Source of the DNA: a virus
Virus record (IMG/VR): IMGVR_UViG_3300035703_000116
Location: 1-56,500 of that record
Reading direction: 5' to 3' (one strand)
Length of the DNA: 56,500 bases
The notes under the pieces: model-generated
Told to the model about the DNA's origin: nothing
The model's database searches: none
Seen by the model: the letters and a program-made list of their open reading frames with translations, nothing else
Position numbers and translations under genes: made by a program
Shown here: piece after piece, positions 1-56,500 of the stretch
Layout of the letters: each line of letters opens with the position of its first letter
Position numbering within the stretch: position 1 is the stretch's first letter

Positions 1-3000
1 TTTAAGGAAGTCGGCAAAGACCTGTTTGGCGGTCGTAGTGCCTTCAACTAGCCCGGTAATGCCATTGGCAAGAGAGTTGCCAACCGCATCGCCGATGCTT
101 TGAGAAACACGAATGGCAAGCGCTTCAAAATTATTCAGCTCCGCCTGTGCGCGAGTGATGAAATCTTGGATCTCTCTTCCTCGCTCGCTTTCTATCGCTT
201 TGCCAATCGCCCCAGTGCCGGGCTTTCCATCTGCTGGCGCTGTACCAGCAGCCTCCTCAAGCGCTTTCTTTCTATCTTTAATGCCTTGAATTTCCGTATC
301 AATTTGCGCCCTAAGTGCTTCAGTCGTCGCCTCAACCGCTTTTCTCTTTTCTAGCTCGTTGATGATCGTATCAAGTTGTGCAATTGCAAGCTCTTTTGCC
401 TTCTCGATTTCAACGACACGTTGCGCAACTGCTTCGGTTAGCCCTTGAGAAATTAGCTCGCTGTAACGAGTCCTTTCTTTATCTGCGTCAAGGATAGACT
501 GATTAATTGCGTTAATCGGGGCCTCAACACCCTTAATCAGCGTATCAATCGAATTTCTAAAATTCTTAATACCCTGCTGCGACAATAAATCCTGCGCTTC
601 AAGCGCTGCATTGACAACAGCGGCAATTGCCTGCTTTTGCTGCGAAACAACTGCGTCAATGCCCTGCGTAGGAACTCCGCCGCCGCCAACCTGGCCAACG
701 CCGCGAAGAGCCGGCGGAGTGGCGATTTCTTTGACTTGCTTACGCTGCTCTCCAACAAGCCGATACAAATCAAACGCAGCCTGGCGAGCCTCAATTGGCA
801 GATTGGCATTCTTGGTTGCCAACCTAAGCTCGTTTTGCATCATCTTCAATTGAAGATCAGCAATTTGTTTTTCAATTGCAAACCTGCGATTGTCAAACTC
901 CTCGTTTCTACGACGAACCTGTTCGTTGATGTCGGCAACACGACGAGCCGTTTCGACATTCAGTCGAGATACCTCCTTCTCGATACTTGCCTTGAACTCA
1001 GCAGCCTGATAGTCAAACTTGAGCGCATCAAGAGCTGCATCTCTTTTGATTTTCGCCGCCTCTTCCTCTGCGGAAAGCTGATCCTCGGTGAATTGAGCAA
1101 CGATTTCAGCCGCTCTTCTTGCGGCTTCTTCGACTTCAGGGCGCTGTCCCTGTCCCGCACCAGCAATGATCTCTCGGTTGATGAGCTGGAGCTGTCTGAG
1201 CCTGTTCTGACCTTGTTGGTCAAGCAGTTGATTCTCCTGCTCAAGAACAGAGAACCTGCGACTAGCTACTTCATTTTCAACTCTTTCGCGAATCTGCCCA
1301 ATGCTTTCCTCGTATGAGCGAACGAGATCTGCGCGTTGCTTATCAAGATCCTGCTGCTCACGCGCCACAGAGCGAACTTGGTCAACTAAGGATTTACCAA
1401 GATCAATTACTTCGAGTCGCTTTTGCAAGCGATTGATCTCGGATTCAATCTCCTGCTTAGGATCAAGCTTGATCTTCCCTTGAATCTCAATTGCCTGCCA
1501 TTTATCAACAATATCTTGAAGCGCGCCGCGTTCCTGCAGCATTCCTATCTCTGCGTCAGTAGGAGCATTTGGAGCGAAGAAGCCACGTTGAATACCTTGC
1601 TGCTGAAGTCGCTGCCTAACCTCTTGGTTAAATTGCCCGGTTTGCTCTTGGCTGAGATTCGCACGAAGCAGGCGAACCCTGCCAGCGGCAGCCGCTTGAC
1701 CAAAGATATTTGCAAAAAATCCGGTAACAGAGGCAAGCGGGCCGGCGGCAACGGCCTGCATTTGTTGGCCAAGCTCAGCAAATGCTCGATTAAGCCTGTC
1801 GCTCTCGCTGCCAAGCGTCTTGAGGTTGCTTACGCCATCAACACCAAGCCTTCTAATTGCTTCTTCTTGTATTAAAGCGGAGGCCGTAGCGGTATCACCA
1901 TAGTCAATTGTTTTTCTGATAGTATCTTCAAGCGCCTTACTTGAGAAGAAAGATTTTTCTGCAAGTTGGTCAAAGTTTTCTATGGGCTTTTCAAGTGCAG
2001 CACCAAGCTCTTTTGCGCTCTGAACTGCGGTGTCAAACGCTGTCCCAAGAGCAGTGCCAACCAGCGAGAGACCGAACCCCAGGCCGCCACCAGCAAAGCC
2101 ACCCAAGGCGCCACCAGCGCCACCGCCAACGGCTGCGCCAAGCCCTTGTCCGAAGAGCAGGGGGAAGGCGCCACCGATCAAGCCCTCAGAAGCGGCTCGA
2201 CGAATTGACTCCTGACGAGCCCTGCCCGTAGCGACGCGACGCTGACGACTAGCACGAAGTGACTCTGGATCAAGAACCCCTTGAGAAACTCTTTCCTGAG
2301 GCGTCATTGCAGCAATCGGGCGCTGACGAAGCTCTCGATTTCTTTCGCGGATAATTTGGACTGAACGCTGAAGCTCTTCGTTCTCTTGCTGCTGAACAGC
2401 GAGGGAACGTCCTTTGTCGTTGACGGTTCGCCTTTCAAGCTGTCCAATCGTTGCAGCAAATCCCTGCTGCTTGGACATCCTCTCAAGTAGATCTTGCTGA
2501 AGCTGATTGATTCTTGCTGTTGTATTAAGCAGCTCCCTGTAGGCTGATTGAGCGGTTTCGGTTCTTCCGCCCGGAAACAGCTCTCCACGCGCCGGAACCT
2601 GCGAGAGCGAATAAGAAGATCCAGTTAAAAACGCAGATCGCTCCCTTGCAATCTCGGCGCTTTGCCGTCCTTGCGTAGCAATTCTTCCGCGCTCAATCGT
2701 TTGACGAATAAATCGCTGCGTCGAAGACTCACCCTTCGCCCTTAGCTCGTTCGCCTGCTTGAGATACTCAGCGATTGTTTTGGCTTCGGTAGCAGCTTGA
2801 CCCAAGCCCTCAGCAAACAACAGGGATGTATCTGCTGCCTCTTGAGTCCTTTGCGCCATCGCTCCCGTCGCTGTCGCAAGAAACTCTGGGCTGAGAAGCT
2901 CTCTCGCTCCACCACCAATGAATGCGCCACCGCGACCACGGCGCATTGGGCCAGCGAATGCCGTTTGACCAGCGGCAGGGAGCGCCGGAAGTGTTTCAAT

Positions 3001-4380
3001 TTTCTTGCCTACGGCATCAAGCCCAGAACGTGATGCGTCTAGCACCATGTTCATCTCAGAAGCCTTGTTAATTACCGATTCAAAAAGATTTGTCTGTCTA
3101 TCAAGCGTCAGCTTTATATTTTCTCCAAATTTCGTTTCACCAAATTTTTTACCAGCGAGAAACACCGCATCAGCTGCGGTTTTCATTGCTGGAGCAAAGG
3201 CGAGAGCAGCAACAGAGGCAAGACCGAGCGAGCCAGGGACATTACCCAGCGCCGAAAGCATGTCGTTAATGATTCCAGGGATGCCGCCAAGTGCGTTATT
3301 AATTGCCCCTCCGATTGCACCTGCCGCCTCAATTGCTGGACCCTGAATTGGGCCAAGGTTTACATTTCCGAGTGCTTCTTGGGTTGCTGCGTAAGCACCA
3401 CCTAGGCCAAGAGCGCCAAGGCCAACGCCCCCCCTGATTGCAGCGTTTCTGGCTCCACGCGCAATTTTTGCGCCCTGCCCAAATGTCAAAGCATCAAAAG
3501 TAGCTCCGCCAGCCTTCTTTGCGATAGCCGCCACCGCTTGTGCAGTGCTAAGAGCTTGACGTCTGGCCTCTTTTTGCTGTTTTTCGTATTGGGAAGAAAA
3601 GCGCTGGCGCTCTTTTGCCAACTGTTCCTCAGCGGAAATCTGGGCCTTAATATTGGAAAGCAGTTCTCTTCCAAGTCTGGGATCTGCAAATTTATTAAAA
3701 GCACCAGTAGTTTTATCTCTTTGCTTTACGAGATTGAATTCAGCAGCGGCAAGGCGACGAATAATCTCTTCATTCTCAGAAAGAGCGGCAGCCCTTTTAC
3801 GAAGCTGTTCAATTTGCTGGGCATACCCCCTCGCCTGCTCCCTCAGAAAGTCGGCATTTATTCCAGTGTTTTTTGTACCAGCAAGAGTTCGATTCCATTC
3901 TCTTTGATCCTCAACAAGGGCGCTCAGCTCGTTTCTTAGCTGGGAAATAATTTTTACGTCGGCCAATCTAAAGGCACTCTTTAACGCTGTAGAAACTTCG
4001 TCAAATTGCTCTTTTATCTCCCTGAGCTTTCCTCTTGTCTGATCAAGTCCTTTCGTTTCAATCTCGAATGCGCGAGATAGCCTTGCGGTTCTTGATCGCT
4101 CTCTTCGCAACTGCGACTCAGTAATTAAAGCGCGTTTTGTCTCGGCGTTTACATCCGCAATGGCGGCAGCCTGAAGCCGCGTGGCGGCGGCAGTTTTTTC
4201 GATTTGCCCAAGCGCATTAATGTATGTTTTAATGTCGCTAACACGGCCAAAGACACCGCGCTCGAAAAGATCTTGTATAGAACCCGCGGTATCTTCTATT
4301 GCCTCAAGTGTTGAGCTTAATTTCTTTAGCTCTGAGGAGCCTTTTAAGATTAAATTAATCTGAGCGTCGTAACTAGCCAC
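1..4380 (-). CDS. Tail tape measure protein (partial, C-terminus outside window)
   Basis: One reading frame stays open from a GTG at 4380 to the left edge, giving at least 1,460 residues. It is Ala/Gln/Glu/Arg-rich with long coiled-coil stretches. Hydrophobic Gly-rich stretches lie around residues 320-360 and 740-790, typical of tape measures that set tail length and pass DNA through the membrane. An AGG lies about 9 nt before the GTG, and no in-frame ATG exists upstream before a stop. It follows the tail assembly chaperone, as in most siphoviruses, with an inserted endonuclease gene between them. Identity is from length, composition and position; no residue-level motif defines the family. 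Confidence 0.9.
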   Translation of the reverse strand, partial: MASYDAQINLILKGSSELKKLSSTLEAIEDTAGSIQDLFERGVFGRVSDIKTYINALGQIEKTAAATRLQAAAIADVNAETKRALITESQLRRERSRTARLSRAFEIETKGLDQTRGKLREIKEQFDEVSTALKSAFRLADVKIISQLRNELSALVEDQREWNRTLAGTKNTGINADFLREQARGYAQQIEQLRKRAAALSENEEIIRRLAAAEFNLVKQRDKTTGAFNKFADPRLGRELLSNIKAQISAEEQLAKERQRFSSQYEKQQKEARRQALSTAQAVAAIAKKAGGATFDALTFGQGAKIARGARNAAIRGGVGLGALGLGGAYAATQEALGNVNLGPIQGPAIEAAGAIGGAINNALGGIPGIINDMLSALGNVPGSLGLASVAALAFAPAMKTAADAVFLAGKKFGETKFGENIKLTLDRQTNLFESVINKASEMNMVLDASRSGLDAVGKKIETLPALPAAGQTAFAGPMRRGRGGAFIGGGARELLSPEFLATATGAMAQRTQEAADTSLLFAEGLGQAATEAKTIAEYLKQANELRAKGESSTQRFIRQTIERGRIATQGRQSAEIARERSAFLTGSSYSLSQVPARGELFPGGRTETAQSAYRELLNTTARINQLQQDLLERMSKQQGFAATIGQLERRTVNDKGRSLAVQQQENEELQRSVQIIRERNRELRQRPIAAMTPQERVSQGVLDPESLRASRQRRVATGRARQESIRRAASEGLIGGAFPLLFGQGLGAAVGGGAGGALGGFAGGGLGFGLSLVGTALGTAFDTAVQSAKELGAALEKPIENFDQLAEKSFFSSKALEDTIRKTIDYGDTATASALIQEEAIRRLGVDGVSNLKTLGSESDRLNRAFAELGQQMQAVAAGPLASVTGFFANIFGQAAAAGRVRLLRANLSQEQTGQFNQEVRQRLQQQGIQRGFFAPNAPTDAEIGMLQERGALQDIVDKWQAIEIQGKIKLDPKQEIESEINRLQKRLEVIDLGKSLVDQVRSVAREQQDLDKQRADLVRSYEESIGQIRERVENEVASRRFSVLEQENQLLDQQGQNRLRQLQLINREIIAGAGQGQRPEVEEAARRAAEIVAQFTEDQLSAEEEAAKIKRDAALDALKFDYQAAEFKASIEKEVSRLNVETARRVADINEQVRRRNEEFDNRRFAIEKQIADLQLKMMQNELRLATKNANLPIEARQAAFDLYRLVGEQRKQVKEIATPPALRGVGQVGGGGVPTQGIDAVVSQQKQAIAAVVNAALEAQDLLSQQGIKNFRNSIDTLIKGVEAPINAINQSILDADKERTRYSELISQGLTEAVAQRVVEIEKAKELAIAQLDTIINELEKRKAVEATTEALRAQIDTEIQGIKDRKKALEEAAGTAPADGKPGTGAIGKAIESERGREIQDFITRAQAELNNFEALAIRVSQSIGDAVGNSLANGITGLVEGTTTAKQVFADFLK

Positions 4381-4420
4381 TTCAATCGACCTAGAGTTCC
4401 AGTCAGTCTAGCCAGACACG

Positions 4421-4444
4421 AAAAAGCCGCCCCGGAGAGCGGCT
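4421..4444 (-). terminator. Intrinsic terminator upstream of tape measure
   Basis: Read on the minus strand, AGCCGC pairs with GCGGCT around an 8-nt loop and is followed by TTTTT. It lies between the inserted endonuclease gene and the tape measure start, so tape measure expression needs read-through or its own promoter. I could not see a good promoter there. Confidence 0.6.
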
Positions 4445-4512
4445 AGCTAGGATTTGGGCGCCTTGGCGGTGTGACGACCCCAAGGCATGACCAACTCAAT
4501 TGCGCTGAGCTG

Positions 4513-5463
4513 ATGCAAGAAACGCTACTACAGGCTGGACAGCTTTTTGGTGACTTAACCGCAATTCGCCAAGGAACAAACGAGCAGATCTGGATCTGCA
4601 AGTGCATCTGCGGAAAAGAGCTTGAAGTTACTAGGCGCAGACTGCTGCTCGGACGCGCAAAAAGCTGCGGATGCAAGCGAATAAAATCAAGTGAACCACC
4701 AGTTGGGCAAAAATTTGGGCGCTTGACTGTTCTTGGCCTAGCAAAAAAGAAATACTACTGGCTTTGCAAATGCGAATGCGGCAACAAAACAGAAACAGCC
4801 ACTTTTAGGGTTCTTGCCGGTAGTGCTAAAAGCTGTGGCTGTATAAGACGGGAAGCAAAACAAAACTTAACTGGCAAGCGTTTTGGAAGACTTGTCGTTA
4901 TCAAGCACTTGCCGCAAAAACAAATTATGTGCTTGTGCAAATGTGACTGTGGCTCACCAGAAAAAATAATTCACAACAAGCTACTCTTGGCTGGGCAATC
5001 CACGAGCTGCGGATGCTACAGGTTAGAGCAGGCCAAAAAAGCAAATACAAAACACGGGAAGAATAAATCAAAAGTTCATCGCATATGGCGAGCCATGAAA
5101 GGACGGTGCGAAAATCAAAACAACGATAACTACAAAAATTACGGTGGCAGGGGTATATTCTTTTGCGAGGAATGGAGAGTCTTTCAAAATTTTTACAACG
5201 ACATGGGAGATCCGCCAGTAAATGGGACGCTTGAAAGAATCGACAACAACGGCCCATACGCTCCCTGGAATTGTCGCTGGGCGACAAGAGCGGAGCAAGT
5301 AAGGAATAGAAGGAACAGTATATGGATTACGTTTAATGAGAAAACTCAAATACTTGCAGACTGGGCGGTTGAAACTGGAATACCTGTAGCAACATTGCGC
5401 TACAGGTACAAGACTGGATGGCCACTTGAGAAAATGTTTGCAAGCAATAAAAAGGAGGCTTAG
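4513..5463 (+). CDS. Homing endonuclease-like protein with N-terminal zinc-finger repeats
   Basis: The N-terminal half holds three repeats of the form GxxFGxLTV...CxCxCG...SCGC, each with four cysteines and probably zinc-binding DNA-contacting modules. The C-terminal half has YxxYGGRGI, CxxW and an LERIDNNGPY...NCRWAT block, a pattern common in phage proteins annotated as HNH or homing endonucleases. The gene is on the plus strand inside the minus-strand late operon, splitting chaperone from tape measure. The ATG at 4513 puts the first repeat near the start; a GTG at 4471 would add 14 residues. Its last codons overlap the end of the chaperone extension tail to tail. Substrate site unknown. 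Confidence 0.75.
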   Translation: MQETLLQAGQLFGDLTAIRQGTNEQIWICKCICGKELEVTRRRLLLGRAKSCGCKRIKSSEPPVGQKFGRLTVLGLAKKKYYWLCKCECGNKTETATFRVLAGSAKSCGCIRREAKQNLTGKRFGRLVVIKHLPQKQIMCLCKCDCGSPEKIIHNKLLLAGQSTSCGCYRLEQAKKANTKHGKNKSKVHRIWRAMKGRCENQNNDNYKNYGGRGIFFCEEWRVFQNFYNDMGDPPVNGTLERIDNNGPYAPWNCRWATRAEQVRNRRNSIWITFNEKTQILADWAVETGIPVATLRYRYKTGWPLEKMFASNKKEA

Positions 5464-6015
5464 CGCCTCCTCTTAATCTTCTCCATTTCTTGCTGCTGTT
5501 TTTTGTTCTTAAGAGAATAAAAACAGCTCCAGAGAATTAACTCTTCGTCGGTGACCTTTTCCTTTAATTCGGAAAGGGTCATTTTTAATTCACTTGCGAG
5601 AGAGAGCTGGAAATAAAGCCTGCTATCGCACTCAAGCTGCTGCTCAATCGCTTTTCATGTCAACTTCCTCGCTCTCTTCCTTATTGGGTTTGAGTACGGC
5701 CAAGATCATCTTCTGAAGCACATCATCAGGCACTTCATGCTTTAGCGCAGCAATGTCACCAGGCTTAAAAAGAGGCTGACCATCAAGGTCTTCAGCTTTG
5801 ATAATCAAGAGCTGCATCGCAAAAGCATTTGCATCGCTTGATTTTGCATTTTTTTGCGCACGTTCGCGTTCGGCGGCGGTCAGCGGCTTGGATTGAAAGC
5901 AGAACTCACTATCGTCATCAAGAATGATCGTGTGAACAACAGGCTCAAAATTAGCTGCTTTGCGCAGGCGGTCAATTGCCCTCATGGGAGAAGACGGGGT
6001 GGGGGTGGCGGCCAT
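5460..6015 (-). CDS. Tail assembly chaperone, +1 frameshift fusion (G-T-like long product)
   Basis: Joining 6015-5653 to 5651-5460, with base 5652 skipped, gives 184 residues. The 63-residue extension contains ELKMTLSELKEKVTDEELILW followed by an aromatic/basic tail, the usual layout of the gpT-like part of siphovirus chaperones (initial helix, SLxEL, EEL..W). At the junction the frame reads ATG AAA AGC; lysyl-tRNA on AAA can slip forward one base along the run AAAA (5655-5652) to AAA, entering the extension at GCG. Long and short forms would load the tape measure for tube assembly. The extension frame is open and well coded; the shift itself is inferred. Confidence 0.75.
5644..6015 (-). CDS. 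Tail assembly chaperone, short product (G-like)
   Basis: 123 residues from the ATG at 6015; the frame is open further upstream, but that would run back into the preceding gene. The body has an AIDRLRKAANFEP start, a beta segment ending in FCFQ, then KPLTAAERERAQ and a helical FAMQLLIIKAEDLDGQPLF segment followed by DIAALKHEVPDDVL. This matches the usual phage tail assembly chaperone layout (LTAAERD..., DxDGxxLF, DVxAL). It sits between tail proteins and the tape measure as expected. It ends at TGA 5646-5644, just past the AAAA slip site. Confidence 0.8.
   Translation of the reverse strand: MAATPTPSSPMRAIDRLRKAANFEPVVHTIILDDDSEFCFQSKPLTAAERERAQKNAKSSDANAFAMQLLIIKAEDLDGQPLFKPGDIAALKHEVPDDVLQKMILAVLKPNKEESEEVDMKSD
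5652..5655 (-). promoter_or_regulatory. Putative +1 programmed frameshift site (AAAA)
   Basis: On the minus strand the sequence is GAC ATG AAA AGC GAT TGA. A P-site lysine tRNA on AAA can re-pair with AAA one base 3'. The following AGC codon and nearby stop would favour the shift. Moving minus 1 instead gives only a short serine-rich tail before a stop, which looks non-coding. Confidence 0.6.
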
Positions 6016-6067
6016 AGAAAAAACCGTGGTCAGCTTAGACTGTAGATCAAAAGTGTCTTTATTGCAA

Positions 6068-7351
6068 TCAGCGAGAGATCTCCTCAAAATCCATTGAGGC
6101 AACAACCTGATCATCTGCCCCATCGGAGGCGACGACAAGAGTTAGCTCATATGGCGTTGAAGTAAAGGAGTCACGCTCTAGCTGAAACTTAAACAGGGCC
6201 TCTTTAAGAATATCAACACTAGCTACACTTTGATTTGTTGAGCTAGAAAAACCACTAGCGACAATGCGACCATCGGCGTAAGAAGCCCCTGTAATGTTAT
6301 ACTCAACAGAACTGCTAGCGCCAGCACTCACCCAAGTGCCGCCAGTTGTTACACCATTCGCGCGGACTTGCCAGTTAAAATTACCCGTTGAGGCCGCAAG
6401 TAGTGAAAGGGCGGTAAGAATAACGATTCCATCGAGACGCGCAGACTTAAGGCGAAGTGAGATAACAGGATAAAAGACACCGGCAGTGCCAAGTGTACGA
6501 GGAGAAGTCAACGGAATTGAGACGGCCTGCTGCAATCCACGAAGCTCATAACCACCTTCAGAAATTACAGTCGAGCAAATTTGCTTCAATGTACTTGAGC
6601 TTGCTGCTTCTGCCGTGTTCTCGATTTCATAGCGCAACGGCAATGATGCGGTTGTAATATAAGTTGAAGTAATAAAATTAGCGTGATGAAAAGAATGACA
6701 AAGGATAAAAATTCCATTAATAACAAAGCCAAGCCGAACCGTGCCAAGCCCAAGCCACTCAATATCAGCCCACATAATCTGAGCTTTTGCAATGTCAAGC
6801 GTGAAACCATGCTCACCTGTCCCATCAAGCTTGTCGCCATTCCAATTGGCTTGGGAAATCTTCGTTTCAACGACAGATCCGCTGACTGAGCTGCGCTCAA
6901 CAAAAGAGAGCGTCGAGCCATCAAGCTCTAGATAGATCCCATTTGCGGCACCGTAATAACCAGCCCGCTGCCTAAGTCCCGTTTTGGCGGGATTCATCAC
7001 AAATGTATTTAGCACAAGTAATGACTTTCCTGGCTGATAGCTAAAACATTTTGTGGTCTCTCTGTAAACTTTTGAGCCAGAAGCAGTTGTCACAGCAAGA
7101 TTGACGAGACCCTCATTTGCGGAAAAAGTTGCTGCGCCACCGTTTGCAGTGCTTGTAGACCAAAGTCCGTTATCCGCATACCGATGGCTTGAGTCAAAAA
7201 GAGTCAGTGGAGATGAAATCCTCAGACGACCGAACGCATCAACAACAGAGCCGGAAAAACTAGCGTCAACTTCAAGCTTTCCGTCATTGGTTGCGTCAAT
7301 TTCTTTTGCTGCACCAGTTGGCAGCGTTCCATGAACAACAGCGTCAGGCAT
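6068..7351 (-). CDS. Virion structural protein, tail-associated
   Basis: 427 residues from the ATG at 7351; earlier in-frame starts fall inside the terminator hairpin. Near residues 40-65 it has VDAFGRLRISSPLTLFDS...YADNGLWST, a motif I know from structural proteins of marine cyanophages and related phages. The rest is beta-rich, Ser/Thr-rich and low in charge, as for tail decoration or adhesion proteins. It lies between the tail tube gene and the chaperone. Exact virion location unknown. Confidence 0.65.
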   Translation of the reverse strand: MPDAVVHGTLPTGAAKEIDATNDGKLEVDASFSGSVVDAFGRLRISSPLTLFDSSHRYADNGLWSTSTANGGAATFSANEGLVNLAVTTASGSKVYRETTKCFSYQPGKSLLVLNTFVMNPAKTGLRQRAGYYGAANGIYLELDGSTLSFVERSSVSGSVVETKISQANWNGDKLDGTGEHGFTLDIAKAQIMWADIEWLGLGTVRLGFVINGIFILCHSFHHANFITSTYITTASLPLRYEIENTAEAASSSTLKQICSTVISEGGYELRGLQQAVSIPLTSPRTLGTAGVFYPVISLRLKSARLDGIVILTALSLLAASTGNFNWQVRANGVTTGGTWVSAGASSSVEYNITGASYADGRIVASGFSSSTNQSVASVDILKEALFKFQLERDSFTSTPYELTLVVASDGADDQVVASMDFEEISR

Positions 7352-7370
7352 GATCGTAGATAGATAAAAG

Positions 7371-7392
7371 AAAAGCCCCGCCGAAGCGGGGC
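7371..7392 (-). terminator. Intrinsic terminator after tail tube gene
   Basis: Minus strand: GCCCCGC pairs with GCGGGGC around TTCG, followed by TTTTCTTTT. It lies 19 bases past the tail tube stop codon. Confidence 0.85.
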
Positions 7393-7410
7393 AGTGAATC
7401 AAACAATGAA

Positions 7411-8178
7411 TCAGGTGGTGGCGAAGTCGAAGCTCACAGCTTCCGAAGGACGGAAGTTGATAGCAACAGACTGAGCGTCGTCGGGGTTCACGTTCAGAGA
7501 AGCCGAGGTCAAGGTGACAGGCATCTCGATCGAGCGAGATTTAGTGTCATCCACAGAACCACCAGACTCGATGCGCTCCAGGTAGAGCTTCATGGCAGCG
7601 CCAACCTGCTTGCGCAGCAGCACATCTTGCACAAGACGGTTGGCAAGAGCGTTGTCCTCATCGGTCATGTAGACGTTTGCGGTGCCATTGGCATCGCCGA
7701 AGCCAGAGATGTACTTACGGAACGGCACATACTGACCGAGGGTTTGACCAATGGTGGTCACGTCAATCTCAGCGCGGGAGACCTCAAGGCTCCAATCACG
7801 CACTTCTGCCACAACTGCGTAGCTGGCGTAGAAAACTTCAAACTTGTTGGGCGCAGCAACGGTGCCATCATCGGCAATGTCAACAGTTGCACCACCAGCA
7901 GTCGTGGAAACTTGCAGCAGTCCAGTAGAGGCGCTGTAAGCAATCACGTAGTAAGTGGTGGAAGTGCTGAGAGGCGAAGGCAGAGTGCCGGTGCCAACAG
8001 CGCCGGACTGAGTGTTGCGGAAGTTGAACTTAACAGGATCGCCAACTTTGAAGTTAAAGTTGGGACCAACGTTGATCGTGTCGCTTCCGATAACAATGTC
8101 GGACTCACCAAAAGTTGCTGTAGTGCCCGCAGGCTTGTAGTAGAAGGCGCCAGAAACGCCGGACAGAACGGTTGCCAT
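7411..8178 (-). CDS. Major tail tube protein
   Basis: 255 residues. The N-terminus MATVLSGVSGAFYYKPAGT leads into an inserted beta-domain (about residues 25-115), then VRDWSLEVSRAEIDVTTIGQ, the conserved core of siphovirus tube proteins that carries the tube beta-sheet. The C-terminus ends in short beta strands. Codon use is GC-richer than in neighbouring genes and a strong terminator follows, both fitting high expression. It lies directly downstream of the tail terminator gene. Confidence 0.85.
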   Translation of the reverse strand: MATVLSGVSGAFYYKPAGTTATFGESDIVIGSDTINVGPNFNFKVGDPVKFNFRNTQSGAVGTGTLPSPLSTSTTYYVIAYSASTGLLQVSTTAGGATVDIADDGTVAAPNKFEVFYASYAVVAEVRDWSLEVSRAEIDVTTIGQTLGQYVPFRKYISGFGDANGTANVYMTDEDNALANRLVQDVLLRKQVGAAMKLYLERIESGGSVDDTKSRSIEMPVTLTSASLNVNPDDAQSVAINFRPSEAVSFDFATT

Positions 8179-8235
8179 GACAAGAAGGGGGTAGTGGCTT
8201 GTGTGGGCACTGCCCAGCTAGATACAGGTTAGCGA

Positions 8236-8664
8236 TTACTTGACGCTCGCCTGCCAGCCGGTATCAATGCGCCCAATGAAGTGAGGGGAGTCATTCGGCG
8301 ACTGAAAAGATGGCCCAGTAATTGCGCCAGTTCTCACATAAGTTGTTGTCGAAGTTTTGTTTGCAGCATTCAACGCATCAAGTGTCTGCTTTGCCAGCTG
8401 AATCAATTGCTGACAACGTGCAGGGCCTGCGCTTCTGGGCGCAAAGCAGCGAATAATTAAAGCGCCTCTTGCATAATCAAGTGACCCATCAAGTGTCGAT
8501 TCAGTTGTCAGTCCGAATGTTACATTGATGCGAACGTATTCATTCGGCGGATCAGGTGGGACTGCGGTAATGTTATCGAAATAAACAGGAACTGGAGGGC
8601 TTTGCGTGTTGTAAGCGGTAAGCAGCGGGCCTTCAATTTTGGCGCGGATGGATTGATAGTTCAT
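8236..8664 (-). CDS. Tail terminator protein
   Basis: 142 residues with the layout of the tail terminator/completion family: N-terminal helix MNYQSIRAKIEGPLL, the segment VPVYFDNITAVPPDPPNEYVR, a VRINVTFG strand, and IIRCFAP followed by a QLIQLAKQTLDAL helix. Such proteins cap the tube and join it to the neck. The start overlaps the stop of the preceding neck gene, so translation is probably coupled. Confidence 0.75.
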   Translation of the reverse strand: MNYQSIRAKIEGPLLTAYNTQSPPVPVYFDNITAVPPDPPNEYVRINVTFGLTTESTLDGSLDYARGALIIRCFAPRSAGPARCQQLIQLAKQTLDALNAANKTSTTTYVRTGAITGPSFQSPNDSPHFIGRIDTGWQASVK

Positions 8665-9257
8665 CAGAATGACTCCTTAAAACCAAGACTTACACCGCGA
8701 CCCAGATCCCTCTTTAGCCCGCCACCCTGCGTGTAAGTGTAATACCAGTCAGGTTCTGCCGTGATCATTGCATTTGGCTTCTCACTGTTATCGTATCCCA
8801 TTGATACGTCATAACGCAGTGATGGCTTTTGTTTTTTATTTGTATTCATTGGACGAAAACCAAACTCAACTGGATCCTTAAGTGGGTCACTGTCATTCGG
8901 ATGAGTATAAACAGCAAGATCCTGGTCAATTGCAATTCCTGCATGAGGAGCGCTATTGACTACCTGAAAGCTGAATTCACCACTATTAAGCGCTTTTTCG
9001 TACCTAGAGAGCGGAAAATTTCTTTTGGTATAATTGTAAATTCGCTCTTTTCCTCTTGGCGATGCACCGGGCTGACCCTCAACTACTACATCCCAAGATG
9101 CAGAAAATTCACCACTCCAAGCGGGGCCAACCTCGACTAAACCGTTTGTTATTTCAACTGCGGCATTTTGAATTCCTTTGGCAAGAGCCTTATTGATGCC
9201 TTGCATCAAATCTTTTGCTATTCCTTTTTCAAGTCCACCGCCTCTGAACTTTGCCAT
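8664..9257 (-). CDS. Neck/head-tail joining protein (HK97 gp10-like)
   Basis: 197 residues. An amphipathic helix (GLEKGIAKDLMQGINKALA) is followed by TNGLVEVGPAWSGEFSASWDV and a late APHAGIAIDQ segment. This resembles the gp10-like family of neck/minor tail proteins (GxxxxSW, then APYA). Position between head closure and tail terminator genes fits. Family assignment is by pattern and order. Confidence 0.65.
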   Translation of the reverse strand: MAKFRGGGLEKGIAKDLMQGINKALAKGIQNAAVEITNGLVEVGPAWSGEFSASWDVVVEGQPGASPRGKERIYNYTKRNFPLSRYEKALNSGEFSFQVVNSAPHAGIAIDQDLAVYTHPNDSDPLKDPVEFGFRPMNTNKKQKPSLRYDVSMGYDNSEKPNAMITAEPDWYYTYTQGGGLKRDLGRGVSLGFKESF

Positions 9258-9258
9258 A

Positions 9259-9636
9259 TCAACTCAGCCTCCCAACAACTGAGTGCATAATAGCGCTATC
9301 GCCTCGATACGAAAACATCCCAATAATTTTCGCAGTTCTTGTTGCACCATTCTGTAAATATCGAATCGAGTCAGTCGTTTGCGGAAAATACCCAGATAGC
9401 GAACTAGCTGCAATCAAAATCTTCACGTCAGTCTGCTGATAAAGCCCCTGCATCTCTTCGGGCTTTAATTCGGAAATGACAATCTTGATTGGGATTTCAA
9501 CGACTGTATTTGAAACCGCCCCAGTTTCAGGTGTGTAAACAGCTTGCCCAGAACTCTTTAGATACGTTGCATTGACCCCAAACTGATCAATCAGCGGGGC
9601 GGGAATTGAAGAAAAAATGTCATCAACAAGTGACAT
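9259..9636 (-). CDS. Head closure (stopper) protein
   Basis: 125 residues. Beta-rich core with VEIPIKIVISELKPEEM, QTDVKILIAASSLSGYFPQTTDSIRY and a late AKIIGMFSYRGDSA segment, matching the small beta-barrel stopper family that closes the connector. Lies between the head-tail adaptor and the gp10-like gene, one base from its downstream neighbour. Confidence 0.65.
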   Translation of the reverse strand: MSLVDDIFSSIPAPLIDQFGVNATYLKSSGQAVYTPETGAVSNTVVEIPIKIVISELKPEEMQGLYQQTDVKILIAASSLSGYFPQTTDSIRYLQNGATRTAKIIGMFSYRGDSAIMHSVVGRLS

Positions 9637-9642
9637 GACTCA

Positions 9643-10302
9643 TCACAGCGGATTGCTGTACCAACCACCAGTGGCAGGAAAAACCTGCCCACCGGCGAAA
9701 CGAATACGATTTGGACGGAATGCGCCAGCGCCGTAATAAGGATCAATGCGAGCAGTGCTTGTACGACTCACGTATGGCTGATGAAAGCTTGGGTCAATCA
9801 TGTAGCGATACAAAATATCCATTGCAAACGGCGGAATGTAATCAACGCCCGTTTGCGGGGTATCGCCCTGCTTGAACTTAACGCGCAGCGCCCCATCACC
9901 AAGCTCAACTTCTTCGTATTGATTTGTGCTACGAAGGGTTGCACCACCATCATTCACTGCAACCGCCGTATATCCACCTCCACTTCCAAGAAACGCCGCC
10001 ATATAAGCAACGGCAATTTCAAAGTCAATCGGCAGCTCATCAGTTGCAAGCTGACGCCCATCAACTTTGATCAAACGCGGCCAGCTCAAAGATTGCGAAG
10101 CATCAGCGACGTATCCCTTCCACTTCAAGGGGTTGATCGTCATCGTTGCAGCAACAAGCGTCTGCTCTTTTTGCGTGTCACCCAACGACAGCCAAGCTGT
10201 AATGCCAGCGCTCACGGGAAGCTCACCGAGAAGCGTGGTGGCCCTCGCAACGCTGATGAAGGAGTTGGCGTTAGCAGCTCCCAGGGTCGATACGAAGGCC
10301 AT
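9643..10302 (-). CDS. Head-tail adaptor (DnaT-like connector family)
   Basis: 219 residues. The N-terminus has ANSFISVARATTLLGELP, then EQTLVAATMTINPLKWKGY and SLSWPRLIKVDGRQ. This is the usual pattern of phage adaptors often labelled DnaT-like (NSYVS..A, ALI.AT..LD...W.G, L.WPR). They bind the portal and start the neck. The C-terminal part carries RIDPYYGAGAFRPNRIRF. It follows the capsid gene and a 57-residue small gene. Confidence 0.7.
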   Translation of the reverse strand: MAFVSTLGAANANSFISVARATTLLGELPVSAGITAWLSLGDTQKEQTLVAATMTINPLKWKGYVADASQSLSWPRLIKVDGRQLATDELPIDFEIAVAYMAAFLGSGGGYTAVAVNDGGATLRSTNQYEEVELGDGALRVKFKQGDTPQTGVDYIPPFAMDILYRYMIDPSFHQPYVSRTSTARIDPYYGAGAFRPNRIRFAGGQVFPATGGWYSNPL

Positions 10303-10321
10303 CGTGACGCCTCTCTAGGGC

Positions 10322-10495
10322 TCAGCCCTTGACAGTAGTGGTCTTGGTCTTGGCGCTGGCCACAGGGGCCTTGGGCGCGGGTGCAGGGCAAGCGACAGGG
10401 GCTTCTTCAGCAGGGGCCTCGGCGGGTGCCTCAACCTCAGCCTTCAACTTCGCCTCTTCTTGCTCGCGTGCAAGACGAAAAGTAGTAATCGACAT
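10322..10495 (-). CDS. Small Ala/Pro/Lys-rich protein between capsid and adaptor genes
   Basis: 57 residues from the ATG at 10495. A charged start (REQEEAKLKAEVEAP) is followed by a low-complexity Ala/Pro stretch and a Lys/Thr tail. GC-rich like the capsid gene. Function unknown; a flexible accessory of the capsid or neck is possible from position only. Confidence 0.6.
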   Translation of the reverse strand: MSITTFRLAREQEEAKLKAEVEAPAEAPAEEAPVACPAPAPKAPVASAKTKTTTVKG

Positions 10496-10513
10496 GACAG
10501 TTACTTGATAGCG

Positions 10514-10536
10514 AAAAGCCCCTCCGAAGAGGGGCT
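10514..10536 (-). terminator. Intrinsic terminator after capsid gene
   Basis: Minus strand: AGCCCCT pairs with AGGGGCT around TTCGG-type loop, followed by TTTTCGC. It lies 14 bases after the capsid stop codon. Confidence 0.8.
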
Positions 10537-10549
10537 GTGACTACAGCGA

Positions 10550-11533
10550 TCAGATGTAGCAGCGAAGCTGCGTGATCCGAATGTTGCGATTGTCGGTGAA
10601 CACCTTGCTCCAGTTGGCACCAGTAGCAAGCTCGTTGTTGGTAGGCGAATTACCAGCAGCGTTACCAACCCAACTGATACCGTTCGGATGCACCAGATAG
10701 TGAGTCCGGTTGATCAGATAGTCGATGCCCTTCAGGGAATCGCGGTCGGTCTCGAGAGGAGTCTTGGCAGGAGCAGTTGCAAAAGCAAATGCACCAGGGC
10801 CGAAGAAGTAGGTGTGTAGCACGTCAGCACCACCGGTGCCAGCGCCAGCATCAACAGGCAGGGTGTCGTCAACGAACACCGGGCGACCCAGATAGGTGCC
10901 CAGCTCAAGGCGTTGAGCAGACAGGCGAGTGTCGAGCTGAGAGGTGCTGGAAGCAGGAACAATCAGATCCAGCTTCATCAGTGCGTAGTAGATGCGGGAG
11001 TGCATCAGAACGCCAGTCAGCTCTTGACCTGCATCACCCAGCTTGGCGATGGCGTCAACCATCACGCTCTGAGAGAGCTGAGTGCTGGTACCGCCAGCAG
11101 CGTGAGAAGAGGTCAGAGGGCCACCGGTGGCAAACAGACCCTTGATCACGTTGATCAGTGAGGTCTGCATGTCGCGCACCCAGTACTGACCGGTGCGACG
11201 AGCAATGGCCTGCATGGGGTCAGAACCAGCCAGTTCACCGGCCAGGTCAGAAGCCTTCCAAGCCTTACCACGCATGTTGCGCACGCCGGTCTGCACGTCA
11301 CCAGCCAGAGTGGCGGCGGTCAAACCAGTGGTGTCATCGAGGATCTCGGAGTCACCCGACAGATCACCGAAGAAAGGAAGGTCGATGGTCTTACCACCTT
11401 TGGCGAACTCAGCCTGGATGGCAGAGTTCGTGACCATCAGGCCGGAAGTGACCAGAGCATTGCGGTTTTGCAGCTCTTCCTGCTGGTATTCCAGGAAAAG
11501 CTGAGGAATAAAAGGAATGCCAGCGAGAAGCAT
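10550..11533 (-). CDS. Major capsid protein (HK97 fold)
   Basis: 327 residues. Starts MLLAGIPFIPQLFLEY, then an extended arm, GKTIDLPFFGDLSG, VRNMRGKAWKASDLAGELAGSDPM, a spine helix with YWVRDMQTSLINVIKGLF, and VLMHSRIYYALMKLDLI as in the A-domain. The C-terminus has YLGRPVFVDDTLPV. GC-rich, host-like codons and a terminator after the gene fit abundant expression. A GAGG lies 8 nt before the ATG, and a roughly 145-base leader separates it from the upstream small gene. Confidence 0.92.
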   Translation of the reverse strand: MLLAGIPFIPQLFLEYQQEELQNRNALVTSGLMVTNSAIQAEFAKGGKTIDLPFFGDLSGDSEILDDTTGLTAATLAGDVQTGVRNMRGKAWKASDLAGELAGSDPMQAIARRTGQYWVRDMQTSLINVIKGLFATGGPLTSSHAAGGTSTQLSQSVMVDAIAKLGDAGQELTGVLMHSRIYYALMKLDLIVPASSTSQLDTRLSAQRLELGTYLGRPVFVDDTLPVDAGAGTGGADVLHTYFFGPGAFAFATAPAKTPLETDRDSLKGIDYLINRTHYLVHPNGISWVGNAAGNSPTNNELATGANWSKVFTDNRNIRITQLRCYI

Positions 11534-11678
11534 TGTCTTTGCCTCAAAGAAGAGAAGAAAACAAACGAGCTGCCTACAGCACTGCTGTCAGGCGGATTGA
11601 AAAAGCTTGTGTCGGTACAACCGCACTGCGCGAGCGCTTGGCTCGACTTCACGAGGCACGGCCTCTAACACTGAAATA

Positions 11679-11864
11679 CTAGCGCTTCTTCTTAGCGGCA
11701 GGCTTGCGCTTCTTCTTGGGAGGCATACCGCTTTCACTTGCGGCAATCGCCATCGCCTGAGCGCGACTTGTTACTTTCGCCCCAGACGACGACTTGAGCT
11801 TGCCACTGTAAAATTCACGCATCACTTTGCCAAACTTTGCTTGCTGCTTGCTTGGTTTTTTCAT
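11679..11864 (-). CDS. Small basic protein, DUF6496-like
   Basis: 61 residues, strongly basic. The body KFGKVMREFYSGKLKSSSG followed by SRAQAMAIAASESG resembles a family of short phage proteins with KxGKVMxEFxxGxL...QAIAIAxSE. It ends in a Lys/Arg tail. Located just upstream of the capsid gene; possibly DNA-binding or packaged, which is inference. Confidence 0.65.
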   Translation of the reverse strand: MKKPSKQQAKFGKVMREFYSGKLKSSSGAKVTSRAQAMAIAASESGMPPKKKRKPAAKKKR

Positions 11865-11883
11865 GATCAGAATGCGAGATAAT

Positions 11884-11907
11884 AAAAAAGCCCCACCGAA
11901 GTGAGGC
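11884..11907 (-). terminator. Intrinsic terminator after decoration-like gene
   Basis: Minus strand: GCCTCAC pairs with GTGGGGC (one U-G wobble) around TTCG, followed by TTTTTTATT. Confidence 0.75.
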
Positions 11908-11927
11908 GTCGAAAAACAAAAACGAAC

Positions 11928-12224
11928 TCAGGGAGTTTCATCCAGAGTCCAACCCTTGCCAGTGGCAACTGCTTTCTGACCAGAGGTCAGAGCACCAGTG
12001 CCAGTGCAACCGCTGATGTCCAGGGTCTGAGTACCGGTCACGGTGGGCAGACCGGCAAACAAAGCAACAAGCTGGGCGGTGGTGTAGGTGGTCGGCAGCA
12101 CCAGGATGGAACCAGTACGAAGACCGGTGCCAGCGGCATAGCAAATGCGAATGCCGGAGATCATTTCTTCGATCTCAGTGGTGATCTGGCGACCAATGAT
12201 GTTTTGATCAGTCTTGAAGGGCAT
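11928..12224 (-). CDS. Possible capsid decoration protein (LRR-like motif)
   Basis: 98 residues. The C-terminal part AQLVALFAGLPTVTGTQTLD, ISGCTGTGALTSGQ, then AVATGKGWTL resembles a leucine-rich-repeat-like motif (LDISGCTGA...DIAIAxAKGWTV) seen in phage surface proteins. GC-rich, between scaffold and capsid genes and followed by a terminator, so probably abundant. Decoration role is inferred from position. Confidence 0.5.
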   Translation of the reverse strand: MPFKTDQNIIGRQITTEIEEMISGIRICYAAGTGLRTGSILVLPTTYTTAQLVALFAGLPTVTGTQTLDISGCTGTGALTSGQKAVATGKGWTLDETP

Positions 12225-12301
12225 GGCGAGTGAGATGAGCGCTCTGACACATGCTAAGAACCCCTGCCCCGTCTAGCCTTTTCTTGCATAGCAGGCGAAC
12301 T

Positions 12302-12493
12302 GTGTCAGAAAGACGCACATGGAACTCGCCCGTGCGCGAGTCCTGGAATCCCATCATTCATCATCTACTAAAAGCCGTAGACACGCACAATCGACTTTAT
12401 TTTGAAACCTGCGACGAATGGCATCTTCAAAAAGCTAGAGAGATGCGTGCTTATGTTGTTGAACTTAAGGATTGGATTAAAAATCAGGAGTGA
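12302..12493 (+). CDS. Small plus-strand protein in late region, unknown
   Basis: 63 residues from a GTG at 12302 (AGG 8 nt upstream); the frame is open back to 12251. The helical, charged body (HHLLKAVDTHNRLYFETCDE, then WHLQKAREMRAYVVELKDWI) looks coding and resembles small cyanobacterial/cyanophage proteins I have seen, without known function. It runs against the surrounding late operon and converges on the next gene, like an inserted extra gene. Confidence 0.5.
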   Translation: MSERRTWNSPVRESWNPIIHHLLKAVDTHNRLYFETCDEWHLQKAREMRAYVVELKDWIKNQE

Positions 12494-12502
12494 ATTGCTT
12501 AT

Positions 12503-12778
12503 TTACCATTTTTCGCGGTGACTCCAATAGCGCGGCGAGAATTTGTCGGGGCTTGGATCCTGCGCATTGTGACGTGCATAATATGCACGACGACGAGCTT
12601 TTTCCGCTTCTGTTTTCGGCGCAGATCCAGCCCCCTTCACTCCTTGCTGCCCAAAACGCACAAGTTTAATCCTGTCACCCTTTTTCACTAAAACAGCATG
12701 TGACTTAGTGGGATGGTTAGGTGTTCTTTTCGGCTTATTGTAATCTTCAAAAGTTTCTCCGCGATACGTGATTGACAT
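12503..12778 (-). CDS. Conserved phage protein with C-terminal YARH...YWS motif
   Basis: 91 residues. A beta segment (HAVLVKKGDRIKLVRFGQQG) is followed by EAEKARRRAYYARHNAQD and DKFSPRYWSHREKW. The VRFG ... R..YxARH ... DK.SP.YWS..xxW pattern recurs in phage proteins near capsid genes. Function unknown. Lies between the scaffold and decoration-like genes. Confidence 0.65.
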   Translation of the reverse strand: MSITYRGETFEDYNKPKRTPNHPTKSHAVLVKKGDRIKLVRFGQQGVKGAGSAPKTEAEKARRRAYYARHNAQDPSPDKFSPRYWSHREKW

Positions 12779-12810
12779 TTTACAAAAGCAGCTATTCGTA
12801 CTGTAGCAAT

Positions 12811-12833
12811 AAAAAAGACCCCCGAAGGGGTCT
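12811..12833 (-). terminator. Intrinsic terminator after scaffold gene
   Basis: Minus strand: AGACCCC pairs with GGGGTCT around TTCG, followed by TTTTTTATT. Confidence 0.85.
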
Positions 12834-12854
12834 CACCCGTCAACCATCTGCAGG

Positions 12855-13697
12855 TTACATGCTCTGAAGAGCGCGTCCCAGCACGGGGTCGAGCTTACCA
12901 GCGATGCGAGCCTCTGAGATCAAGCGCTTTGCCTTGTCGGGATCTTTTTGCAGAATCTCTGCAGCTTTAGTAGCATTCAAAGAATCCTTGCTGAAGGGAT
13001 TGTTTGAATAAGAAGGCGTAGCAGAGCGATTTGTCGTCATGCCAGACCCAGTTGCGCCACTTCCTGCAAAGTAGACGGCGTACTCTTCGTCTTCACGAAG
13101 ACGAGAAACGGCGTCACGAAGAGATACGGGATCGTCCTCCGATCCATACACAACAGTGCTTTCATCGTCAAGAAGACGGAATTTTTCCTTAAGCAACTTA
13201 TAAAGATGCGATGGGCGACGACATTCAACTTTTGAAAGTTCGTCGGTCACAAAACGCTCAAGTTTGTTCTCACGGCGCTTTTCACGCTCCTGATTGCGCT
13301 CCTGCTCAAGCGACTCATTCACCTTGCGCAGATCGGCAAGCTCCTTGCGAAGCGACGTGAACTGAGCCTTTAGGGCCTCATTCATCGCATCGGAAGGCGT
13401 TTGCTCCGACCCCGCACCAGAGGACTGTTGCTGCGTCTCAGAAACGTTGCTATCGGGCTTTTTGCCAAGTGATGCGATGCGATCAGCAATAGCTTCCTCA
13501 TCGAGATCATCAGTCAGCTCGATGCCAGCGACTTTCAAAAAGCTGTCAATCGTCTTCTTTTTCTTAAGATCCTTAAGCAGCCCTTCTTTCGTCGCCTTTA
13601 GCCTAGTGCTTTCGTTTTCCAGCTCGCCTGCCTTCTTTTGAAGGGCCTGGATCACTGCAAGAGCGTCTTCAAGAGTTTCTGGGGTGTGCTCAGTCAC
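12855..13697 (-). CDS. Capsid scaffolding protein
   Basis: 280 residues, highly charged, with coiled coils at about 10-50 and 110-155 (RKELADLRKVNESLEQERN). The middle has a low-complexity Ser/Gln linker, and the C-terminus KAAEILQKDPDKAKRLISEA is helical, as in scaffolds whose C-terminus binds the capsid protein. Position between portal and capsid genes and the terminator after it support the call. No protease gene is visible nearby. Confidence 0.8.
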   Translation of the reverse strand: MTEHTPETLEDALAVIQALQKKAGELENESTRLKATKEGLLKDLKKKKTIDSFLKVAGIELTDDLDEEAIADRIASLGKKPDSNVSETQQQSSGAGSEQTPSDAMNEALKAQFTSLRKELADLRKVNESLEQERNQEREKRRENKLERFVTDELSKVECRRPSHLYKLLKEKFRLLDDESTVVYGSEDDPVSLRDAVSRLREDEEYAVYFAGSGATGSGMTTNRSATPSYSNNPFSKDSLNATKAAEILQKDPDKAKRLISEARIAGKLDPVLGRALQSM

Positions 13698-13718
13698 GCA
13701 AAATCGTCAGTTGACTCG

Positions 13719-15446
13719 TTAAATAGTAGCACTGTTCGCCTCGTTTACTTCAAGAGAGTACTCGGCGAGTTCAAGGTCACGCCCCTCGCTCAGCGAGGAA
13801 GTGTTATCCACGGGGATCTGCCCACGATTTACCATCTGGCGCCCACCAGCGCCAACACCAAGCTGTTGAGCGGTCTCGGTTCCGTCAAGATTCATGTCGC
13901 TTAGCAAATTCTTAACACTAAAATCTGGCAGCCCTTCAAACATTTCACCCGCTTCAAGCATACGCAGGAACATTTCAATCGTAATTGCGTTGCTGTCTTT
14001 GAACAAAGAGCTGAGCGCCATTACTTGTTGAGAGTGCAGCTTAACGGGGATGAAGTTTTTGCTAATCCTCACGCGCACTTCAGGGATAGAGCGATAGGCA
14101 GACGCATACAGCAGCGCACGATTCAGTGCATCTTCCAGCCCCTGCACGAGCACGGCGAGCTGAGAATCGCTCTGAGAGCGGTCCAGGAGCTTCGCAAAGC
14201 CTGACTCGGCCTGGGTTTTGCTGGTAGTCATGGCAACGGCGGCAAGGCGCTCCATGGCCGCTTCCACACGCCTCAGATTCTCGAGCGTGACCGATGCGCC
14301 CTCCATCGAAGCGCTCATCAAACTGAATTTCGCGTCAGGATTCTGCGAGAACAGAGCACGCCCAGCGCCCGCCTTGATCTCATCATCAGGACGCACACCA
14401 GTACCTGTAAGGATCGGCGAGGAAGTCAAGTGAATTGTCTCTGCAAGATCAGCAGACACACTCCAATGATGCAAGTTAAGACGTGCGATGTCAAAAAGAA
14501 GTGGGCGGGCGCGGAAAAATGCTTCTTTTTTACCCCCAAGCACAGGGACGAACGGGATGAACGGAATTGAAAGATATGTAGTTTCTTCAAGAATGTACTT
14601 ATCTACATTGCTTGTGCTGTTGCGCTTTGTGTAAAGACGACAGCGTACTCGCTGTCCTTCAATTGCAGGTTCAACTTCGTCAGAAAGCTGAGAAACATCG
14701 TTATTTGCAAGATTCACGATGTCATATACACGCACTGCAGGGATAACTTCTTCAAAGAATTCGTTCTCTTCGCTTTGACGACGTACTTCTGTCTTGATGC
14801 GCAAGTAAGTGGGAAACGCTCCAAAAATATTCTGCGCCCCGATCTGTGCGTTGAACACGTCATAACGACACTCAAGCACCTGATCCATGCGCATAAGCAC
14901 GAAATAGGGGCGTGGATTGATACGACGCTCCTCAGCAGCACTCAGACCTTCAGGGAGCTTGGGGTATTCGACCCAAATTGCAGAAACACCCCCATCAAGC
15001 GCTTCTGTAAATACTTCTTTTGTGAATGAAGCAAGCGAATGTCCTTCAAGATCAACATCTTCAAAGAAATTGCTCCACTCGGATGGTATAATTTCAGGAG
15101 CAGCAACTCCTTTGCGAAGCGCCGTCCCGCAAACTAAATCACGAAGATGACAGTAATAGTTTTGAAAACTGCTTTGTGCGCGTGTTTTGCGCACTTCATA
15201 GCTTTTTGGCTCTTCCAGATAGTCCTGGGGCAGATACTCGTCAGATGCTTCAGAGAGATAGAACTCAGGAAGCGTGCAAAAACGAATGGGGGCGAGGCGT
15301 GAAAACTGCTCCGCTTGCTCAATCGAATACGCATCTACGCCAGATACTTCTTCAAACGCCTCTTCGTATTCAGGAAAACGCCGCTCGAAGGGCTGCGCGA
15401 TCAAATTATCGGCTGTTGGGACCAGCGAGTTGGGGATGATCGTCAC
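13719..15446 (-). CDS. Portal protein
   Basis: 575 residues. The order of segments fits the portal family with long stem domain: YYCHLRDLVCGTALRKG, FTKEVFTEALDGGVSAIWVEYP (crown/wing), IPFIPFVPVLGGK, DIARLNLHHWSVSADL, then RRVEAAMERLAAVAMTTSKT before the C-terminal helices. Portals form the dodecameric DNA channel at one vertex. It follows the terminase gene directly. Confidence 0.88.
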   Translation of the reverse strand: MTIIPNSLVPTADNLIAQPFERRFPEYEEAFEEVSGVDAYSIEQAEQFSRLAPIRFCTLPEFYLSEASDEYLPQDYLEEPKSYEVRKTRAQSSFQNYYCHLRDLVCGTALRKGVAAPEIIPSEWSNFFEDVDLEGHSLASFTKEVFTEALDGGVSAIWVEYPKLPEGLSAAEERRINPRPYFVLMRMDQVLECRYDVFNAQIGAQNIFGAFPTYLRIKTEVRRQSEENEFFEEVIPAVRVYDIVNLANNDVSQLSDEVEPAIEGQRVRCRLYTKRNSTSNVDKYILEETTYLSIPFIPFVPVLGGKKEAFFRARPLLFDIARLNLHHWSVSADLAETIHLTSSPILTGTGVRPDDEIKAGAGRALFSQNPDAKFSLMSASMEGASVTLENLRRVEAAMERLAAVAMTTSKTQAESGFAKLLDRSQSDSQLAVLVQGLEDALNRALLYASAYRSIPEVRVRISKNFIPVKLHSQQVMALSSLFKDSNAITIEMFLRMLEAGEMFEGLPDFSVKNLLSDMNLDGTETAQQLGVGAGGRQMVNRGQIPVDNTSSLSEGRDLELAEYSLEVNEANSATI

Positions 15447-15487
15447 TGCTCTTCAGAGTCTTTTCATGCAGTGTAGCTCTTACAAGC

Positions 15488-16885
15488 TCAACGCCAACGC
15501 GGGCGAGAGAAGTGAGCTGTTGCGCGTGGCATTGTTTGCCAGACTAGATAACGTAAAGCATCACCGGCGTGGGAAAGATCATGCTTACCCCCTTTTTGTG
15601 GGCGATAATTTTCATCGTAACCCCAATTCTCAAGACTCTGGAGCGTCTCCGGACATGTTGTTGGGTTGACGAGAACACTGTTTGAGTGAATATACATATT
15701 GGCGTGTGAAATAGTTTCAGCAACTGGGGGGTTGCGTCGTTCGGCAACAACTTTGATGCCAGCGCCACGAAGAATGTCGTGATCACTTTCTGTTGCACTG
15801 GTGCTTGCGTGACTGCCACTGGCGTCTGGGTAGCAAGTCACCATTCCATTTGCAAGCTGCCTAGGGAATTTGCGCTTAACGTGCTCAATCAGATCAAATG
15901 TCGTGCGACATGTGTGCTCATCAAAAATGTGAACTGCTTGTCCCGTGGGCGATGGGCGAACAACGGCGTAACAGGACTGACTCTTGCCCACGTTGAAGTC
16001 GGCGCCAAAAACAATAAGCTCGTTCGGCTCTGGATAGAACACGCTCGTGCAATGTTTTTGTCGATCAAATTCATGAAAGACAGTTGCCTGCGCAAGATTG
16101 ACAAATTCACCGTTTAGATAAGCTTCAATCAAATTGGCGGGGTAAGTAGCTCTCAGGTTTTCAATGAAGCCCGGATCAAGATATGGGTTGTCTGCTGTTT
16201 TTGCTTTATACAGTGCTTTTTCGTCTGATGCTTCTCGCACAAACATGTTATAAAGAGCTTTGTGACCCTCGGGCGTAGATGCAAAGCCGAGCTGAGGGCA
16301 TTTCCCTACACGAACGCGCCCCTGGAGTTTTACAATTGCCGCCTCTGCTGTGTGCGTTGAAACTGTATCAATTTCGTCAACAACCATACTTGCGGCATTA
16401 ACCCCGATGATTCTGTTGTAATTTTCAAATGAGCGCAAAAGAATAGGGGTATCGCCCCTTGATAGTTTTAGCGTAAAGACGGGAAGTGGGCTCGTGCGAA
16501 ACTCATACGGAATCCCGTATCTATCAAGTACACTTTGCCATGCAGGAATTGCGACGTCGCGTAAAAGTGGGATTGTGGGCTCGAGAAATAAGTGAGTAAA
16601 GCCCGGACTGCGAAAACATAAAAGTATTGATTTCGTGACTGCTGCAAAGCTTTTCCCGCTACCAAATCCCCCACATAACGCCACCATGCGATGATCAAAA
16701 TCCGTGACAAAATCTTTTTGATGCGGAAGTAGATCAGCAATTATTTTGATCTCACAGGCGGAGTGATCGAATGTATTGTTTCCGCGTCGTGCTATTGCAC
16801 GTAGCTTTGACGTATCTTCAAACAGCCCAAGCGATTGCAACGCGGCTCGATCTGCATAACGACTGCTGCGTGCTTTAGCTGGCAT
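15488..16885 (-). CDS. Terminase large subunit
   Basis: 465 residues. ATPase: GGFGSGKS (Walker A, 72-79), MVVDEID (Walker B, 167-173) and a coupling motif ASTP (about 202-205). Nuclease: GADFNVGK with D296, PDAS with D354, and HAGDALRYLVW near the C-terminus, giving the three acidic positions of the RNase H-like domain. It cuts and pumps DNA through the portal. The start overlaps the stop of the small upstream gene (TAATG), implying coupled translation. Confidence 0.95.
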   Translation of the reverse strand: MPAKARSSRYADRAALQSLGLFEDTSKLRAIARRGNNTFDHSACEIKIIADLLPHQKDFVTDFDHRMVALCGGFGSGKSFAAVTKSILLCFRSPGFTHLFLEPTIPLLRDVAIPAWQSVLDRYGIPYEFRTSPLPVFTLKLSRGDTPILLRSFENYNRIIGVNAASMVVDEIDTVSTHTAEAAIVKLQGRVRVGKCPQLGFASTPEGHKALYNMFVREASDEKALYKAKTADNPYLDPGFIENLRATYPANLIEAYLNGEFVNLAQATVFHEFDRQKHCTSVFYPEPNELIVFGADFNVGKSQSCYAVVRPSPTGQAVHIFDEHTCRTTFDLIEHVKRKFPRQLANGMVTCYPDASGSHASTSATESDHDILRGAGIKVVAERRNPPVAETISHANMYIHSNSVLVNPTTCPETLQSLENWGYDENYRPQKGGKHDLSHAGDALRYLVWQTMPRATAHFSRPRWR

Positions 16886-17052
16886 TACTTCTTATTGCTT
16901 TTTCTCTTTTTAGCAGTTTTTGCGGCTTTGCGGAAGTCTGATGCACTAGGCGCCCCCTTCTCGCCCGGCTTTCTCATGCGCTCATCACTGCCCTCTTTAA
17001 TACGCTTGCGTTTGGCGTTGATGTTGGCGTAGAGCCCAGGGCGCTTTTTCAC
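16885..17052 (-). CDS. Small basic conserved phage protein upstream of TerL
   Basis: 55 residues from a GTG at 17052. It starts KKRPGLYANINAKRKRIKEG, then DERMRKPGEKGAPSASDF, and ends with a Lys-rich tail. The RPGLYANIxAKRxRI...MRKPGxKGAP motif is widespread in short phage proteins of unknown function. Its stop overlaps the terminase start. Confidence 0.8.
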   Translation of the reverse strand: MKKRPGLYANINAKRKRIKEGSDERMRKPGEKGAPSASDFRKAAKTAKKRKSNKK

Positions 17053-17076
17053 GGGGAGCAGGCGACTAAAAGGAGT

Positions 17077-17355
17077 CTATTCTGCGAAGAATAGTATGTC
17101 AGGGATTAAATCAGAGTTGCGTAGCTCAGAGAAGGAGCGAGTGGCAACATCATCAGGGATGAAATTGACAAACGATTGTTGATTTTCACAAACAATCACA
17201 ACATATTCAAATTTATTCAATTTTTGAGTCATGCGAAACAAAAAACGTGATTTTTCATTCAATTTACTAGCTATTGCAAAGCGTTTGAAGTCTTGAGGGC
17301 GCAAATAAATACGTAATAATTCAATGAAAGCTTGTCGATCTAACGTATTTTTCAT
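17077..17355 (-). CDS. Hypothetical protein
   Basis: 92 residues, not recognised. An N-terminal helix (DRQAFIELLRIYLRPQDFKR) is followed by a short beta segment EYVVIVCENQQSFVNFIP. Overlaps the stop of the preceding coiled-coil gene by 4 bases. Confidence 0.6.
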   Translation of the reverse strand: MKNTLDRQAFIELLRIYLRPQDFKRFAIASKLNEKSRFLFRMTQKLNKFEYVVIVCENQQSFVNFIPDDVATRSFSELRNSDLIPDILFFAE

Positions 17356-17552
17356 GTCATTTCACGTGTTGCACTGACAACATCATATTGCGACTTTCGT
17401 GATGCACTCGATAGCTCAACAAAGCGCTTAAATTGTTGTAAATCTTTAATATCAAGTAGCAGCATGTTGATCGCGTCTAGTTGTTCGTCTAATTTTTGCT
17501 GTAATTCTTGCACTTGTTGCTCTAATCGCTCGATGCGTTCCGTTTTTGACAT
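17352..17552 (-). CDS. Small coiled-coil protein
   Basis: 66 residues. Residues 4-45 are a continuous heptad-type coiled coil (TERIERLEQQVQELQQKLDE...). No other domain. It is the first gene after the promoter at 17574-17602, so it heads the terminase operon. Function unknown. Confidence 0.65.
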   Translation of the reverse strand: MSKTERIERLEQQVQELQQKLDEQLDAINMLLLDIKDLQQFKRFVELSSASRKSQYDVVSATREMT

Positions 17553-17573
17553 GACGTGCGTGATAACAAAGCG

Positions 17574-17602
17574 AATCTACTGTGTCGTGCGCGATCTGTC
17601 AA
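17574..17602 (-). promoter_or_regulatory. Sigma70-type promoter heading the packaging operon
   Basis: Minus strand: TTGACA, 17-base spacer, TAGATT. The predicted start near 17567 leaves a leader of about 15 bases before the ATG at 17552. The spacer differs from that of the early cassettes. Confidence 0.7.
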
Positions 17603-17814
17603 CTGTTAATACTTTGTAAATAGTGAGCTAGAATACGTTTTCAAAAAAATTTAGCAAGTGCTTTTTGTGAAAAGCTTAAGAAGGTGTTTTTTGTTTTGTA
17701 GTGTCTGCTGGAATAGGGAAAAAAAATTTGGGCTGGGGGGTAAAAGTAAGCCCCTCCTGGCGAGAGGCTACCCCCAGAGGGCCGGCGTCGTGGCCGACCC
17801 TACCGGCTGATCGG

Positions 17815-18465
17815 TTACTTTTCGGATCGGATCAGACCTTTGACCGCTGCGACCTGAGCGTTAGCCGGTGCGATCCAGTGTGCGAGAACTGGATCCAACT
17901 GGAGGCCTTTAACCTCCAGCTGCTCGCCGTCGATTTCAACGGGACGGCCTAAGCGTGCGAACAGGGTGCTTGCAACTTTAGCCGTGCTATTGAGGTCGTT
18001 GCCCGCTCCGGTGTCGTACTGCGCCAGCTCGAAGGCGCAATAAAGGCAGGCGATGTCAGCAAGGGCTATCCGGCCTTTGTTTCCACCAGCGAGGGCGATT
18101 GTCGAGAGGATAAAGAGATGGCGGCGGCGGTTACGGGCCGTTGCCCACGCGTCGTTACAGCGGCCGGTGGTGGGGTTCATGCGTGCGGGACGGTTTCGCA
18201 TCGGGGTGTGATCGTTGCCTTCGCGTTCAATCAGCAGATTGTTTGCGTGGGTCATACCGGCGCGGGTGAGGGCAGCCTGCGTGAGGGGCTCCAGCGCTTC
18301 CCATACGGGGTTTGGCTTGGGGCCGTTGTTGGTGGATCGCTTGGCACTGGTTCCTGTTTGCTCCAGTTGGGCGCTGGTGGCGGCCATCAGGGCTTCCATC
18401 TGCTGGAGGAAGTCGGGCTCCTGAGCGGCGTTGGTGGCGGCGGGGGTCTTGGTGGCGCGGGTCAT
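17815..18465 (-). CDS. GC-rich orphan protein, unknown
   Basis: 216 residues. Ala/Thr/Asn-rich start, basic NRPARMNPTTGRCNDAWATA segment around 95, then a helical region (HLFILSTIALAGGNKGRIAL) and PVEIDGEQLEVKGLQLDPVL. GC content is far above the flanks, which include the most AT-rich stretch of the window, so recent transfer or host-adapted codons are likely. Not recognised. Flanking non-coding bases 17603-17814 hold only weak G/C stems. Confidence 0.6.
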   Translation of the reverse strand: MTRATKTPAATNAAQEPDFLQQMEALMAATSAQLEQTGTSAKRSTNNGPKPNPVWEALEPLTQAALTRAGMTHANNLLIEREGNDHTPMRNRPARMNPTTGRCNDAWATARNRRRHLFILSTIALAGGNKGRIALADIACLYCAFELAQYDTGAGNDLNSTAKVASTLFARLGRPVEIDGEQLEVKGLQLDPVLAHWIAPANAQVAAVKGLIRSEK

Positions 18466-18554
18466 TGATCTGCGGTTGTGAGTGAACGGCGAGGCCTTCG
18501 GCGTCGCTTGCTTTTGATCTTAAGCGATAGGTTGCGACTTTGTAGGTTCTGACT

Positions 18555-19160
18555 GATAAGAGTATTTTATAGCTATACTTTTACATTTAACTAACTATAA
18601 AGTATAAAGTAACAATTCAACGCAAATACAAATACTTAGCAAATAGCAAATAATACTATTACTTTGCAAATACTTGTTAATTACAAACAAACAGCATTTG
18701 CTAATTAACTTTATAGTTTACAAATACCTGGAGAATACAAATAACTAGCATTTGCTATTTAACATTTAGCAATCGCTAACAAATAATAACATTTAACAAA
18801 TAGCTGTAATTACAAATAACTAACATTTGCAAAATAATAATTACATTTAACAAATACTATCTATTACAAACAAACAGCATTTGCTAATTAACAAATAGCA
18901 ATTGTTAATAAATAATTGCATTTAACAAATAACTGTAATTAACAAATACCTGGACATTACAAATAAATACTATTAACAAATAATTGCAAATAATAAATAA
19001 TTGCAAATAATAAATCTTTTTCAGTTAATAAATAAATTGCAATAGTTAATAAATAAACATGCGAATAAATAAATGTAGCAAATAAATCTAATTGCACATA
19101 AATGCAACGCAACAAGCATTGCATTTATTTCTGCGATGAATAAATGTATGCGTGAATGAA
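18555..19160 (+). repeat. AT-rich degenerate repeat tract, candidate origin
   Basis: About 600 bases without a credible gene. G+C is 23% in 18841-18900 and 12% in 18961-19020, and A greatly exceeds T on the plus strand. The recurrent unit is (T)AACAAATA, with ACAAATACCTGGA twice, GCATTTGC(T) several times, and one exact 30-bp repeat at 18680-18709 and 18863-18892. The next gene but one is a winged-helix protein. The pattern fits an iteron or partition region, but no function is shown. Confidence 0.65.
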
Positions 19161-19173
19161 TAAATGAATGCGT

Positions 19174-19455
19174 TTAATCAAATGAATGCGTCTCAAAGTA
19201 TTTATCAAAATACTCTTTATCTTGAATGTCTTTTTGTTCTTGCATGAATGAATCTGAATGCAATTTACTTAATGAATGTTGAATGATCTTTTCCTTGGTC
19301 CAAAGTATTTCACGTCTCTCATCAAATAAATAATTATCTACTTTCTTGAAATAAAAGTAAACTGGATACTCTCGCCCTTCTTCATCAAATTCACGGCGAA
19401 GAAAAATTCTATCACTGTCAAAACTTCTGTCGGCGGGAATGAATTTCCTGTACAT
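19174..19455 (-). CDS. Hypothetical charged protein
   Basis: 93 residues rich in Asp, Glu, Arg and aromatics (FLRREFDEEGREYPVYFYFK). Not recognised. Separated by one base from the upstream winged-helix gene, so probably in the same transcript. Confidence 0.6.
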   Translation of the reverse strand: MYRKFIPADRSFDSDRIFLRREFDEEGREYPVYFYFKKVDNYLFDERREILWTKEKIIQHSLSKLHSDSFMQEQKDIQDKEYFDKYFETHSFD

Positions 19456-19456
19456 T

Positions 19457-19858
19457 TTAACTAAAGGCGTCAGTGAATGTTTTTACAAGATGTCCCCATT
19501 TTTGCTTGCGCCCAACAGAAAATAAGTACGGATTGATTAAGTAATATTTGTCACCACTTGATTCGCAAACACTGGCGACAACAAAATTAGTTTTTAATCT
19601 TTTCAGGCTTGCAGAAAACGCAGTGGGATTAAAACCAATTTCCTCTGATAGCACTTTAGCTGTAAAACGAATCTTTCCTGTTTTTGCATCGCATAATGAC
19701 ATCAATGCAAATAAAACTGTAAAATCTCTAGGCTGCAATTTTCTTTCTTTTATGTATGAAAAATAATTCCTCGCCTCCAACATATGAAACATGGCGAACG
19801 AATGAAATCCCTCTGGGTCAGGGATCTGAGAACGGTTTTCATTTTCAGCTCTAGTCAT
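19457..19858 (-). CDS. Winged-helix DNA-binding protein, replication-initiator-like
   Basis: 133 residues from the ATG at 19858, the only start clearly downstream of the promoter at 19881-19909. Residues about 40-110 form a winged helix: KLQPRDFTVLFALMSL, then KVLSEEIGFNPTAFSASLKR as the helix-turn-helix, and KYYLINPYLFSVGRKQKW as the wing. The last motif recalls RepL-type plasmid initiators, where INPxxF follows the wing. With the AT-rich repeats just downstream, replication initiation or transcriptional control are both possible. Confidence 0.6.
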   Translation of the reverse strand: MTRAENENRSQIPDPEGFHSFAMFHMLEARNYFSYIKERKLQPRDFTVLFALMSLCDAKTGKIRFTAKVLSEEIGFNPTAFSASLKRLKTNFVVASVCESSGDKYYLINPYLFSVGRKQKWGHLVKTFTDAFS

Positions 19859-19880
19859 ACCAATGGATCTGGGCATCTCA

Positions 19881-19930
19881 AATATAACTGACTTTAAGAA
19901 ACGGGTCAAGGAAACCAATCCCTGACAGGG
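19881..19930 (-). promoter_or_regulatory. Promoter with upstream palindrome for winged-helix gene
   Basis: Minus strand: TTGACC (19909-19904), 17-base spacer, TATATT (19886-19881). Just upstream, CCCTGTCAGGG (19920-19930) is an 11-base palindrome that could be an operator. Confidence 0.65.
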
Positions 19931-20022
19931 CCAAAATCAGCTCCTTCTATTATCTATTAGGAAGAGGGCGACAAAGGGCAAGCCGCCCAGGAATTTTTCA
20001 CAGCGGCGAATAAATAAATTTA

Positions 20023-20658
20023 CTATTCATCAAAATCAGCCTCTTCTAATGCAACAAGTAACTGTTCAACACCTAATGCGCCGCTTTGTAAATTCTTGCC
20101 CACTTCAGCAATTTTTGCGGCGCTGTTAAGTATCGACGGGATGTCACGAATATCTATGCTGCGCTCATTTTCTAAATACTCGTCTAATGTTCTTTGAGAT
20201 AAGGCGGCTAACTTAGCTGCGTTAGCAGATAAGTTCCGCCCCAAGAATTCTTGCTGTAATCTATAAGCTTCTAAACGTTTTTTATGTTCAATCGCTCGTG
20301 AATCTTGTTCTAATTTAAGTTTCTGCTGCAACATATCAATGTCATAGTCGCTAGCTCTTTGTATCCAATTATTCTTTTTGCTAATTGCTAGCACTTTGTT
20401 ATCTTGTAAGTTAAATGTATTTGCAATGTATGTTATTGATCTTCCCGATCCACAATTCAAAAAAAACTTCAGCAATTCAAACTCTTTATCAGTTTCAGAA
20501 GTTGCCCCTCCTCCATTTTTCATATAACTTCTATTTGATAAAATGCGCGAATTCAGAATTGCGTCGGGGTCATTAAACGCGAACTGTTCACGTTCGTGTT
20601 GCGATTCTATAGAATTGTCGTTTTCATTGAAATTATCAGCGTCGAATAAATCAGACAT
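20023..20658 (-). CDS. Terminase small subunit-like protein
   Basis: 211 residues from the ATG at 20658. A helix-turn-helix at about 70-105 (SITYIANTFNLQDNKVLAIS, then KKNNWIQRASDYD) has the pattern of phage small terminases, where a W..RA..YD motif follows the HTH. A long helical segment (KLEQDSRAIEHKKRLEAYRL) and an acidic C-terminus follow. It lies upstream of the large subunit in transcription order but several genes away, so the role is probable rather than sure. Confidence 0.6.
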   Translation of the reverse strand: MSDLFDADNFNENDNSIESQHEREQFAFNDPDAILNSRILSNRSYMKNGGGATSETDKEFELLKFFLNCGSGRSITYIANTFNLQDNKVLAISKKNNWIQRASDYDIDMLQQKLKLEQDSRAIEHKKRLEAYRLQQEFLGRNLSANAAKLAALSQRTLDEYLENERSIDIRDIPSILNSAAKIAEVGKNLQSGALGVEQLLVALEEADFDE

Positions 20659-20685
20659 GAACAACAAAAATACTCTGGCGACTGA

Positions 20686-20714
20686 AGAATAGCATTGAGA
20701 ACAGCCTTAATCAA
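20686..20714 (-). promoter_or_regulatory. Promoter for TerS-like gene
   Basis: Minus strand: TTGATT, 17-base spacer, TATTCT, with the predicted start about 20 bases before the ATG at 20658. The remaining gap to 20954 holds only the terminator at 20893-20924; I see nothing else in it. Confidence 0.5.
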
Positions 20715-20892
20715 ACACTCCCCATAAAAGGGTCGTGTTTGCACGCTCGCAGGCTCGCTCACACATAAATAAAAACAAGAAGAATAAAAGACAAAAAACA
20801 ACAGGGCGCGGCTAATAAATCTTTGTATCGGCGCAACGATGAAAATCCCGCGCAGCGGAAATAAATAAACTGCGCATAACTACTAGCAGACA

Positions 20893-20924
20893 ATAAAAAA
20901 CCCCTGCCGAACTAACGGCAAGGG
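20893..20924 (-). terminator. Intrinsic terminator ending early operon 1
   Basis: Minus strand: CCCTTGCCG pairs with CGGCAGGGG (one U-G) around a 6-base loop, followed by TTTTTTATT. It ends the operon started at promoter cassette P1. Confidence 0.85.
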
Positions 20925-20954
20925 CGAGTCGTTGCAAATTACTTTATCTATAAA

Positions 20955-21152
20955 TTAACGTTTGCAATCAAATAACTTTTCTCCTGCTGCAAAATTATCT
21001 AATTCAGCAACTCGCAAACATGCACGATACTCTAACTCTTTATTAAATTCAATAGTTGTAAAATCAACTGCTGATGCGAAAACTAAAGGGGTGCCAATAA
21101 AAATTGACGCGCAAGCACAAGCTTTTGCAAATGCACAAATGAAGCTATTCAT
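20955..21152 (-). CDS. Small secreted or periplasmic protein
   Basis: 65 residues from the ATG at 21152, fixed by an AGGAGG 9 bases upstream. Hydrophobic signal peptide at about 5-27 (CACASIFIGTPLVFASA) with a likely cut after ASA. The short mature part has two cysteines (RACLRVAELDNF...FDCKR). Function unknown; superinfection or envelope roles are speculation. Confidence 0.65.
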   Translation of the reverse strand: MNSFICAFAKACACASIFIGTPLVFASAVDFTTIEFNKELEYRACLRVAELDNFAAGEKLFDCKR

Positions 21153-21153
21153 G

Positions 21154-21414
21154 TCAGAAAACCTCCTTGACAAGATTCTTGAGTGCAGTGTTCAAATCTT
21201 TATCGTTCATGTATTTATACAGTACGTCGCAAATAAAATGAGGTTCGGGTAGAAAATGTTCTATCGCATAACCAAAGTCCCATCGAAAACGCTTTGCGTG
21301 ATCTTTTTCAAGTTTGCTTTTAGCATAATTTTCTGGAGTGAAATCAGGATAGTTTTCTTTAACTTGCTTTGCAGCTTGCAAAAGAATCTCGTAATGATCT
21401 TTTTGAATTTTCAT
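21154..21414 (-). CDS. Hypothetical early protein
   Basis: 86 residues, helical and charged (HYEILLQAAKQVKENYPDFT; RWDFGYAIEHFLPEPHFICD). Not recognised. The ribosome-binding site of the next gene lies inside its last codons. Confidence 0.6.
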   Translation of the reverse strand: MKIQKDHYEILLQAAKQVKENYPDFTPENYAKSKLEKDHAKRFRWDFGYAIEHFLPEPHFICDVLYKYMNDKDLNTALKNLVKEVF

Positions 21415-21420
21415 GATAAA

Positions 21421-21594
21421 TCAAGCGATGTTTAATTTAGATGCACGCTGCGCTAATTTTAACGCAGCGATTGTAGTGCTCCAGATCTCTAAAAAACGAT
21501 CATGTTGCGATGTAAAACAAAGCGTATAAGTTAAATCTTGCATCATTCGTTTTTGATTGCAACGTGCAATGTTAATCCAGTCTTGAGTGTTCAT
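21421..21594 (-). CDS. Hypothetical early protein, 57 residues
   Basis: Starts MNTQDWINIARCNQKRMMQD and is helical throughout (FLEIWSTTIAALKLAQRASK). Not recognised; the frame fills the gap between its neighbours in the P1 operon. Confidence 0.55.
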   Translation of the reverse strand: MNTQDWINIARCNQKRMMQDLTYTLCFTSQHDRFLEIWSTTIAALKLAQRASKLNIA

Positions 21595-21620
21595 AACAAA
21601 AATGCGAGTGAGTGAAAAAA

Positions 21621-21821
21621 TCAGTTGTTGATGTAAGTGTAAAATGTCTCAATCATTTTGTATTCTTCATCAGTTAAAAAACAAATACCGAGACGCTTGC
21701 ACAAATAATCTGCGCAACTTGCAACGCTCTCGCCATCACAAATCATTGAAACGCAATCTTTGTTCAAGAAATAAAGAACGCGCATCTTGAGATCTTTTTG
21801 CGCAATTTCAAGTTTAGTCAT
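21621..21821 (-). CDS. Hypothetical early protein, first gene of P1 operon
   Basis: 66 residues from the ATG at 21821; the frame is open to 21851, but that start is next to the leader hairpin. Contains MICDGESVASCADYLCKRLG and TDEEYKMIETFYTYIN. No Shine-Dalgarno. Not recognised. Confidence 0.6.
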   Translation of the reverse strand: MTKLEIAQKDLKMRVLYFLNKDCVSMICDGESVASCADYLCKRLGICFLTDEEYKMIETFYTYINN

Positions 21822-21843
21822 GAATTTTTTGTTGAAATAAATA

Positions 21844-21915
21844 AACAGCAAAACAACAAAGCACTTCTCTCTTTGCTGTTACAGCCATTATAGCACGTAT
21901 CACATTGCGTGTCAA
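21844..21915 (-). promoter_or_regulatory. Early promoter cassette P1
   Basis: TTGACA (21915-21910), 17-base spacer, TATAAT (21892-21887). The leader then folds into a 9-bp hairpin at 21844-21880 (AACAGCAAA with TTTGCTGTT). The first ATG, at 21821, has no Shine-Dalgarno. Confidence 0.85.
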
Positions 21916-21934
21916 GCATTTATCAATACGACTT

Positions 21935-22420
21935 TCAAAATAAATCATTGTACGCAACTAATTTATCATAGTAGAATCTATTGTTTGCATCTCTATAAAA
22001 CAGTCTCGGCGCATGATGCAACGAACCCAGGCAAATAACTATTTTCATCATTATGTTCTTTTTTCTATCTAGCAAACAAAACGACGTAACGCAAAACAAT
22101 CTTCTCAACGCATCTAAATACTCATTAACATACTCATGCAAATTATAAATCTTAAACTTGCTTTCATCAACAAACATCTCACGATTATCTTTCACGCATT
22201 GTCGAATCAACTCTTCAGATAAATCAACTGTATTCACAAAATTGTATTCATTCAAACAATCGTAGTTCTGCAAAGAAATGCACGGGAGCGATAAAGGATC
22301 TTCAGGGGCGAGAAATAAAAGTCTCTGTGTTTTGTATCTTTGCAAATAACGTTTTGCTTCGCTGAGTCTTCTTTTAACTTCAGCTGCAGTGAAATGATCT
22401 GTTGCAGAAACTTTGGGCAT
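21935..22420 (-). CDS. Hypothetical early protein
   Basis: 161 residues. The N-terminal helical part (TAAEVKRRLSEAKRYLQRYK) is followed by mixed alpha/beta, with CVTSFCLLDRKKNIMMKIVI near the end. Not recognised. Upstream bases 22421-22515 hold GC-rich stems separated by GGATTC-like steps, and I could not place a promoter there. Confidence 0.6.
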   Translation of the reverse strand: MPKVSATDHFTAAEVKRRLSEAKRYLQRYKTQRLLFLAPEDPLSLPCISLQNYDCLNEYNFVNTVDLSEELIRQCVKDNREMFVDESKFKIYNLHEYVNEYLDALRRLFCVTSFCLLDRKKNIMMKIVICLGSLHHAPRLFYRDANNRFYYDKLVAYNDLF

Positions 22421-22520
22421 TGCATGAATCTAGTACGAGAATCAATTTTCTCTCGCTCGCCAAGAATCGCCCCGAGAAGCCCACTGAATCCCCTGCCCGC
22501 ATGAATCCCCCCTGGGGCAA

Positions 22521-22556
22521 ATAAAAAGCCCCTTCCAGACGATTCTGGAGGGGGCT
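22521..22556 (-). terminator. Intrinsic terminator ending P2 operon
   Basis: Minus strand: a 13-bp stem (AGCCCCCTCCAGA with TCTGGAAGGGGCT, one wobble) around a 4-base loop, followed by TTTTTATTT. Confidence 0.9.
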
Positions 22557-22605
22557 CACGAATCTCTCCGAGGGAGAGATCTATCGACAGGCGACAGAAA
22601 TCAAA

Positions 22606-22875
22606 TCATTTCAAATACTGAGGGCATTGTTTGATAACTGCAAGAAATGAATCAAGAACATCTCTGTCATACATCTTTCCGTTGTACTTAACTTTTATAG
22701 AAGTTCCCGTAGAAATGTAAGCTTCATCAATCGCAGCTTTTCTAGAATCTTCATCAGAAATTCCTAGCCCTCTGTATTCGCAATACTTTTCTGCATACAA
22801 ATTAGGGAGTACCTGCCCCGCATTAACAGCGCAGGGCGCAAGAATAAAAGCCAGCGTGAAAATGAGTTTTTTCAT
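22606..22875 (-). CDS. Small secreted protein, early
   Basis: 89 residues. Sec signal peptide MKKLIFTLAFILAPCAVNA with a likely cut after VNA. The mature part has two cysteines (YCEYRGLG and KQCPQYLK) and ISDEDSRKAAIDEAY. Function unknown. Last gene before the terminator of the P2 operon. Confidence 0.65.
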   Translation of the reverse strand: MKKLIFTLAFILAPCAVNAGQVLPNLYAEKYCEYRGLGISDEDSRKAAIDEAYISTGTSIKVKYNGKMYDRDVLDSFLAVIKQCPQYLK

Positions 22876-22899
22876 GATTGTTGTTTGTTGAGAATGAAC

Positions 22900-23091
22900 C
22901 TAAACGATTTCGTTTACAGAAATAACCTCCTTCGTTGAAAAATGCTTTTTGAAACGATCAATCGCATCTTGTTTTGTTTTGCACTCAGAAATAACTGTCC
23001 ACCCAATAAATCCCCGAGCTTTTGTATCTTCGAATAGAATACGAAACTTTCTGTATTTAATTGTTTCGTAGCTGTGCATTAATTTTTGCAT
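22900..23091 (-). CDS. Hypothetical early protein
   Basis: 63 residues: an alpha/beta fold with RKFRILFEDTKARGFIGWTV and a helix KTKQDAIDRFKKHF. Not recognised. Overlaps the upstream gene by 13 bases. Confidence 0.55.
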   Translation of the reverse strand: MQKLMHSYETIKYRKFRILFEDTKARGFIGWTVISECKTKQDAIDRFKKHFSTKEVISVNEIV

Positions 23092-23273
23092 GAGTGCGCA
23101 GAAATCATAACATGCTCAACATTCCCCTCAATAGAAAGCAATGCGTCATCAATAGATTTAATGACTGCACTATTTTCTTTGTAGACTTGAGGGAATTTAA
23201 TTTGCATACGAATTAATTCTGCACGATAATCAACAAGCGCAGTGCGAATTGTTGTTGAAGAAAGAATTGTCAT
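23079..23273 (-). CDS. Hypothetical early protein
   Basis: 64 residues, helical (TTIRTALVDYRAELIRMQIK; VIKSIDDALLSIEG). Not recognised. Part of the P2 operon. Confidence 0.55.
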   Translation of the reverse strand: MTILSSTTIRTALVDYRAELIRMQIKFPQVYKENSAVIKSIDDALLSIEGNVEHVMISAHSCKN

Positions 23274-23280
23274 GATTAAA

Positions 23281-23589
23281 TTAAGCGAATGAATTTTCTA
23301 GTGAGAATTGAACAAGTCGTGTGCGATCATCTTTGTACGCTCGCACTAAATCAAGTATGTCATCAACTTGATCCTCTTGCGTATTAAAATCCTTGCATAC
23401 TAACTTTACAAGCGAAACAAAATGATCGTCTTTGTCAAATAAGATCTCTCTGTTTTCGTCAATTTGCACGAATAAATCAATTGCTTTTTGAGTAATCTGC
23501 ATTTGCGGATTCTCAAAAAAGCCAAGCGTAGATAATCTTTCAAGTGCTCCAAAAACCCAAAGGACTTGACATGTTTTCTTGTCAATCAT
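23281..23589 (-). CDS. Hypothetical early protein
   Basis: 102 residues, largely helical and acidic (EDQVDDILDLVRAYKDDRTR). Not recognised. Its ATG shares bases with the stop of the upstream 44-residue gene (ATGA), so translation is coupled. Confidence 0.6.
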   Translation of the reverse strand: MIDKKTCQVLWVFGALERLSTLGFFENPQMQITQKAIDLFVQIDENREILFDKDDHFVSLVKLVCKDFNTQEDQVDDILDLVRAYKDDRTRLVQFSLENSFA

Positions 23590-23720
23590 AAATCCTCCTC
23601 GTTGTCGTAAAAATAATCGTCGTCAATGAAAAATGAATCATCGCATGTATCACTCATGCAATCAGAATCAAGCCAGGGAAATAAAGCTGATTCTTGCGCA
23701 AATTGTTCCCAGTCAATCAT
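23586..23720 (-). CDS. Tiny acidic protein, 44 residues
   Basis: Starts MIDWEQFAQESALFPWLDSD and ends with an Asp/Glu-rich tail (DDSFFIDDDYFYDNEEDL). About a third of residues are acidic, like DNA-mimic or enzyme-blocking phage proteins, but that is only an analogy. GAGG lies 11 bases before the ATG. Confidence 0.5.
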   Translation of the reverse strand: MIDWEQFAQESALFPWLDSDCMSDTCDDSFFIDDDYFYDNEEDL

Positions 23721-23723
23721 AAA

Positions 23724-24098
23724 TCAATCCTCAACACGTTCAGAAAAGGGTAGACGAGAAAGATTCCCGTGCTTTTTAATCGAATACAAAATGTATTCAC
23801 AAAACTCTTGTGCGTATTCTGCCTTGCAATAATCATCTCCTACGCGATACTGAACTTCTGTTTCGCAATCTGTCTCCTCTTGAAACTTTCTAACGTCACG
23901 AATCCAAACATAAATCTCCCACATCGGGCAGCACACCCCAAAGAAATCTTCGTGATCGCTTGTGTATTCACGAACAGAAAAAGAAACATACTGCTTCTCG
24001 TCTGAGAAATTAAATGTTTCGATCTCTTCAGAATCAATCCTGCCGCCGTGAAAACCTCGTGAGAAATCTTCCCAAGTGATCTGTTCTGTGATTTGCAT
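23724..24098 (-). CDS. Hypothetical acidic early protein
   Basis: 124 residues. Acidic and aromatic: TWEDFSRGFHGGRIDSEEIE, then a PMWEIYVWIRDVRKF strand region and a helical C-terminus KAEYAQEFCEYILYSIKK. Not recognised. Confidence 0.6.
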   Translation of the reverse strand: MQITEQITWEDFSRGFHGGRIDSEEIETFNFSDEKQYVSFSVREYTSDHEDFFGVCCPMWEIYVWIRDVRKFQEETDCETEVQYRVGDDYCKAEYAQEFCEYILYSIKKHGNLSRLPFSERVED

Positions 24099-24148
24099 TT
24101 GTCTAGAAAAAGAAACGTGTGTCGATTAAAAATCAGTCGAGCATACAT

Positions 24149-24403
24149 TTATGTGTGCGAAGACCCATCAGGTGAGACACACCCATACATTTTGCAGTTA
24201 GGAAGAAATCCAAACAAATAAACTTCTTTGCTTTGATCGTTAATTTGCTCACACATAAACTTTGCATCTCTGAGCATATCTTTAACTTTAACGTCAAGAA
24301 TCAATGCCCAAGTCAGCAATTTGGATTTTTGCGCTTCAGTCAATAACTGAAACACGTCATAATCAATCTCGTCAGAAACAAAAAGAGGGGCGCGGAAATT
24401 CAT
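24149..24403 (-). CDS. Hypothetical protein, first gene of P2 operon
   Basis: 84 residues from the ATG at 24403; the in-frame ATG at 24430 is too close to the hairpin. Contains TEAQKSKLLTWALILDVKVK and a C-terminal YLFGFLPNCKMYGCVSPDG. No Shine-Dalgarno. Not recognised. Confidence 0.6.
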   Translation of the reverse strand: MNFRAPLFVSDEIDYDVFQLLTEAQKSKLLTWALILDVKVKDMLRDAKFMCEQINDQSKEVYLFGFLPNCKMYGCVSPDGSSHT

Positions 24404-24437
24404 GATTGTCTGTGAAAAAGAAATGAACAAGAAATAA

Positions 24438-24509
24438 ATGCGAGAGAAAAGAAACTACTTCCTCTCCCTCGCATGTTGCTATTATAGCATGTCACACGTT
24501 ACGTGTCAA
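24438..24509 (-). promoter_or_regulatory. Early promoter cassette P2
   Basis: TTGACA (24509-24504), 17-base spacer, TATAAT (24486-24481). The leader forms a hairpin at 24438-24474 with 17 paired positions including G-U, a 3-base loop, a purine-rich 5' arm and a pyrimidine-rich 3' arm. The upstream gene's stop codon lies inside the promoter spacer. Confidence 0.9.
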
Positions 24510-24791
24510 GCATTTATCTGTCGTATCTTTGAATTTATCTTCTCGCTTCAGCAATTCAACTGCTGCGAGTTTTGCAATTACAAATAACTTAGCTTGCGTG
24601 AAAACAAACTGCTTTCTGTATTTACTCTTCAGATAACACAAAATGTTACCCGTGACAGAATCCCATTGCTTAATAGTTACATCCATAAATTGATCATGAT
24701 CTCTTGATTTACAAATGTGCTTGTAAGTTGTTGATGTTTTGACAATACGAATTACCTCGTCGTCAACAAATTTGTTTAAGCTGTCAGTCAT
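24492..24791 (-). CDS. Hypothetical early protein ending inside promoter P2
   Basis: 99 residues, helical and basic (KLFVIAKLAAVELLKREDKF). Its last residues, KCLTRNV, are encoded by the -35 element and spacer of P2. The start overlaps the stop of the upstream membrane gene (ATGA). Not recognised. Confidence 0.6.
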   Translation of the reverse strand: MTDSLNKFVDDEVIRIVKTSTTYKHICKSRDHDQFMDVTIKQWDSVTGNILCYLKSKYRKQFVFTQAKLFVIAKLAAVELLKREDKFKDTTDKCLTRNV

Positions 24792-24988
24792 TTTTCAAAG
24801 CAAATGTACTTGCCCCCAACAAATGCGTCTCGCAAGAAAACAAGGCGCTCCGGGGGGCAATTATGAAAAGCGTCATTGCTCAGCTTTTCATTAATAAATC
24901 TAGCACCAACAAACCCAATCGTTGTGCCCGCAAAAATTGCAGCAACTGCGTGAATGAACTCTTTGTGCTCAGAAAAGAAGTCTTTCAT
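24788..24988 (-). CDS. Small membrane protein
   Basis: 66 residues with one membrane helix at about 12-33 (FIHAVAAIFAGTTIGFVGAR) and a short tail ending CFEK. Topology and role unknown. Confidence 0.6.
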   Translation of the reverse strand: MKDFFSEHKEFIHAVAAIFAGTTIGFVGARFINEKLSNDAFHNCPPERLVFLRDAFVGGKYICFEK

Positions 24989-24991
24989 GAT

Positions 24992-25279
24992 TCAATCAAT
25001 GTGTTTGATGTAAAATCCTGCGGATTCCCAGGAAATAACCGAGTCGGGCGGATTGAAATCAGTTTTGATACTTGCAAAAAACTCTCCCTCCAATCCATGA
25101 ATTAAAGGGAGATCAACTTCCACCTCGCCATCAAAATAATCTTTCACCCACTGAATCACTTGAGTTTCTAAATCAAGAATGTCATCATCCTTGATTTCCT
25201 TGAAAAACTCTTCTCCTGATCTACATTCATAAATGTAGAGATAGCACTCGAATGGCGCAGATTTGCAAAGTTCAGTCAT
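24992..25279 (-). CDS. Hypothetical acidic early protein
   Basis: 95 residues: CYLYIYECRSGEEFFKEIKD, ETQVIQWVKDYFDGEVEVDL, and a late SVISWESAGFYIKHID. Predicted alpha/beta, acidic. Not recognised. Confidence 0.6.
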   Translation of the reverse strand: MTELCKSAPFECYLYIYECRSGEEFFKEIKDDDILDLETQVIQWVKDYFDGEVEVDLPLIHGLEGEFFASIKTDFNPPDSVISWESAGFYIKHID

Positions 25280-25299
25280 TTTGAAATTAAACGAGTGAA

Positions 25300-25674
25300 T
25301 TAAATGTAACCAGCGTCTTGGATGCCCGGCTCATCATAAAACCAGCTAACTGACGCATCTTCGTATTTTTCACGAAGTTTTTCACAAATACCGCAAGGCG
25401 GTGCCCATGCAGTCATAAATTCAATTTGCAAATACTCATCATGATCTTCAACAAAAGAAACATCTGCTGCACAAATGTCCCACTTTGTCCCCCAATTATT
25501 TACGCGCCATGAATACCAGCCGGGCGTAATTGAATCGCCCTGCGGCAACTCTTCTTCTGAAGGTTGAGGGATCAATACATTAAATGGATGATCTTGAGAA
25601 AATAACTCTTTAATCTCTTTGATCTGATCTGCGTCAGCAGAAATCGAAACGCGATTTTCGCACCAGTTAGGCAT
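25300..25674 (-). CDS. Api92-like protein with ferredoxin-like domain
   Basis: 124 residues. Starts MPNWCENRVSISADADQIKE, then FNVLIPQPSEEEL, NWGTKWDICAADVSF and FMTAWAPPCGICEKL. MPNWCxN..., FN.LIPxP, NWGTKWD and TAW.PP together are the signature of the YubB/Api92-like family in phages and plasmids. Biochemical role is not known. Confidence 0.8.
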   Translation of the reverse strand: MPNWCENRVSISADADQIKEIKELFSQDHPFNVLIPQPSEEELPQGDSITPGWYSWRVNNWGTKWDICAADVSFVEDHDEYLQIEFMTAWAPPCGICEKLREKYEDASVSWFYDEPGIQDAGYI

Positions 25675-25704
25675 GACAAAAACTCCGTGTTGAACTAAAT
25701 AAAA

Positions 25705-26136
25705 TCAGAGACAGCAAACGTAATCAATAACTTCTTGCGGCAATTCTTCTTTCAGCCACGCAGTTCCGTATTTGTAACCGTCATCAACTAACGCATCAAA
25801 CCGCTGCAAATACTCACATGCGTCGATGTAGAAATTATCAAACTCAACACCCGAAGCTTTTGCTTGTCGCAAGATTTCTTCTTGCACAAATGTTCCAGCG
25901 CGCATGTCATTTAAGTGCCAACGCTTCCAAATTTCATAAAGTCGCGCAGGAATGATTTCCTTCACTTCATCATGAATCTGCCCCCAGCCAAGCAAATTCT
26001 TCTCTGATTTGAGAAGTTTTTTGCCCGTGAAATAAGTGCCAACAATGCTCAGAGTCTTGAAAGACTTTTTCTCTTTGATTGAAATTTCAAGCGTGCAAGA
26101 GAATTTTTCTCCTGCAAAGAAAACAGTTTTTAGCAT
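25705..26136 (-). CDS. Conserved phage protein with WHLNDMRAGT motif
   Basis: 143 residues. An N-terminal beta part (FSCTLEISIKEKKSFKTLSI) is followed by GWGQIHDEVKE, IWKRWHLNDMRAGTFVQEE and a C-terminal YKYGTAWLKEELPQEVIDY. The WHLNDMRAGTxxQE and YKYGxxWLxEELPxEV motifs recur in phage and mobile-element proteins of unknown function. First gene of the P3 operon, without Shine-Dalgarno. Confidence 0.7.
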   Translation of the reverse strand: MLKTVFFAGEKFSCTLEISIKEKKSFKTLSIVGTYFTGKKLLKSEKNLLGWGQIHDEVKEIIPARLYEIWKRWHLNDMRAGTFVQEEILRQAKASGVEFDNFYIDACEYLQRFDALVDDGYKYGTAWLKEELPQEVIDYVCCL

Positions 26137-26159
26137 GAGATTTTTTGATGAAAAAACAA

Positions 26160-26231
26160 ATACAAGCGAAAAAGAATTGCCCTCTCTCGCTTGTATGACT
26201 ACATTATAGCACGTTACATGCTACGTGTCAA
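26160..26231 (-). promoter_or_regulatory. Early promoter cassette P3
   Basis: TTGACA (26231-26226), 17-base spacer, TATAAT (26208-26203). Hairpin at 26160-26196 with 17 paired positions and a 3-base loop, the same geometry as P2 but different bases. The spacer carries CACGT/ACGTG arms. The upstream gene stops at the TAA of the cassette (26238-26236). Confidence 0.9.
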
Positions 26232-26235
26232 GCAT

Positions 26236-26742
26236 TTATTTATCGTCTTTTGCAAAATACCCATCCCACCAGAGTTTTGATTCTTCTATTTGCGCAAGCA
26301 TTTTGTCGCAAAACTTTGCAGCATCTTCTTCTGTTTCATAAATAAATGGATCGTGATCAAATTCACCAGCACCGTAATAACTAACAAGCGTCAAATAAGC
26401 ACTTGCGCATTTAACAACATCTTGCGATGTCAGTAAATTTACAAATTCATCAAGCTCCCATCCAGTGAAATCAGCAACATTCTCTAGAAAATCACTAAAC
26501 CATTCTTTGTGTCTAGGGTGAAATCTATTTGTTCCAACGCCCAGGAATTCTCCGCTGTCATTAACAATTTTGTGACAGCGCCCTAATTCAACTTCACTAC
26601 GCCTTTTGAAATCCTCATCGTAAATTAAAACAATGGGATTGTAAATTCCTCGGCGATCAATGCAAACAAATGCGCCTCCGTATTGAAAAGGATCGGCGTC
26701 ACCAAGATTTGCAATGCAGAAATAGCTAGGCTGCGCTGTCAT
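26236..26742 (-). CDS. Conserved phage hypothetical protein
   Basis: 168 residues. SYFCIANLGDADPFQYGGAF, FVCIDRRGIYNPIVLIYDED, and a helical half with VADFTGWELDEFVNLL, then ASAYLTLVSYYGAGEFDHDP. The CIANLGD...GG..V..DRRG pattern appears in other phage proteins of unknown role. Ends KDDK at the P3 cassette. Confidence 0.65.
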   Translation of the reverse strand: MTAQPSYFCIANLGDADPFQYGGAFVCIDRRGIYNPIVLIYDEDFKRRSEVELGRCHKIVNDSGEFLGVGTNRFHPRHKEWFSDFLENVADFTGWELDEFVNLLTSQDVVKCASAYLTLVSYYGAGEFDHDPFIYETEEDAAKFCDKMLAQIEESKLWWDGYFAKDDK

Positions 26743-26978
26743 GATTTGATGTCAGAGAATTTTGTGATTTCCAAGTCAGACTTGGGCAAAGAAATTAGCG
26801 CTTGCTCAAGAACAATTTTTGCAAACTGCTCTTCAATTTTTTCCGAGTCGATAATTTTCCCGTCTTGCGTTCTTTTCTCAATGAGAAAATAATCATCAAT
26901 GCGACGAAAATGAACAATGACAAGTTGTTCGTTGCGACGATCAAAAAGTTTGAATTCGTAAATCTGTTTAATGTTCAT
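26739..26978 (-). CDS. Hypothetical early protein
   Basis: 79 residues; beta segments FKLFDRRNEQLVIVHFRR then a helix SEKIEEQFAKIVLEQALISL. Not recognised. Four-base overlap with the downstream gene. Confidence 0.6.
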   Translation of the reverse strand: MNIKQIYEFKLFDRRNEQLVIVHFRRIDDYFLIEKRTQDGKIIDSEKIEEQFAKIVLEQALISLPKSDLEITKFSDIKS

Positions 26979-26981
26979 GAA

Positions 26982-27272
26982 TCAATCCTCGTCCTCGAAT
27001 GAAAATCCTTCGGGCACTTCCCATAGATCGCCGTCTTGATGCAAACCCCACTTCACGCCATCACTAATCCATTCGGCATCACGAAGAATTTCATCCCAAG
27101 AATCCCAATACAATTCATGATCTGGTCCAGCTTGACAAATAAGAACGGGCTCGTAGGGAATGTGCATTTCCTCAGCAATTTGCGGGTCAATGTGACTGCA
27201 ATAAATCTGAGGGATGTAAATGCCGTTTGTGTCAGAAACAACAAGAATCGGATCTAAATTTTTGCTGGACAT
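26982..27272 (-). CDS. Hypothetical protein, first gene of P4 operon
   Basis: 96 residues: LDPILVVSDTNGIYIPQIYC, then DSWDEILRDAEWISDGVKWG, LHQDGDLWEVPEGF and an acidic tail. The WDEIL...W...LWxDGDLW block recurs in phage early proteins of unknown role. No Shine-Dalgarno. Confidence 0.6.
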   Translation of the reverse strand: MSSKNLDPILVVSDTNGIYIPQIYCSHIDPQIAEEMHIPYEPVLICQAGPDHELYWDSWDEILRDAEWISDGVKWGLHQDGDLWEVPEGFSFEDED

Positions 27273-27300
27273 GAGATTTTCTGAGAAGCAAAAGAAACAA

Positions 27301-27370
27301 ATGCGACAAAAGAATGATTACTTCTCTCGTCGCATGTGTGTATTATAGCACGTTACATGCTACGTGTCAA
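27301..27370 (-). promoter_or_regulatory. Early promoter cassette P4
   Basis: TTGACA (27370-27365), 17-base spacer identical to P3, TATAAT (27347-27342). Hairpin at 27301-27335 with 14 paired positions and a 7-base loop. The upstream gene stops at the cassette TAA. Confidence 0.9.
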
Positions 27371-27374
27371 GCAT

Positions 27375-27572
27375 TTATTTGTCATCTTTTACAAAGAAAT
27401 GAGTTCCGTTCAGCGTTACGTTATCTCGATGCGTTAGTCCAATGCAATAATGATTGTCCAAACATTTAATTAAATACTGTCCTATAGAATCTTTGATTAC
27501 AATGTATGATTCAGAGTCGCAATAAACAATCTTGCCTGAATCAACTAAATCGCGAATTTGCTGTGCATTCAT
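27375..27572 (-). CDS. Hypothetical early protein
   Basis: 65 residues from the ATG at 27572: QQIRDLVDSGKIVYCDSESY, then DSIGQYLIKCLDNHYCIGLT. Small beta fold. Not recognised. Ends KDDK like the unrelated gene before P3. Confidence 0.6.
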   Translation of the reverse strand: MNAQQIRDLVDSGKIVYCDSESYIVIKDSIGQYLIKCLDNHYCIGLTHRDNVTLNGTHFFVKDDK

Positions 27573-27574
27573 AA

Positions 27575-27823
27575 TCAATCGTAATAAGCATAGCGATCGT
27601 TATACATTTCGCACGCAAATTTTTCTTCGTTGCTAATTTCTTCCTCGCCGTAATAACCCTCTAAGAAATCTGGGTCAAGCTCATTTTCTTCAAGCATGTC
27701 ACGAATTTGATCGTGACTCATCCATTTAAGACAAGCGGCTAACAAATTACTTTCACTCGTTCGCTCTTCATCAATCAAATCGTATGCGTACTGAAGTGGG
27801 TTGCTGCTGAAAAGATCTTCCAT
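27575..27823 (-). CDS. Acidic conserved phage protein
   Basis: 82 residues from the ATG at 27823. SNPLQYAYDLIDEERTSESN is followed by LLAACLKWMSHDQIRDMLEE and NELDPDF, a pattern (LLxxxLKWMSxDxxRxMLxxNEL) seen in other phage proteins. Acidic, helical. Function unknown. Confidence 0.65.
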   Translation of the reverse strand: MEDLFSSNPLQYAYDLIDEERTSESNLLAACLKWMSHDQIRDMLEENELDPDFLEGYYGEEEISNEEKFACEMYNDRYAYYD

Positions 27824-27879
27824 TGTAGTAAAAGTAAAAAAACAAATCAAAACGAAATCAAAATGAAATCAAAATGAAA

Positions 27880-28065
27880 TCAGAATGGGTTGTCCCAGGA
27901 ATTTGCCTGACGATCAGTAATCTCGCCATCACGATGCAACTGATCTATGAATTGCACAAATGCTTGGCGCTTTGCGCAAATGTCGTCAGCATAATTTGGG
28001 GCGCGAAACTTAATGTGATACTCCCATTCATCCTTGAAAATAGCAATCGCTTCTTGTTTTGTCAT
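27880..28065 (-). CDS. Hypothetical protein, first gene of P5 operon
   Basis: 61 residues from the ATG at 28065. Helical: TKQEAIAIFKDEWEYHIKFR, then KRQAFVQFIDQLHRDGEITD and the end RQANSWDNPF. Similar short proteins ending WxNPF occur in many phages. No Shine-Dalgarno. Confidence 0.65.
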   Translation of the reverse strand: MTKQEAIAIFKDEWEYHIKFRAPNYADDICAKRQAFVQFIDQLHRDGEITDRQANSWDNPF

Positions 28066-28093
28066 GTTTTTTTGAGAAAGAAATGAAACAGAA

Positions 28094-28161
28094 ATGCGAG
28101 AGAGAAAATAATTCCTCGTCTCGCATGTTGCTATTATAGCACGTAATAGCTTACTTGTCAA
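28094..28161 (-). promoter_or_regulatory. Early promoter cassette P5
   Basis: TTGACA (28161-28156), 17-base spacer, TATAAT (28138-28133). Hairpin at 28094-28126: 8 bp, one bulged C, 6 bp, 4-base loop. Confidence 0.9.
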
Positions 28162-28184
28162 GCATTTATTTATCTAGCAAATAA

Positions 28185-28463
28185 TCAGAGCTGACAATTC
28201 TCATCAATTGCCCAAAGATACAAACGCATCTCTGAGACCTCTAAATCCAGATCACAATACTCATCACGCTCAATAAACAGCCAGAAATAACTTCCTGCGC
28301 CATCATTGTTTTGCATAATCCAATGCCCACCACGATAAACAAAAATCTTTTCTGGTGGAGACTGCTCAAGCTGAAAAATCTCTACAGCATCAAAATCAAT
28401 CTTTTTGAATTCTTCGACAGAAACCTCTTTGCGAGAGTTCTGCCAGTCACGAAACTTTGACAT
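28185..28463 (-). CDS. Hypothetical protein, P6 operon
   Basis: 92 residues from the ATG at 28463: SKFRDWQNSRKEVSVEEFKK, IFVYRGGHWIMQNNDGAGSY, then WLFIERDEYCDLDLEVSEM. Predicted beta-rich. Not recognised. The only gene clearly driven by P6. Confidence 0.6.
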   Translation of the reverse strand: MSKFRDWQNSRKEVSVEEFKKIDFDAVEIFQLEQSPPEKIFVYRGGHWIMQNNDGAGSYFWLFIERDEYCDLDLEVSEMRLYLWAIDENCQL

Positions 28464-28486
28464 GTTCTGAAATAAATAAATTGACA

Positions 28487-28549
28487 ACAGCAAGAAACTT
28501 TGCTTTTGCTGTATGACTAGATTATAGCACGTATGACGTTACGTGTCAA
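28487..28549 (-). promoter_or_regulatory. Early promoter cassette P6
   Basis: TTGACA (28549-28544), 17-base spacer, TATAAT (28526-28521). Hairpin at 28487-28512, 7 bp with a 12-base loop. The upstream gene stops at the cassette TAA (28556-28554). Confidence 0.88.
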
Positions 28550-28553
28550 GCAT

Positions 28554-28814
28554 TTATCTAGCTATGTTTTTAGTGAAAATTTTACTTTCACAAACATCGC
28601 ACTTCAAAAATCTGTCATTTTGATTCACGCAGTCTGTTTTAATAATCCAGGGCGCAAGTAATGCAAATCTTTCTCTAAAAATATGACAACAATGACTGCA
28701 GGCAACGAAATTTCCTTGCGTCAAAACATATCTTGTTCTCGCATGTTTCTTTTGTGTTAAATACTGCGACGCAAGAATGTCTGCGGTGCGCAATGAAAAA
28801 CTCTTTGAACTCAT
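28554..28814 (-). CDS. Zinc-binding small protein
   Basis: 86 residues from the ATG at 28814. Two cysteine pairs (CSHCCH and CDVCES) suggest one zinc site in a treble-clef or ribbon fold. Upstream bases 28827-28934 are GC-rich with a CCCCTCG/CGAGGGG stem, which could terminate the methylase transcript or act as a leader. Function unknown. Confidence 0.55.
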   Translation of the reverse strand: MSSKSFSLRTADILASQYLTQKKHARTRYVLTQGNFVACSHCCHIFRERFALLAPWIIKTDCVNQNDRFLKCDVCESKIFTKNIAR

Positions 28815-28934
28815 CAAGCTATACAAGAAATGAATAATCGCTTAGCCCGCTCAGAATCCTCTGTGAGCCTCAGAAATCCCCTCGGCGTGGGATAAATCCT
28901 TCGAGGGGAGACAGTCTCGCTGCGGGCGCAGGAA

Positions 28935-29558
28935 TCAGGGGCTCAGCGGTAATAAAGCACCCCACTGCTCACCCATCGCCTCAGCCACTCCCAAATAAGT
29001 TCGACTGCGATTTTTTTGTCTTTCCGGGCCGGGCGGTTCATAATGAACGCGATCAGTCTCTGAAGGATGCAGAAATAAAATCTGCTCCTCTACGTTATTT
29101 GTTACTTTAAGTTTGGGAAGATTCTTCAACCAAAAGCACGTTTGCTTTCGCTCTGGGTGCCCAAAGAAATACGGCTGAATCTTTTGTGAATAGTTTGGAT
29201 TGATCAATCTCTGCCTTGCGTGTGAGTGCATGATTGGGTTTTCAATACAGATTCTTGGGCACGGGTGTGCAAGAAATAAATTAAAAAAATCAACTGCGTT
29301 AAGCATTTGATCCCATCGCCCAGGAGTTTTTCTCAACCATTGAACACCAGACTGCGCGAGATAAGTGCAAGGCGGATGAGAAATAACAAGATCCCAGTCT
29401 TCAGAAAGAATTTCCAGCACATCTCCCTGATAATGTTTGCTGTTTTCTGTTGTTGGGAGCTCTGTTTCAAGAAGATCGCAGGAGACTGCGTAATGCCCTC
29501 TCTTTGCAAATGCTTCGCGCACCCTTCCTGAAAATTCACAGGCGACAAGAACTTTCAT
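28935..29558 (-). CDS. DNA methyltransferase-like protein (C5-cytosine type)
   Basis: 207 residues. Motif I-like VLVACEFSGRVREAF (3-17), an acidic CDLLETE strand end, a GDVLEIL segment, and SHPPCTYLAQSG (60-71) where the PPC cysteine takes the place of the catalytic PCQ. Then ICIENP near 115 as in motif VI (ENV). This is the short phage-type family often annotated as C5 methylase. It could protect phage DNA; the target sequence is unknown. Confidence 0.65.
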   Translation of the reverse strand: MKVLVACEFSGRVREAFAKRGHYAVSCDLLETELPTTENSKHYQGDVLEILSEDWDLVISHPPCTYLAQSGVQWLRKTPGRWDQMLNAVDFFNLFLAHPCPRICIENPIMHSHARQRLINPNYSQKIQPYFFGHPERKQTCFWLKNLPKLKVTNNVEEQILFLHPSETDRVHYEPPGPERQKNRSRTYLGVAEAMGEQWGALLPLSP

Positions 29559-29734
29559 AATGTTTTTTTGATGCGAGCATGTAAATCTTTGTAGATCACT
29601 TTAGCCTCTTTCCATGCACGCTGATTTTCTTCTTTGTCACCGTTTTTCACAAGAGGGACAAAGTTTTCTCCGTAGTTGTGCATGAAAGAAATAGCACTGA
29701 GTAGTGCTATTTTCTCCTTCTTACTTAGGCTCAT
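29555..29734 (-). CDS. Hypothetical early protein, 59 residues
   Basis: Helical and basic: SLSKKEKIALLSAISFMHNY, then NQRAWKEAKVIYKDLHARIK. The stop overlaps the start of the methylase gene (ATGA), and its start overlaps the upstream gene by 14 bases. Not recognised. Confidence 0.6.
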   Translation of the reverse strand: MSLSKKEKIALLSAISFMHNYGENFVPLVKNGDKEENQRAWKEAKVIYKDLHARIKKTL

Positions 29735-30044
29735 TTCTCAACTGCTCAATCAACATTTCACATTCTTTAGTTTTTTGCTGAGACACAGTTTCACAAACAA
29801 TAAGAAGCTCCTCAACTGTTAGATGTTTTAGAAAGTTTGACTGCATGTCAGCAAATGGGGTGGCAGCTCCATAATCCTCCTCCTGTAGGCACATGCGAAA
29901 CAAATGAATCGCTGCCATCAAAAATTCTGATTCAAACAAATAAGCATACAGCAATTCCTCTGGGCTGAGTTTTGACGCATCTCGTTCACTGTTTTTCCAT
30001 GAACAATAATTGTCAAGCAGTTGATCAAATGTAATCACTTTCAT
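29721..30044 (-). CDS. Hypothetical early protein
   Basis: 107 residues, helical: ITFDQLLDNYCSWKNSERDA, SEFLMAAIHLFRMCLQEEDY and LKHLTVEELLIVCETVSQQK. Not recognised. Its ATG overlaps the stop of the upstream gene. Confidence 0.6.
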   Translation of the reverse strand: MKVITFDQLLDNYCSWKNSERDASKLSPEELLYAYLFESEFLMAAIHLFRMCLQEEDYGAATPFADMQSNFLKHLTVEELLIVCETVSQQKTKECEMLIEQLRNEPK

Positions 30045-30592
30045 TATCTTTTGAGCTCCTGTTTTTGCATAAAAGCTGAATCACAAATCTCTCGCATTGT
30101 GACAGGAGCTTCTCCGCCAGAATTATCATAAAGATACTGCGGAGTGGGATCAATAGTTCCGAACTCGATTGAAAACTCCCTGCCTTCGTTTGTCATGTAT
30201 TCAGCGAGTGCAAATAATTCATCGGGATCAGTATCTTCTTCTGTCGCGCCGGTCTTTTCTTTTAGCACCCAATGAACGTCGTGCGCATGACTAAAATTGA
30301 CCTGATAATAAACAGGCTGAGCTGCGTCAGATTTTGAAACAATCTGTGTCGCATCAATAAAGATTTCACATTCATCAGGGGAATCACCCCCATGAATTTG
30401 TGCGATCACCTGCAACACATCTTTCATGCCGCCCTCGCCATGCTCTTGAGAAACATTTTTCTTGAAGATTTTTTCCTCTTGACTGTAACGAACTTTAGTA
30501 CGCTGAACAATCCAAGTAGCAGTGTTTGACATTTCTTTATCGTAGTAATCTGGTGGATCAAGTGGGCGAGGATCGTAAATAAAATCAGACAT
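30044..30592 (-). CDS. Hypothetical early protein
   Basis: 182 residues from the ATG at 30592. PRPLDPPDYYDKEMSNTATW start, EGGMKDVLQVIAQIHGGDSP, then an alternating beta region with VYYQVNFSHAHDVHWVLK. Not recognised. Overlaps the upstream gene by 8 bases. Confidence 0.6.
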   Translation of the reverse strand: MSDFIYDPRPLDPPDYYDKEMSNTATWIVQRTKVRYSQEEKIFKKNVSQEHGEGGMKDVLQVIAQIHGGDSPDECEIFIDATQIVSKSDAAQPVYYQVNFSHAHDVHWVLKEKTGATEEDTDPDELFALAEYMTNEGREFSIEFGTIDPTPQYLYDNSGGEAPVTMREICDSAFMQKQELKR

Positions 30593-30788
30593 TTTGAAGT
30601 TCAGCAATGCGAGCCTGTGCAAATCGAGAACCAGGACCGTACTGTTCGTAAAGTTCCGGCCAAGCATTCAAAATCTTTGCTTTGTTTGTAAGATCAGCAG
30701 CGCAGTAAGCATCTGCGAGCTTTTTGCAAAATCCGCCGCCGTAACGACGCATCGTTTCCACAAAAATGTAATGGTCGTCTGGAGTCAT
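30585..30788 (-). CDS. Conserved small phage protein, first gene of P7 operon
   Basis: 67 residues from the ATG at 30788. IFVETMRRYGGGFCKKLADA, YCAADLTNKAKILNAWPELY, then EQYGPGSRFA. The GGxFxxxLAxAxxxADxxNxxxLxxAxPxLxxxYGPGS pattern is common in small phage proteins of unknown role. No Shine-Dalgarno. Confidence 0.65.
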   Translation of the reverse strand: MTPDDHYIFVETMRRYGGGFCKKLADAYCAADLTNKAKILNAWPELYEQYGPGSRFAQARIAELQNV

Positions 30789-30807
30789 GTTTCTGAAAGA
30801 TAAAAGA

Positions 30808-30863
30808 AGCACAGCTTTTGTGCTGTACGATTACATTGTACTACATGCTCGACGCATTGTCAA
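30808..30863 (-). promoter_or_regulatory. Early promoter cassette P7
   Basis: TTGACA (30863-30858), 17-base spacer, TACAAT (30840-30835). Short hairpin at 30808-30824 (AGCACA with TGTGCT). The upstream gene stops at the cassette TAA (30870-30868). Confidence 0.85.
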
Positions 30864-30867
30864 GCAT

Positions 30868-31170
30868 TTATTTGTCGTCGTCAAATTTGTAATTTTTTAG
30901 CCCCGTCTCAAGAGATCGACGCAGATTGCCAACAATTTTTTCAATCAAAGAAAGTCCCCTCAAAACTCTAAATAGAAAGTCAGGGCTGATTCTATCGTCT
31001 CGATGAATCAACTTTTCAGTTGTCGTAAATCTGCTTGAGCAATTTTTACAGACGCACCTCCTCTTGATTTCATTTGACTGGGGGCGAGATTCGATAACTT
31101 TTCTTTCCGTGCACTTACAAAAAGGACACTGCACGCCCCCTTTCCTCGCATTTAAGTTTTTATCTTTCAT
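30868..31170 (-). CDS. NrdR-like zinc ribbon protein without ATP-cone
   Basis: 100 residues. GVQCPFCKCTERKVIESRPQ then RRCVCKNCSSRFTTTEKLIH matches the zinc ribbon of NrdR (CPFC, V.ESR, RRR..C..C..RFTT.E). The following ATP-cone is missing; instead there is a helical tail. It could bind DNA as a small regulator. Ends DDDK at the P7 cassette. Confidence 0.65.
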   Translation of the reverse strand: MKDKNLNARKGGVQCPFCKCTERKVIESRPQSNEIKRRCVCKNCSSRFTTTEKLIHRDDRISPDFLFRVLRGLSLIEKIVGNLRRSLETGLKNYKFDDDK

Positions 31171-31571
31171 GCCAAATAAATCCTCCCATCATCATCAATG
31201 AGAGCAGTAAATTCAGGTTGAGACTGTGCGGCGTCAGTAAGAATTTGTGAAACCTCAGAACTCCAGTCGCCATCCCAAAATCCCGCGCCATGTCTGTTAC
31301 GAGTTAGCACGTAGTCATATTCAGTTTGATTTAATGCGGGCTGCTGGACATCATAAAAATCATCAATGCAATTCCACTTGTCTCCAATTGCTGCAGTGAT
31401 CTTTTCTTCAACGATTGAAATAAACTGCTGATACTCGGTGTAGAGCTTTTTGAGCGATTCTTCTTCAAAGTTTGCGATTGAATAATTCTCGTCAAGCGGA
31501 TCGCCGTATTCGTCGGAATTGGTGTATAAAACAACTTCAGCGAGCGCAGTTAGAGTTGGGTTCATTTCCAT
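31167..31571 (-). CDS. Conserved protein with RNRHGAGFWDGDW motif
   Basis: 134 residues. A helical middle (LKKLYTEYQQFISIVEEKIT), then DYVLTRNRHGAGFWDGDWSS, a motif (DFxLTRNGHGAGFWDG) common in proteins from phages and plasmids, of unknown function. Its stop overlaps the next start by 4 bases. Confidence 0.7.
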   Translation of the reverse strand: MEMNPTLTALAEVVLYTNSDEYGDPLDENYSIANFEEESLKKLYTEYQQFISIVEEKITAAIGDKWNCIDDFYDVQQPALNQTEYDYVLTRNRHGAGFWDGDWSSEVSQILTDAAQSQPEFTALIDDDGRIYLA

Positions 31572-31580
31572 GATTGATTC

Positions 31581-31895
31581 TCAGTAAACATTACCCAGCT
31601 TGAATTCATTGAGCGCAGACTGAGCAAGCTCGACGGCGACAAATGAAATAATCTCATTCTTTTTCTCAAAAACGAAATGCCTGTCTTCTGAGTATTTTGC
31701 CCAAAACAATGGATACCAGAGATGAACGAAGGTAGTTGCGCGAGAAACAGCGCTGGGCATGTAATCAAAATTGCCCTCTTGAGATTCTGCGTAAATCTTG
31801 CACAAATCTTTTAAGAGTTGATTGAACGTGCGCCCATCGTGATTCTCAACAAACAGCAATAAATGCTGAATGTCTTGCATGTGTCTGAGTTTCAT
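31581..31895 (-). CDS. Hypothetical protein, first gene of P8 operon
   Basis: 104 residues from the ATG at 31895. Helical: LLKDLCKIYAESQEGNFDYM, then NEIISFVAVELAQSALNEFK. Not recognised. No Shine-Dalgarno. Confidence 0.6.
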   Translation of the reverse strand: MKLRHMQDIQHLLLFVENHDGRTFNQLLKDLCKIYAESQEGNFDYMPSAVSRATTFVHLWYPLFWAKYSEDRHFVFEKKNEIISFVAVELAQSALNEFKLGNVY

Positions 31896-31913
31896 GAATC
31901 CACTGAAAAAGAA

Positions 31914-31972
31914 AAAGACCACTCTGTGTTGAGCGGTCTTTGTATTGTAGCGCGTTACTCGTTACTTGTCAA
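31914..31972 (-). promoter_or_regulatory. Early promoter cassette P8
   Basis: TTGACA (31972-31967), 17-base spacer, TACAAT (31949-31944). Hairpin at 31914-31941, 11 bp with a 6-base loop, followed by TTCTTTTTC, so it could also attenuate. The stop codon TGA of the upstream gene lies inside TTGACA. Confidence 0.85.
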
Positions 31973-32280
31973 GTATTTATTTCTTGAGCTTTATCACAAA
32001 TCTCTTTGTATGTGACAGCACGCATGTCGTCGTCAAATCCCTCTGCTTCAAGAATTTTCTCTCGCAGCTCAGAAAGAAGCTCGACGTGTTTCATGATTAC
32101 ATCAGCCTTGAAGGCAAGTGCTGAGTAAATCTCTCGACTAACCCACGGCGCAAAAAATGCAGAAATCTGCGCCCTTCTTTTTTCTTTTTTTAGTGCTTTG
32201 ACGCAATCCTCCATTTGCATAAATAAACCCTGCATCAAAGCATTAAGCTCGTGCAAATACAATTCAGACTGCAGTTTCAT
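31969..32280 (-). CDS. Hypothetical early protein ending in promoter P8
   Basis: 103 residues, helical and coiled: LHELNALMQGLFMQMEDCVK, ADVIMKHVELLSELREKILE. The TGA stop is part of the P8 -35 element. Not recognised. Confidence 0.6.
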   Translation of the reverse strand: MKLQSELYLHELNALMQGLFMQMEDCVKALKKEKRRAQISAFFAPWVSREIYSALAFKADVIMKHVELLSELREKILEAEGFDDDMRAVTYKEICDKAQEINT

Positions 32281-32282
32281 AA

Positions 32283-32741
32283 TTAGTTCAGAAATTGATT
32301 AGCTTTTCCATTGAAAACCAAATCGACGACCTCCTCAAAGGTGATCGGTATTACACAGTAATCAAAATCTCCATCACCCTTTATGATAAAGAAAAACTTA
32401 GAACTTTCAAGGATAATTTTGCGTTGAATCTCGCCAAGTCTATCATGCTTGAACATTCGCATCAGATTGACCTCTACTGCAGTGAGTTCATATTCTCCTT
32501 CCTCCATTCTTTCTTTTTCGTAAAGTTTACAGTACATTGGTAGAAATTGAGATCCAAACTCGTGAATCCACCAAAGGCGAACATCACCAGGTCGTGAACG
32601 ATTTACCAATTTTCTATCCCACACAGAAACATCCGTGCTATTGTGTTTAACGACATTCTCCGCCTCATAGCACATCCACTCGCATAGCGTTAAATTCCGC
32701 AAGTTGCGTTTAACGGCTTGTTGTCTCGTGAGGATTTGCAC
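32283..32741 (-). CDS. Hypothetical protein, first gene of P9 operon
   Basis: 152 residues if translation starts at GTG 32741. The open frame reaches 32777, but that lies inside the P9 -10 region. LRNLTLCEWMCYEAENVVKH, then VWDRKLVNRSRPGDVRLWWI and LVFNGKANQFLN at the end. Not recognised. The start is uncertain. Confidence 0.55.
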   Translation of the reverse strand: MQILTRQQAVKRNLRNLTLCEWMCYEAENVVKHNSTDVSVWDRKLVNRSRPGDVRLWWIHEFGSQFLPMYCKLYEKERMEEGEYELTAVEVNLMRMFKHDRLGEIQRKIILESSKFFFIIKGDGDFDYCVIPITFEEVVDLVFNGKANQFLN

Positions 32742-32767
32742 TTCTGTTTGTTTTATGGGACAAAGGT

Positions 32768-32796
32768 AGTATAGCATTTTACAGAAAAGGTGTCAA
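32768..32796 (-). promoter_or_regulatory. Early promoter P9 (diverged, no leader hairpin)
   Basis: TTGACA (32796-32791), 17-base spacer, TATACT (32773-32768). The flanking AAATGC is kept, but the spacer differs and I see no leader hairpin. The upstream endonuclease gene stops at the cassette TAA (32803-32801). Confidence 0.8.
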
Positions 32797-32800
32797 GCAT

Positions 32801-33661
32801 TTAAGTTGTACGTTTTTGATTATTTGCTGATAAACCACAAACAACCTCCTCTGGGGTATTTCCGCAAAGAACAATCTTGTAATAAAGAAAATGGTAGTCC
32901 AATTTGTATTCTTTAGCGAGATCAACAAGAGTTATGCTTTTATTGTAAAATTTAATATAAATTGTATTTCTTCTTCTCATCATATTCTCCCCTCTGGTTG
33001 CCCAGCCACAAAGGCCCGGGCCGTAAACCATGTTGTCTTTTTGAAAAATTTCCTTGTCAAGCTGATGATCGGCGGAAGGGCGAGGGCCAAGATCAAAATA
33101 AAAGTTCTGAAATGATCCTCCTTTATCTGGATTCCATCTATCGCAAACAGTTACACCTCTGGCTCCGTAATGAGCGTAACCTGCATTTGTCGGATCAAAA
33201 CACCTATTTAACATATGCCTCCACGCCTGATATTCTCTTGACTTCGACATCCCATGATCTGTTTTTAATTTGTTTGAGCAATCTAAACAGCAAACAGACT
33301 TGCCATGAACCAATCCAATTAGTTCAAGATTTTTTTCTATGCCACAAGAGCAACGAGCTAGTACCCGTCTAACCGGCTTGCCGGAGCGGACATTTGCCTC
33401 TACCTCGCAAATAATAGTCCAACTGCCAAATTTTTTACCAGGAAAAACATTAATACTCCTACGCTTTTTGCCACTGCATTCTTTGCAGCATGTTGATGTT
33501 TTGCTTTTTAACGCAACCTTTAAAACAAACGATTCATTTCCACATGAGCATCTGACAGGAACATGGAATACGCTACTTAATGAACTTTTCTTAAACTCGT
33601 CACCAATTACTATCCATTCACCAAATTTTTGGCCAATGGACAGTGGTATTCTTTTAGGCAT
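32801..33661 (-). CDS. Homing endonuclease-like protein with zinc-finger repeats
   Basis: 286 residues, same family as the gene at 4513-5463. Two N-terminal repeats (GQKFGEWIV...RCSCG...CCKEC; GKKFGSWTI...RCSCG...CCLDC), then YQAWRHMLNRCFDPT, YGARGVTVCDRW, a FQNFYFDLGPRP segment and a GLCGWATRGENMMRRRN block. The LDRID core is changed to LDKEIFQKDN, which may matter for activity. Sits at the early end of the minus-strand region. Confidence 0.7.
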   Translation of the reverse strand: MPKRIPLSIGQKFGEWIVIGDEFKKSSLSSVFHVPVRCSCGNESFVLKVALKSKTSTCCKECSGKKRRSINVFPGKKFGSWTIICEVEANVRSGKPVRRVLARCSCGIEKNLELIGLVHGKSVCCLDCSNKLKTDHGMSKSREYQAWRHMLNRCFDPTNAGYAHYGARGVTVCDRWNPDKGGSFQNFYFDLGPRPSADHQLDKEIFQKDNMVYGPGLCGWATRGENMMRRRNTIYIKFYNKSITLVDLAKEYKLDYHFLYYKIVLCGNTPEEVVCGLSANNQKRTT

Positions 33662-33722
33662 CGTTCCAAATACGACTTGGGATGATCAAGAGCCAGGAGC
33701 GGGAACTCGCTGGCTCGCATAA

Positions 33723-34193
33723 TTAAAGCACGGTCACATCAAGATCGGGATAAATCCGCCGGTCTGCGAGCCGTGGCAAAATTTTTCTTGCTTCGGCGTA
33801 AGGGAGGAACGGCTCAACCCTTACGAATCCCATGCCCGAATATGGTGACACCCATTTAGCAATACTGTTCGCAACATAGATTCTTGGAAACTCCTCAAAA
33901 CTTCCAATCCAGATGCAGCCCTCATCTATTGGGGTCTGTGAGTTAAATCTCGTGCGCACAAATGGAAGAAATGCGCCTTCAGGTAAAGCACTCTGATCGT
34001 AACTTGTATAAACTCCACCCCATGCACGCATCTGAAGTTGAAAGTATCTGTCAGTAAACAAACCCGCAATCTCAAATTCACTCATCGCATTATTTTCAAT
34101 CTCCTCAAGCGACTCATAAATGTCTTTGAATCTTGTTGTGTAGTTTTTATTGTTGGACAAGGCTTCTCTGCATAGATGTAATCTCTTTTTCAC
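33723..34193 (-). CDS. Hypothetical protein
   Basis: 156 residues from a GTG at 34193; an ATG at 34283 is possible but would overlap the upstream gene by 137 bases. EEIENNAMSEFEIAGLFTDR, FQLQMRAWGGVYTSYDQSAL and GSFEEFPRIYVANSIAKWVS. Not recognised. The start is uncertain. Confidence 0.55.
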   Translation of the reverse strand: MKKRLHLCREALSNNKNYTTRFKDIYESLEEIENNAMSEFEIAGLFTDRYFQLQMRAWGGVYTSYDQSALPEGAFLPFVRTRFNSQTPIDEGCIWIGSFEEFPRIYVANSIAKWVSPYSGMGFVRVEPFLPYAEARKILPRLADRRIYPDLDVTVL

Positions 34194-34737
34194 CTGATTC
34201 GCCGTTATTAAAAGCTCTCCTCGTTGCGAGTATTTCGCACAAAATCTCTTCGCTACTTTTCGTGTCATACCTTTCGACTTCACTCATGATTGGGCGCTTG
34301 GTCACAATAAACCCTTTCAGATACTGATGCAGACCCCAGCAGTAATCTTCTACTTGCAAATTCCATAACCACTCAAGTATTTCAAATGATCTTCTTCTGC
34401 ACCAATACCAATAATTGCGAAACTTGACAGCATCTTCTTTTTTAGAGACCTGCGCAACATAAAAAGTTTCTTGACACAAAAACTCTTTTACTTCGGGCGC
34501 CCCAATACGAGTTATGCAATAATAGTTGCCCCAACGATATTTAAGTTTTACATGCGCCTTCAGAACTTGAAAATAAAATCTGCGTCGCATGACGTACAAA
34601 GCTCTTTGCTTCCAATAAATCGACGCCGATCTTCTTTTTTTCTCTCGCTGAAATGAATGCCCTTGGGGGCGCAGGAGAATTCCGTGCTTAAACGCTGACT
34701 TCGTAGCCTTGGGCACAAATTTCTTGCTCTCACGCAA
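34147..34737 (-). CDS. Hypothetical basic protein, first minus-strand gene of divergent pair
   Basis: 196 residues. Strongly basic, aromatic N-terminal half (SIYWKQRALYVMRRRFYFQV, YCITRIGAPEVKEFL), then FRNYWYWCRRRSFEILEWLW and an acidic C-terminus. Not recognised. Its start lies at the palindrome that separates the divergent blocks. Confidence 0.55.
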   Translation of the reverse strand: MRESKKFVPKATKSAFKHGILLRPQGHSFQREKKRRSASIYWKQRALYVMRRRFYFQVLKAHVKLKYRWGNYYCITRIGAPEVKEFLCQETFYVAQVSKKEDAVKFRNYWYWCRRRSFEILEWLWNLQVEDYCWGLHQYLKGFIVTKRPIMSEVERYDTKSSEEILCEILATRRAFNNGESGEKEITSMQRSLVQQ

Positions 34738-34754
34738 GATTGTAAGTTACAATC
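34738..34754. promoter_or_regulatory. Perfect palindrome at divergent control point
   Basis: GATTGTAAGTTACAATC is an exact 8-1-8 inverted repeat carrying TACAAT, a possible -10 box, on each strand. On the plus strand, TTGCTC lies 18 bases upstream of TACAAT. It separates the leftward and rightward gene blocks and could be an operator acting on both. Confidence 0.55.
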
Positions 34755-34780
34755 GTCGCAAGCTTTAGGAGCTTCATGTC

Positions 34781-34963
34781 GTGCTTCCCTTCTTCTTCTG
34801 CGTGATTCTGCCCGGTGGGGCAGACAAATCGAGCGACGAAAAAATCGTCTCGGGCCGCCTCATGCAACGAACCATCTCAGAAGCAATCAGGGCGGTGGAG
34901 GAGCTTTATCCGAGTGCGCTAGAAATCAGGGTCTACAAACAAAAAGCCCTGCAGCCACTTTGA
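34781..34963 (+). CDS. Small protein, first gene of plus-strand block
   Basis: 60 residues from a GTG (AGGAG 12 bases upstream). The C-terminal part MQRTISEAIRAVEELYPSAL, then EIRVYKQK looks like one helix and one strand. Not recognised. Overlaps the next open frame. Confidence 0.5.
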   Translation: MLPFFFCVILPGGADKSSDEKIVSGRLMQRTISEAIRAVEELYPSALEIRVYKQKALQPL

Positions 34964-34989
34964 AATTCCCCGCCAGCGACGAAGAAAAA

Positions 34990-35229
34990 ATGCTCGTGCA
35001 TCAAGCCATGCGCGAGCTGAAACAATCTCTTGCAAAATCAGCGCAACTCGCTGAACATTTAATTTATTTGCTTGACGATAACTTTCTAGCTATTACTGCT
35101 GAATACAGAAAAGAGCTTTTTCCGAGCATGAGCAAAATCGAAAGTGCTCTTTGGCAGTTAAGCATTCGCTTTTTCAAAACACTGACGCAAAAAGAAAGAA
35201 TCATTAAAAGCGAGAGCGAAGCTGAATGA
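34990..35229 (+). CDS. Small helical protein, unknown
   Basis: 79 residues from the ATG at 34990; a TTG at 34960 would add 10. Helices: VHQAMRELKQSLAKSAQLAE and LWQLSIRFFKTLTQKERIIK. Not recognised. Confidence 0.55.
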   Translation: MLVHQAMRELKQSLAKSAQLAEHLIYLLDDNFLAITAEYRKELFPSMSKIESALWQLSIRFFKTLTQKERIIKSESEAE

Positions 35230-35260
35230 ATCACAAATGACCCTGATCCGCTGACTTGTA

Positions 35261-35324
35261 TTGACAGATCTCGCACTCCATCTTACACTTAAGAGGTTCT
35301 ATGCAAAAACCCTGTCATGACTAG
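35261..35324 (+). promoter_or_regulatory. Promoter with 7-codon leader ORF
   Basis: TTGACA (35261-35266), 17-base spacer, TACACT (35284-35289). AAGAGG at 35291 precedes ATG at 35301, which opens a 7-codon frame (MQKPCHD) ending at TAG 35324. It overlaps the start of the next gene at 35317, so leader translation may control it. Confidence 0.6.
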
Positions 35325-35559
35325 ACGCGAGAGAGTGAGGTTCAGACCCGGAGACCTCGTGTTCGTCCGCTTCCACGGGGAGCAGGAGTTTGAAATTGTT
35401 GAAGAAGTGCAGTGTGATTCTTTTCTCCCGCACTTCAAATGTAAAACCTGGGGCGGGCGCAGACATGATTACTGGGTGTTCCCACAAATTCATCTTTCTT
35501 CTAAATCAATTCAAACATTGATTCAAGAAGCAAATCGCAAGCAACTTTCTCTCATCTGA
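35317..35559 (+). CDS. Small SH3/KOW-like beta protein
   Basis: 80 residues. RERVRFRPGDLVFVRFHGEQ, then EFEIVEEVQCDSFLPHFKCK suggests a small beta-barrel of the KOW/SH3 kind (PGDxV...). Function unknown. Reading starts within the 7-codon leader frame, hinting at coupling. Confidence 0.6.
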   Translation: MTRRERVRFRPGDLVFVRFHGEQEFEIVEEVQCDSFLPHFKCKTWGGRRHDYWVFPQIHLSSKSIQTLIQEANRKQLSLI

Positions 35560-35567
35560 TCAGAAAC

Positions 35568-35954
35568 ATGGCAACTTTTCTTTCTCGTCGGGAAGCTCAG
35601 GAACGTGCGCGTCAAGAAAAAGAGCAAAAGCGTCAAAACAAACTACGTCATAAAGATTTGATGTGGGCGGCTAAGCGACGCTATCTTGATGATAACGAAT
35701 GGTATGAACTTTTTGTTCTTGATCGCACATTTGGGCAGTGGGGACCAGAACAGGCGGAATACGAATTTGGGGTGCTTTCAGAATTGCGTGAATTTTTTGC
35801 GCGTCACGCCGTTGGAAGCAAGTGCCCACACATGAACGCGCTTGAGCGTCATCTTGCACTGCATAACGAAAAAGAAAAAACAGAGGCAAAGCAGAAAAGT
35901 AAAAAGCTGGTTTATGCGCATCCTAATGAGGAAAAACTTGCAAAAGCAAAATGA
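35568..35954 (+). CDS. Hypothetical basic coiled protein
   Basis: 128 residues. Charged coiled N-terminus (REAQERARQEKEQKRQNKLR), then DDNEWYELFVLDRTFGQWGP and a Lys-rich tail. Contains CPHMNALERHLALH, a possible partial metal site. Not recognised. Confidence 0.6.
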   Translation: MATFLSRREAQERARQEKEQKRQNKLRHKDLMWAAKRRYLDDNEWYELFVLDRTFGQWGPEQAEYEFGVLSELREFFARHAVGSKCPHMNALERHLALHNEKEKTEAKQKSKKLVYAHPNEEKLAKAK

Positions 35955-36115
35955 CAAACGAAGAAGAATACAATCCGAGAAACCGTGAAAAATCAAAACA
36001 AGCAAAATATGGCTTGTTTTGGTGCCGTGGATGTGACACGCAGCTTGTGTGCGATGGCGAAAAGTGTTCTGTTTGTGGACTAAAGAACAATCCCTCAAAA
36101 ATTAGATACAGCTAG
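35951..36115 (+). CDS. Zinc-ribbon protein, 54 residues
   Basis: FWCRGCDTQLVCDGEKCSVC holds two CxxC pairs, forming a zinc ribbon. Its ATG overlaps the upstream stop (ATGA). Similar tiny ribbons occur in cyanophages without known role. Last gene before the terminator at 36138. Confidence 0.65.
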   Translation: MTNEEEYNPRNREKSKQAKYGLFWCRGCDTQLVCDGEKCSVCGLKNNPSKIRYS

Positions 36116-36137
36116 CAAGCATGTATCAAGTCTGTTT

Positions 36138-36165
36138 GCCCGTCCGTCGCAGGTCGGGCTTTTTT
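36138..36165 (+). terminator. Intrinsic terminator, plus strand
   Basis: GCCCG pairs with CGGGC (plus an inner CC/GG after a mismatch), followed by TTTTTTG. It closes the first plus-strand operon. Confidence 0.8.
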
Positions 36166-36226
36166 GTGCCTAGCCGAACTACCGTGTGCCAGTTGTACTA
36201 CTTGGACTAGGCGTGCGGAAAAATGC

Positions 36227-36712
36227 TCACCCCTCTTGGGCAAGCCACCTAGCCCGATGAAGCCTGGCCTCAAAGGCAGCCTCTGCTTTATCTTTAAATT
36301 TTCCAACAAAAACATATTGCTTGAGTTCTGGATGAAACCATCTGGAAATGTAACTGTGAGAAGCTGCATCAAACTTAGCAAATTTATCATCAACGCTGGA
36401 AAGCCATTTGCGCCCTTCGCACAAAGTTAAATTGCGAGAGTTTTCAGATGGTGTAACCCACCTAAGATTCTCAAGTTTATTATTTGATCTATTTCTATCT
36501 ATATGATCGACTCGATCCTCGTACTCATCGGGAAAGATGTCATTCAAAATCAAGCAAAGCTGATGACACTGAAGCCTCGTGCGCTTGTAACTAAGAGTGT
36601 AGTACCCCTGCGGCGTAAGAGTGCCAGCATTTTTAGTTGTACCGTCATTTAGAACTCTTAATATGCAGCTAGGTGAACTGACGCTGTAAATAAAAACACG
36701 CTTCAATTCCAT
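36227..36712 (-). CDS. HNH homing endonuclease
   Basis: 161 residues from the ATG at 36712; open frame to 36811, with another ATG at 36751. GYYTLSYKRTRLQCHQLCLI supplies the first His, DRVDHIDRNRSNNKLENLRW the D-H-N core with EN(L)RWVTPSENSRN, matching the HNH_3/NUMOD-type family. The C-terminus FVGKFKDKAEAAFEARLHRA resembles an AP2-like DNA-binding arm. It runs against the plus-strand block, between a terminator and the LexA-like gene. Confidence 0.85.
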   Translation of the reverse strand: MELKRVFIYSVSSPSCILRVLNDGTTKNAGTLTPQGYYTLSYKRTRLQCHQLCLILNDIFPDEYEDRVDHIDRNRSNNKLENLRWVTPSENSRNLTLCEGRKWLSSVDDKFAKFDAASHSYISRWFHPELKQYVFVGKFKDKAEAAFEARLHRARWLAQEG

Positions 36713-36763
36713 TGAATCAAACAGCAAAACTCTTGGTACTCGTTTTTGCATTTTCAAGAAGAG

Positions 36764-36798
36764 TTGACAGGAGTCTCGAACTACTGTACCATAGTTCG
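36764..36798 (+). promoter_or_regulatory. Promoter with 22-bp operator-like dyad for LexA-like gene
   Basis: TTGACA (36764-36769), 17-base spacer, TACCAT (36787-36792). CGAACTA (36777-36783) and TAGTTCG (36792-36798) are perfect inverted arms 8 bases apart that cover the -10 box, as expected for autoregulation by a dimeric repressor. Confidence 0.75.
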
Positions 36799-36803
36799 TA
36801 CCC

Positions 36804-37208
36804 ATGCACAAAGCAATGAGCGCTCCTCACGAATCGTTTGGGCCGAATGAACTCACAGAGCCACAGCAAGAGCTTTACAAATGGATCTGCGCCTACATAG
36901 AAAAAACTGGGCACTCGCCTGCTATCAGGGAAATGATGCGAGCGATGAACCTAAAGTCCCCTGCGCCAATTCAAAGCAGACTAAAATTCCTAGAGAAAAA
37001 AGGATGGATCGAAAAAAGAGAAAAAAATGGCAAGCCTGGAATCTGGCCAACGGCACCAGAAAAAGGTGCATCTATTTTCATAAAAAGAGAAGTACTATTA
37101 GCTGCAACAATGACGGCGCCAGATGATAAAAATATCCAAGAATGGATTAATGAATTGATTCAATTTGCAGCAAAAGAAAAAGCTGGAGAGTTTTCAAAAT
37201 GCACATGA
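36804..37208 (+). CDS. LexA-like winged-helix regulator (no protease domain)
   Basis: 134 residues. LTEPQQELYKWICAYIEKTG, HSPAIREMMRAMNLKSPAPI and RLKFLEKKGWIEKREK match the LexA DNA-binding domain (LT..Q.....I..YI...G..P..REI...L.LKSP...Q..L..LE.KG.I). The C-terminal autoprotease is absent; a short helical tail follows, so it would not self-cleave like LexA. The dyad over its own promoter suggests autorepression. Start may instead be the ATG at 36816. Confidence 0.75.
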   Translation: MHKAMSAPHESFGPNELTEPQQELYKWICAYIEKTGHSPAIREMMRAMNLKSPAPIQSRLKFLEKKGWIEKREKNGKPGIWPTAPEKGASIFIKREVLLAATMTAPDDKNIQEWINELIQFAAKEKAGEFSKCT

Positions 37209-37531
37209 CCGAAGCACTTGCAAAGTCTCTGGCGCGTGCAGTGCATCTCAGATACAGCATTGTCACGCGACGAGATGAACACAAAAAGCGCGTTCAAGAA
37301 CTAACGCAAAAAAGATCAGCGCTTTACATAAAAGCAACTGACTACCTAGAAGATTCACCGGCGATGAGTGAATTTCACAGACAACTTGATTTACTCGACA
37401 AACAGGAGTTTGAGCTTCATGACGAATTCAAAAAGTTTCTCAGAAAAGCCGACGATGATCTCACAATCGCAATCGGAGAAATTGTACGACAAAAGTTTGG
37501 ACCCGATTGGGATTTCAATTCAGCTATCTGA
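37205..37531 (+). CDS. Hypothetical coiled protein
   Basis: 109 residues. Coiled and charged: RDEHKKRVQELTQKRSALYI, FHRQLDLLDKQEFELHDEFK. Its start overlaps the end of the regulator gene. Not recognised. Confidence 0.6.
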   Translation: MTEALAKSLARAVHLRYSIVTRRDEHKKRVQELTQKRSALYIKATDYLEDSPAMSEFHRQLDLLDKQEFELHDEFKKFLRKADDDLTIAIGEIVRQKFGPDWDFNSAI

Positions 37532-37544
37532 ACTTGCGCCCGTA

Positions 37545-37727
37545 ATGAATTTACGACAGGCGCAAAAAGCAAATGACATTCAATCTTTGATTTCGCAGCT
37601 AGCAATTAGCAAGTTACGCGCAGCAGACAGGAATGACAGAAATAAATATGACATACTAGAGAAGCAGCAAATACAAGCTGCAATTGCTGCATTGCAAATT
37701 ATTCAGGAGGTTGAAAATGCTATCTGA
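37545..37727 (+). CDS. Hypothetical helical protein
   Basis: 60 residues from the ATG at 37545: NLRQAQKANDIQSLISQLAI, EKQQIQAAIAALQIIQEVEN. Its end overlaps the initiator start. Not recognised. Confidence 0.55.
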   Translation: MNLRQAQKANDIQSLISQLAISKLRAADRNDRNKYDILEKQQIQAAIAALQIIQEVENAI

Positions 37728-38634
37728 TGACGACAGCTTTTTTGAAAGCAAGGCGCGAATTGCAGAGAGACAACCCTTCACTGCATTGCCAAATTGGATC
37801 ATCAGAAAACGTGCAGAAGATGCAAAATGGCTGAGCTGTGCTGAATTTTCAATTTTAGTCACACTGCAGTTTTTTGCAAATGGCGCAGGAATTGATTCGT
37901 CTGTTTTTCCAAGTTACAACACAATTGCAATGTATTCAGGCGTATCAAGAAGGTCTGCAATTGATTGCATTGATTCCCTTATGAGCAAAAAGCTCGTCAA
38001 GAAAGAGTCGAGAAAAAACAAAGACGGTCAGCAATCGAACGTTTACAGATTGATGATTTGGAGTGATAGCGAGCCCGTTCACGAGCCTGGGGGTGGTGCA
38101 GAATCTGCACTGGGGGTAGTGCAGGATTTGCACTGGGGTGGTGCAGGATTTGCACCCGAACAAGAACCAATGAACAAGAAAAGAAAAGAAATCCCCCCTG
38201 TATCCCCCCAGCGACCTCCTGCGCCGCCCACACCCGCCACAGACACGCCTTCACCCGCTTCTGGTACCAAGAGGGTCAAAGCGACTCAGAGCAGCGTTCC
38301 AGACGATCTCAGGCCCCTCTCAGAGCTGATCTGCAGCTTCTTCAACGATCACAAAGCAGGGGCGAAGACGCAACGAGCTTTTGAGGGATTGATTTTGCAA
38401 CTAAGGAAAATCTTGCAAGATAAAAGCGGTGGTATGCAGCATGTAAAAAAGCAACTGCAGATCGCTATCGAGAAATCGCAAATGGGCGAGAAAAAATGGA
38501 GTTCGATTACTTACGAAAATTGGGAGCGCTTTGGAAAACAAAAAACTCCTGCATGGCAAATCAACAACAGACCCAGCACGCAAACTGTCACAACAATTTT
38601 TGAAGAAGACGCAGCAAGCGACTTGCAATTCTGA
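37717..38634 (+). CDS. Replication initiator, lambda O/DnaD-like organisation
   Basis: 305 residues from the ATG at 37717, fixed by GGAGG 6 bases upstream. Residues about 20-115 form a winged helix (FTALPNWIIRKRAEDAKWLS, NTIAMYSGVSRRSAIDCIDS, LMSKKLVKKESRKNKDGQQS), as in phage initiators that bind iterons. A Pro-rich linker (about 155-185) leads to a C-terminal domain (LSELICSFFNDHKAGAKTQR, then YENWERFG), likely the helicase-loading part. The DNA between the two halves carries three iteron-like repeats, the layout of lambda gene O. The helicase gene follows. Confidence 0.75.
   Translation: MLSDDDSFFESKARIAERQPFTALPNWIIRKRAEDAKWLSCAEFSILVTLQFFANGAGIDSSVFPSYNTIAMYSGVSRRSAIDCIDSLMSKKLVKKESRKNKDGQQSNVYRLMIWSDSEPVHEPGGGAESALGVVQDLHWGGAGFAPEQEPMNKKRKEIPPVSPQRPPAPPTPATDTPSPASGTKRVKATQSSVPDDLRPLSELICSFFNDHKAGAKTQRAFEGLILQLRKILQDKSGGMQHVKKQLQIAIEKSQMGEKKWSSITYENWERFGKQKTPAWQINNRPSTQTVTTIFEEDAASDLQF
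38088..38155 (+). repeat. Three iteron-like repeats inside initiator gene, candidate origin
   Basis: Units at 38088-38110, 38111-38133 and 38134-38155 share TGGGG(G)T(G/A)GTGCAG and ATTTGCAC or ATCTGCAC; each contains the dyad GTGCA-N5-TGCAC. The 23/22-base period is not a multiple of three, so each copy is read in a different frame. The repeat is therefore kept as DNA, not as protein. Confidence 0.75.
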
Positions 38635-38675
38635 AATACGTGCTACAATCTGCAAACTCTCGCACTCAGAACAAC

Positions 38676-40094
38676 ATGACAACGCTCAGCATTGAAGACT
38701 TTGAAACTCAGCAGGACTCGATTGAAATAGAAAAACACTTTCTTGCCGCCGCCTACAACCATCTTTGTTTTGGGTTTGGCGAACAAGATTGGATTGATAA
38801 ATTCATGGATCTTCCTAAAGGGCGCGAGATATTTTCTGACGCACTCAACAAAAGCATGTTCGATTGCTTGCAAGAAGAACTACTAACTTTCCAGGATGCG
38901 CCGACAAACGAAATTACTGTTTCGACTCGCCTTAGAAAGTTAGTTGAATGCGATGCAGCAACAATTGACAATTACATTGATGAGATCGTTTCACGCCCCG
39001 TAGAAAAAGATCTTGATGTCTGGAAGAACAAAATTATCCCTATCTGGCATTTTCATCACTCACGCTCGCTTGTCAAAGATCATTTAAGGAATTCGCTGGA
39101 CATTGTAGAAAGAAGCTGCAATATACAAGAATCTCAAGTTGCGCTTTCTTATGTGCTAAATGCTGCGCAGCTTATTGAGGGCGTAGAAACACAAAAAGAT
39201 GAGATACATCCCTTTGTCGCCGCTAAGGAAATGCTGCTTGGCCCGAAGCAGGAAAATCGAGTCCTACGCACCCGTTTCGGCTTCCTGAACAGCGCCCTGG
39301 GCGGTGGCCTGAACCATCCCACACTTGGGACGGATGGACGTCTGATCGTGGTTGCAGGACGCCCCGGCAGTGGCAAATCCACCTGGGCCATGAACCTGGC
39401 TCTCGATGTCGCCACAAAAGGGTGCAAGGTGCTTTTTTACACGCTTGAAATGTCAGACAAAGAAGTTTGTCAGCGCATGTTGTCGTGTCTTGATTATTTG
39501 ATGTGCTTAGAAAAAGGTGGAACACCTCTTAGCTATGGGCACATCATCAGGCAAATTAAAGATGAAGAGCAGGAAGAAAGAATTCGCTCAATTCCTATCG
39601 AACGCATCGCCGACAACTTTATTTTCACAAATACATACAACGTCTCGCCAACTCAAGTCGCAACAAAAATCAAAACAGAAAAGCGCAGAAACAAAGACCT
39701 CTCCTTGGTAATCATTGATTATTTGACGCTGATGGATCTTGATTCAGATTCGACAAAAGCTGAGACACGAGCGCTTGCAATTGGCGCTGCAACACGAAAG
39801 CTAAAAACTGTTGCACTGCAAACAGGTGTTGACATTCTCGCCGTTTGTCAATTGAACAGAGGTGTTGAATCGAGAAATGACAAAAAACCAATGCTTTCTG
39901 ATCTTCGTGAATCTGGGCGCATCGAAGAAGACGCAGACATGGTGATCATGAACTATTGGCCCTGGTATTACGACAAGAACGAGGACACAATGCGTTATGA
40001 GTACGCCGTTGTTAAAAACAGAAAGGGCGCAACAGGAACATGCGAGATCTCCTTCGCTAAAGAATTTTATGCAATGACGGAGCGTGCAGAGTGA
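38676..40094 (+). CDS. Replicative DNA helicase, DnaB type
   Basis: 472 residues from the ATG at 38676. Walker A GRPGSGKS (228-235), VLFYTLEMSDKEV, Walker B LVIIDYLTLMD (about 344-354), DILAVCQLNRGVE and LRESGRIEEDADMVI are the RecA-fold helicase motifs. The N-terminal domain (1-170) is helical as in DnaB. It would unwind phage DNA after loading by the upstream initiator. The DNA around Walker A (39241-39420) is 62% G+C against about 39% in its flanks. Its stop overlaps the next start (GTGA). Confidence 0.92.
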   Translation: MTTLSIEDFETQQDSIEIEKHFLAAAYNHLCFGFGEQDWIDKFMDLPKGREIFSDALNKSMFDCLQEELLTFQDAPTNEITVSTRLRKLVECDAATIDNYIDEIVSRPVEKDLDVWKNKIIPIWHFHHSRSLVKDHLRNSLDIVERSCNIQESQVALSYVLNAAQLIEGVETQKDEIHPFVAAKEMLLGPKQENRVLRTRFGFLNSALGGGLNHPTLGTDGRLIVVAGRPGSGKSTWAMNLALDVATKGCKVLFYTLEMSDKEVCQRMLSCLDYLMCLEKGGTPLSYGHIIRQIKDEEQEERIRSIPIERIADNFIFTNTYNVSPTQVATKIKTEKRRNKDLSLVIIDYLTLMDLDSDSTKAETRALAIGAATRKLKTVALQTGVDILAVCQLNRGVESRNDKKPMLSDLRESGRIEEDADMVIMNYWPWYYDKNEDTMRYEYAVVKNRKGATGTCEISFAKEFYAMTERAE

Positions 40095-40684
40095 ATCATT
40101 CCTCTCGCAACACGCCCTGCCCAATCTGTCATAGAAACACGGATGACAAATGCAGGTGGAACGATGAATTTATACTTTGCTACGATGGAGATTCTTTTGC
40201 GCCCCCTCAGCATTTACGTGTCGGCGACAAAATAAAAGTCAATGCAGAAACATTTGCATTGTGCTCAACACTGTCTGGATTTGCGGGAAGCTCTCACTGC
40301 TTTGCGCTTGTCGATGATTTTAATTATCGCTTCTTGAAATATGAAGACAAGCGTGCGTACAGAGCTCAGTGCGTGCGCATCATGAAAGAATTCCTGCAAA
40401 GAAAAAAGTCGATTGATCTTTCCATTAAATTTATCGAGTTGAATGATAATTTGCAAGCGTATAGAGTCGATGAACTGTTAGGTCTTAAGCTGATTGCTCA
40501 GAAATGCAAGTCCCAAGCAGAACATCTTTTAGCTTACGCCTCGGCAAACAAAAGATATGTCGTTGACTATCTCTCGCACGTGAATGCGATTTTTGAGGCA
40601 GAAAAAACAGCAGTCGATGCGCTTGCTGAGATTTCTAGCTTTGAAGAGGTCTGTCTAGGATGCGCCCAAGTATTGACAAAATAG
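40091..40684 (+). CDS. Zinc-finger protein next to helicase, unknown
   Basis: 197 residues from a GTG. N-terminal zinc-ribbon-like part (TPCPICHRNTDDKCRWNDEF, then FILCYDG), then FRVGDK-like strands and a helical half (KSQAEHLLAYASANKRYVVD). A CPIC...C...C start next to a helicase recalls primase zinc domains, but no catalytic primase motif is visible. Confidence 0.6.
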   Translation: MNHSSRNTPCPICHRNTDDKCRWNDEFILCYDGDSFAPPQHLRVGDKIKVNAETFALCSTLSGFAGSSHCFALVDDFNYRFLKYEDKRAYRAQCVRIMKEFLQRKKSIDLSIKFIELNDNLQAYRVDELLGLKLIAQKCKSQAEHLLAYASANKRYVVDYLSHVNAIFEAEKTAVDALAEISSFEEVCLGCAQVLTK

Positions 40685-40708
40685 CAATAGTGCGCAAGAC
40701 TTTGCGGA

Positions 40709-42235
40709 ATGCGCACTCACTCTCTCAACGCAGAACAGACAATGCTTGATCAAATTCCTGCTCAGAAAAAGAAAAACTACATCTCCTGCAAGAAGATCGC
40801 ATCTTTTCGCAAGGGCATGAAAGCGACAGAAAAAGGAAAAATGTCGTCTTCAAGTTATACGTTTTTTGCATTTGAACATGAAAATTCAATTACTTTTTCG
40901 TCGCGCTACAGATCGAAAGACTACGAGGGTGGGTCAGTTTTTAATGATCACTTCAAATATCAACTCAAGATCAGAACGTTAAAATCTGGTGAAAAAAGAT
41001 TTATTTTTTACAACTTGGCTGGGCGCCAAGTCGGAGTTCGCACTTCGTCTCCAAATCACATGCGTAGCAAGTTGGCAATGCTTTGCAGGGCGCAAGAGGG
41101 TAATCGCAAAAAACCCATGCACAAAGACCCTGATCGTGGGCTCTACTTGGCTCAGGAGCGTCGCCTACTTGCTTTTCTGCGCAGCTTTCTGAAGCGTCAT
41201 GGGATCTCGACTCGTTATCTGAGTAACGACCCGTTCTCTTTGATGACGCAGCTCTGCTACCCAGGCACTCGTGAATTTACAGATGAAACACTGCGTAAAA
41301 TTTCTGTTGGTAAATTTCTGATTGACGATCCAGTAAAAACAATTTTACGTACAAACGGAAAGAAGAGTAGGCGCGTTCTATTCAGTGCAATCAAGAAAAA
41401 TCCACTGATGGCGCAAGGATTGCTGCGATTTGCAAAGTACATAAGAATTAATCGCTCACTGGATCATGCGCAAGAATTTCTTGAAAAAATGTCGCAAGCG
41501 CATTTAGATCGCTTTGGGCAAGAACGTATATTTTCGGACGGTCTTTATCACGAGTACGGGGCAAAGTATTTGAAAGCGAAGCAAATGAAGGTTTTTGATC
41601 GCTTATCTATTGATGCAATTATTTCAGCGCTTTATAGCAGTATGATTCTCAATGATACATTTTCAATGATTCACAGACTCAACGCAAATGAAGGATTTGA
41701 TTTCTCGCAAATTCAGTATAATTCGATTAGAGAGTTGCACGATGCACTTACTGAACTAACCCCAAAACGAAGAAAGAATTCTTTTACTCATTTTTTCTTC
41801 AAAGAAAGCAATCCCTCAGTCCAGTTTTGCAAGAAACTGCAAGATGGATTTGTCGATAATCGCTACTCAGTTTGTTACGCGACTGGAACAAAGGAACTTC
41901 ATCAGTTGGCTGGCATCATGCACAACTGTGCTTTTTTCTATTACAATAGAATCGAAAAAGGAGACTACGCAATCTTCTGCATCAAAGATGACGGCAAGAC
42001 GAAGTACATGTTTGGAATGAATCTTTACTACAGAAAAGACGTGAATCGCTTATTTGCAAAGCTTGATCAAGCCGTAGCAATGTGTAACGCAAAAATTGAG
42101 GTAGACATTGAAAACGAATTGAATGATAAAATTCAAAAAGCTCTAGCCCCTTCTATTCTTTATAGCTATGAACTCCGACTACCCAAAAATCAGCCCCGCG
42201 CCGAACTGGGTGTCAATCTTTACGCTGCACCCTGA
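40709..42235 (+). CDS. PcfJ-like protein
   Basis: 508 residues. The last 120 carry KELHQLAGIMHNCAFFYYNR, then GDYAIFCIKDDGKTKYMFGM and LFAKLDQAVAMC, matching the PcfJ-like layout (L..E...L.NC...Y......G...I..I.). The rest is helical and basic. Family members occur in phages and conjugative elements; the activity is unknown. AGTGCGC (40689) and GCGCACT (40711) pair across the start codon, so translation could be masked; the ATG at 40742 is an alternative. Confidence 0.55.
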   Translation: MRTHSLNAEQTMLDQIPAQKKKNYISCKKIASFRKGMKATEKGKMSSSSYTFFAFEHENSITFSSRYRSKDYEGGSVFNDHFKYQLKIRTLKSGEKRFIFYNLAGRQVGVRTSSPNHMRSKLAMLCRAQEGNRKKPMHKDPDRGLYLAQERRLLAFLRSFLKRHGISTRYLSNDPFSLMTQLCYPGTREFTDETLRKISVGKFLIDDPVKTILRTNGKKSRRVLFSAIKKNPLMAQGLLRFAKYIRINRSLDHAQEFLEKMSQAHLDRFGQERIFSDGLYHEYGAKYLKAKQMKVFDRLSIDAIISALYSSMILNDTFSMIHRLNANEGFDFSQIQYNSIRELHDALTELTPKRRKNSFTHFFFKESNPSVQFCKKLQDGFVDNRYSVCYATGTKELHQLAGIMHNCAFFYYNRIEKGDYAIFCIKDDGKTKYMFGMNLYYRKDVNRLFAKLDQAVAMCNAKIEVDIENELNDKIQKALAPSILYSYELRLPKNQPRAELGVNLYAAP

Positions 42236-42371
42236 ACTCGATCCACCGGGATACAATGACACTTTTATCGAAATTTATGAGCATCCATACGTAAAACCGG
42301 GGGCAGACAAAGAAGAAAAAGCAAAGGAGAAAAAGAAAAAGAAAAAGCTTGGGCGCAATGAGAAAGCTTAA
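42168..42371 (+). CDS. Small Lys-rich protein
   Basis: 67 residues, overlapping the end of the PcfJ-like gene by 68 bases in another frame. SPAPNWVSIFTLHPELDPPG, then a Lys-rich tail. Not recognised; the codon content of the last part looks coding. Confidence 0.5.
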   Translation: MNSDYPKISPAPNWVSIFTLHPELDPPGYNDTFIEIYEHPYVKPGADKEEKAKEKKKKKKLGRNEKA

Positions 42372-42874
42372 AAGTCATCCCAGTTACTTTCTTTGCTGCG
42401 CGTCGTAACGCAGTTTTGCCTGAACAATCCATCGCTGATAGTCAACCGGATTGGCTTCATTGCGCACCACTTGTTTGAAGTGATCCGCAAATGTTTGCAT
42501 TTCCTCTTGCTTAACGCGTGCTTCTTTTTCGATTTTTTTTGCCAAGCTAATTCTTTTCAAGAGTGCTTGGTGCAATGCCGCCAAGTCAGCTCTGGTATTC
42601 GTAAAATTCTCCCATTCCTTTTGAGTCGATTCGCGGCCATACCTTTTGGCGCGACTAGCTAGAATTTTTAGCTTTGCGTTTACCCTTGTCAGATTTCCAC
42701 TTACTTCATTGGCTACATCTAAAGCGTCTTCAATGTCAATAATTGAGCCATCTTTTGCGCTTATGTTGCGATTCAGGATTTTTGAGAACATAATTGTGCT
42801 GGTGATTGAAGTAAATTGCTACCCTGAAAATTGTACCATTTAACTCGCTAAAAGTCATCCCAGTTACTTTCTTT
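42369..42874. repeat. 26-bp direct repeat flanking the gene at 42384-42791
   Basis: Bases 42369-42394 and 42849-42874 are identical, 480 bases apart. In the right copy they encode the C-terminus KESNWDDF of the gene at 42848-43141; in the left copy the same bases are read in another frame at the end of the 42384 gene. This looks like insertion or duplication of a one-gene cassette. Confidence 0.75.
42384..42791 (-). CDS. Hypothetical coiled protein, minus strand insert
   Basis: 135 residues, helical and basic: ALDVANEVSGNLTRVNAKLK, SLAKKIEKEARVKQEEMQTF. Lies between 26-bp direct repeats, against the surrounding operon. A TACAAT at the upstream gap may be its -10 box. Not recognised. Confidence 0.6.
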   Translation of the reverse strand: MFSKILNRNISAKDGSIIDIEDALDVANEVSGNLTRVNAKLKILASRAKRYGRESTQKEWENFTNTRADLAALHQALLKRISLAKKIEKEARVKQEEMQTFADHFKQVVRNEANPVDYQRWIVQAKLRYDAQQRK

Positions 42875-43141
42875 TCTTTTTTCAAATTCATCAAGCGTTA
42901 CTTTTTCAAAATCAATTGGCGCAACAGGAATTTTTCTTGTCAAGTGCTTGTGAGATGAATTCTCTTCCGTACTAATCCCGTTGATCTCGCAATACTTTTC
43001 ATGCCATTCCTGAATCATTCTTCTATCAACAAAACCCTGCATTAAGTTTGCAATTGCTTGCACACTCTCGCCTTTTTCAAAAAGCAAATTCACCGTCACT
43101 CGCAGGATTCGGTTGAGAGATGTGGAGGCGCGTGTGGGCAT
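42848..43141 (-). CDS. Hypothetical helical protein, minus strand
   Basis: 97 residues from the ATG at 43141. TSLNRILRVTVNLLFEKGES, then VQAIANLMQGFVDRRMIQEW and an acidic C-terminus. Divergent from the ERF gene across a 70-base promoter region, so could be a regulator, but no clear HTH. Confidence 0.6.
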   Translation of the reverse strand: MPTRASTSLNRILRVTVNLLFEKGESVQAIANLMQGFVDRRMIQEWHEKYCEINGISTEENSSHKHLTRKIPVAPIDFEKVTLDEFEKRKESNWDDF

Positions 43142-43156
43142 TTTGCAGCTAAGGGG

Positions 43157-43186
43157 TTGACAGGTCGTACGATCTGATGCTACCTT
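43157..43186 (+). promoter_or_regulatory. Promoter for recombination operon
   Basis: TTGACA (43157-43162), 18-base spacer with the palindrome TCGTACGA, TACCTT (43181-43186). The predicted start lies about 20 bases before the ERF ATG at 43212. Confidence 0.6.
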
Positions 43187-43211
43187 GCATCTGTTCAGCA
43201 CACAAGGCGGC

Positions 43212-43982
43212 ATGTCCGTTCATCAGAAGCTCATGCAGGCGCGTATCGCGCTTCAGGGCAAAAAGCTTTCAAAAAGCGGTAAAAACAAATTTGCTGGGTA
43301 CAATTACTTTGAACTTGGGGATTTTCTTCCCACTGTTCAAGAAATCTTTCTATCGCTCGGAATTTCGGGTGTTGTCAGCTACGGCAAAGACGAAGCCACT
43401 CTGACCATCACCGACTGCAGCAACCCCGACGACTGCATCGAGATCTCCAGCCCCATGTCCAGCGCTGCCCTCAAGGGAGCGCACGAGATTCAGAACCTGG
43501 GCGCTGTACAGACCTACCTGCGCCGCTACCTCTGGGTGACGGCCATGGAAATCGTTGAGCACGACGCCCTGGATGCCGTTCTGGGCAGCGATGCGGGCGC
43601 TGTGGCACCCAAGGTGGCTCCAGCTCCTGCGGCGACCCGAAAGCCCGTTGATGAAACCCCTGGCGGCCTCCCTGCCAGCGTTGCTTTTGCGCCCACCTCA
43701 GTCAACGAAAAGCTTGAAACCAAGCTGATGGATCTGGGTATTACGCAGTACGGAATCAAAACCGTGCTCACGATCACTGAATCCTTGAGCCTTGCAGAAA
43801 TCCCTGAAAACAAAGCAACGGCGCTGCTGAAAGCAGTTGGAAAGGATCACGTCAAGATGTTCAATCAGGGCAAGAACAGCAAGGGCGCACAAATTATTCC
43901 CGAGCCCGTCAGCGACAAAGTAAGCACTAAGTCGATTGATGATCTTGCAAAAGCTGCTGAAGATGCTTTTGGAGATGACTGA
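43212..43982 (+). CDS. erf: ERF-type ssDNA annealing recombinase
   Basis: 256 residues from the ATG at 43212 (AAGG 5 bases upstream). KFAGYNYFELGDFLPTVQEI, SSALKGAHE-like and LGAVQTYLRRYLWVTAMEIV, then EHDALDAVLG are the conserved ERF core. A Pro/Ala linker and a second helical domain (LMDLGITQYGIKTVLTITES) follow. It anneals single strands during recombination or repair and is paired here with the nuclease at 46880 and SSB at 47641. The core codons (43381-43560) are 61% G+C against 35% just upstream. Confidence 0.85.
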   Translation: MSVHQKLMQARIALQGKKLSKSGKNKFAGYNYFELGDFLPTVQEIFLSLGISGVVSYGKDEATLTITDCSNPDDCIEISSPMSSAALKGAHEIQNLGAVQTYLRRYLWVTAMEIVEHDALDAVLGSDAGAVAPKVAPAPAATRKPVDETPGGLPASVAFAPTSVNEKLETKLMDLGITQYGIKTVLTITESLSLAEIPENKATALLKAVGKDHVKMFNQGKNSKGAQIIPEPVSDKVSTKSIDDLAKAAEDAFGDD

Positions 43983-44185
43983 TGAAAATCAACACAAGTC
44001 AGCGAGTTACGTTTACTCTCCCTCGCCCTATTTACGAGAAACTTGTTGAGCTGGCGCAGCTAAGCGATACAAGTATTGCTGGGTTGACGAATCGAGCTAC
44101 TCGTGAGTGGCTGGAAGAGAACTACAAGCAGTTCATCGCTTTTTACTCAAAAGACAAGTCGGCGACGCAAGAGCGCTGGAAGTAA
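43982..44185 (+). CDS. Ribbon-helix-helix DNA-binding protein
   Basis: 67 residues. QRVTFTLPRPIYEKLVELAQ followed by DTSIAGLTNRATREWLEENY matches the CopG/MetJ-type ribbon-helix-helix (strand with alternating polar residues, then two helices). The start overlaps the ERF stop (TGATG). Likely a small regulator; no toxin gene is next to it. Confidence 0.75.
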   Translation: MKINTSQRVTFTLPRPIYEKLVELAQLSDTSIAGLTNRATREWLEENYKQFIAFYSKDKSATQERWK

Positions 44186-44200
44186 TCAACAGAAATCGCA

Positions 44201-44596
44201 ATGAGAAACAACACTGTTTTCACGATTAGCATCACTGTCGCATCTCTCGCGGCCCTTGCTTTCGTTCTCTGGGGACTTCCCCAACTCGGCGTCTACAACC
44301 GCACCTTGGCCGGCAAAGCCTCCCTCATGGAGGCCGAAAGCACGCGCCAAGTAAAAGTGCTTGAAGCGAAGGCGAAAAAAGATGCAGCTTCGCTTGAGGC
44401 GGAGGCTGAAATCGAACGCGCTAAAGGCGTTGCAGAAGCTAATCGCATCATCGGTGATTCGCTGAAAGACAATCCGCGATATTTGCAGTTTCTTTACATC
44501 AAGGGACTTGAAGAGGGCAGTCAAAATGGAGCAAAAGTAATTTATGTTCCAACAGAAGGCGGCCTCCCTGTTCCAACGCTGGGTATCGAGAAATGA
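44201..44596 (+). CDS. Membrane-anchored SPFH/prohibitin-like protein
   Basis: 131 residues. One membrane helix at 8-28 (ISITVASLAALAFVLWGLPQ), then a long Glu/Ala/Lys coiled coil and RAKGVAEANRIIGDSLKDNP, YLQFLYIKGLEE and VIYVPTEGGLPV. This matches the C-terminal part of SPFH proteins found in phages. Probable membrane scaffold; role in infection unknown. Confidence 0.65.
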   Translation: MRNNTVFTISITVASLAALAFVLWGLPQLGVYNRTLAGKASLMEAESTRQVKVLEAKAKKDAASLEAEAEIERAKGVAEANRIIGDSLKDNPRYLQFLYIKGLEEGSQNGAKVIYVPTEGGLPVPTLGIEK

Positions 44597-44802
44597 GTGC
44601 ACGTTATCTGGTGTACCAAGTTGGTTGCATCGAGTGCGGCGTGTCTTCTTACCCAATCAAGACTTGCGCAACACTTGAAGACGCTCAAGCTGTAGCCAAT
44701 GCGCATCCGAGCACTTGGGAAACCGAGGGCGGAGAAGGCTATGTCACCGTCATTGATTTACAAGAGTGCAAAACGGTTGGCTATAACAGAAACGATGACT
44801 AA
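44593..44802 (+). CDS. Small Cys-containing protein, unknown
   Basis: 69 residues. YLVYQVGCIECGVSSYPIKT, then TLEDAQAVANAHPSTWETEG and a beta tail. One CxxC. Start overlaps the upstream stop (ATGA). Not recognised. Confidence 0.6.
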   Translation: MSARYLVYQVGCIECGVSSYPIKTCATLEDAQAVANAHPSTWETEGGEGYVTVIDLQECKTVGYNRNDD

Positions 44803-44835
44803 AGCTGCTGGCTCTACACGCTACGAGGTTCAACT

Positions 44836-45183
44836 ATGACTCAAGAACACCCGATCACCCCTTCGCCTGATCTGATTAGGCAGTGGAATGAAGACGCTGC
44901 CACTGCACCAATGGCAGATCAGCGCTACATCGCCATCCAAGCCGCCCGCTGGGGCGCTGATCAGGAGCTAAAGGCGTGCTGCACCTGGCTCAGCGATCAC
45001 GGCTGGATTGCTGCAGATCCAAAACTCCACGCCGCCCGCCGCCCCAAGTCGCCGAGCTTGAAGGAGCGGGCACTGGAGGCACTAAATGAAGCCGTCTACA
45101 TGGCCGATGACAGCCCACCTGAGGGCATTAGTACGGACCAGGCAGACATCATCCGCCGCGCCCTGGAGCAACTTGATGACTAA
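44836..45183 (+). CDS. Cyanophage/Synechococcus-type conserved small protein
   Basis: 115 residues. HPITPSPDLIRQWNEDAATA, YIAIQAARWGADQELKACCT, WLSDHGW, then SLKERALEALNEA. I recognise the pattern (ITPxPELVxQW, AARWGADQELEACCxWL, RRPKPPSLKEQAL) from Synechococcus genomes and phages, where it has no known function. This is a host hint. Confidence 0.7.
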   Translation: MTQEHPITPSPDLIRQWNEDAATAPMADQRYIAIQAARWGADQELKACCTWLSDHGWIAADPKLHAARRPKSPSLKERALEALNEAVYMADDSPPEGISTDQADIIRRALEQLDD

Positions 45184-45349
45184 CACAGACAGGCTTTTGT
45201 CATTTGCCATCTGGGCTTGCATTTTAGGTTTTATTGGATACCAGCTTTTCCAAGAAGCGAACATGGGCCGACAGTGCAGCAAAGGCGGCGGAGTAGTTGT
45301 TATTGCATCAAACCTAACCGGTGTTTGTGTCCGCCGGGCACCGCGCTAG
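45176..45349 (+). CDS. Small membrane protein, 57 residues
   Basis: One membrane helix near residues 7-25 (LLSFAIWACILGFIGYQLFQ), then a Cys/Gly/Val segment and a basic tail. The ATG overlaps the upstream stop. Not recognised. Confidence 0.55.
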   Translation: MTNTDRLLSFAIWACILGFIGYQLFQEANMGRQCSKGGGVVVIASNLTGVCVRRAPR

Positions 45350-45367
45350 TAGTCAACATTACTAGTC

Positions 45368-45436
45368 ATGCTTGAAGCAGCTATTTCCGTGGCCATTATG
45401 GCTTTTTGGATTTACCACTTCACTAGGACCCATTAG
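45368..45436 (+). CDS. Possible 22-residue membrane peptide
   Basis: MLEAAISVAIMAFWIYHFTR forms one hydrophobic helix with a basic end, placed between two real genes in the same direction. It may be chance; no ribosome-binding site is clear. Confidence 0.3.
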   Translation: MLEAAISVAIMAFWIYHFTRTH

Positions 45437-45453
45437 AAGTTTCGCCAACCACC

Positions 45454-45717
45454 ATGACCGATTACAAACAAATGTGCGCTGAGCTGCTTAATCGACTTCA
45501 AGGTCTGTATGACGAGCTAGTCGATTCTGAGATGGGCTGGGTTCCCCCTGAAGCTCAAGAATTGATGACACGTGCCCGCGCCGCATTGGCGGAGCCCGAG
45601 CCGGAGGGGCCTACGGATGCCGACTTGCACGCAATGGCTTTCAGTTACTCGCAGCCTTGTTACAAATTTGAATACATCCCCTTTGCTCGCTCTGTCCTCG
45701 CCCGCTGGGGCAAGTAG
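45454..45717 (+). CDS. Cyanophage-type conserved small protein
   Basis: 87 residues. TDYKQMCAELLNRLQGLYDE, LMTRARAALAEPEPEGPTDA and a C-terminal IPFARSVLARWGK. The MTDYxxLCAELxxxL ... RARAxLA.PE.EGPTD ... ARxVLARWG pattern recurs in Synechococcus phages and hosts. Function unknown. Confidence 0.7.
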   Translation: MTDYKQMCAELLNRLQGLYDELVDSEMGWVPPEAQELMTRARAALAEPEPEGPTDADLHAMAFSYSQPCYKFEYIPFARSVLARWGK

Positions 45718-45728
45718 TCCGTCAACTG

Positions 45729-45959
45729 ATGACTCAACAACTTTCACCCGCTGCTCAGGCAGATCTAGACGACACCTATTACGAGTGGGAACTGGAGGAC
45801 GACGAAGGCGAATGGCAGGCCGGTGGTTCTGCCAACAACTTTGAGGATGTACAGCGGGAAGGAATGCGTTACCTGCAGACCTACGCTCAAGAAGGATTCC
45901 ACAAGCTGATCATCCGCCAACACTGCACAAAGGTTATTCAGGTGATTGACAATGGCTGA
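45729..45959 (+). CDS. Conserved small protein with LSPAAQ start
   Basis: 76 residues. QQLSPAAQADLDDTYYEWEL, then VQREGMRYLQTYAQEGFHKL and IIRQHCTKVIQV. Its N-terminal LSxAAQAxLD segment is shared with the next gene. Function unknown. Confidence 0.65.
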   Translation: MTQQLSPAAQADLDDTYYEWELEDDEGEWQAGGSANNFEDVQREGMRYLQTYAQEGFHKLIIRQHCTKVIQVIDNG

Positions 45960-46158
45960 ACTTTCATCTGCTGCTCAGGCAGTGCTGGATGCTGTTGAAG
46001 ACGACTGCATCCACCCAGACGACAAACATCGGATTGCCGCCGCCGCCCTTCGCGCTGCTGCGGATCAGGTGGTGCCACAGGCACTCTGTGTTTACAACCC
46101 TGAATCAATTTCAGTTCGCAATCAGCTTCTCGCGATTGCTGATGAGCTTGAGACCTGA
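45952..46158 (+). CDS. Conserved small protein with LSSAAQ start
   Basis: 68 residues from the ATG at 45952 (45946 also possible). ELSSAAQAVLDAVEDDCIHP, then HRIAAAALRAAADQVVPQAL and RNQLLAIADELET. The pattern is common in Synechococcus phage proteins. Start overlaps the upstream stop. Confidence 0.65.
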   Translation: MAELSSAAQAVLDAVEDDCIHPDDKHRIAAAALRAAADQVVPQALCVYNPESISVRNQLLAIADELET

Positions 46159-46166
46159 TTAACTTT

Positions 46167-46373
46167 ATGGCTAAACGATTAGACTTATCTGACAAATGGG
46201 GCCATTCAGGCATCAGTATTACTTGGACGCCATCCGCTCAGCGTCTTAACGTTAGCGCTTGGTACGACTCTTTTGTTGGAATTGAAGGCGACAGTATGAC
46301 ATTGCATCAGTTTTTCGATAAGCTGGGCATCACCGAAAAAGACTGCGCCAAAGCTTTCAGGTCCGTCAAATAG
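46167..46373 (+). CDS. Hypothetical small protein
   Basis: 68 residues. HSGISITWTPSAQRLNVSAW (beta hairpin), then EGDSMTLHQFFDKLGITEKD. Alpha/beta, not recognised. Confidence 0.6.
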   Translation: MAKRLDLSDKWGHSGISITWTPSAQRLNVSAWYDSFVGIEGDSMTLHQFFDKLGITEKDCAKAFRSVK

Positions 46374-46437
46374 ACGATCAACTCCTAGTCAACTTCTAAT
46401 TTCCCTCAAATTAGAACTTCAATCAGCCCGCCCCTCA

Positions 46438-46710
46438 GTGCCGCTCAACAAAGCTTCCCTGCCCTGCCCCAAATGCAATGCTCTGATCACAAAAGTAACG
46501 AGTTCATTAAGAACTCCGAGTGGAGATTTTTACAGATACAGACAATGTGAATTCTGCGGGCACAGATACAAGACGGTACAGCTCGCTGAAATCCTTGCAG
46601 CACCAGGCGAAGTAAGAACAACTCACGAAGGTCACGCAGCCATCATCAACTGGAAAAAAGTTTTTGATCGAGTTCTTCCATCTCTTCTGCAAAAACATGA
46701 CCAAACTTGA
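46438..46710 (+). CDS. NrdR-like zinc ribbon protein, second copy
   Basis: 90 residues from a GTG. LPCPKCNALITKVTSSLRTP then FYRYRQCEFCGHRYKTVQLA has the zinc-ribbon spacing CxxC...CxxC with RxRxC..C..RYKT, as in NrdR and the gene at 30868-31170. No ATP-cone. A helical tail (AIINWKKVFDRVLPSLLQKH) follows. Confidence 0.65.
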   Translation: MPLNKASLPCPKCNALITKVTSSLRTPSGDFYRYRQCEFCGHRYKTVQLAEILAAPGEVRTTHEGHAAIINWKKVFDRVLPSLLQKHDQT

Positions 46711-46870
46711 ACACGAACTCTGCCTTGCCATCTCCCCAATTATCAACGATCGAGCGCCAGAGGAGTGGGAGGCGGAATCAAAACGCGCATTGCTTGCAAT
46801 TATCGTTTACTTGCGAGATAATGGGTACTGGCAGGCGGCTGACTTCCTGCTCTCAAACTCTTCTCTTTAA
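46697..46870 (+). CDS. Small helical protein, 57 residues
   Basis: TKLEHELCLAISPIINDRAP, WEAESKRALLAIIVYLRDNG. Its start overlaps the end of the zinc-ribbon gene by 14 bases. Not recognised. Confidence 0.55.
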   Translation: MTKLEHELCLAISPIINDRAPEEWEAESKRALLAIIVYLRDNGYWQAADFLLSNSSL

Positions 46871-46879
46871 TCAGAAAGC

Positions 46880-47641
46880 ATGGCACACCCTAAATCCGGT
46901 TTCTACGTCAAAGACGATCACGAATACGTTTCCGTCAGCTCTGTTCTGGGTAGAACATCAGAGCTGTTCGATCCCAACAAAATAAAGGGTCTTGAAATCT
47001 GGCGACAGATGGAGCCCAACTGGGAAGACATTATGCAGCGGGCGCAGCGCAGAGGAACGATCATTCACGCTGAAGTAGAAATGTCTTTTATGAAAGATGC
47101 AGAAAAACATAAAATGGATCATGCGACGATGGATGAAATTATGAGCTACAACATTCATGAGTACATCACTTATCTGTCGCCCGTTCTTGATTTAATCAAA
47201 AAGGAAAACTTCAAGAATGAAGTCAGCGCTCCATCTTTTTTGATGGAAGAAGCTCTTTACTGTCATCTTGGCTATGCAGGCACTGCTGACTTGCGCCTGC
47301 ACTGGGATGGCCAGTACAGCATTTGGGACTGGAAGACAGTGCGCTCGTACAAAGAAGAGGGCGTCAAGAAAAAAGCAAAATCAATGTCGCATTACAAAAG
47401 CGCTGAAGTGCAGATCGCCGCATATGCACTCGCTCACAATCTCGCTGTAAAACGAGGCGAGCTTGACAATGAGATAACTCAGGGTGTAATATGTGTTTGC
47501 TACGACTGGCGTGAACCTCATGTTCACGTTCTGAACAAGCAAGAGCTGAAAGCTCGTGCGCAAGAATTTATCGAGCGTTACAAAGCTTACTGCTCACTCG
47601 AAAACACCCAATTCCCAAGGCTCATTGAGCCTGAACTCTGA
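46880..47641 (+). CDS. PD-(D/E)XK exonuclease (RecB/Cas4-like)
   Basis: 253 residues. SVSSVLGRTSELFDPNKIKG and QRRGTIIHAEVEM at the N-terminus, then the core GYAGTADLRLHWDGQYSIWD with WKTV giving the D...D-x-K active site, and a QIAAYALAHNL helix with the trailing Gln. This fits MGME1/RecB-like single-strand exonucleases that work with annealing proteins. It lies between ERF and SSB genes, and its stop touches the SSB start. Confidence 0.75.
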   Translation: MAHPKSGFYVKDDHEYVSVSSVLGRTSELFDPNKIKGLEIWRQMEPNWEDIMQRAQRRGTIIHAEVEMSFMKDAEKHKMDHATMDEIMSYNIHEYITYLSPVLDLIKKENFKNEVSAPSFLMEEALYCHLGYAGTADLRLHWDGQYSIWDWKTVRSYKEEGVKKKAKSMSHYKSAEVQIAAYALAHNLAVKRGELDNEITQGVICVCYDWREPHVHVLNKQELKARAQEFIERYKAYCSLENTQFPRLIEPEL

Positions 47642-47997
47642 TGCTCACTCTCGTCGCTAGCGGTTATGTGACCGGCGAAGTTCAAGTTAAGGATGGCGAC
47701 TACGGCAAAACTGCCACTGTCGGTATCCGCTCTAAAACCACCAACGGCAAACAAACCCATTTCGTCAACGCCACTTTTTACGGCAAAAAGATTGAAACTG
47801 CCGTCAAGTTCATGGAGGATGGGCGCCAGGTAACTCTTGTTGGAACCGTCAAAACCGTTTCCCCTAAGAAGAAGAAGGACGGCACTGAATACGTTGCTAT
47901 CTACATGGATGCAACTGATTTCACCATCCCCGAGCGTCAAGGCCAAGAAATGCCCTCTCGTTCTCAGGCGCCTGCCCCAGACGAAATGCCCTTCTAA
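47641..47997 (+). CDS. ssb: Single-stranded DNA-binding protein
   Basis: 118 residues. OB-fold strands: LVASGYVTGEVQVKDGDYGK, THFVNATFYGKKIETAVKFM, GRQVTLVGTVKTVSPKKKKD, YVAIYMDATDFTI. A Pro/Ser/Gln linker leads to the acidic tip DEMPF, the usual partner-binding tail of SSBs. GC-rich, likely abundant. Confidence 0.85.
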   Translation: MLTLVASGYVTGEVQVKDGDYGKTATVGIRSKTTNGKQTHFVNATFYGKKIETAVKFMEDGRQVTLVGTVKTVSPKKKKDGTEYVAIYMDATDFTIPERQGQEMPSRSQAPAPDEMPF

Positions 47998-47999
47998 GC

Positions 48000-48226
48000 C
48001 CTTGGCGGAGCACAGTCCTATCCCACTGAAACAGGACTGATTCGCCTCCCCAGCGCCAACGCTTCTACTGCTCGGGCCAAGCGGTAGCGGTTAAGCACCA
48101 GCGCACGCAACGTCAAGGGGTCTCATCAGGGAGCAAGGCGGTACCGCCCTTCGCATGAGGGTTCTGGGCCTTGTCAAGGTGAATAGCTCGTAAGCCCAAG
48201 ACTTGAAAGCCCCTTCGGGGGTTTTC
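48000..48226 (+). ncRNA. Candidate structured non-coding RNA
   Basis: No credible gene in this 230-base gap. It is GC-rich and holds nested inverted repeats: GGCG...CAGTCCT...AGGACTG...CGCC, CTACTGCT/AGCGGTAG, CTCAT...ATGAG around GGCG/CGCC, and GGGC...GCCC, ending in an intrinsic terminator. I could not match it to tmRNA, 6S, SRP or RNase P RNA. No promoter was identified. Confidence 0.45.
48206..48226 (+). terminator. Intrinsic terminator, plus strand
   Basis: AAAGCCCC pairs with GGGGGTTT (one G-U) around TTCG, followed by TCTTGT. It ends the SSB transcript or the candidate RNA. Confidence 0.8.
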
Positions 48227-48257
48227 TTGTATCATTTAACAGCGACAGCAAATTGCA

Positions 48258-48803
48258 GTGAACAAGCTCATCGGACTTTATAGCCCCGCCCCTCAATCAG
48301 GTAAATCACTTGCGGCGAACGTTCTTGCACGAACAAGTCATCGCATGATGAGCTTTGCCGAACCGATCAAACGCATGGGTGCAGAGTTCTTTGTTTCGCT
48401 CGGCTACGAAAAAGATGAAGCTGTTGCTTTGGTGTGGGCGCACAAAGAAAGAATTGTCCCTGAGATCAATGCAACGCCCAGGCACGTATTGCAAACGCTT
48501 GGAACGGAATGGGGGCGCGACTGCATCAATCAAAATATCTGGCTTGATTGCATGAAATATCGCATTGAAAAAGAAAAGAGCTATGGCGTTGTCATTGATG
48601 ATGTTCGCTTTCTCAATGAAGCGGAAATGATTAAAGACATGGGGGGCGAGATGTGGAAAATTATTCGACCTTCCGTCGTCAACAAAGAAACGCACGTCTC
48701 TGAAGGTGGGCTTGATGATTGGGATGGATTTGATCGTGTAATTGAAAATACTGGTACGATTCAAGAGTTTCGTGCAAAACTTGACGCTTTGATGACATGC
48801 TGA
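48258..48803 (+). CDS. Deoxynucleoside monophosphate kinase-like protein
   Basis: 181 residues from a GTG. P-loop GLYSPAPQSGKSLAANVLAR at 6-25, FAEPIKRM, PRHVLQTLGTEWGRDCINQN and VVIDDVRFLNEAEMI are the dNMP kinase pattern of phages (T4 gp1-like). It would phosphorylate dNMPs for phage DNA synthesis and fits with ThyX and the deaminase-like gene downstream. Confidence 0.8.
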   Translation: MNKLIGLYSPAPQSGKSLAANVLARTSHRMMSFAEPIKRMGAEFFVSLGYEKDEAVALVWAHKERIVPEINATPRHVLQTLGTEWGRDCINQNIWLDCMKYRIEKEKSYGVVIDDVRFLNEAEMIKDMGGEMWKIIRPSVVNKETHVSEGGLDDWDGFDRVIENTGTIQEFRAKLDALMTC

Positions 48804-49534
48804 AGGATCGCGGTGATATTTTTTATGGCGCCCGTCTTGTCGCGGATGCGCGTCTGCATCTCGGCGCTGTAATCAACGGGGGCGATGGAGAATTATTCTT
48901 TGCAACGATGTGGAAGATCATCGACAATGAAGTCTATTTAGGATATAGAACATTTGATAACAGAGACATAAAGATGCACGGAGTCAAAGACTTTATCTTT
49001 AACTTTCATCATGGACTGGGGATTAAAAAAGCAACTCTTGCGACTTTTCTTGCAAACTGCGCAAAAGCTGCAATCAAAGACAAGACGCAGGCGCAGTACG
49101 CATCGAGATTTGCAAAATGGCTGGGAGAGCAGCATGACGGATTTGATTTCCCTCAAGAATTCTTTGAGTACATGCGCATTAAGTATTACATTCAAAAGCG
49201 ATACAGGAAAAAGAATCCAGACAGATACAGAAGATTGCAGATACTTGAAAGAATCTACAATCAATATCCGCAGCTTTTACAAGAAGTCGGCGCAGGGAAA
49301 AAGTACAAAGACATTTTTGACTGCGCAGAAGATCTGACGATCTGGGAGCGAAAGCGCACAGTTCGCCCACTTTCTCTCTACAACAACCCGACAGCAAGGC
49401 AGACAGAGGAGCTGGCGGAAAAGCTAAGCGTCAAGCTGAGCAAGCTGAATCGACGTATTTTGATCGCTAAACTCATAGAAATTTACAAGCGCGACAAGGG
49501 GATTGATGACGGCAAACTTGTTGACGACGCTTGA
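48797..49534 (+). CDS. Hypothetical basic protein
   Basis: 245 residues. N-terminal alpha/beta part (LHLGAVINGGDGELFFATMW, then VYLGYRTFD), middle GIKKATLATFLANCAKAAIK, and a basic helical part (IKYYIQKRYRKKNPDRYRRL). Not recognised. Overlaps the kinase end by 7 bases. Confidence 0.6.
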   Translation: MLKDRGDIFYGARLVADARLHLGAVINGGDGELFFATMWKIIDNEVYLGYRTFDNRDIKMHGVKDFIFNFHHGLGIKKATLATFLANCAKAAIKDKTQAQYASRFAKWLGEQHDGFDFPQEFFEYMRIKYYIQKRYRKKNPDRYRRLQILERIYNQYPQLLQEVGAGKKYKDIFDCAEDLTIWERKRTVRPLSLYNNPTARQTEELAEKLSVKLSKLNRRILIAKLIEIYKRDKGIDDGKLVDDA

Positions 49535-50045
49535 GCAGTGTTCGATTCAGTCCTATTCATTCTTCGTCGCCGGTAAACCCGAGACTCAGGGCTCCAAGAA
49601 CGCTTTTGGGCGCGTCTACACCGACCGTCAGGGGCGTCAGCGCGTTGCTGTTGCCATGACTGAACAGTCCAAGGGGGTCTATGCCTGGAGGGCCTCCGTG
49701 GGGCGCGTGGCGACACTGATGCGCCCATGCAACTGGGAGACGCAAGGGCTATTTACATTGTCATTGTTATTTTACATGCCTCGCCCTAGAGTTCATTTTG
49801 ATAGTAAGGGGAATCTTAAGCGCAGCGCCCCTTTGTTTCACTCCAATAAGGGCGACGCGGACAAGCTGCTCAGGGCCTGTGGAGATGCGCTGACAAAAAT
49901 ATGTTACGATGATGACGCTTTGATCGTTGCAGCTTCTTCTATGAAGCTGTTCTGTGATCCGACTGATGGCCCTGGCGTTCACGTCAAGGTGTCACGCCTT
50001 GATCAAGAAGCCGCTACGGCAATGATGCTTGCACTCAAGCCGTAA
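49506..50045 (+). CDS. rusA: RusA-type Holliday junction resolvase
   Basis: 179 residues from the ATG at 49506. FFVAGKPETQGSKNAFGRVY, FYMPRPRVHFDSKG, then KGDADKLLRACGDALTKICY with DDDALI supply the conserved RusA aspartates (D in GDADKL, in GDAL and in YDDD). It would cut branched DNA before packaging. Its start lies within the end of the upstream gene. Confidence 0.85.
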   Translation: MTANLLTTLEQCSIQSYSFFVAGKPETQGSKNAFGRVYTDRQGRQRVAVAMTEQSKGVYAWRASVGRVATLMRPCNWETQGLFTLSLLFYMPRPRVHFDSKGNLKRSAPLFHSNKGDADKLLRACGDALTKICYDDDALIVAASSMKLFCDPTDGPGVHVKVSRLDQEAATAMMLALKP

Positions 50046-50053
50046 CGAGACTC

Positions 50054-50082
50054 TTGCAAGAAAGTGCTCAATGTGCTAACTT
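50054..50082 (+). promoter_or_regulatory. Probable promoter of cyAbrB gene
   Basis: TTGCAA (50054-50059), 17-base spacer, TAACTT (50077-50082), with CTTGCA repeated at both ends. Box match is moderate. Confidence 0.45.
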
Positions 50083-50107
50083 GCACAAGTCAACCACGCA
50101 GGCCGTC

Positions 50108-50638
50108 ATGGCACGCAAAAAACAGGACTCAGATACTGCTGTCCTTGATCCCATCGAAACCGATTCTGAAATGTCTGTTGAAGCCGTCGCTCCCGAAGCT
50201 GTCAAGTCCACCAAGGTGAAAGTTGGCGGTGAGCGCAAAGTAGGCCAAGAACTCCTTGACTACGTGCAAGCCAATCAAGGCGTCGCTGGTGATGAGCTTG
50301 CTTTTGGTGCTGGCTACTACACCAAAATCACCGATGCAGAAACTGGGGAGACTCAGACCCGCATTCACAAGAACGAGTTCTTTAAGGCCCTCACCGAAGC
50401 CTCTACTGGCATCGTGATTCCTTCTGCTCGTCGCGCCTACAGCTCCCGCAAGGGTCGCGCTCCCATCGTGACCGTGGGCAAGACCGGCAACTGTGTGGTG
50501 GGCGCTCGTCACAGCGCCATCGCTGGCTTCGCCCCTGGTAGCAAGGTGCAGGTGACTGCCGAAGAGGGCAAGATCGTGCTGACCCCCATGAGCGACGCTG
50601 AAGCCGCTGAAGCCGAAGAGGACGATCTGGATCTCTGA
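50108..50638 (+). CDS. cyAbrB-type transcription regulator
   Basis: 176 residues from the ATG at 50108. VGQELLDYVQANQGVAGDEL, AFGAGYYTKITDAETGETQT and IHKNEFFKALTEA match the N-terminal part of cyanobacterial AbrB-like proteins; GKTGNCVVGARHSAIAGFAP then GSKVQVTAEEGKIVLTPMSD matches the AbrB DNA-binding fold. cyAbrB proteins set carbon/nitrogen gene expression in cyanobacteria. GC-rich, with an Asp/Glu tail. It could redirect host metabolism. Confidence 0.8.
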   Translation: MARKKQDSDTAVLDPIETDSEMSVEAVAPEAVKSTKVKVGGERKVGQELLDYVQANQGVAGDELAFGAGYYTKITDAETGETQTRIHKNEFFKALTEASTGIVIPSARRAYSSRKGRAPIVTVGKTGNCVVGARHSAIAGFAPGSKVQVTAEEGKIVLTPMSDAEAAEAEEDDLDL

Positions 50639-50657
50639 TTCATTTCTCATCGTTCAC

Positions 50658-50680
50658 GCCCTGCTTCGGCAGGGCTTTTT
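50658..50680 (+). terminator. Intrinsic terminator after cyAbrB gene
   Basis: GCCCTGC pairs with GCAGGGC around TTCG, followed by TTTTTCTTTC. Confidence 0.9.
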
Positions 50681-50694
50681 CTTTCTCTATCAAC

Positions 50695-51078
50695 ATGGGA
50701 CAACTGCAGGAACAAGCTCGTCAATGGCGAAATGCTTTTGAAGTTAAAAGCGACAATCAAAGAGGGAGTCTTCAGTACAATCTTCAGATTAAATTGATCA
50801 TCGAAGAATACACGGAAGTCATTGAAGCGTTTGATGCTTTCAAGCAGGGTGATATTTCTACCCACGCCGAACTGCTCAAAGAACTGAGTGATCTTGTTTT
50901 CGTCTGCTATCAAGCGGCGGAAAATATGGGCTGGGATCTTGACGAAGCGATGCAGCGTGTTTTTGATAGCAACATGAGCAAGCTTGATGATACGGGCGCC
51001 CCAATTAGAAATGAGACAGGAAAAGTGATGAAGGGACCGAACTATCAAAAGCCCAACCTGACAGATCTAGTGCAATGA
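50695..51078 (+). CDS. MazG-like nucleotide pyrophosphohydrolase
   Basis: 127 residues. LQIKLIIEEYTEVIEAFDAF (EE..E of the metal site), ELLKELSDLVFVCYQAAENM (ExxD) and a KVMKGPNYQKPNLTDLV tail typical of phage phosphohydrolases. It may hydrolyse (d)NTPs or alarmones. Its end overlaps the next start. Confidence 0.8.
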   Translation: MGQLQEQARQWRNAFEVKSDNQRGSLQYNLQIKLIIEEYTEVIEAFDAFKQGDISTHAELLKELSDLVFVCYQAAENMGWDLDEAMQRVFDSNMSKLDDTGAPIRNETGKVMKGPNYQKPNLTDLVQ

Positions 51079-51227
51079 CTCGCTACGTGTTCTCTTTTCC
51101 AGCCATTAACGTCTATCACGTTTTTCGAGCTGATTCAAAATATGAAGCCTTTCATCTTTTGATGAATTCTTCGCTTGCCCCCTACTACGGTCAGGCCGTC
51201 CTGTTACATCCCCATGACGGACACTGA
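51075..51227 (+). CDS. Small protein, 50 residues
   Basis: MTRYVFSFPAINVYHVFRAD, then YEAFHLLMNSSLAPYYGQAV. Alpha/beta, shares ATGA with the MazG stop. Not recognised. Confidence 0.55.
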   Translation: MTRYVFSFPAINVYHVFRADSKYEAFHLLMNSSLAPYYGQAVLLHPHDGH

Positions 51228-51387
51228 AGTAGATGCGATCATTGATGCTGTCTGGACCTCAGAGGCGTCTCTGACGGTCAACCTGAGGGCTCTTGTTCGC
51301 ACTGCTGCCTGCTATGGGTGGCGGTGCGCTCAAGCGGCTCACTGGATCAACAAGCACCGCTCCCAACACGATGGTCAATCCCTTTGA
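51214..51387 (+). CDS. Small cyanophage-type protein, 57 residues
   Basis: TDTEVDAIIDAVWTSEASLT, then VRTAACYGWRCAQAAHWINK. Resembles short helical proteins of Synechococcus phages. Function unknown. Confidence 0.55.
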   Translation: MTDTEVDAIIDAVWTSEASLTVNLRALVRTAACYGWRCAQAAHWINKHRSQHDGQSL

Positions 51388-51520
51388 AGAGCAGAGGCGA
51401 CAGGATCGCCTGGAGTCTTGGTATGAGCAAGACGGGCGCAGCGACAAAAATCACCCTATGCACGCTCTTTACACTGGACTCGCTGGCAAATACATGAACA
51501 AGGAGCAAGACAGTGCTTGA
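51371..51520 (+). CDS. Small charged protein, 49 residues
   Basis: NPFEEQRRQDRLESWYEQDG, then HPMHALYTGLAGKYMNKEQD. Overlaps both neighbours in the usual tight packing. Not recognised. Confidence 0.5.
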   Translation: MVNPFEEQRRQDRLESWYEQDGRSDKNHPMHALYTGLAGKYMNKEQDSA

Positions 51521-51665
51521 TTTCGATGATCTTGAGCAACTCTTCCGCGAATACTGGGAGGGTTCTTACCCCAATGCGCCCGCTAACAAGCAATCCGCTG
51601 CTTCGCATATTGCGTTTGCTCATTTTGCTCTTCTGAAAGCAAAGGAGGCGAAGAGTGAAGGTTGA
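51513..51665 (+). CDS. Small protein upstream of thyX, 50 residues
   Basis: From a GTG at 51513: LDFDDLEQLFREYWEGSYPN, then HIAFAHFALLKAKEAKSEG. The AGGAG of the upstream gene's end precedes it, and the thyX ribosome-binding site lies in its last codons. Not recognised. Confidence 0.5.
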   Translation: MLDFDDLEQLFREYWEGSYPNAPANKQSAASHIAFAHFALLKAKEAKSEG

Positions 51666-52281
51666 GTTTGTTCACTGCACGCCCGACGCCGAGCGCTTAA
51701 TTGTAAAGATGGCTAGGGTTAGCAACCCGGCGAACGAAGACAATCAAGAGACGGCGCCAAAACTGATTAGATACTTAATCAGTCATAAACATTGGTCGCC
51801 GCTGGAAATGTGCTCGATGTGTGTAAAGATCAGCACTGAGCGTGATATAGCAGCGCAGATCTTGCGTCACAGAAGCTTTAGCTTCCAGGAGTTTTCTACT
51901 CGTTATGCGCAAACTGCAATCGCAGCAGTTCCAAGGTTTAGAAAACAAGACGATAAAAACCGTCAAAGCAGCCATGACACATTCTCTGACCAGGAGAAGC
52001 GAGATCTCGAGTATGCCGCTGCAAGGGTTATCGGAAGTGCATTTGACACCTACGAAGAAATGCTAAAAAGTGGCGTAGCAAAAGAAACTGCTCGCAGAAT
52101 TTTACCCCTCTGCACCCCAACAACTCTTTATATGCACGGAACGCTGCGCTCGTGGGTGCATTACATCGAACTGCGTCGCGCAAATGGCACGCAGTTAGAG
52201 CATCAACAGATTGCGGAAGAGTGCAAGAAGATTTTTATTGAACAGTTTCCACTAATCGGACAGGCAGCTTTTGAGTCATGA
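51655..52281 (+). CDS. thyX: Flavin-dependent thymidylate synthase
   Basis: 208 residues from a GTG with GGAGG 7 bases upstream. RHRSFSFQEFS (71-81) is the RHRx7S signature that binds dUMP and FAD; STRYAQ follows, and SWVHYIELRRANGTQLEHQQ holds the second conserved part. It makes dTMP from dUMP. GTG start and overlap with both neighbours show tight coupling with the deaminase-like gene. Confidence 0.93.
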   Translation: MKVEFVHCTPDAERLIVKMARVSNPANEDNQETAPKLIRYLISHKHWSPLEMCSMCVKISTERDIAAQILRHRSFSFQEFSTRYAQTAIAAVPRFRKQDDKNRQSSHDTFSDQEKRDLEYAAARVIGSAFDTYEEMLKSGVAKETARRILPLCTPTTLYMHGTLRSWVHYIELRRANGTQLEHQQIAEECKKIFIEQFPLIGQAAFES

Positions 52282-52799
52282 GCATTCTCTGTGATCACGA
52301 GATCGAGCGTCTGTGCAAAGAGCAGGCAATGATGCTGCCCTACAGATCTGAGCAGCTCAATCCAGCAAGCTATGACGTGCGACTTGGCGATCAGATCATG
52401 ATCGAATCAGTCGCCACCGATCAACTCATCCTGACGCCGATCTCCGGGTTCACCAAAGAGAATCCTTGGCTGCTGCGAGCAGGACAGTTCTGCCTCGCCT
52501 GCACCGAAGAGATCTTCAACATGCCCGAGGATGTGGCCGGACACTTCGCTCTCAAATCAAGCAGGGGGCGTGAAGGCTATTCTCATGCACTCAGTGCATA
52601 CATCGACCCTGGGTTTCATGGAAGCCGCCTGACGCTTGAACTTCACAACATCAGGCAGATTCACCCGATCCCGCTGTATCCGGGTCTCTTGATTGGGCAG
52701 GTTGTATTTCAGCGCATGTCAGATGCTCCGCTTATCAGCTACGCCGTTAAGGGCAACTACAACAACAGCGAAACAGTACGTCAGAGTATTTGGACATAA
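52278..52799 (+). CDS. dCTP deaminase/dUTPase-family protein
   Basis: 173 residues. LNPASYDVRLGDQIMIE, FCLACTEEIFNMPEDVAGHF, then KSSRGREGYSHALSAYIDPG and FHGSRLTLELHN match the trimeric Dcd/DUT fold (SSxxR.G, A.xIDPGFxG, E.xN). It would supply dUMP for ThyX. Which of deamination or dUTP hydrolysis it performs is not settled. The first half is GC-richer than the end. Confidence 0.8.
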   Translation: MSILCDHEIERLCKEQAMMLPYRSEQLNPASYDVRLGDQIMIESVATDQLILTPISGFTKENPWLLRAGQFCLACTEEIFNMPEDVAGHFALKSSRGREGYSHALSAYIDPGFHGSRLTLELHNIRQIHPIPLYPGLLIGQVVFQRMSDAPLISYAVKGNYNNSETVRQSIWT

Positions 52800-53042
52800 C
52801 TAGGCGAGATCATCAATCATTTTTTGATATTTATCAAGCGAGAACTCTGCGCTCATGTTTTTCATCGCCTCCCCTATCGCCCATACCGCCCTGCTGTTAT
52901 TGAAGGATGCTTGGTGATTGAGGAGTAGCGCAAAGTCAAGCAGTCCCTGATGATCACCCGCCCTAAATAATTCCTTAAGACGTTCACAATTTAATCGCTC
53001 TTGGAACTGATCTTCTGGGCGATAGGTTGGGGATGACATCAT
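52800..53042 (-). CDS. Hypothetical minus-strand protein
   Basis: 80 residues from the ATG at 53042. QFQERLNCERLKELFRAGDH, then LLDFALLLNHQASFNNSRAV. Its stop touches that of the deaminase-like gene, tail to tail. Not recognised. Confidence 0.55.
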   Translation of the reverse strand: MMSSPTYRPEDQFQERLNCERLKELFRAGDHQGLLDFALLLNHQASFNNSRAVWAIGEAMKNMSAEFSLDKYQKMIDDLA

Positions 53043-53058
53043 TCTTCGATGAGTAGTT

Positions 53059-53229
53059 ATGACTGAGCGTAACAAGCCTTATCTAGAAGCGCCATGCAAA
53101 GACAACAACTGGAAGTGGCGTGTTTACGGAATCGGGATGGTGTGGGATCATGCACAGGAGTGGCAAGCCAAATGGAAGCTCCACTGCTTACAAGTCTCTC
53201 AAGGTATTTCCGACGACGATGGCCCGTGA
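53059..53229 (+). CDS. Small Trp-rich protein, 56 residues
   Basis: TERNKPYLEAPCKDNNWKWR, then GMVWDHAQEWQAKWKLHCLQ. Its end overlaps the sigma factor start by 11 bases. Not recognised. Confidence 0.55.
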   Translation: MTERNKPYLEAPCKDNNWKWRVYGIGMVWDHAQEWQAKWKLHCLQVSQGISDDDGP

Positions 53230-54106
53230 CGCGATTCAGAGCTACCTCAATGAGATAGGGCGATACCCGCTGCTTACAAAAGCACAAGAGGTGATGCTTG
53301 GAACGCAAATTCAGGCTTGGATGCTAATAAAAGACAAAGACAGATTGAACTACACAGAAGAAGAGAAAAAAATTGCAAGAGCTGGGGCGAGGGCGAGAGA
53401 GAAATTCATTAAGTGCAATTTGAGATTAGTTGTTAACATTGCAAGAAAATACACGAATCGCTGCAGTAGTCTCGATTTGATGGATTTAGTGCAAGAGGGA
53501 AATGTTGGGCTGGCGAGAGCCGTAGAAAAATTTGACCCGACTCGCGGATATGCGATGAGTACATACGCCTACTGGTGGATCAGACAGGCGATACAGCGAG
53601 CAATGCAGTGCGCCGACTTAACAATTCGACTTCCCATCGGCGTACATGATGCGACATTCAAGATCAACAAAGCTGTTGAGCAACTTACAAAGCAGCTTGG
53701 GCGAGAGCCAAGCTTTACTGAAATATCTGAAGCATCTGATTTGTCTATTGATGAAATCAAAAATGCGTTGATGGCACCTAGGGTAAGCTCAAGTCTCGAT
53801 AAACAGGCGAATGAAAAAGAATCTAGCTCTTTCTTGATTGAATTAATCGCTGATGAGCGAAACTCAAATACGCTCGAAAACGTACATGATCAGTCGCTTG
53901 TTGTCGATATTTATACTGCGATAGAAACATATCTCGACGAAATGACAAAGTTCGTCGTTTTAGAGCGCATAAAAGATCCGCCGACCCCTTGGAAAGAAAT
54001 CTGCGAAATGACAGGGCTCTCTAGGGGAAGACTGCAGAAAATAGAGCAAAACGGTATTAGTCGTTGCGCAATGATCCTGCGCGTCAAAAAAGACCTGAGA
54101 GCTTAA
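53219..54106 (+). CDS. RNA polymerase sigma factor, cyanobacterial group 2-like
   Basis: 295 residues from the ATG at 53219. Region 1.2 RDAIQSYLNEIGRYPLLTKA; region 2 AREKFIKCNLRLVVNIARKY, DLMDLVQEGNVGLARAVEKF and STYAYWWIRQAIQRAM; region 3 RLPIGVHDATFKINKAVEQL. Region 4 is shortened: KEICEMTGLSRGRLQKIEQN replaces the usual SRERxRQIE helix. Last gene of the plus-strand block. It could guide polymerase to late promoters with altered -35 contacts. Confidence 0.88.
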   Translation: MARDAIQSYLNEIGRYPLLTKAQEVMLGTQIQAWMLIKDKDRLNYTEEEKKIARAGARAREKFIKCNLRLVVNIARKYTNRCSSLDLMDLVQEGNVGLARAVEKFDPTRGYAMSTYAYWWIRQAIQRAMQCADLTIRLPIGVHDATFKINKAVEQLTKQLGREPSFTEISEASDLSIDEIKNALMAPRVSSSLDKQANEKESSSFLIELIADERNSNTLENVHDQSLVVDIYTAIETYLDEMTKFVVLERIKDPPTPWKEICEMTGLSRGRLQKIEQNGISRCAMILRVKKDLRA

Positions 54107-54112
54107 AAACTT

Positions 54113-55183
54113 TCAATAATCCCACACTACTTTGGGGCGCCCTTCTCTAATTCCCGTGTGAATAAATCCTTTTGGCGCACCCTTACCTGTACTATATGCC
54201 CAGTTTCTAATACACCATTCTTGCAGCTTGTAAATGTCTGCGCCTTCGATGTACCAATCAACTGCGCCAACACCGGGGACGTTGTAAAGATGTTCTGATC
54301 GACTTGCGCCCCCAACAGCGGCATTAGCAGAAGGCGGTCTAAATCCACTCGTAATGATTATCGGTTTATTCCCAAAAGCAGTGCGTGCGCGTTCAAGAAA
54401 AGCAGCAAGTTCTGCTGCTGTATCAAGCTGATATTGATGTTGAAATCTGCGTTCTTCTTTGTCCAGCGCAAATTCACCAAGTCTGATGTGCGGGGTGATG
54501 CGAGATGAGAAAGGGCTACTGGGGCGCAGCTTGCTGGTCTCTGGGTCGGCGGCAACGGAATCCTTGGCCCATAGCGCCCCTTCGGCCTTACGACGCCTTA
54601 GGAGGCCGGCCTCGACGTTGCTGCCGGGGTTGCGATACAGCTCCATCGCTGCAGGCACCTGCCTCCAGTCTTTTTCACGCAAGCGCTTGCTGATTGTTTC
54701 AAAGCCAGCACTCCCGTAAAATCCTGCGCCTAAATTGTAAGCAAAACTGATGAGCGCACTTTGTTGATTTGCGCCCATTGCATTCCAAAAAGGAATCGTT
54801 GCGCGCAGTTTTTCTGCGATTCGCTCAACCTCAATCTTTAGCAGTTGATCGGCGTCAATGACTGTAATTTTGTCGCCTCGCTGTACTTTGCGCCCATCCG
54901 AATAACGGGTTGTTCCATATCCAATCGTCGCAACATCCCAACCGTGCAATGGGTCTGGATAAGCGCTAAGATGACACCCCTCAAACTCTTTAATGAGTTT
55001 TATCGCTGAATCATAATTAGCAAAGGCGGACGGTTTTTGCTCGGGCGAAGCACGAAAAAGCTCAAGGAATTCTTTTTGCTGCTCTTTTGTTAGCAGCGCC
55101 CAAGCATAATTCCAAGCAGCAATTTGATGCGACTCTGGATGCTGTTTATCAGTCCAGCGTGCGGCAGAAAGGAAGTCGCTCAT
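54113..55183 (-). CDS. Bifunctional endolysin: GH24 lysozyme plus M15 peptidase
   Basis: 356 residues. Residues 55-205: GH24 with LIKEFEGCHLSAYPDP (catalytic E68), WDVATIGYGTT and ALISFAYNLGAGFYGS. Residues about 265-350: peptidase M15 with IITSGFRPPSANAAVGGASR, SEHLYNVPGVGAVDW and a late HTG, giving the zinc-binding His/Asp set. It cuts both glycan and peptide bonds of the host wall. DNA at 54541-54660 is about 67% G+C against 45% beyond. Converges on the sigma gene. Confidence 0.9.
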   Translation of the reverse strand: MSDFLSAARWTDKQHPESHQIAAWNYAWALLTKEQQKEFLELFRASPEQKPSAFANYDSAIKLIKEFEGCHLSAYPDPLHGWDVATIGYGTTRYSDGRKVQRGDKITVIDADQLLKIEVERIAEKLRATIPFWNAMGANQQSALISFAYNLGAGFYGSAGFETISKRLREKDWRQVPAAMELYRNPGSNVEAGLLRRRKAEGALWAKDSVAADPETSKLRPSSPFSSRITPHIRLGEFALDKEERRFQHQYQLDTAAELAAFLERARTAFGNKPIIITSGFRPPSANAAVGGASRSEHLYNVPGVGAVDWYIEGADIYKLQEWCIRNWAYSTGKGAPKGFIHTGIREGRPKVVWDY

Positions 55184-55455
55184 CGTGATTTACGCTGAGT
55201 CCGAATGGCGTTCTTGATCGGATTATAAAGAAGTGCCAGGGCTTCAACCGTGCTATCGGAAACATTCCCTTTATTGAATTTTGCAGCTAAGTAGGAGATT
55301 TCAGATTCAACAACAGCAGGGGGCGCACCATTGACAATTGCCACTGGCACTGAAATATCAAGCTTTTCGTAGATCCTGGGAAGCGCTTCTCTGACTGCCT
55401 TGTCAAGAGAAATTCTTAACAGAATCTTTGCCAGTTCAACGAGGAGTGCTTTCAT
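55180..55455 (-). CDS. Lysis-region protein, unknown
   Basis: 91 residues. Helical N-terminus (MKALLVELAKILLRISLDKA), Pro-rich SVPVAIVNGAPPAVVESEI, basic end. Its stop overlaps the endolysin start (ATGA). The amphipathic N-terminus could contact membrane; no clear transmembrane helix. Confidence 0.6.
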   Translation of the reverse strand: MKALLVELAKILLRISLDKAVREALPRIYEKLDISVPVAIVNGAPPAVVESEISYLAAKFNKGNVSDSTVEALALLYNPIKNAIRTQRKSR

Positions 55456-55481
55456 TCTCTTGAGAGCATGTCCTCTTCAGG

Positions 55482-55736
55482 CTACTCAGCGTTTCGGCTT
55501 AGCGAGATCAGCGTAGTCAACACTGTCATTAAAACAGTAATTGTTCTGTTGTCTACATCGTTGCAGCCAAAAGGTGTTATGTCAATTCTTGCGCCCTGCT
55601 CTGTTCCAACATATTTTGCGTACCACGGCCAAACAGTTGGGAGTGTGTAAAAACGACAGGCACCCCATTGGACAAGTGCAGTTATTGCTATAACCGCAGA
55701 AATTGTCATTACTGATCGTTGCAGCCAAGTAGGCAT
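55482..55736 (-). CDS. Holin-like membrane protein
   Basis: 84 residues from the ATG at 55736. Membrane helices at about 10-28 (MTISAVIAITALVQWGACRF) and 64-80 (TITVLMTVLTTLISL). Small size, two helices and place next to the endolysin fit a holin. The start overlaps the upstream stop (TAATG). Confidence 0.6.
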   Translation of the reverse strand: MPTWLQRSVMTISAVIAITALVQWGACRFYTLPTVWPWYAKYVGTEQGARIDITPFGCNDVDNRTITVLMTVLTTLISLSRNAE

Positions 55737-55993
55737 TACTTCCACATGTGACGTGTCTTAAGCTTTAGGTCGTCAACGGTATCTTCTACTTTTTCTACTC
55801 TAGTTTCAAGAACCGTAACCCTTTGTCCGATCGCTGTCAATCTTTCAAGAATTAAATCAAGTCGCTGTGGAACGGTAAATGCAATAAACCCAATCCCGCA
55901 TGTCGCCATTAAAATCAACCCCGCCGCTACCTGCTCTTCTACGCCCTTCCAGTTGAACAGCGTTCGCGGCTTATTCTGGCTGTCCTCTGCCAT
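55736..55993 (-). CDS. Holin-associated protein with membrane helix and coiled coil
   Basis: 85 residues. One membrane helix at about 22-41 (VAAGLILMATCGIGFIAFTV) and a coiled coil (LERLTAIGQRVTVLETRVEK, VEDTVDDLK), the layout of XhlA-type lysis proteins. Likely part of the lysis cassette. Confidence 0.65.
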   Translation of the reverse strand: MAEDSQNKPRTLFNWKGVEEQVAAGLILMATCGIGFIAFTVPQRLDLILERLTAIGQRVTVLETRVEKVEDTVDDLKLKTRHMWK

Positions 55994-56017
55994 GGCGCAA
56001 AAGCGTTCTCTTGCAGC

Positions 56018-56155
56018 CTAGCGGCCTTGGCCACGCAGCTTTTTCTTGCCACGACGCTTGGGGCGTGAATTTTGACCGTAGCCCTGACTTGTTGTTTTGG
56101 GGCGCCCTGCTTTGTGATCAATGCGTGCAACCCCAGTCTTTGCTTTAGCGACCAT
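56018..56155 (-). CDS. Small basic protein, 45 residues
   Basis: MVAKAKTGVARIDHKAGRPK, then a Gly/Arg/Lys tail ending KKLRGQGR. Strongly basic, could bind nucleic acid. Not recognised. Confidence 0.55.
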   Translation of the reverse strand: MVAKAKTGVARIDHKAGRPKTTSQGYGQNSRPKRRGKKKLRGQGR

Positions 56156-56157
56156 TG

Positions 56158-56295
56158 CTATTTCCTCTTTTTAGATTTACGAGCAATGACAAGCTTGCCA
56201 TCTTTTTCTTTCACTGTCATTCCGGCTTTTTCCGTTTGCCGCTTCAGTGAATTGTATTTTTGAGCGACTGTTAGTTTTTTGCTTTTTGATTTCAT
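56158..56295 (-). CDS. Small basic protein, 45 residues
   Basis: MKSKSKKLTVAQKYNSLKRQ, then TEKAGMTVKEKDGKLVIARK. Helix plus hairpin with basic ends. Two bases from the next gene. Not recognised. Confidence 0.55.
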   Translation of the reverse strand: MKSKSKKLTVAQKYNSLKRQTEKAGMTVKEKDGKLVIARKSKKRK

Positions 56296-56307
56296 GATGG
56301 CGAAGCA

Positions 56308-56344
56308 AGAAAAAGCCCATGCGTCTTAAAAATTGCGCATGGGC
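56308..56344 (-). terminator. Intrinsic terminator after structural-type gene
   Basis: Minus strand: GCCCATGCG pairs with CGCATGGGC around a 12-base loop, followed by TTTTTCTT. Confidence 0.85.
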
Positions 56345-56362
56345 GTGAGATCAGACCTGCAA

Positions 56363-56500
56363 TCAGCCAGCGTTCCAAGGCACACCAGCAGCCTTACTCG
56401 GACTGTGCTGTTCGTCGAGCTGGGCTTGCAGTGCCGCCTCGATCTCGGCAACCTTCTCATCGCCACCGAGAGCTTCCTTGACCCAGCCGATCACCAGCTC
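56363..56500 (-). CDS. Partial gene entering from right edge, structural-type C-terminus
   Basis: The last 45 residues only: ELVIGWVKEALGGDEKVAEI, EAALQAQLDEQHSPSK and the end AAGVPWNAG. GC-rich host-like codons and a strong terminator suggest an abundant virion protein. Identity cannot be given from the fragment. Confidence 0.6.
   Translation of the reverse strand, partial: ELVIGWVKEALGGDEKVAEIEAALQAQLDEQHSPSKAAGVPWNAG

Follow-up and report, generated by a model that had tools for sequence, protein, structure and literature searches.

A predicted promoter-hairpin cassette array resembling PeSLs in an uncultured phage of probable picocyanobacterial hosts

The window (W) is the whole 56.5-kb record of an uncultured phage, whose hosts, judged from gene similarity only, are probably picocyanobacteria. 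One promoter-like block recurs along its region of small leftward genes, and the question raised by this locus is whether the block moves or recombines as a unit, closing one gene and opening the next, as the sequence-only reading proposed, or belongs to a series of promoters kept at fixed places.

The nine cassettes and the genes that end at them

The pattern TTGACA-N17-TAnnnT was found 13 times in the window against 0.44 expected, a number reached in none of 100 shuffles, and nine of these matches lie on the minus strand between 21887 and 32796. The count therefore bears out the nine look-alike cassettes (P1-P9) that had been described as heading leftward operons of small genes (Table 1). 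Their common prefix of 8 bp, ATAAATGC or close to it, is AT-rich and probably a UP-like element; it is followed by TTGACA, a 17-nt spacer and a TATAAT-like box. AAATGCTTGACA was present exactly in eight of the nine, and P8 has AAATACTTGACA instead (31944-31972). The -10 variants were as reported, TATAAT in six cassettes and TACAAT or TATACT in the others. All nine scored 11-12 of 12 against the sigma-70 consensus (the full 12 in six), and a TG precedes the -10 box (extended -10) in seven. Over the 37-bp core, the mean identity between copies was 0.68-0.77, with prefix and hexamers almost exact and the spacer partly shared. We infer from these features that the nine elements would act as strong early promoters of the host sigma-70 type.

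A single TAA, 7 nt ahead of TTGACA, ends the upstream genes of P3, P4, P6, P7 and P9 (five of nine). The upstream stops of P8 and P2 are a TGA within TTGACA and a TGA within the spacer, respectively, and the upstream genes of P5 and P1 stop 26 and 22 nt before TTGACA. The similar protein tails noted earlier were also present (KDDK before P3 and P4, DDDK before P7). However, the idea that the stop codon is a designed part of the cassette did not hold. Three reading frames are represented among the stops, and the prefix is retained at P1 and P5 despite the earlier stops of their upstream genes; a fixed stop codon element is thus ruled out, and the stop codon in the cassette is incidental. Genes adjoining a cassette would run into its first in-frame stop and hence end there. 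In G003, gene 24 ends in ...FFCKD when it lies inside an operon, compared with ...FFVKDDK next to a cassette, and gene 51 in G001 is another gene with a new end acquired at a cassette.

Table 1. Positions of the cassettes and of other features in the window
Feature	Positions	Strand	Description
P9 (c1)	32768..32804	-	Prefix TTAAATGC, TTGACA-17-TATACT; no clear hairpin
P8 (c2)	31914..31980	-	ATAAATAC TTGACA-17-TACAAT; terminator-like hairpin 31941-31914
P7 (c3)	30809..30871	-	ATAAATGC TTGACA-17-TACAAT; short hairpin 30828-30809
P6 (c4)	28487..28557	-	Prefix, 12/12 promoter, weaker hairpin; joined to P5 in G006
P5 (c5)	28094..28169	-	Prefix, 12/12 promoter, hairpin
P4 (c6)	27301..27378	-	Prefix, 12/12 promoter, hairpin 27335-27301
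P3 (c7)	26160..26239	-	Prefix, 12/12 promoter, hairpin 26196-26160; same spacer as P4 (conversion)
P2 (c8)	24438..24517	-	Prefix, 12/12 promoter, hairpin 24474-24438
P1 (c9)	21852..21923	-	Prefix, 12/12 promoter, weak hairpin
Gene 27	26236..26742	-	C-terminal ...YFAKDDK at the TAA of P3
Gene 24	27375..27572	-	C-terminal ...FFVKDDK at the TAA of P4
Gene 21	28185..28463	-	Flanked by P6 and P5; lost in G006, in which these two cassettes are fused
Erf-like single-strand annealing protein	43185..43982	+	Candidate engine of short-homology exchange (putative role)
LexA-type protein	36804-37208		Rejected as sole shared regulator
Other terminator-like structure	20925-20900		GC-rich stem, unbroken T run
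Other terminator-like structure	about 22560-22520		GC-rich stem, unbroken T run

Stem-loops beside the promoters

A stem-loop lies 3' of the promoter in eight of the nine cassettes, P9 being without one (z +1.6); the stems of P1, P6 and P7 were individually not significant (z -0.2, -1.2 and -1.6). A MAFFT alignment of the hairpins put the stems out of register, and an arm-swap test on the eight cassettes other than P9 was used instead. The native hairpins of W had a mean energy of -15.7 kcal/mol compared with -8.8 when arms were swapped between cassettes, and none of 2000 permutations was as low, with a cut at the native loop that biases the test toward the native fold. By this test, the stem arms co-vary between the eight copies. 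No Rfam family was found at gathering score within the window.

These hairpins may be intrinsic terminators insulating the operons, in which case the unit would be a terminator plus a promoter, as in the promoter early stem-loops (PeSLs) of T4-like phages. A terminator-like score was obtained for five of the nine in W (P2, P3, P4, P7 and P8), and in the lineages of W and G004 a T-rich stretch lies 3' of many stems. The hairpin of P8 resembles a good terminator, and the elements may thus differ in how they function. However, the T-rich 3' sequence is poor in G009 and G007, and a terminator function is thus doubtful in these two. Moreover, a stem that begins at or near the predicted first base of the RNA would, as a terminator, stop its own transcript too, and two further structures in the window that look like terminators differ in their GC-rich stems and uninterrupted T runs. 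Termination as the general role of the hairpins is possible but not favoured. In the reading that we prefer, the RNA of eight cassettes is predicted to start at or near the first base of the stem-loop, which would most likely protect the 5' end of the RNA and may also block read-through from the preceding operon.

Exchange between copies and gene content in relatives

The prefixes were compared within and between related genomes. Among the copies of one genome, prefix identity was 0.82-1.00 in the six genomes of the lineages L1 and L2, 0.76 in G009 and 0.75 in the mosaic genome B257. Orthologous prefixes of L1 and L2 were 0.60 identical, the same as non-orthologues. On these alignments, the prefix is homogenised within a genome and different between lineages, which is concerted evolution. 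Single events were found as well. The P3 spacer of W is identical to the P4 spacer at 17 of 17 positions and to its own orthologues at only 12-13 of 17, and by this comparison the P4 spacer has overwritten it. In G006, P6 and P5 are fused within the core, and the gene between them is lost. Since prefix and hexamers are nearly identical and the spacer partly so, the cassettes would recombine among themselves and, in co-infections, with the cassettes of relatives. Such recombination would homogenise the copies within a lineage and would occasionally delete, fuse or swap a gene beside a cassette. The Erf-like annealase, whose gene is present besides exonuclease genes, may be involved in this exchange.

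If the cassette were a mobile module and the main vehicle for adding early genes, as had been suggested, gene gain and loss would be concentrated at it. Several observations agree with this, namely the fusion in G006, the new ends of gene 24 and gene 51, the absence of P7 between families 14 and 52 in G009 with the gene order unchanged, and the greater variability of genes near a promoter than of promoter-distal ones. However, the cassette positions were mostly orthologous in the eight genomes compared. In five genomes with complete early regions, the junctions from cassette to first gene (102 of 172 comparisons) and from last gene to cassette (118 of 152) were more conserved than those from gene to gene (214 of 492), contrary to a concentration of gain and loss at the cassettes. 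Compared with G006, W has nine gaps of more than 100 bp in the 21-34 kb stretch, six of them within operons and one at a cassette; the remaining two are one across P9 and one diverged stretch ending at P8. Nine lineage switches were detected in B257 (17 of 162 windows undecided), three of them no more than 80 bp from a cassette start and six away from cassettes. About a fifth of that stretch is estimated to lie within this distance, and there is thus no clear excess of switches at the cassettes. The three frames of the stops also argue against a module built to end a gene. Taken as a whole, the mobile-module reading is improbable. It is nevertheless partly supported: the cassettes recombine as the sequence-only reading supposed, yet gain and loss are not focused on them.

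We consider it probable that the array consists of early promoters with 5' stem-loops at mostly fixed places, homogenised by recombination, and that the cassettes would restart transcription at fixed points along the small-gene region. Of this account, the sequences themselves show the consensus of the promoters, the co-variation of the stem arms, the homogenised copies, the individual exchanges and the mostly fixed positions.

Spacer inverted repeats and similar elements in other viruses

The spacers contain inverted repeats (dyads) of the forms CACGTA-N6-TACGTG and TAGCACT-N5-AGTGCTA. In shuffle tests of 12 genomes, the dyads exceeded the shuffles in nine (p<=0.01) and were not significant in B257, G016 and G013. 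The half-swap test gave 0/500 for L1, p 0.02 for L2 and 0.03 for G009 with G007, and it was not significant in B257, G021, G016 and G013. When four dyad patterns were scanned in eight genomes, every match was located at a cassette, with G010 and G013 having no match.

The dyads suggest a regulator of early transcription, as a candidate only, and the prefix homogeneity could reflect a lineage-specific binding factor instead of recombination. A trans-acting regulator would then bind prefix and spacer, the dyads being its operators and the array its regulon, and selection would keep the copies alike. The three dyad results are consistent with this, as are the ESAS elements of cluster K mycobacteriophages, given in the part of the source used here as putative promoters with lineage-specific inverted repeats. 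However, both prefix types occur within B257, the two tests were not significant in the genomes named above, and the tests are not independent because the genomes are related. The LexA-type protein of the window was rejected as the sole shared regulator, since tblastn over the sequences searched matched it in the window and in L257 only; G001, G006, G003 and G004 were without a match, and all four keep the dyads. Selection by a regulator in place of recombination is possible, though we lean away from it. More speculative, and in our opinion unlikely, is a concerted family of early promoters in which annealase exchange would rewrite prefixes and spacers together. A lineage could then change the operator throughout its early regulon as the regulator changes, the 5' hairpin of each operon remaining distinct.

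The portal and capsid proteins of the phage belong to phrog_145 and phrog_247, respectively. The 20 nearest of 163 portals were 24-27% identical, and none of these 20 is, as we take it from the names, from a T4-like phage. One virion protein shares 66% identity with its cyanomyovirus counterpart. Judged on portal, capsid and the 56.5-kb record, the phage does not look T4-like. No such array was found in the isolated cyanophages S-CBS1, S-CBS3, KBS-S-2A, S-LBS1 and S-2L, and the five records contained one site of at least 10/12, in KBS-S-2A. Megablast of the 20-34 kb stretch against 50,697 phage records returned zero matches, and a scan of genome contigs with the capsid protein revealed no relative (37 stretches fitted a pattern, none confirmed).

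Lambdoid morons, small genes that each bring a promoter and a terminator, are single insertions, whereas the promoters here form an array of like elements and mostly head multi-gene operons. A PeSL combines an early sigma-70-like promoter with a stem-loop and is present in many copies, between which recombination alters the gene content; its stem-loop is an effective terminator, and its copies drive much gene gain and loss. PeSLs are reportedly a feature of T4-like phages, and Arbiol and colleagues in 2010 and Comeau and colleagues in 2014 are said to have described them. The present array resembles a variant of this promoter-hairpin design. It has a predicted strong sigma-70-type promoter in every cassette, an adjoining stem-loop in all but P9 (three of them weak), multiple copies in a variable small-gene region, and recombination between copies that altered the gene content, with the G006 fusion as the one clear case. 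It differs in that the cassettes are mostly fixed and are not the main sites of gain and loss, that the stem-loop is placed at the predicted 5' end of the transcript and has a doubtful terminator role in part of the family, that the spacers carry inverted repeats, and that the phage does not look T4-like. The title of Comeau et al. (2014) itself presents the PeSL of T4-like phages as a terminator plus a promoter.

PeSL-like arrays outside the T4-like phages have already been published, since in HGTV-1, a tailed virus of archaea (Sencilo et al. 2013, cited in PMC3950731), a conserved motif that combines an inverted repeat with a promoter-like box precedes most ORFs on one genome side. According to the citing passage, through which we compare it, its authors likened the motif to PeSLs and proposed a role in transcription and genome shuffling; HGTV-1 differs in being an archaeal virus with TATA-box-like promoters. 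In the part of its description used here, the ESAS has SigA-like -35 and -10 boxes 17-18 bp apart and an imperfect inverted repeat, whose consensus varies between subclusters and which was judged unlikely to form an RNA hairpin; it is linked to a 13-bp translation-start repeat, the start-associated sequence (SAS) GGGATAGGAGCCC. As far as this source goes, both systems are repeated intergenic elements with a promoter overlapped by a lineage-specific inverted repeat, and the present one differs by the co-varying RNA hairpin 3' of the promoter. No 13-bp block like GGGATAGGAGCCC was seen in the cassette leaders. In halovirus HF2, the class I intergenic repeats (56-58 bp, early and middle genes) are promoters by reporter assay, whereas the present ones are predicted from sequence; they are archaeal promoters, and the excerpt of their description mentions neither a stem-loop nor a recombination role.

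Viruses with PeSL-like arrays have so far been T4-like phages and, as proposed, the archaeal HGTV-1, to which a group of uncultured phages with probably cyanobacterial hosts is now added. It offers a case in which the fixed layout can be told apart from the role in recombination, and a natural test of the concerted evolution of promoters. Moreover, the array points to a candidate regulator of early phage transcription.

Predicted promoter array of the window and probable host

Nine predicted promoters composed of TTGACA, a 17-nt spacer and a TATAAT-like -10 box were located at 21887-32796 on the minus strand of the 56.5-kb virus record. The array proposed in the sequence-only reading is real and firmer than that reading could show, with 13 matches to the general promoter pattern in the window against 0.44 expected. 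The -35 and -10 boxes matched at 12/12 positions in six promoters and at 11/12 in three, and TG preceded the -10 box in seven of the nine. Furthermore, AAATGC stood directly 5' of TTGACA in eight cassettes, and AAATAC in P8.

Portal, terminase, capsid, DnaB and sigma factor genes were assigned by PHROGs. The endolysin matched its counterpart in Synechococcus phage S-CBS3 at 70% identity over 83%, the sigma factor was 38-44% identical, as a partial match, to those of S-CBS1, S-CBS3 and KBS-S-2A, and a virion protein was 66% identical to counterparts in Puniceispirillum phage HMO-2011 and cyanophage S-RIM50. From these similarities, a picocyanobacterial host is likely. The array was absent from all five isolated cyanophages examined. 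The phage sigma factor may serve middle or late promoters, and the AT-rich tract, which is retained in the relatives G006 and G001, is a possible replication origin.

Features of the window (promoter numbering as in the sequence-only reading)
Feature	Position	Strand	Remark
AT-rich tract	18550-19170		Repeated TTATTTGTTAA-like words; between early and packaging genes
P1 (c9)	21887	-	Lowest-numbered promoter
DNA methyltransferase gene	28935-29558	-	phrog_757; in the window, G001 and G003
P9 (c1)	32768	-	Highest-numbered promoter
HNH endonuclease gene	32801-33661	-	Directly 5' of P9
LexA DNA-binding-domain protein gene	36764-37208	+	134 aa; E 4.6e-21
Sigma-70-type factor gene	53120-54106	+	Phage-encoded; regions 1.2, 2 and 3 matched; related to cyanophage group 2 factors

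Cassette elements among the relatives

The portal search yielded 80 loci. The early regions of the window, G001, A250 and G006 (lineage L1), G003 and G004 (lineage L2), B257 and the distant G009 were compared, A250 and B257 being partial contigs, and each held 7-9 cassettes. Further arrays were present in G007, G016 and G013, where the prefixes differ; G021 has one that carries the L1 prefix, and G010 a divergent one. A one-mismatch scan matched 12 of 21 records including the window, some with 1-3 sites only, and several records are fragments.

The 8-bp prefix was nearly uniform inside a genome, with an identity of 0.82-1.00 across the six genomes of L1 and L2, 0.75 in B257 and 0.76 in G009. 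The L1 type is ATAAATGC and the L2 type ATTAGTAC; between the lineages, orthologous and non-orthologous copies gave the same identity, 0.60. The 32 flanking bases behaved as expected (orthologues inside a lineage 0.78-0.80, paralogues 0.29-0.38), and the spacers were less homogeneous than the prefixes (paralogues 0.47-0.62; orthologues 0.81 inside L1 and 0.71 inside L2). As judged from these identities, the prefixes appear to be under concerted evolution. In B257, the first five cassettes carry the L1-type prefix and the last three the L2-type; therefore, neither type excludes the other. The P3 spacer of the window was identical to that of P4 (17/17), yet matched its own orthologues at only 12-13/17, and the P3-orthologue spacers of A250 and G006 were identical to each other (17/17). 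The genes 5' of P4 and P3 share the ending KDEK in G006 and share KDDK in the window and G001, a parallel at one position that is only suggestive.

In 9 of 12 genomes, the mean best spacer inverted repeat was above that of shuffles of the first 14 spacer bases (p<=0.01), the others being B257 (0.053), G016 (0.18) and G013 (0.39). Swapping of spacer halves gave 0/500 for L1, 0.02 for L2 and 0.03 for G009 with G007; at the best-scoring centre it was not significant for B257 (0.18), G021 (0.85, four copies), G016 (0.14) and G013 (0.73; 0.056 at L1's centre). Moreover, in a scan of eight genomes, four dyad patterns matched at cassettes only. These results suggest that the spacer dyad is an operator for a putative binding protein. 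The LexA-domain gene, found only in the window and B257 (L257) among the sequences searched, is preceded by TTGACA-17-TACCAT overlapped by CGAACTA-N8-TAGTTCG, and looks self-regulated; no peptidase domain was found in its product.

Folding of 88 leaders from twelve genomes gave a median z of -3.6. The stem starts 7 nt past the -10 box, the expected transcription start, in P2, P3 and P7, likewise in P4 and P5 with weak outer pairs in addition, and at 3 nt in P8. When arms were swapped between cassettes of the window, the mean energy changed from -15.7 to -8.8 kcal/mol, and 0/2000 permutations were as low as the native value. The swap gave p<0.05 in 10 of 11 single genomes tested (G021 barely, 0.0495; G007, with four copies, 0.086), in a test that excluded P9-type (c1) copies and B257 and that was cut at the native loop, with a bias toward the native fold. 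Since arm swaps lose stability, the predicted hairpin looks to be under selection, each operon having its own stem. T-rich sequence 3' of the stems was variable.

Gene turnover and comparison with known systems

The view of the cassette as a modular gene-adding unit was partly supported, but junctions at cassettes were better conserved than those between genes, against a role as chief site of gain and loss. In the five genomes with complete early regions, 214/492 gene-to-gene comparisons were conserved, compared to 102/172 for cassette to first gene and 118/152 for last gene to cassette. With families in at least two genomes only, the counts were 222/424, 110/172 and 122/152, and seven-genome versions kept the ranking. 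The gene 3' of a cassette was more changeable than the gene 5' of it. The pairs are non-independent, gene calling relied on a simple script and the tables were hand-edited, but the direction of the data is against cassettes as the main gain and loss site.

At the methyltransferase site, A250, G006 and B257 have family 53, which has no blastp similarity to the phrog_757 gene and lies directly after cassette c4 in G004. The HNH endonuclease family lies before c3 in G006 and is absent from the compared region of A250, B257, G003 and G004; the gene is probably mobile.

The promoter early stem-loops (PeSLs) of T4-like phages are the closest known kind. PeSL-like motifs were already proposed for the archaeal virus HGTV-1 (as cited in PMC3950731), so the idea reaches beyond T4-like phages. 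The cassette would work like a PeSL but differs on two listed features: the genome does not look T4-like, and the cassettes do not look like the chief driver of gene turnover. The array is thus a variant of the PeSL kind rather than a member. The ESAS repeats of cluster K mycobacteriophages and the halovirus HF2 repeats served as other comparisons. In the literature searched, mostly outside subscription journals, no report of such an array in cyanophages was found beyond a note on S-PM2.

Exchange events

In G006, the P6 promoter is fused to the P5 hairpin and gene, and gene 21 is lost. Gene 24 ends FFCKD* within an operon in G003 vs FFVKDDK* at a cassette in the window, and gene 51 of G001 reads through the prefix into TTGACA. 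In G009, families 14 and 52 have no cassette between them and gene order is retained, the 52-like frame having 41% identity over 39 residues (E 1.7e-10).

B257 switches nine times between L1-like and L2-like sequence over 11.1-14.9 kb, three switches lying no more than 80 bp from a cassette start (c4, c7 and cx) and six farther off. By eye, the c4 switch sits among the opening codons of gene 21, and that at c7 near the end of gene 27. By our reckoning, about one fifth of the stretch lies that close (80 bp) to a cassette start, so switches are not clearly enriched near cassettes. This 15-kb relative is a mosaic of the two lineages across the early region, and is handy for mapping recombination junctions.

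Follow-up and report, generated by a model that had tools for sequence, protein, structure and literature searches.

Does a cluster of short inverted repeats in the middle of a phage initiator gene mark the replication origin of that phage, an arrangement that is textbook for lambda? The question is raised by IMG/VR virus record IMGVR_UViG_3300035703_000116, of which positions 1 to 56,500 were analysed (56,500 nucleotides, hereafter the window). The original prediction, made from the letters and their open reading frames, had noted three GTGCA-N5-TGCAC dyads in mid-gene with a unit of 22-23 bases, and had proposed a likely origin. Three exact copies are indeed present in the initiator ORF (Table 1); the measured pitches are 23 and 22, with a repeat unit of 23 nt, and the array lies at 41% of the gene, with the winged helix on one side and a disordered linker on the other. 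As argued below, it is very likely that these repeats are the initiator-binding iterons of a phage replication origin situated inside the initiator gene, as in lambda.

Table 1. Features of the initiator locus, in window coordinates.
Feature	Position	Strand	Sequence or basis
Replication initiator gene, 305 aa	37717-38634	+	ORF; PHROG; AlphaFold2 model
Recognition helix, codons 78-90	37948-37986	+	AlphaFold2 model
R79 codon (position r)	37951-37953		covaries with iteron half-site
D83 codon (position r+4)	37963-37965		covaries with iteron half-site
Iteron 1	38096-38110	.	GTGCAGAATCTGCAC; exact GTGCA-N5-TGCAC dyad
Iteron 2	38119-38133	.	GTGCAGGATTTGCAC; exact GTGCA-N5-TGCAC dyad
Iteron 3	38141-38155	.	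GTGCAGGATTTGCAC; exact GTGCA-N5-TGCAC dyad
Probable unwinding element; coding strand rich in A, poor in T and G	38156-38192	+	sequence; tentative for the window taken alone
DnaB-type replicative helicase gene (next gene)	38640-40094	+	Pfam DnaB_C E 1e-56; PHROG 19 E 1e-55

A chance origin of the array is excluded. When all possible 5-N5-5 dyads were considered, the window contained one case, this array, in which the same half-site occurs three times without overlap inside 80 bp, and 0 of 500 second-order Markov windows contained any; this non-overlapping count replaced a laxer test that also counted overlapping dyads and gave 10/300. The GTGCA array was kept, at the same place and with the same spacing, in all four relatives found when viral contigs were searched with the N-domain only, the motif being unused (L240 is the same contig as L011), and the array of L239 is identical to that of the window. 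In an alignment of five sequences, none of the 30 dyad arm bases was variable, against 152 of 801 elsewhere in the gene (Fisher p=0.003), and the same held at third codon positions (0/11 in the arms, 97/267 elsewhere; p=0.01). The window copies occupy phases 1,0,1, so that one frame serves both the first and the third copy (GAESAL, GAGFAP) and a different one the second (VVQDLH). The peptides originally listed agree with the ORF translation; the statement that the repeats are read in three frames is true of more distant relatives and of lambda O, but for the window gene it has to be reduced to two. Early in the initiator gene, at 37811-37825, there is also a one-mismatch dyad (GTGCAGAAGATGCAA), present in L239, absent from L241 and possibly due to chance. 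An Rfam microRNA-family match at 37821-37880 was discarded as far below its cut-off.

The AlphaFold2 model divides the initiator into a winged helix (residues ~26-112, pLDDT mostly >90), a disordered linker (~121-194, mostly <60) and a helical C-terminal part (~196-274, low-confidence). Since the iterons and the tract beside them encode only the disordered linker, any frame would be tolerated. The protein matches PHROGs 8540, 270, 678 and 391, annotated 'replication initiation (O-like)', with E from 5e-14 (phrog_8540) to 3e-8, and phrog_270 and phrog_678 are matched by 39 of 39 aligned family members. With Pfam it scores 19.8 bits against HTH_36 (cut-off 25) and 21.5 bits against DnaD_N (cut-off 27), models which are matched at E<=0.01 by 38 and 24 of the 39 aligned members; by profile, the DnaD N-domain is its best solved relative (E 4e-5). 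A Foldseek search of the model against the PDB returned general winged helices only (best E 2e-3). Pfam Phage_rep_O (PF04492) gave no match in the window protein and a weak one (E 0.004) in a single member of the 39, and no plasmid Rep domain was among the Pfam matches. The upstream gene at 36804-37208 encodes a LexA-type DNA-binding domain (Pfam E 5e-21) with no LexA protease part seen, and is a possible phage repressor.

Such arrays recur widely. Two GTGCA dyads 3-30 bp apart were found in at least 120 stretches of viral contigs, compared with 15 for the anagram control GCATG; all figures from the dyad-array scans are minimum values, counted among the matches listed. A profile that was built up from the winged helix of the window initiator, with the arrays masked, and first trained on GTGCA owners matched the array-bearing ORF in 85 of 124 viral clusters and in 54 of 106 three-copy GTGCA clusters from bacterial genomes (among the matches listed), while 0 of 15 anagram-control clusters lay inside a profile-matched ORF. 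The recurrent arrays occupy the middle of the gene, at a median of 0.40 of the ORF, and their initiators have the same winged helix; the hosts of the profile-positive genome loci, which are prophages or phages, span at least 11 named phyla, Pseudomonadota and Bacillota foremost. Among the matches listed, about one third of the viral GTGCA clusters and about half of both the GTGAC clusters and the three-copy bacterial GTGCA clusters lacked a recognised initiator ORF; some of these clusters are simple repeats. In one Holophagales assembly (L150, L160, L191, L207), long arrays of 42-bp period with the GTGCA dyad occur on many contigs with no recognised initiator ORF, and may represent either an unrelated repeat family or a protein repeat. 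Elsewhere the array lies just beyond the 3' end of a short initiator ORF (L032 at 2561-2639, L035, L174, L304 and L329), a natural separation of origin and coding sequence.

The claim that conservation acts on the DNA was supported across 71 initiators less than 50% identical to one another. Their iteron spacings show no preference among the three codon phases (59/54/61). More than one frame is used in 48 of the 71 arrays; in 14, belonging to some clades, all copies are in frame 1. The spacings cluster at 17, 21-23, 31-33 and 42-45, as would be expected if the sites are placed by helical turns and not by codons.

The half-site itself is not fixed in this family. From 50,697 phage records, 24 phage loci were chosen by protein similarity alone. 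Most of them have dyad arrays in the corresponding position, and in several the half-site is a different one in the same 5-N5-5 layout: GTGCA/GTGAA in SfV and ST64B, GTGAC in the E. coli K-12 phage mEp044 and in D186, GTGACA in PMBT6, and TGCCA-like in RothC and ZF40. The HTH_36/DnaD_N-type 'replication protein O' of SfV, ST64B, mEp044, ZF40 and similar phages shares the winged-helix family and the array position of the window initiator but differs in half-site type. No significant dyad array was detected in a few of the 24 loci (MED4 cyanophages, C. difficile AR1074-1), and the public annotations of the 24 do not give iterons.

This variety allows the half-site to be compared with the recognition helix, in which r denotes a near-invariant Arg (R79 in the window) and r+4 the residue four positions later (D83). 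Among initiators dereplicated at 60% and matched by the final profile, counted among the matches listed, Arg is present at r+4 in 90 of 95 whose half-site ends in C and in none of 106 whose half-site ends in A. By class, the counts among these matches are 32/33 for GTGAC, 16/19 for GTGCC and 42/43 for GTGTC, against 0/75 for GTGCA and 0/31 for GTGAA; an earlier GTGAC scan had given Arg in 30 of 31 owners listed. The r+4 outcome for GTGAC was predicted in writing, from the helix alignment, before that scan was made. The GTGAA and GTGCC scans showed that Arg at r+4 tracks a C in the fifth half-site position irrespective of the fourth base, and the r+4 outcome for GTGTC was likewise written down ahead of its scan. 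Mutual information with the half-site is 0.90 bit at r+4 and 0.30 at the next best column. The same written prediction also had GTGTC owners retaining Arg at r, and in this it failed, with Arg in 11 of 43 and mostly Ser (for example L632, L640 and L645). Since most GTGTC owners have Ser there, position r needs a second rule, and from the sequences its residue seems to follow half-site position 4, being mostly Ser when that base is T. The TGCCA owners, nearly one clade, have Ser or Thr at r in 59 of 60 cases among the matches listed.

Shared descent was addressed with a tree built without r and r+4, on which the half-site changed at least 24 times. In independent pairs on supported branches, Arg went in the same direction in 9.9 of 10 on average (sign test p=0.002); a larger tree with 50 half-site changes had few supported branches and yielded 4 pairs (p=0.125). 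Non-overlapping cross-class pairs with 45-74% identity numbered 26; in each of them Arg was on the C side only, and r+4 was the sole column that differed in every pair. An even closer pair, at 85% identity, consists of L326, with GTGAC and Arg, and L069, with GTGCA and Asn. Judged by these alignments, the site and the DNA-reading helix change together across hundreds of unrelated phages. In the AlphaFold2 model, R79 lies close to where the recognition helix begins and D83 follows it by one helical turn, which is the geometry needed for reading neighbouring bases, and an Arg at r+4 facing the guanine opposite C5 would be the simplest chemistry. The covariation argues strongly for binding of the array by the initiator, and we therefore consider that the protein very probably binds its in-gene sites.

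Plasmid origins and lambda are known to have repeated unwinding elements next to their iterons (PMC10797057). Directly downstream of the window array, the A-rich tract contains three GAAC units, at 38158, 38164 and 38172, and in the 71 sequences of the family the coding strand at this place has an A content of 0.42 and a T content of 0.20. Since codon-shuffled k-mer enrichment gave modest signals only (TGAAC, ATAAC), autocorrelation was used, and it detected downstream direct repeats at p<=0.02 in 15 of the 71 sequences against 1.4 expected, with the strongest lags at 12-13. The same test gave 3 and 4 sequences in the upstream and far flanks, and the 12-13-base direct repeats occur only on the downstream side of the array. 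The tract with its direct repeats probably corresponds to an unwinding element.

The proposed likeness to lambda gene O is upheld by the layout. In the lambda record, gene O contains four iterons between 0.39 and 0.48 of its length, with spacings of 20, 24 and 23, in frames 0,2,2,1 and followed by an A-rich strand. The window initiator gene likewise has dyad iterons in its middle part, in more than one frame, with the A-rich tract on their 3' side. The two systems differ in that the lambda iterons are 18-mers of an ATCCCTC-N4-GAGGGA-like type, that lambda O belongs to Pfam Phage_rep_O whereas the window initiator falls outside that family, and that lambda encodes a helicase loader (P) where the window phage has a DnaB-type helicase instead. 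In lambda and the Stx phages the iterons and AT-rich tract in mid gene O are bound by O, and in lambda the in-gene array is the proven origin; in Stx phage P27, synonymous changes to the iterons abolished plasmid replication (PMC7466680). The RK2 and F plasmid origins share with the window direct double-stranded iterons beside a repeated unwinding element, which in RK2 consists of 13-mers with strand-specific Rep binding (PMC10797057), but differ in that the window origin would be coding sequence and no plasmid Rep domain was matched. The GC skew of the window has no clear turn at 38 kb. The best reading is that the window array is a lambda-type in-gene origin built on a different, HTH_36/DnaD_N-like, initiator family with a readable specificity code. 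The original suggestion of a likely origin is supported in this way by inference, chiefly through the half-site and helix covariation.

Covariation speaks to the specificity of binding and not to its outcome, and a winged helix that reads a dyad would also suit a repressor. The initiator might accordingly bind the array as an operator or as a copy-number or immunity device, through autoregulation or titration of an incoming phage, with replication starting elsewhere. We regard this as improbable, since the middle of a gene is an odd place for an operator, the A-rich tract with its directional repeats lies on one side only, the helicase gene adjoins, and the layout exactly parallels that of lambda, where the in-gene array is the origin.

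It is equally improbable that the main origin is instead the intergenic region at 18540-19160, the alternative to which the original prediction had pointed. This is a very AT-rich stretch of about 600 bp in which ACAAATA/TTAACAAATA units recur many times, ~17 bp apart. The many repeats and a GC content of 27% over 18.5-19.5 kb would suit an origin, and a relative, the contig of L241 (locus L747), conserves the region at 82%. However, its neighbours are the terminase small-subunit gene on one side and a terminase-like ORF (called from sequence) on the other, no replication gene was recognised beside it, there is no sign that the initiator reads it, and a packaging or regulatory role would suit it equally; it may be a packaging site, a regulator or a second origin. 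The idea that a second replicon, of plasmid type, lies at 19 kb was rejected, the small ORF at 19460-19918 being without a replication-family match. The window also has short tandem arrays at 27839-27887 and 42308-42348, built of 11-bp (AAATCAAAATG-like) and 14-bp units. For the in-gene dyads, a role played through RNA or peptide, as mRNA hairpins or a repeated linker peptide, is extremely improbable: each dyad could form a 5-6 bp hairpin and the copies of some clades share one frame, but the peptides differ with frame, the arms follow the recognition helix of the protein with no drift by compensation, some arrays sit just outside the gene, and no Rfam family was found.

Under the preferred reading of an in-gene origin, the winged helix would bind each 15-bp dyad, probably as a dimer with one recognition helix per half-site, and GTGCA would be read by R79 together with the residue at position 83. 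Neighbouring dyads, about two helical turns apart, would then bring the bound initiators into a nucleoprotein complex, which may open the A-rich tract just downstream and so allow the phage's own DnaB-type helicase, encoded by the next gene, to be loaded there.

In the open-access full-text literature, the scope of our search (subscription papers lay outside it), we found no description of an in-gene origin for this initiator family. The arrangement appears to be general, beyond lambda, for a different and very widespread family. We think it likely that the phage initiators of a very large, cross-phylum class each have the site they bind within their own gene and that two helix positions constitute a readable code, in which Arg at r+4 would read C5 and Arg or Ser at r would go with position 4. 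If this is true, origin specificity would be predictable from one gene, and with it which phages share or exclude each other's origins. Since each gene holds both the reader (the recognition helix) and the text (the iterons), thousands of natural protein-site pairs are available, and these may allow tests of how initiator specificity evolves, the prediction of origins in uncultured phages and the marking of orthogonal origins.
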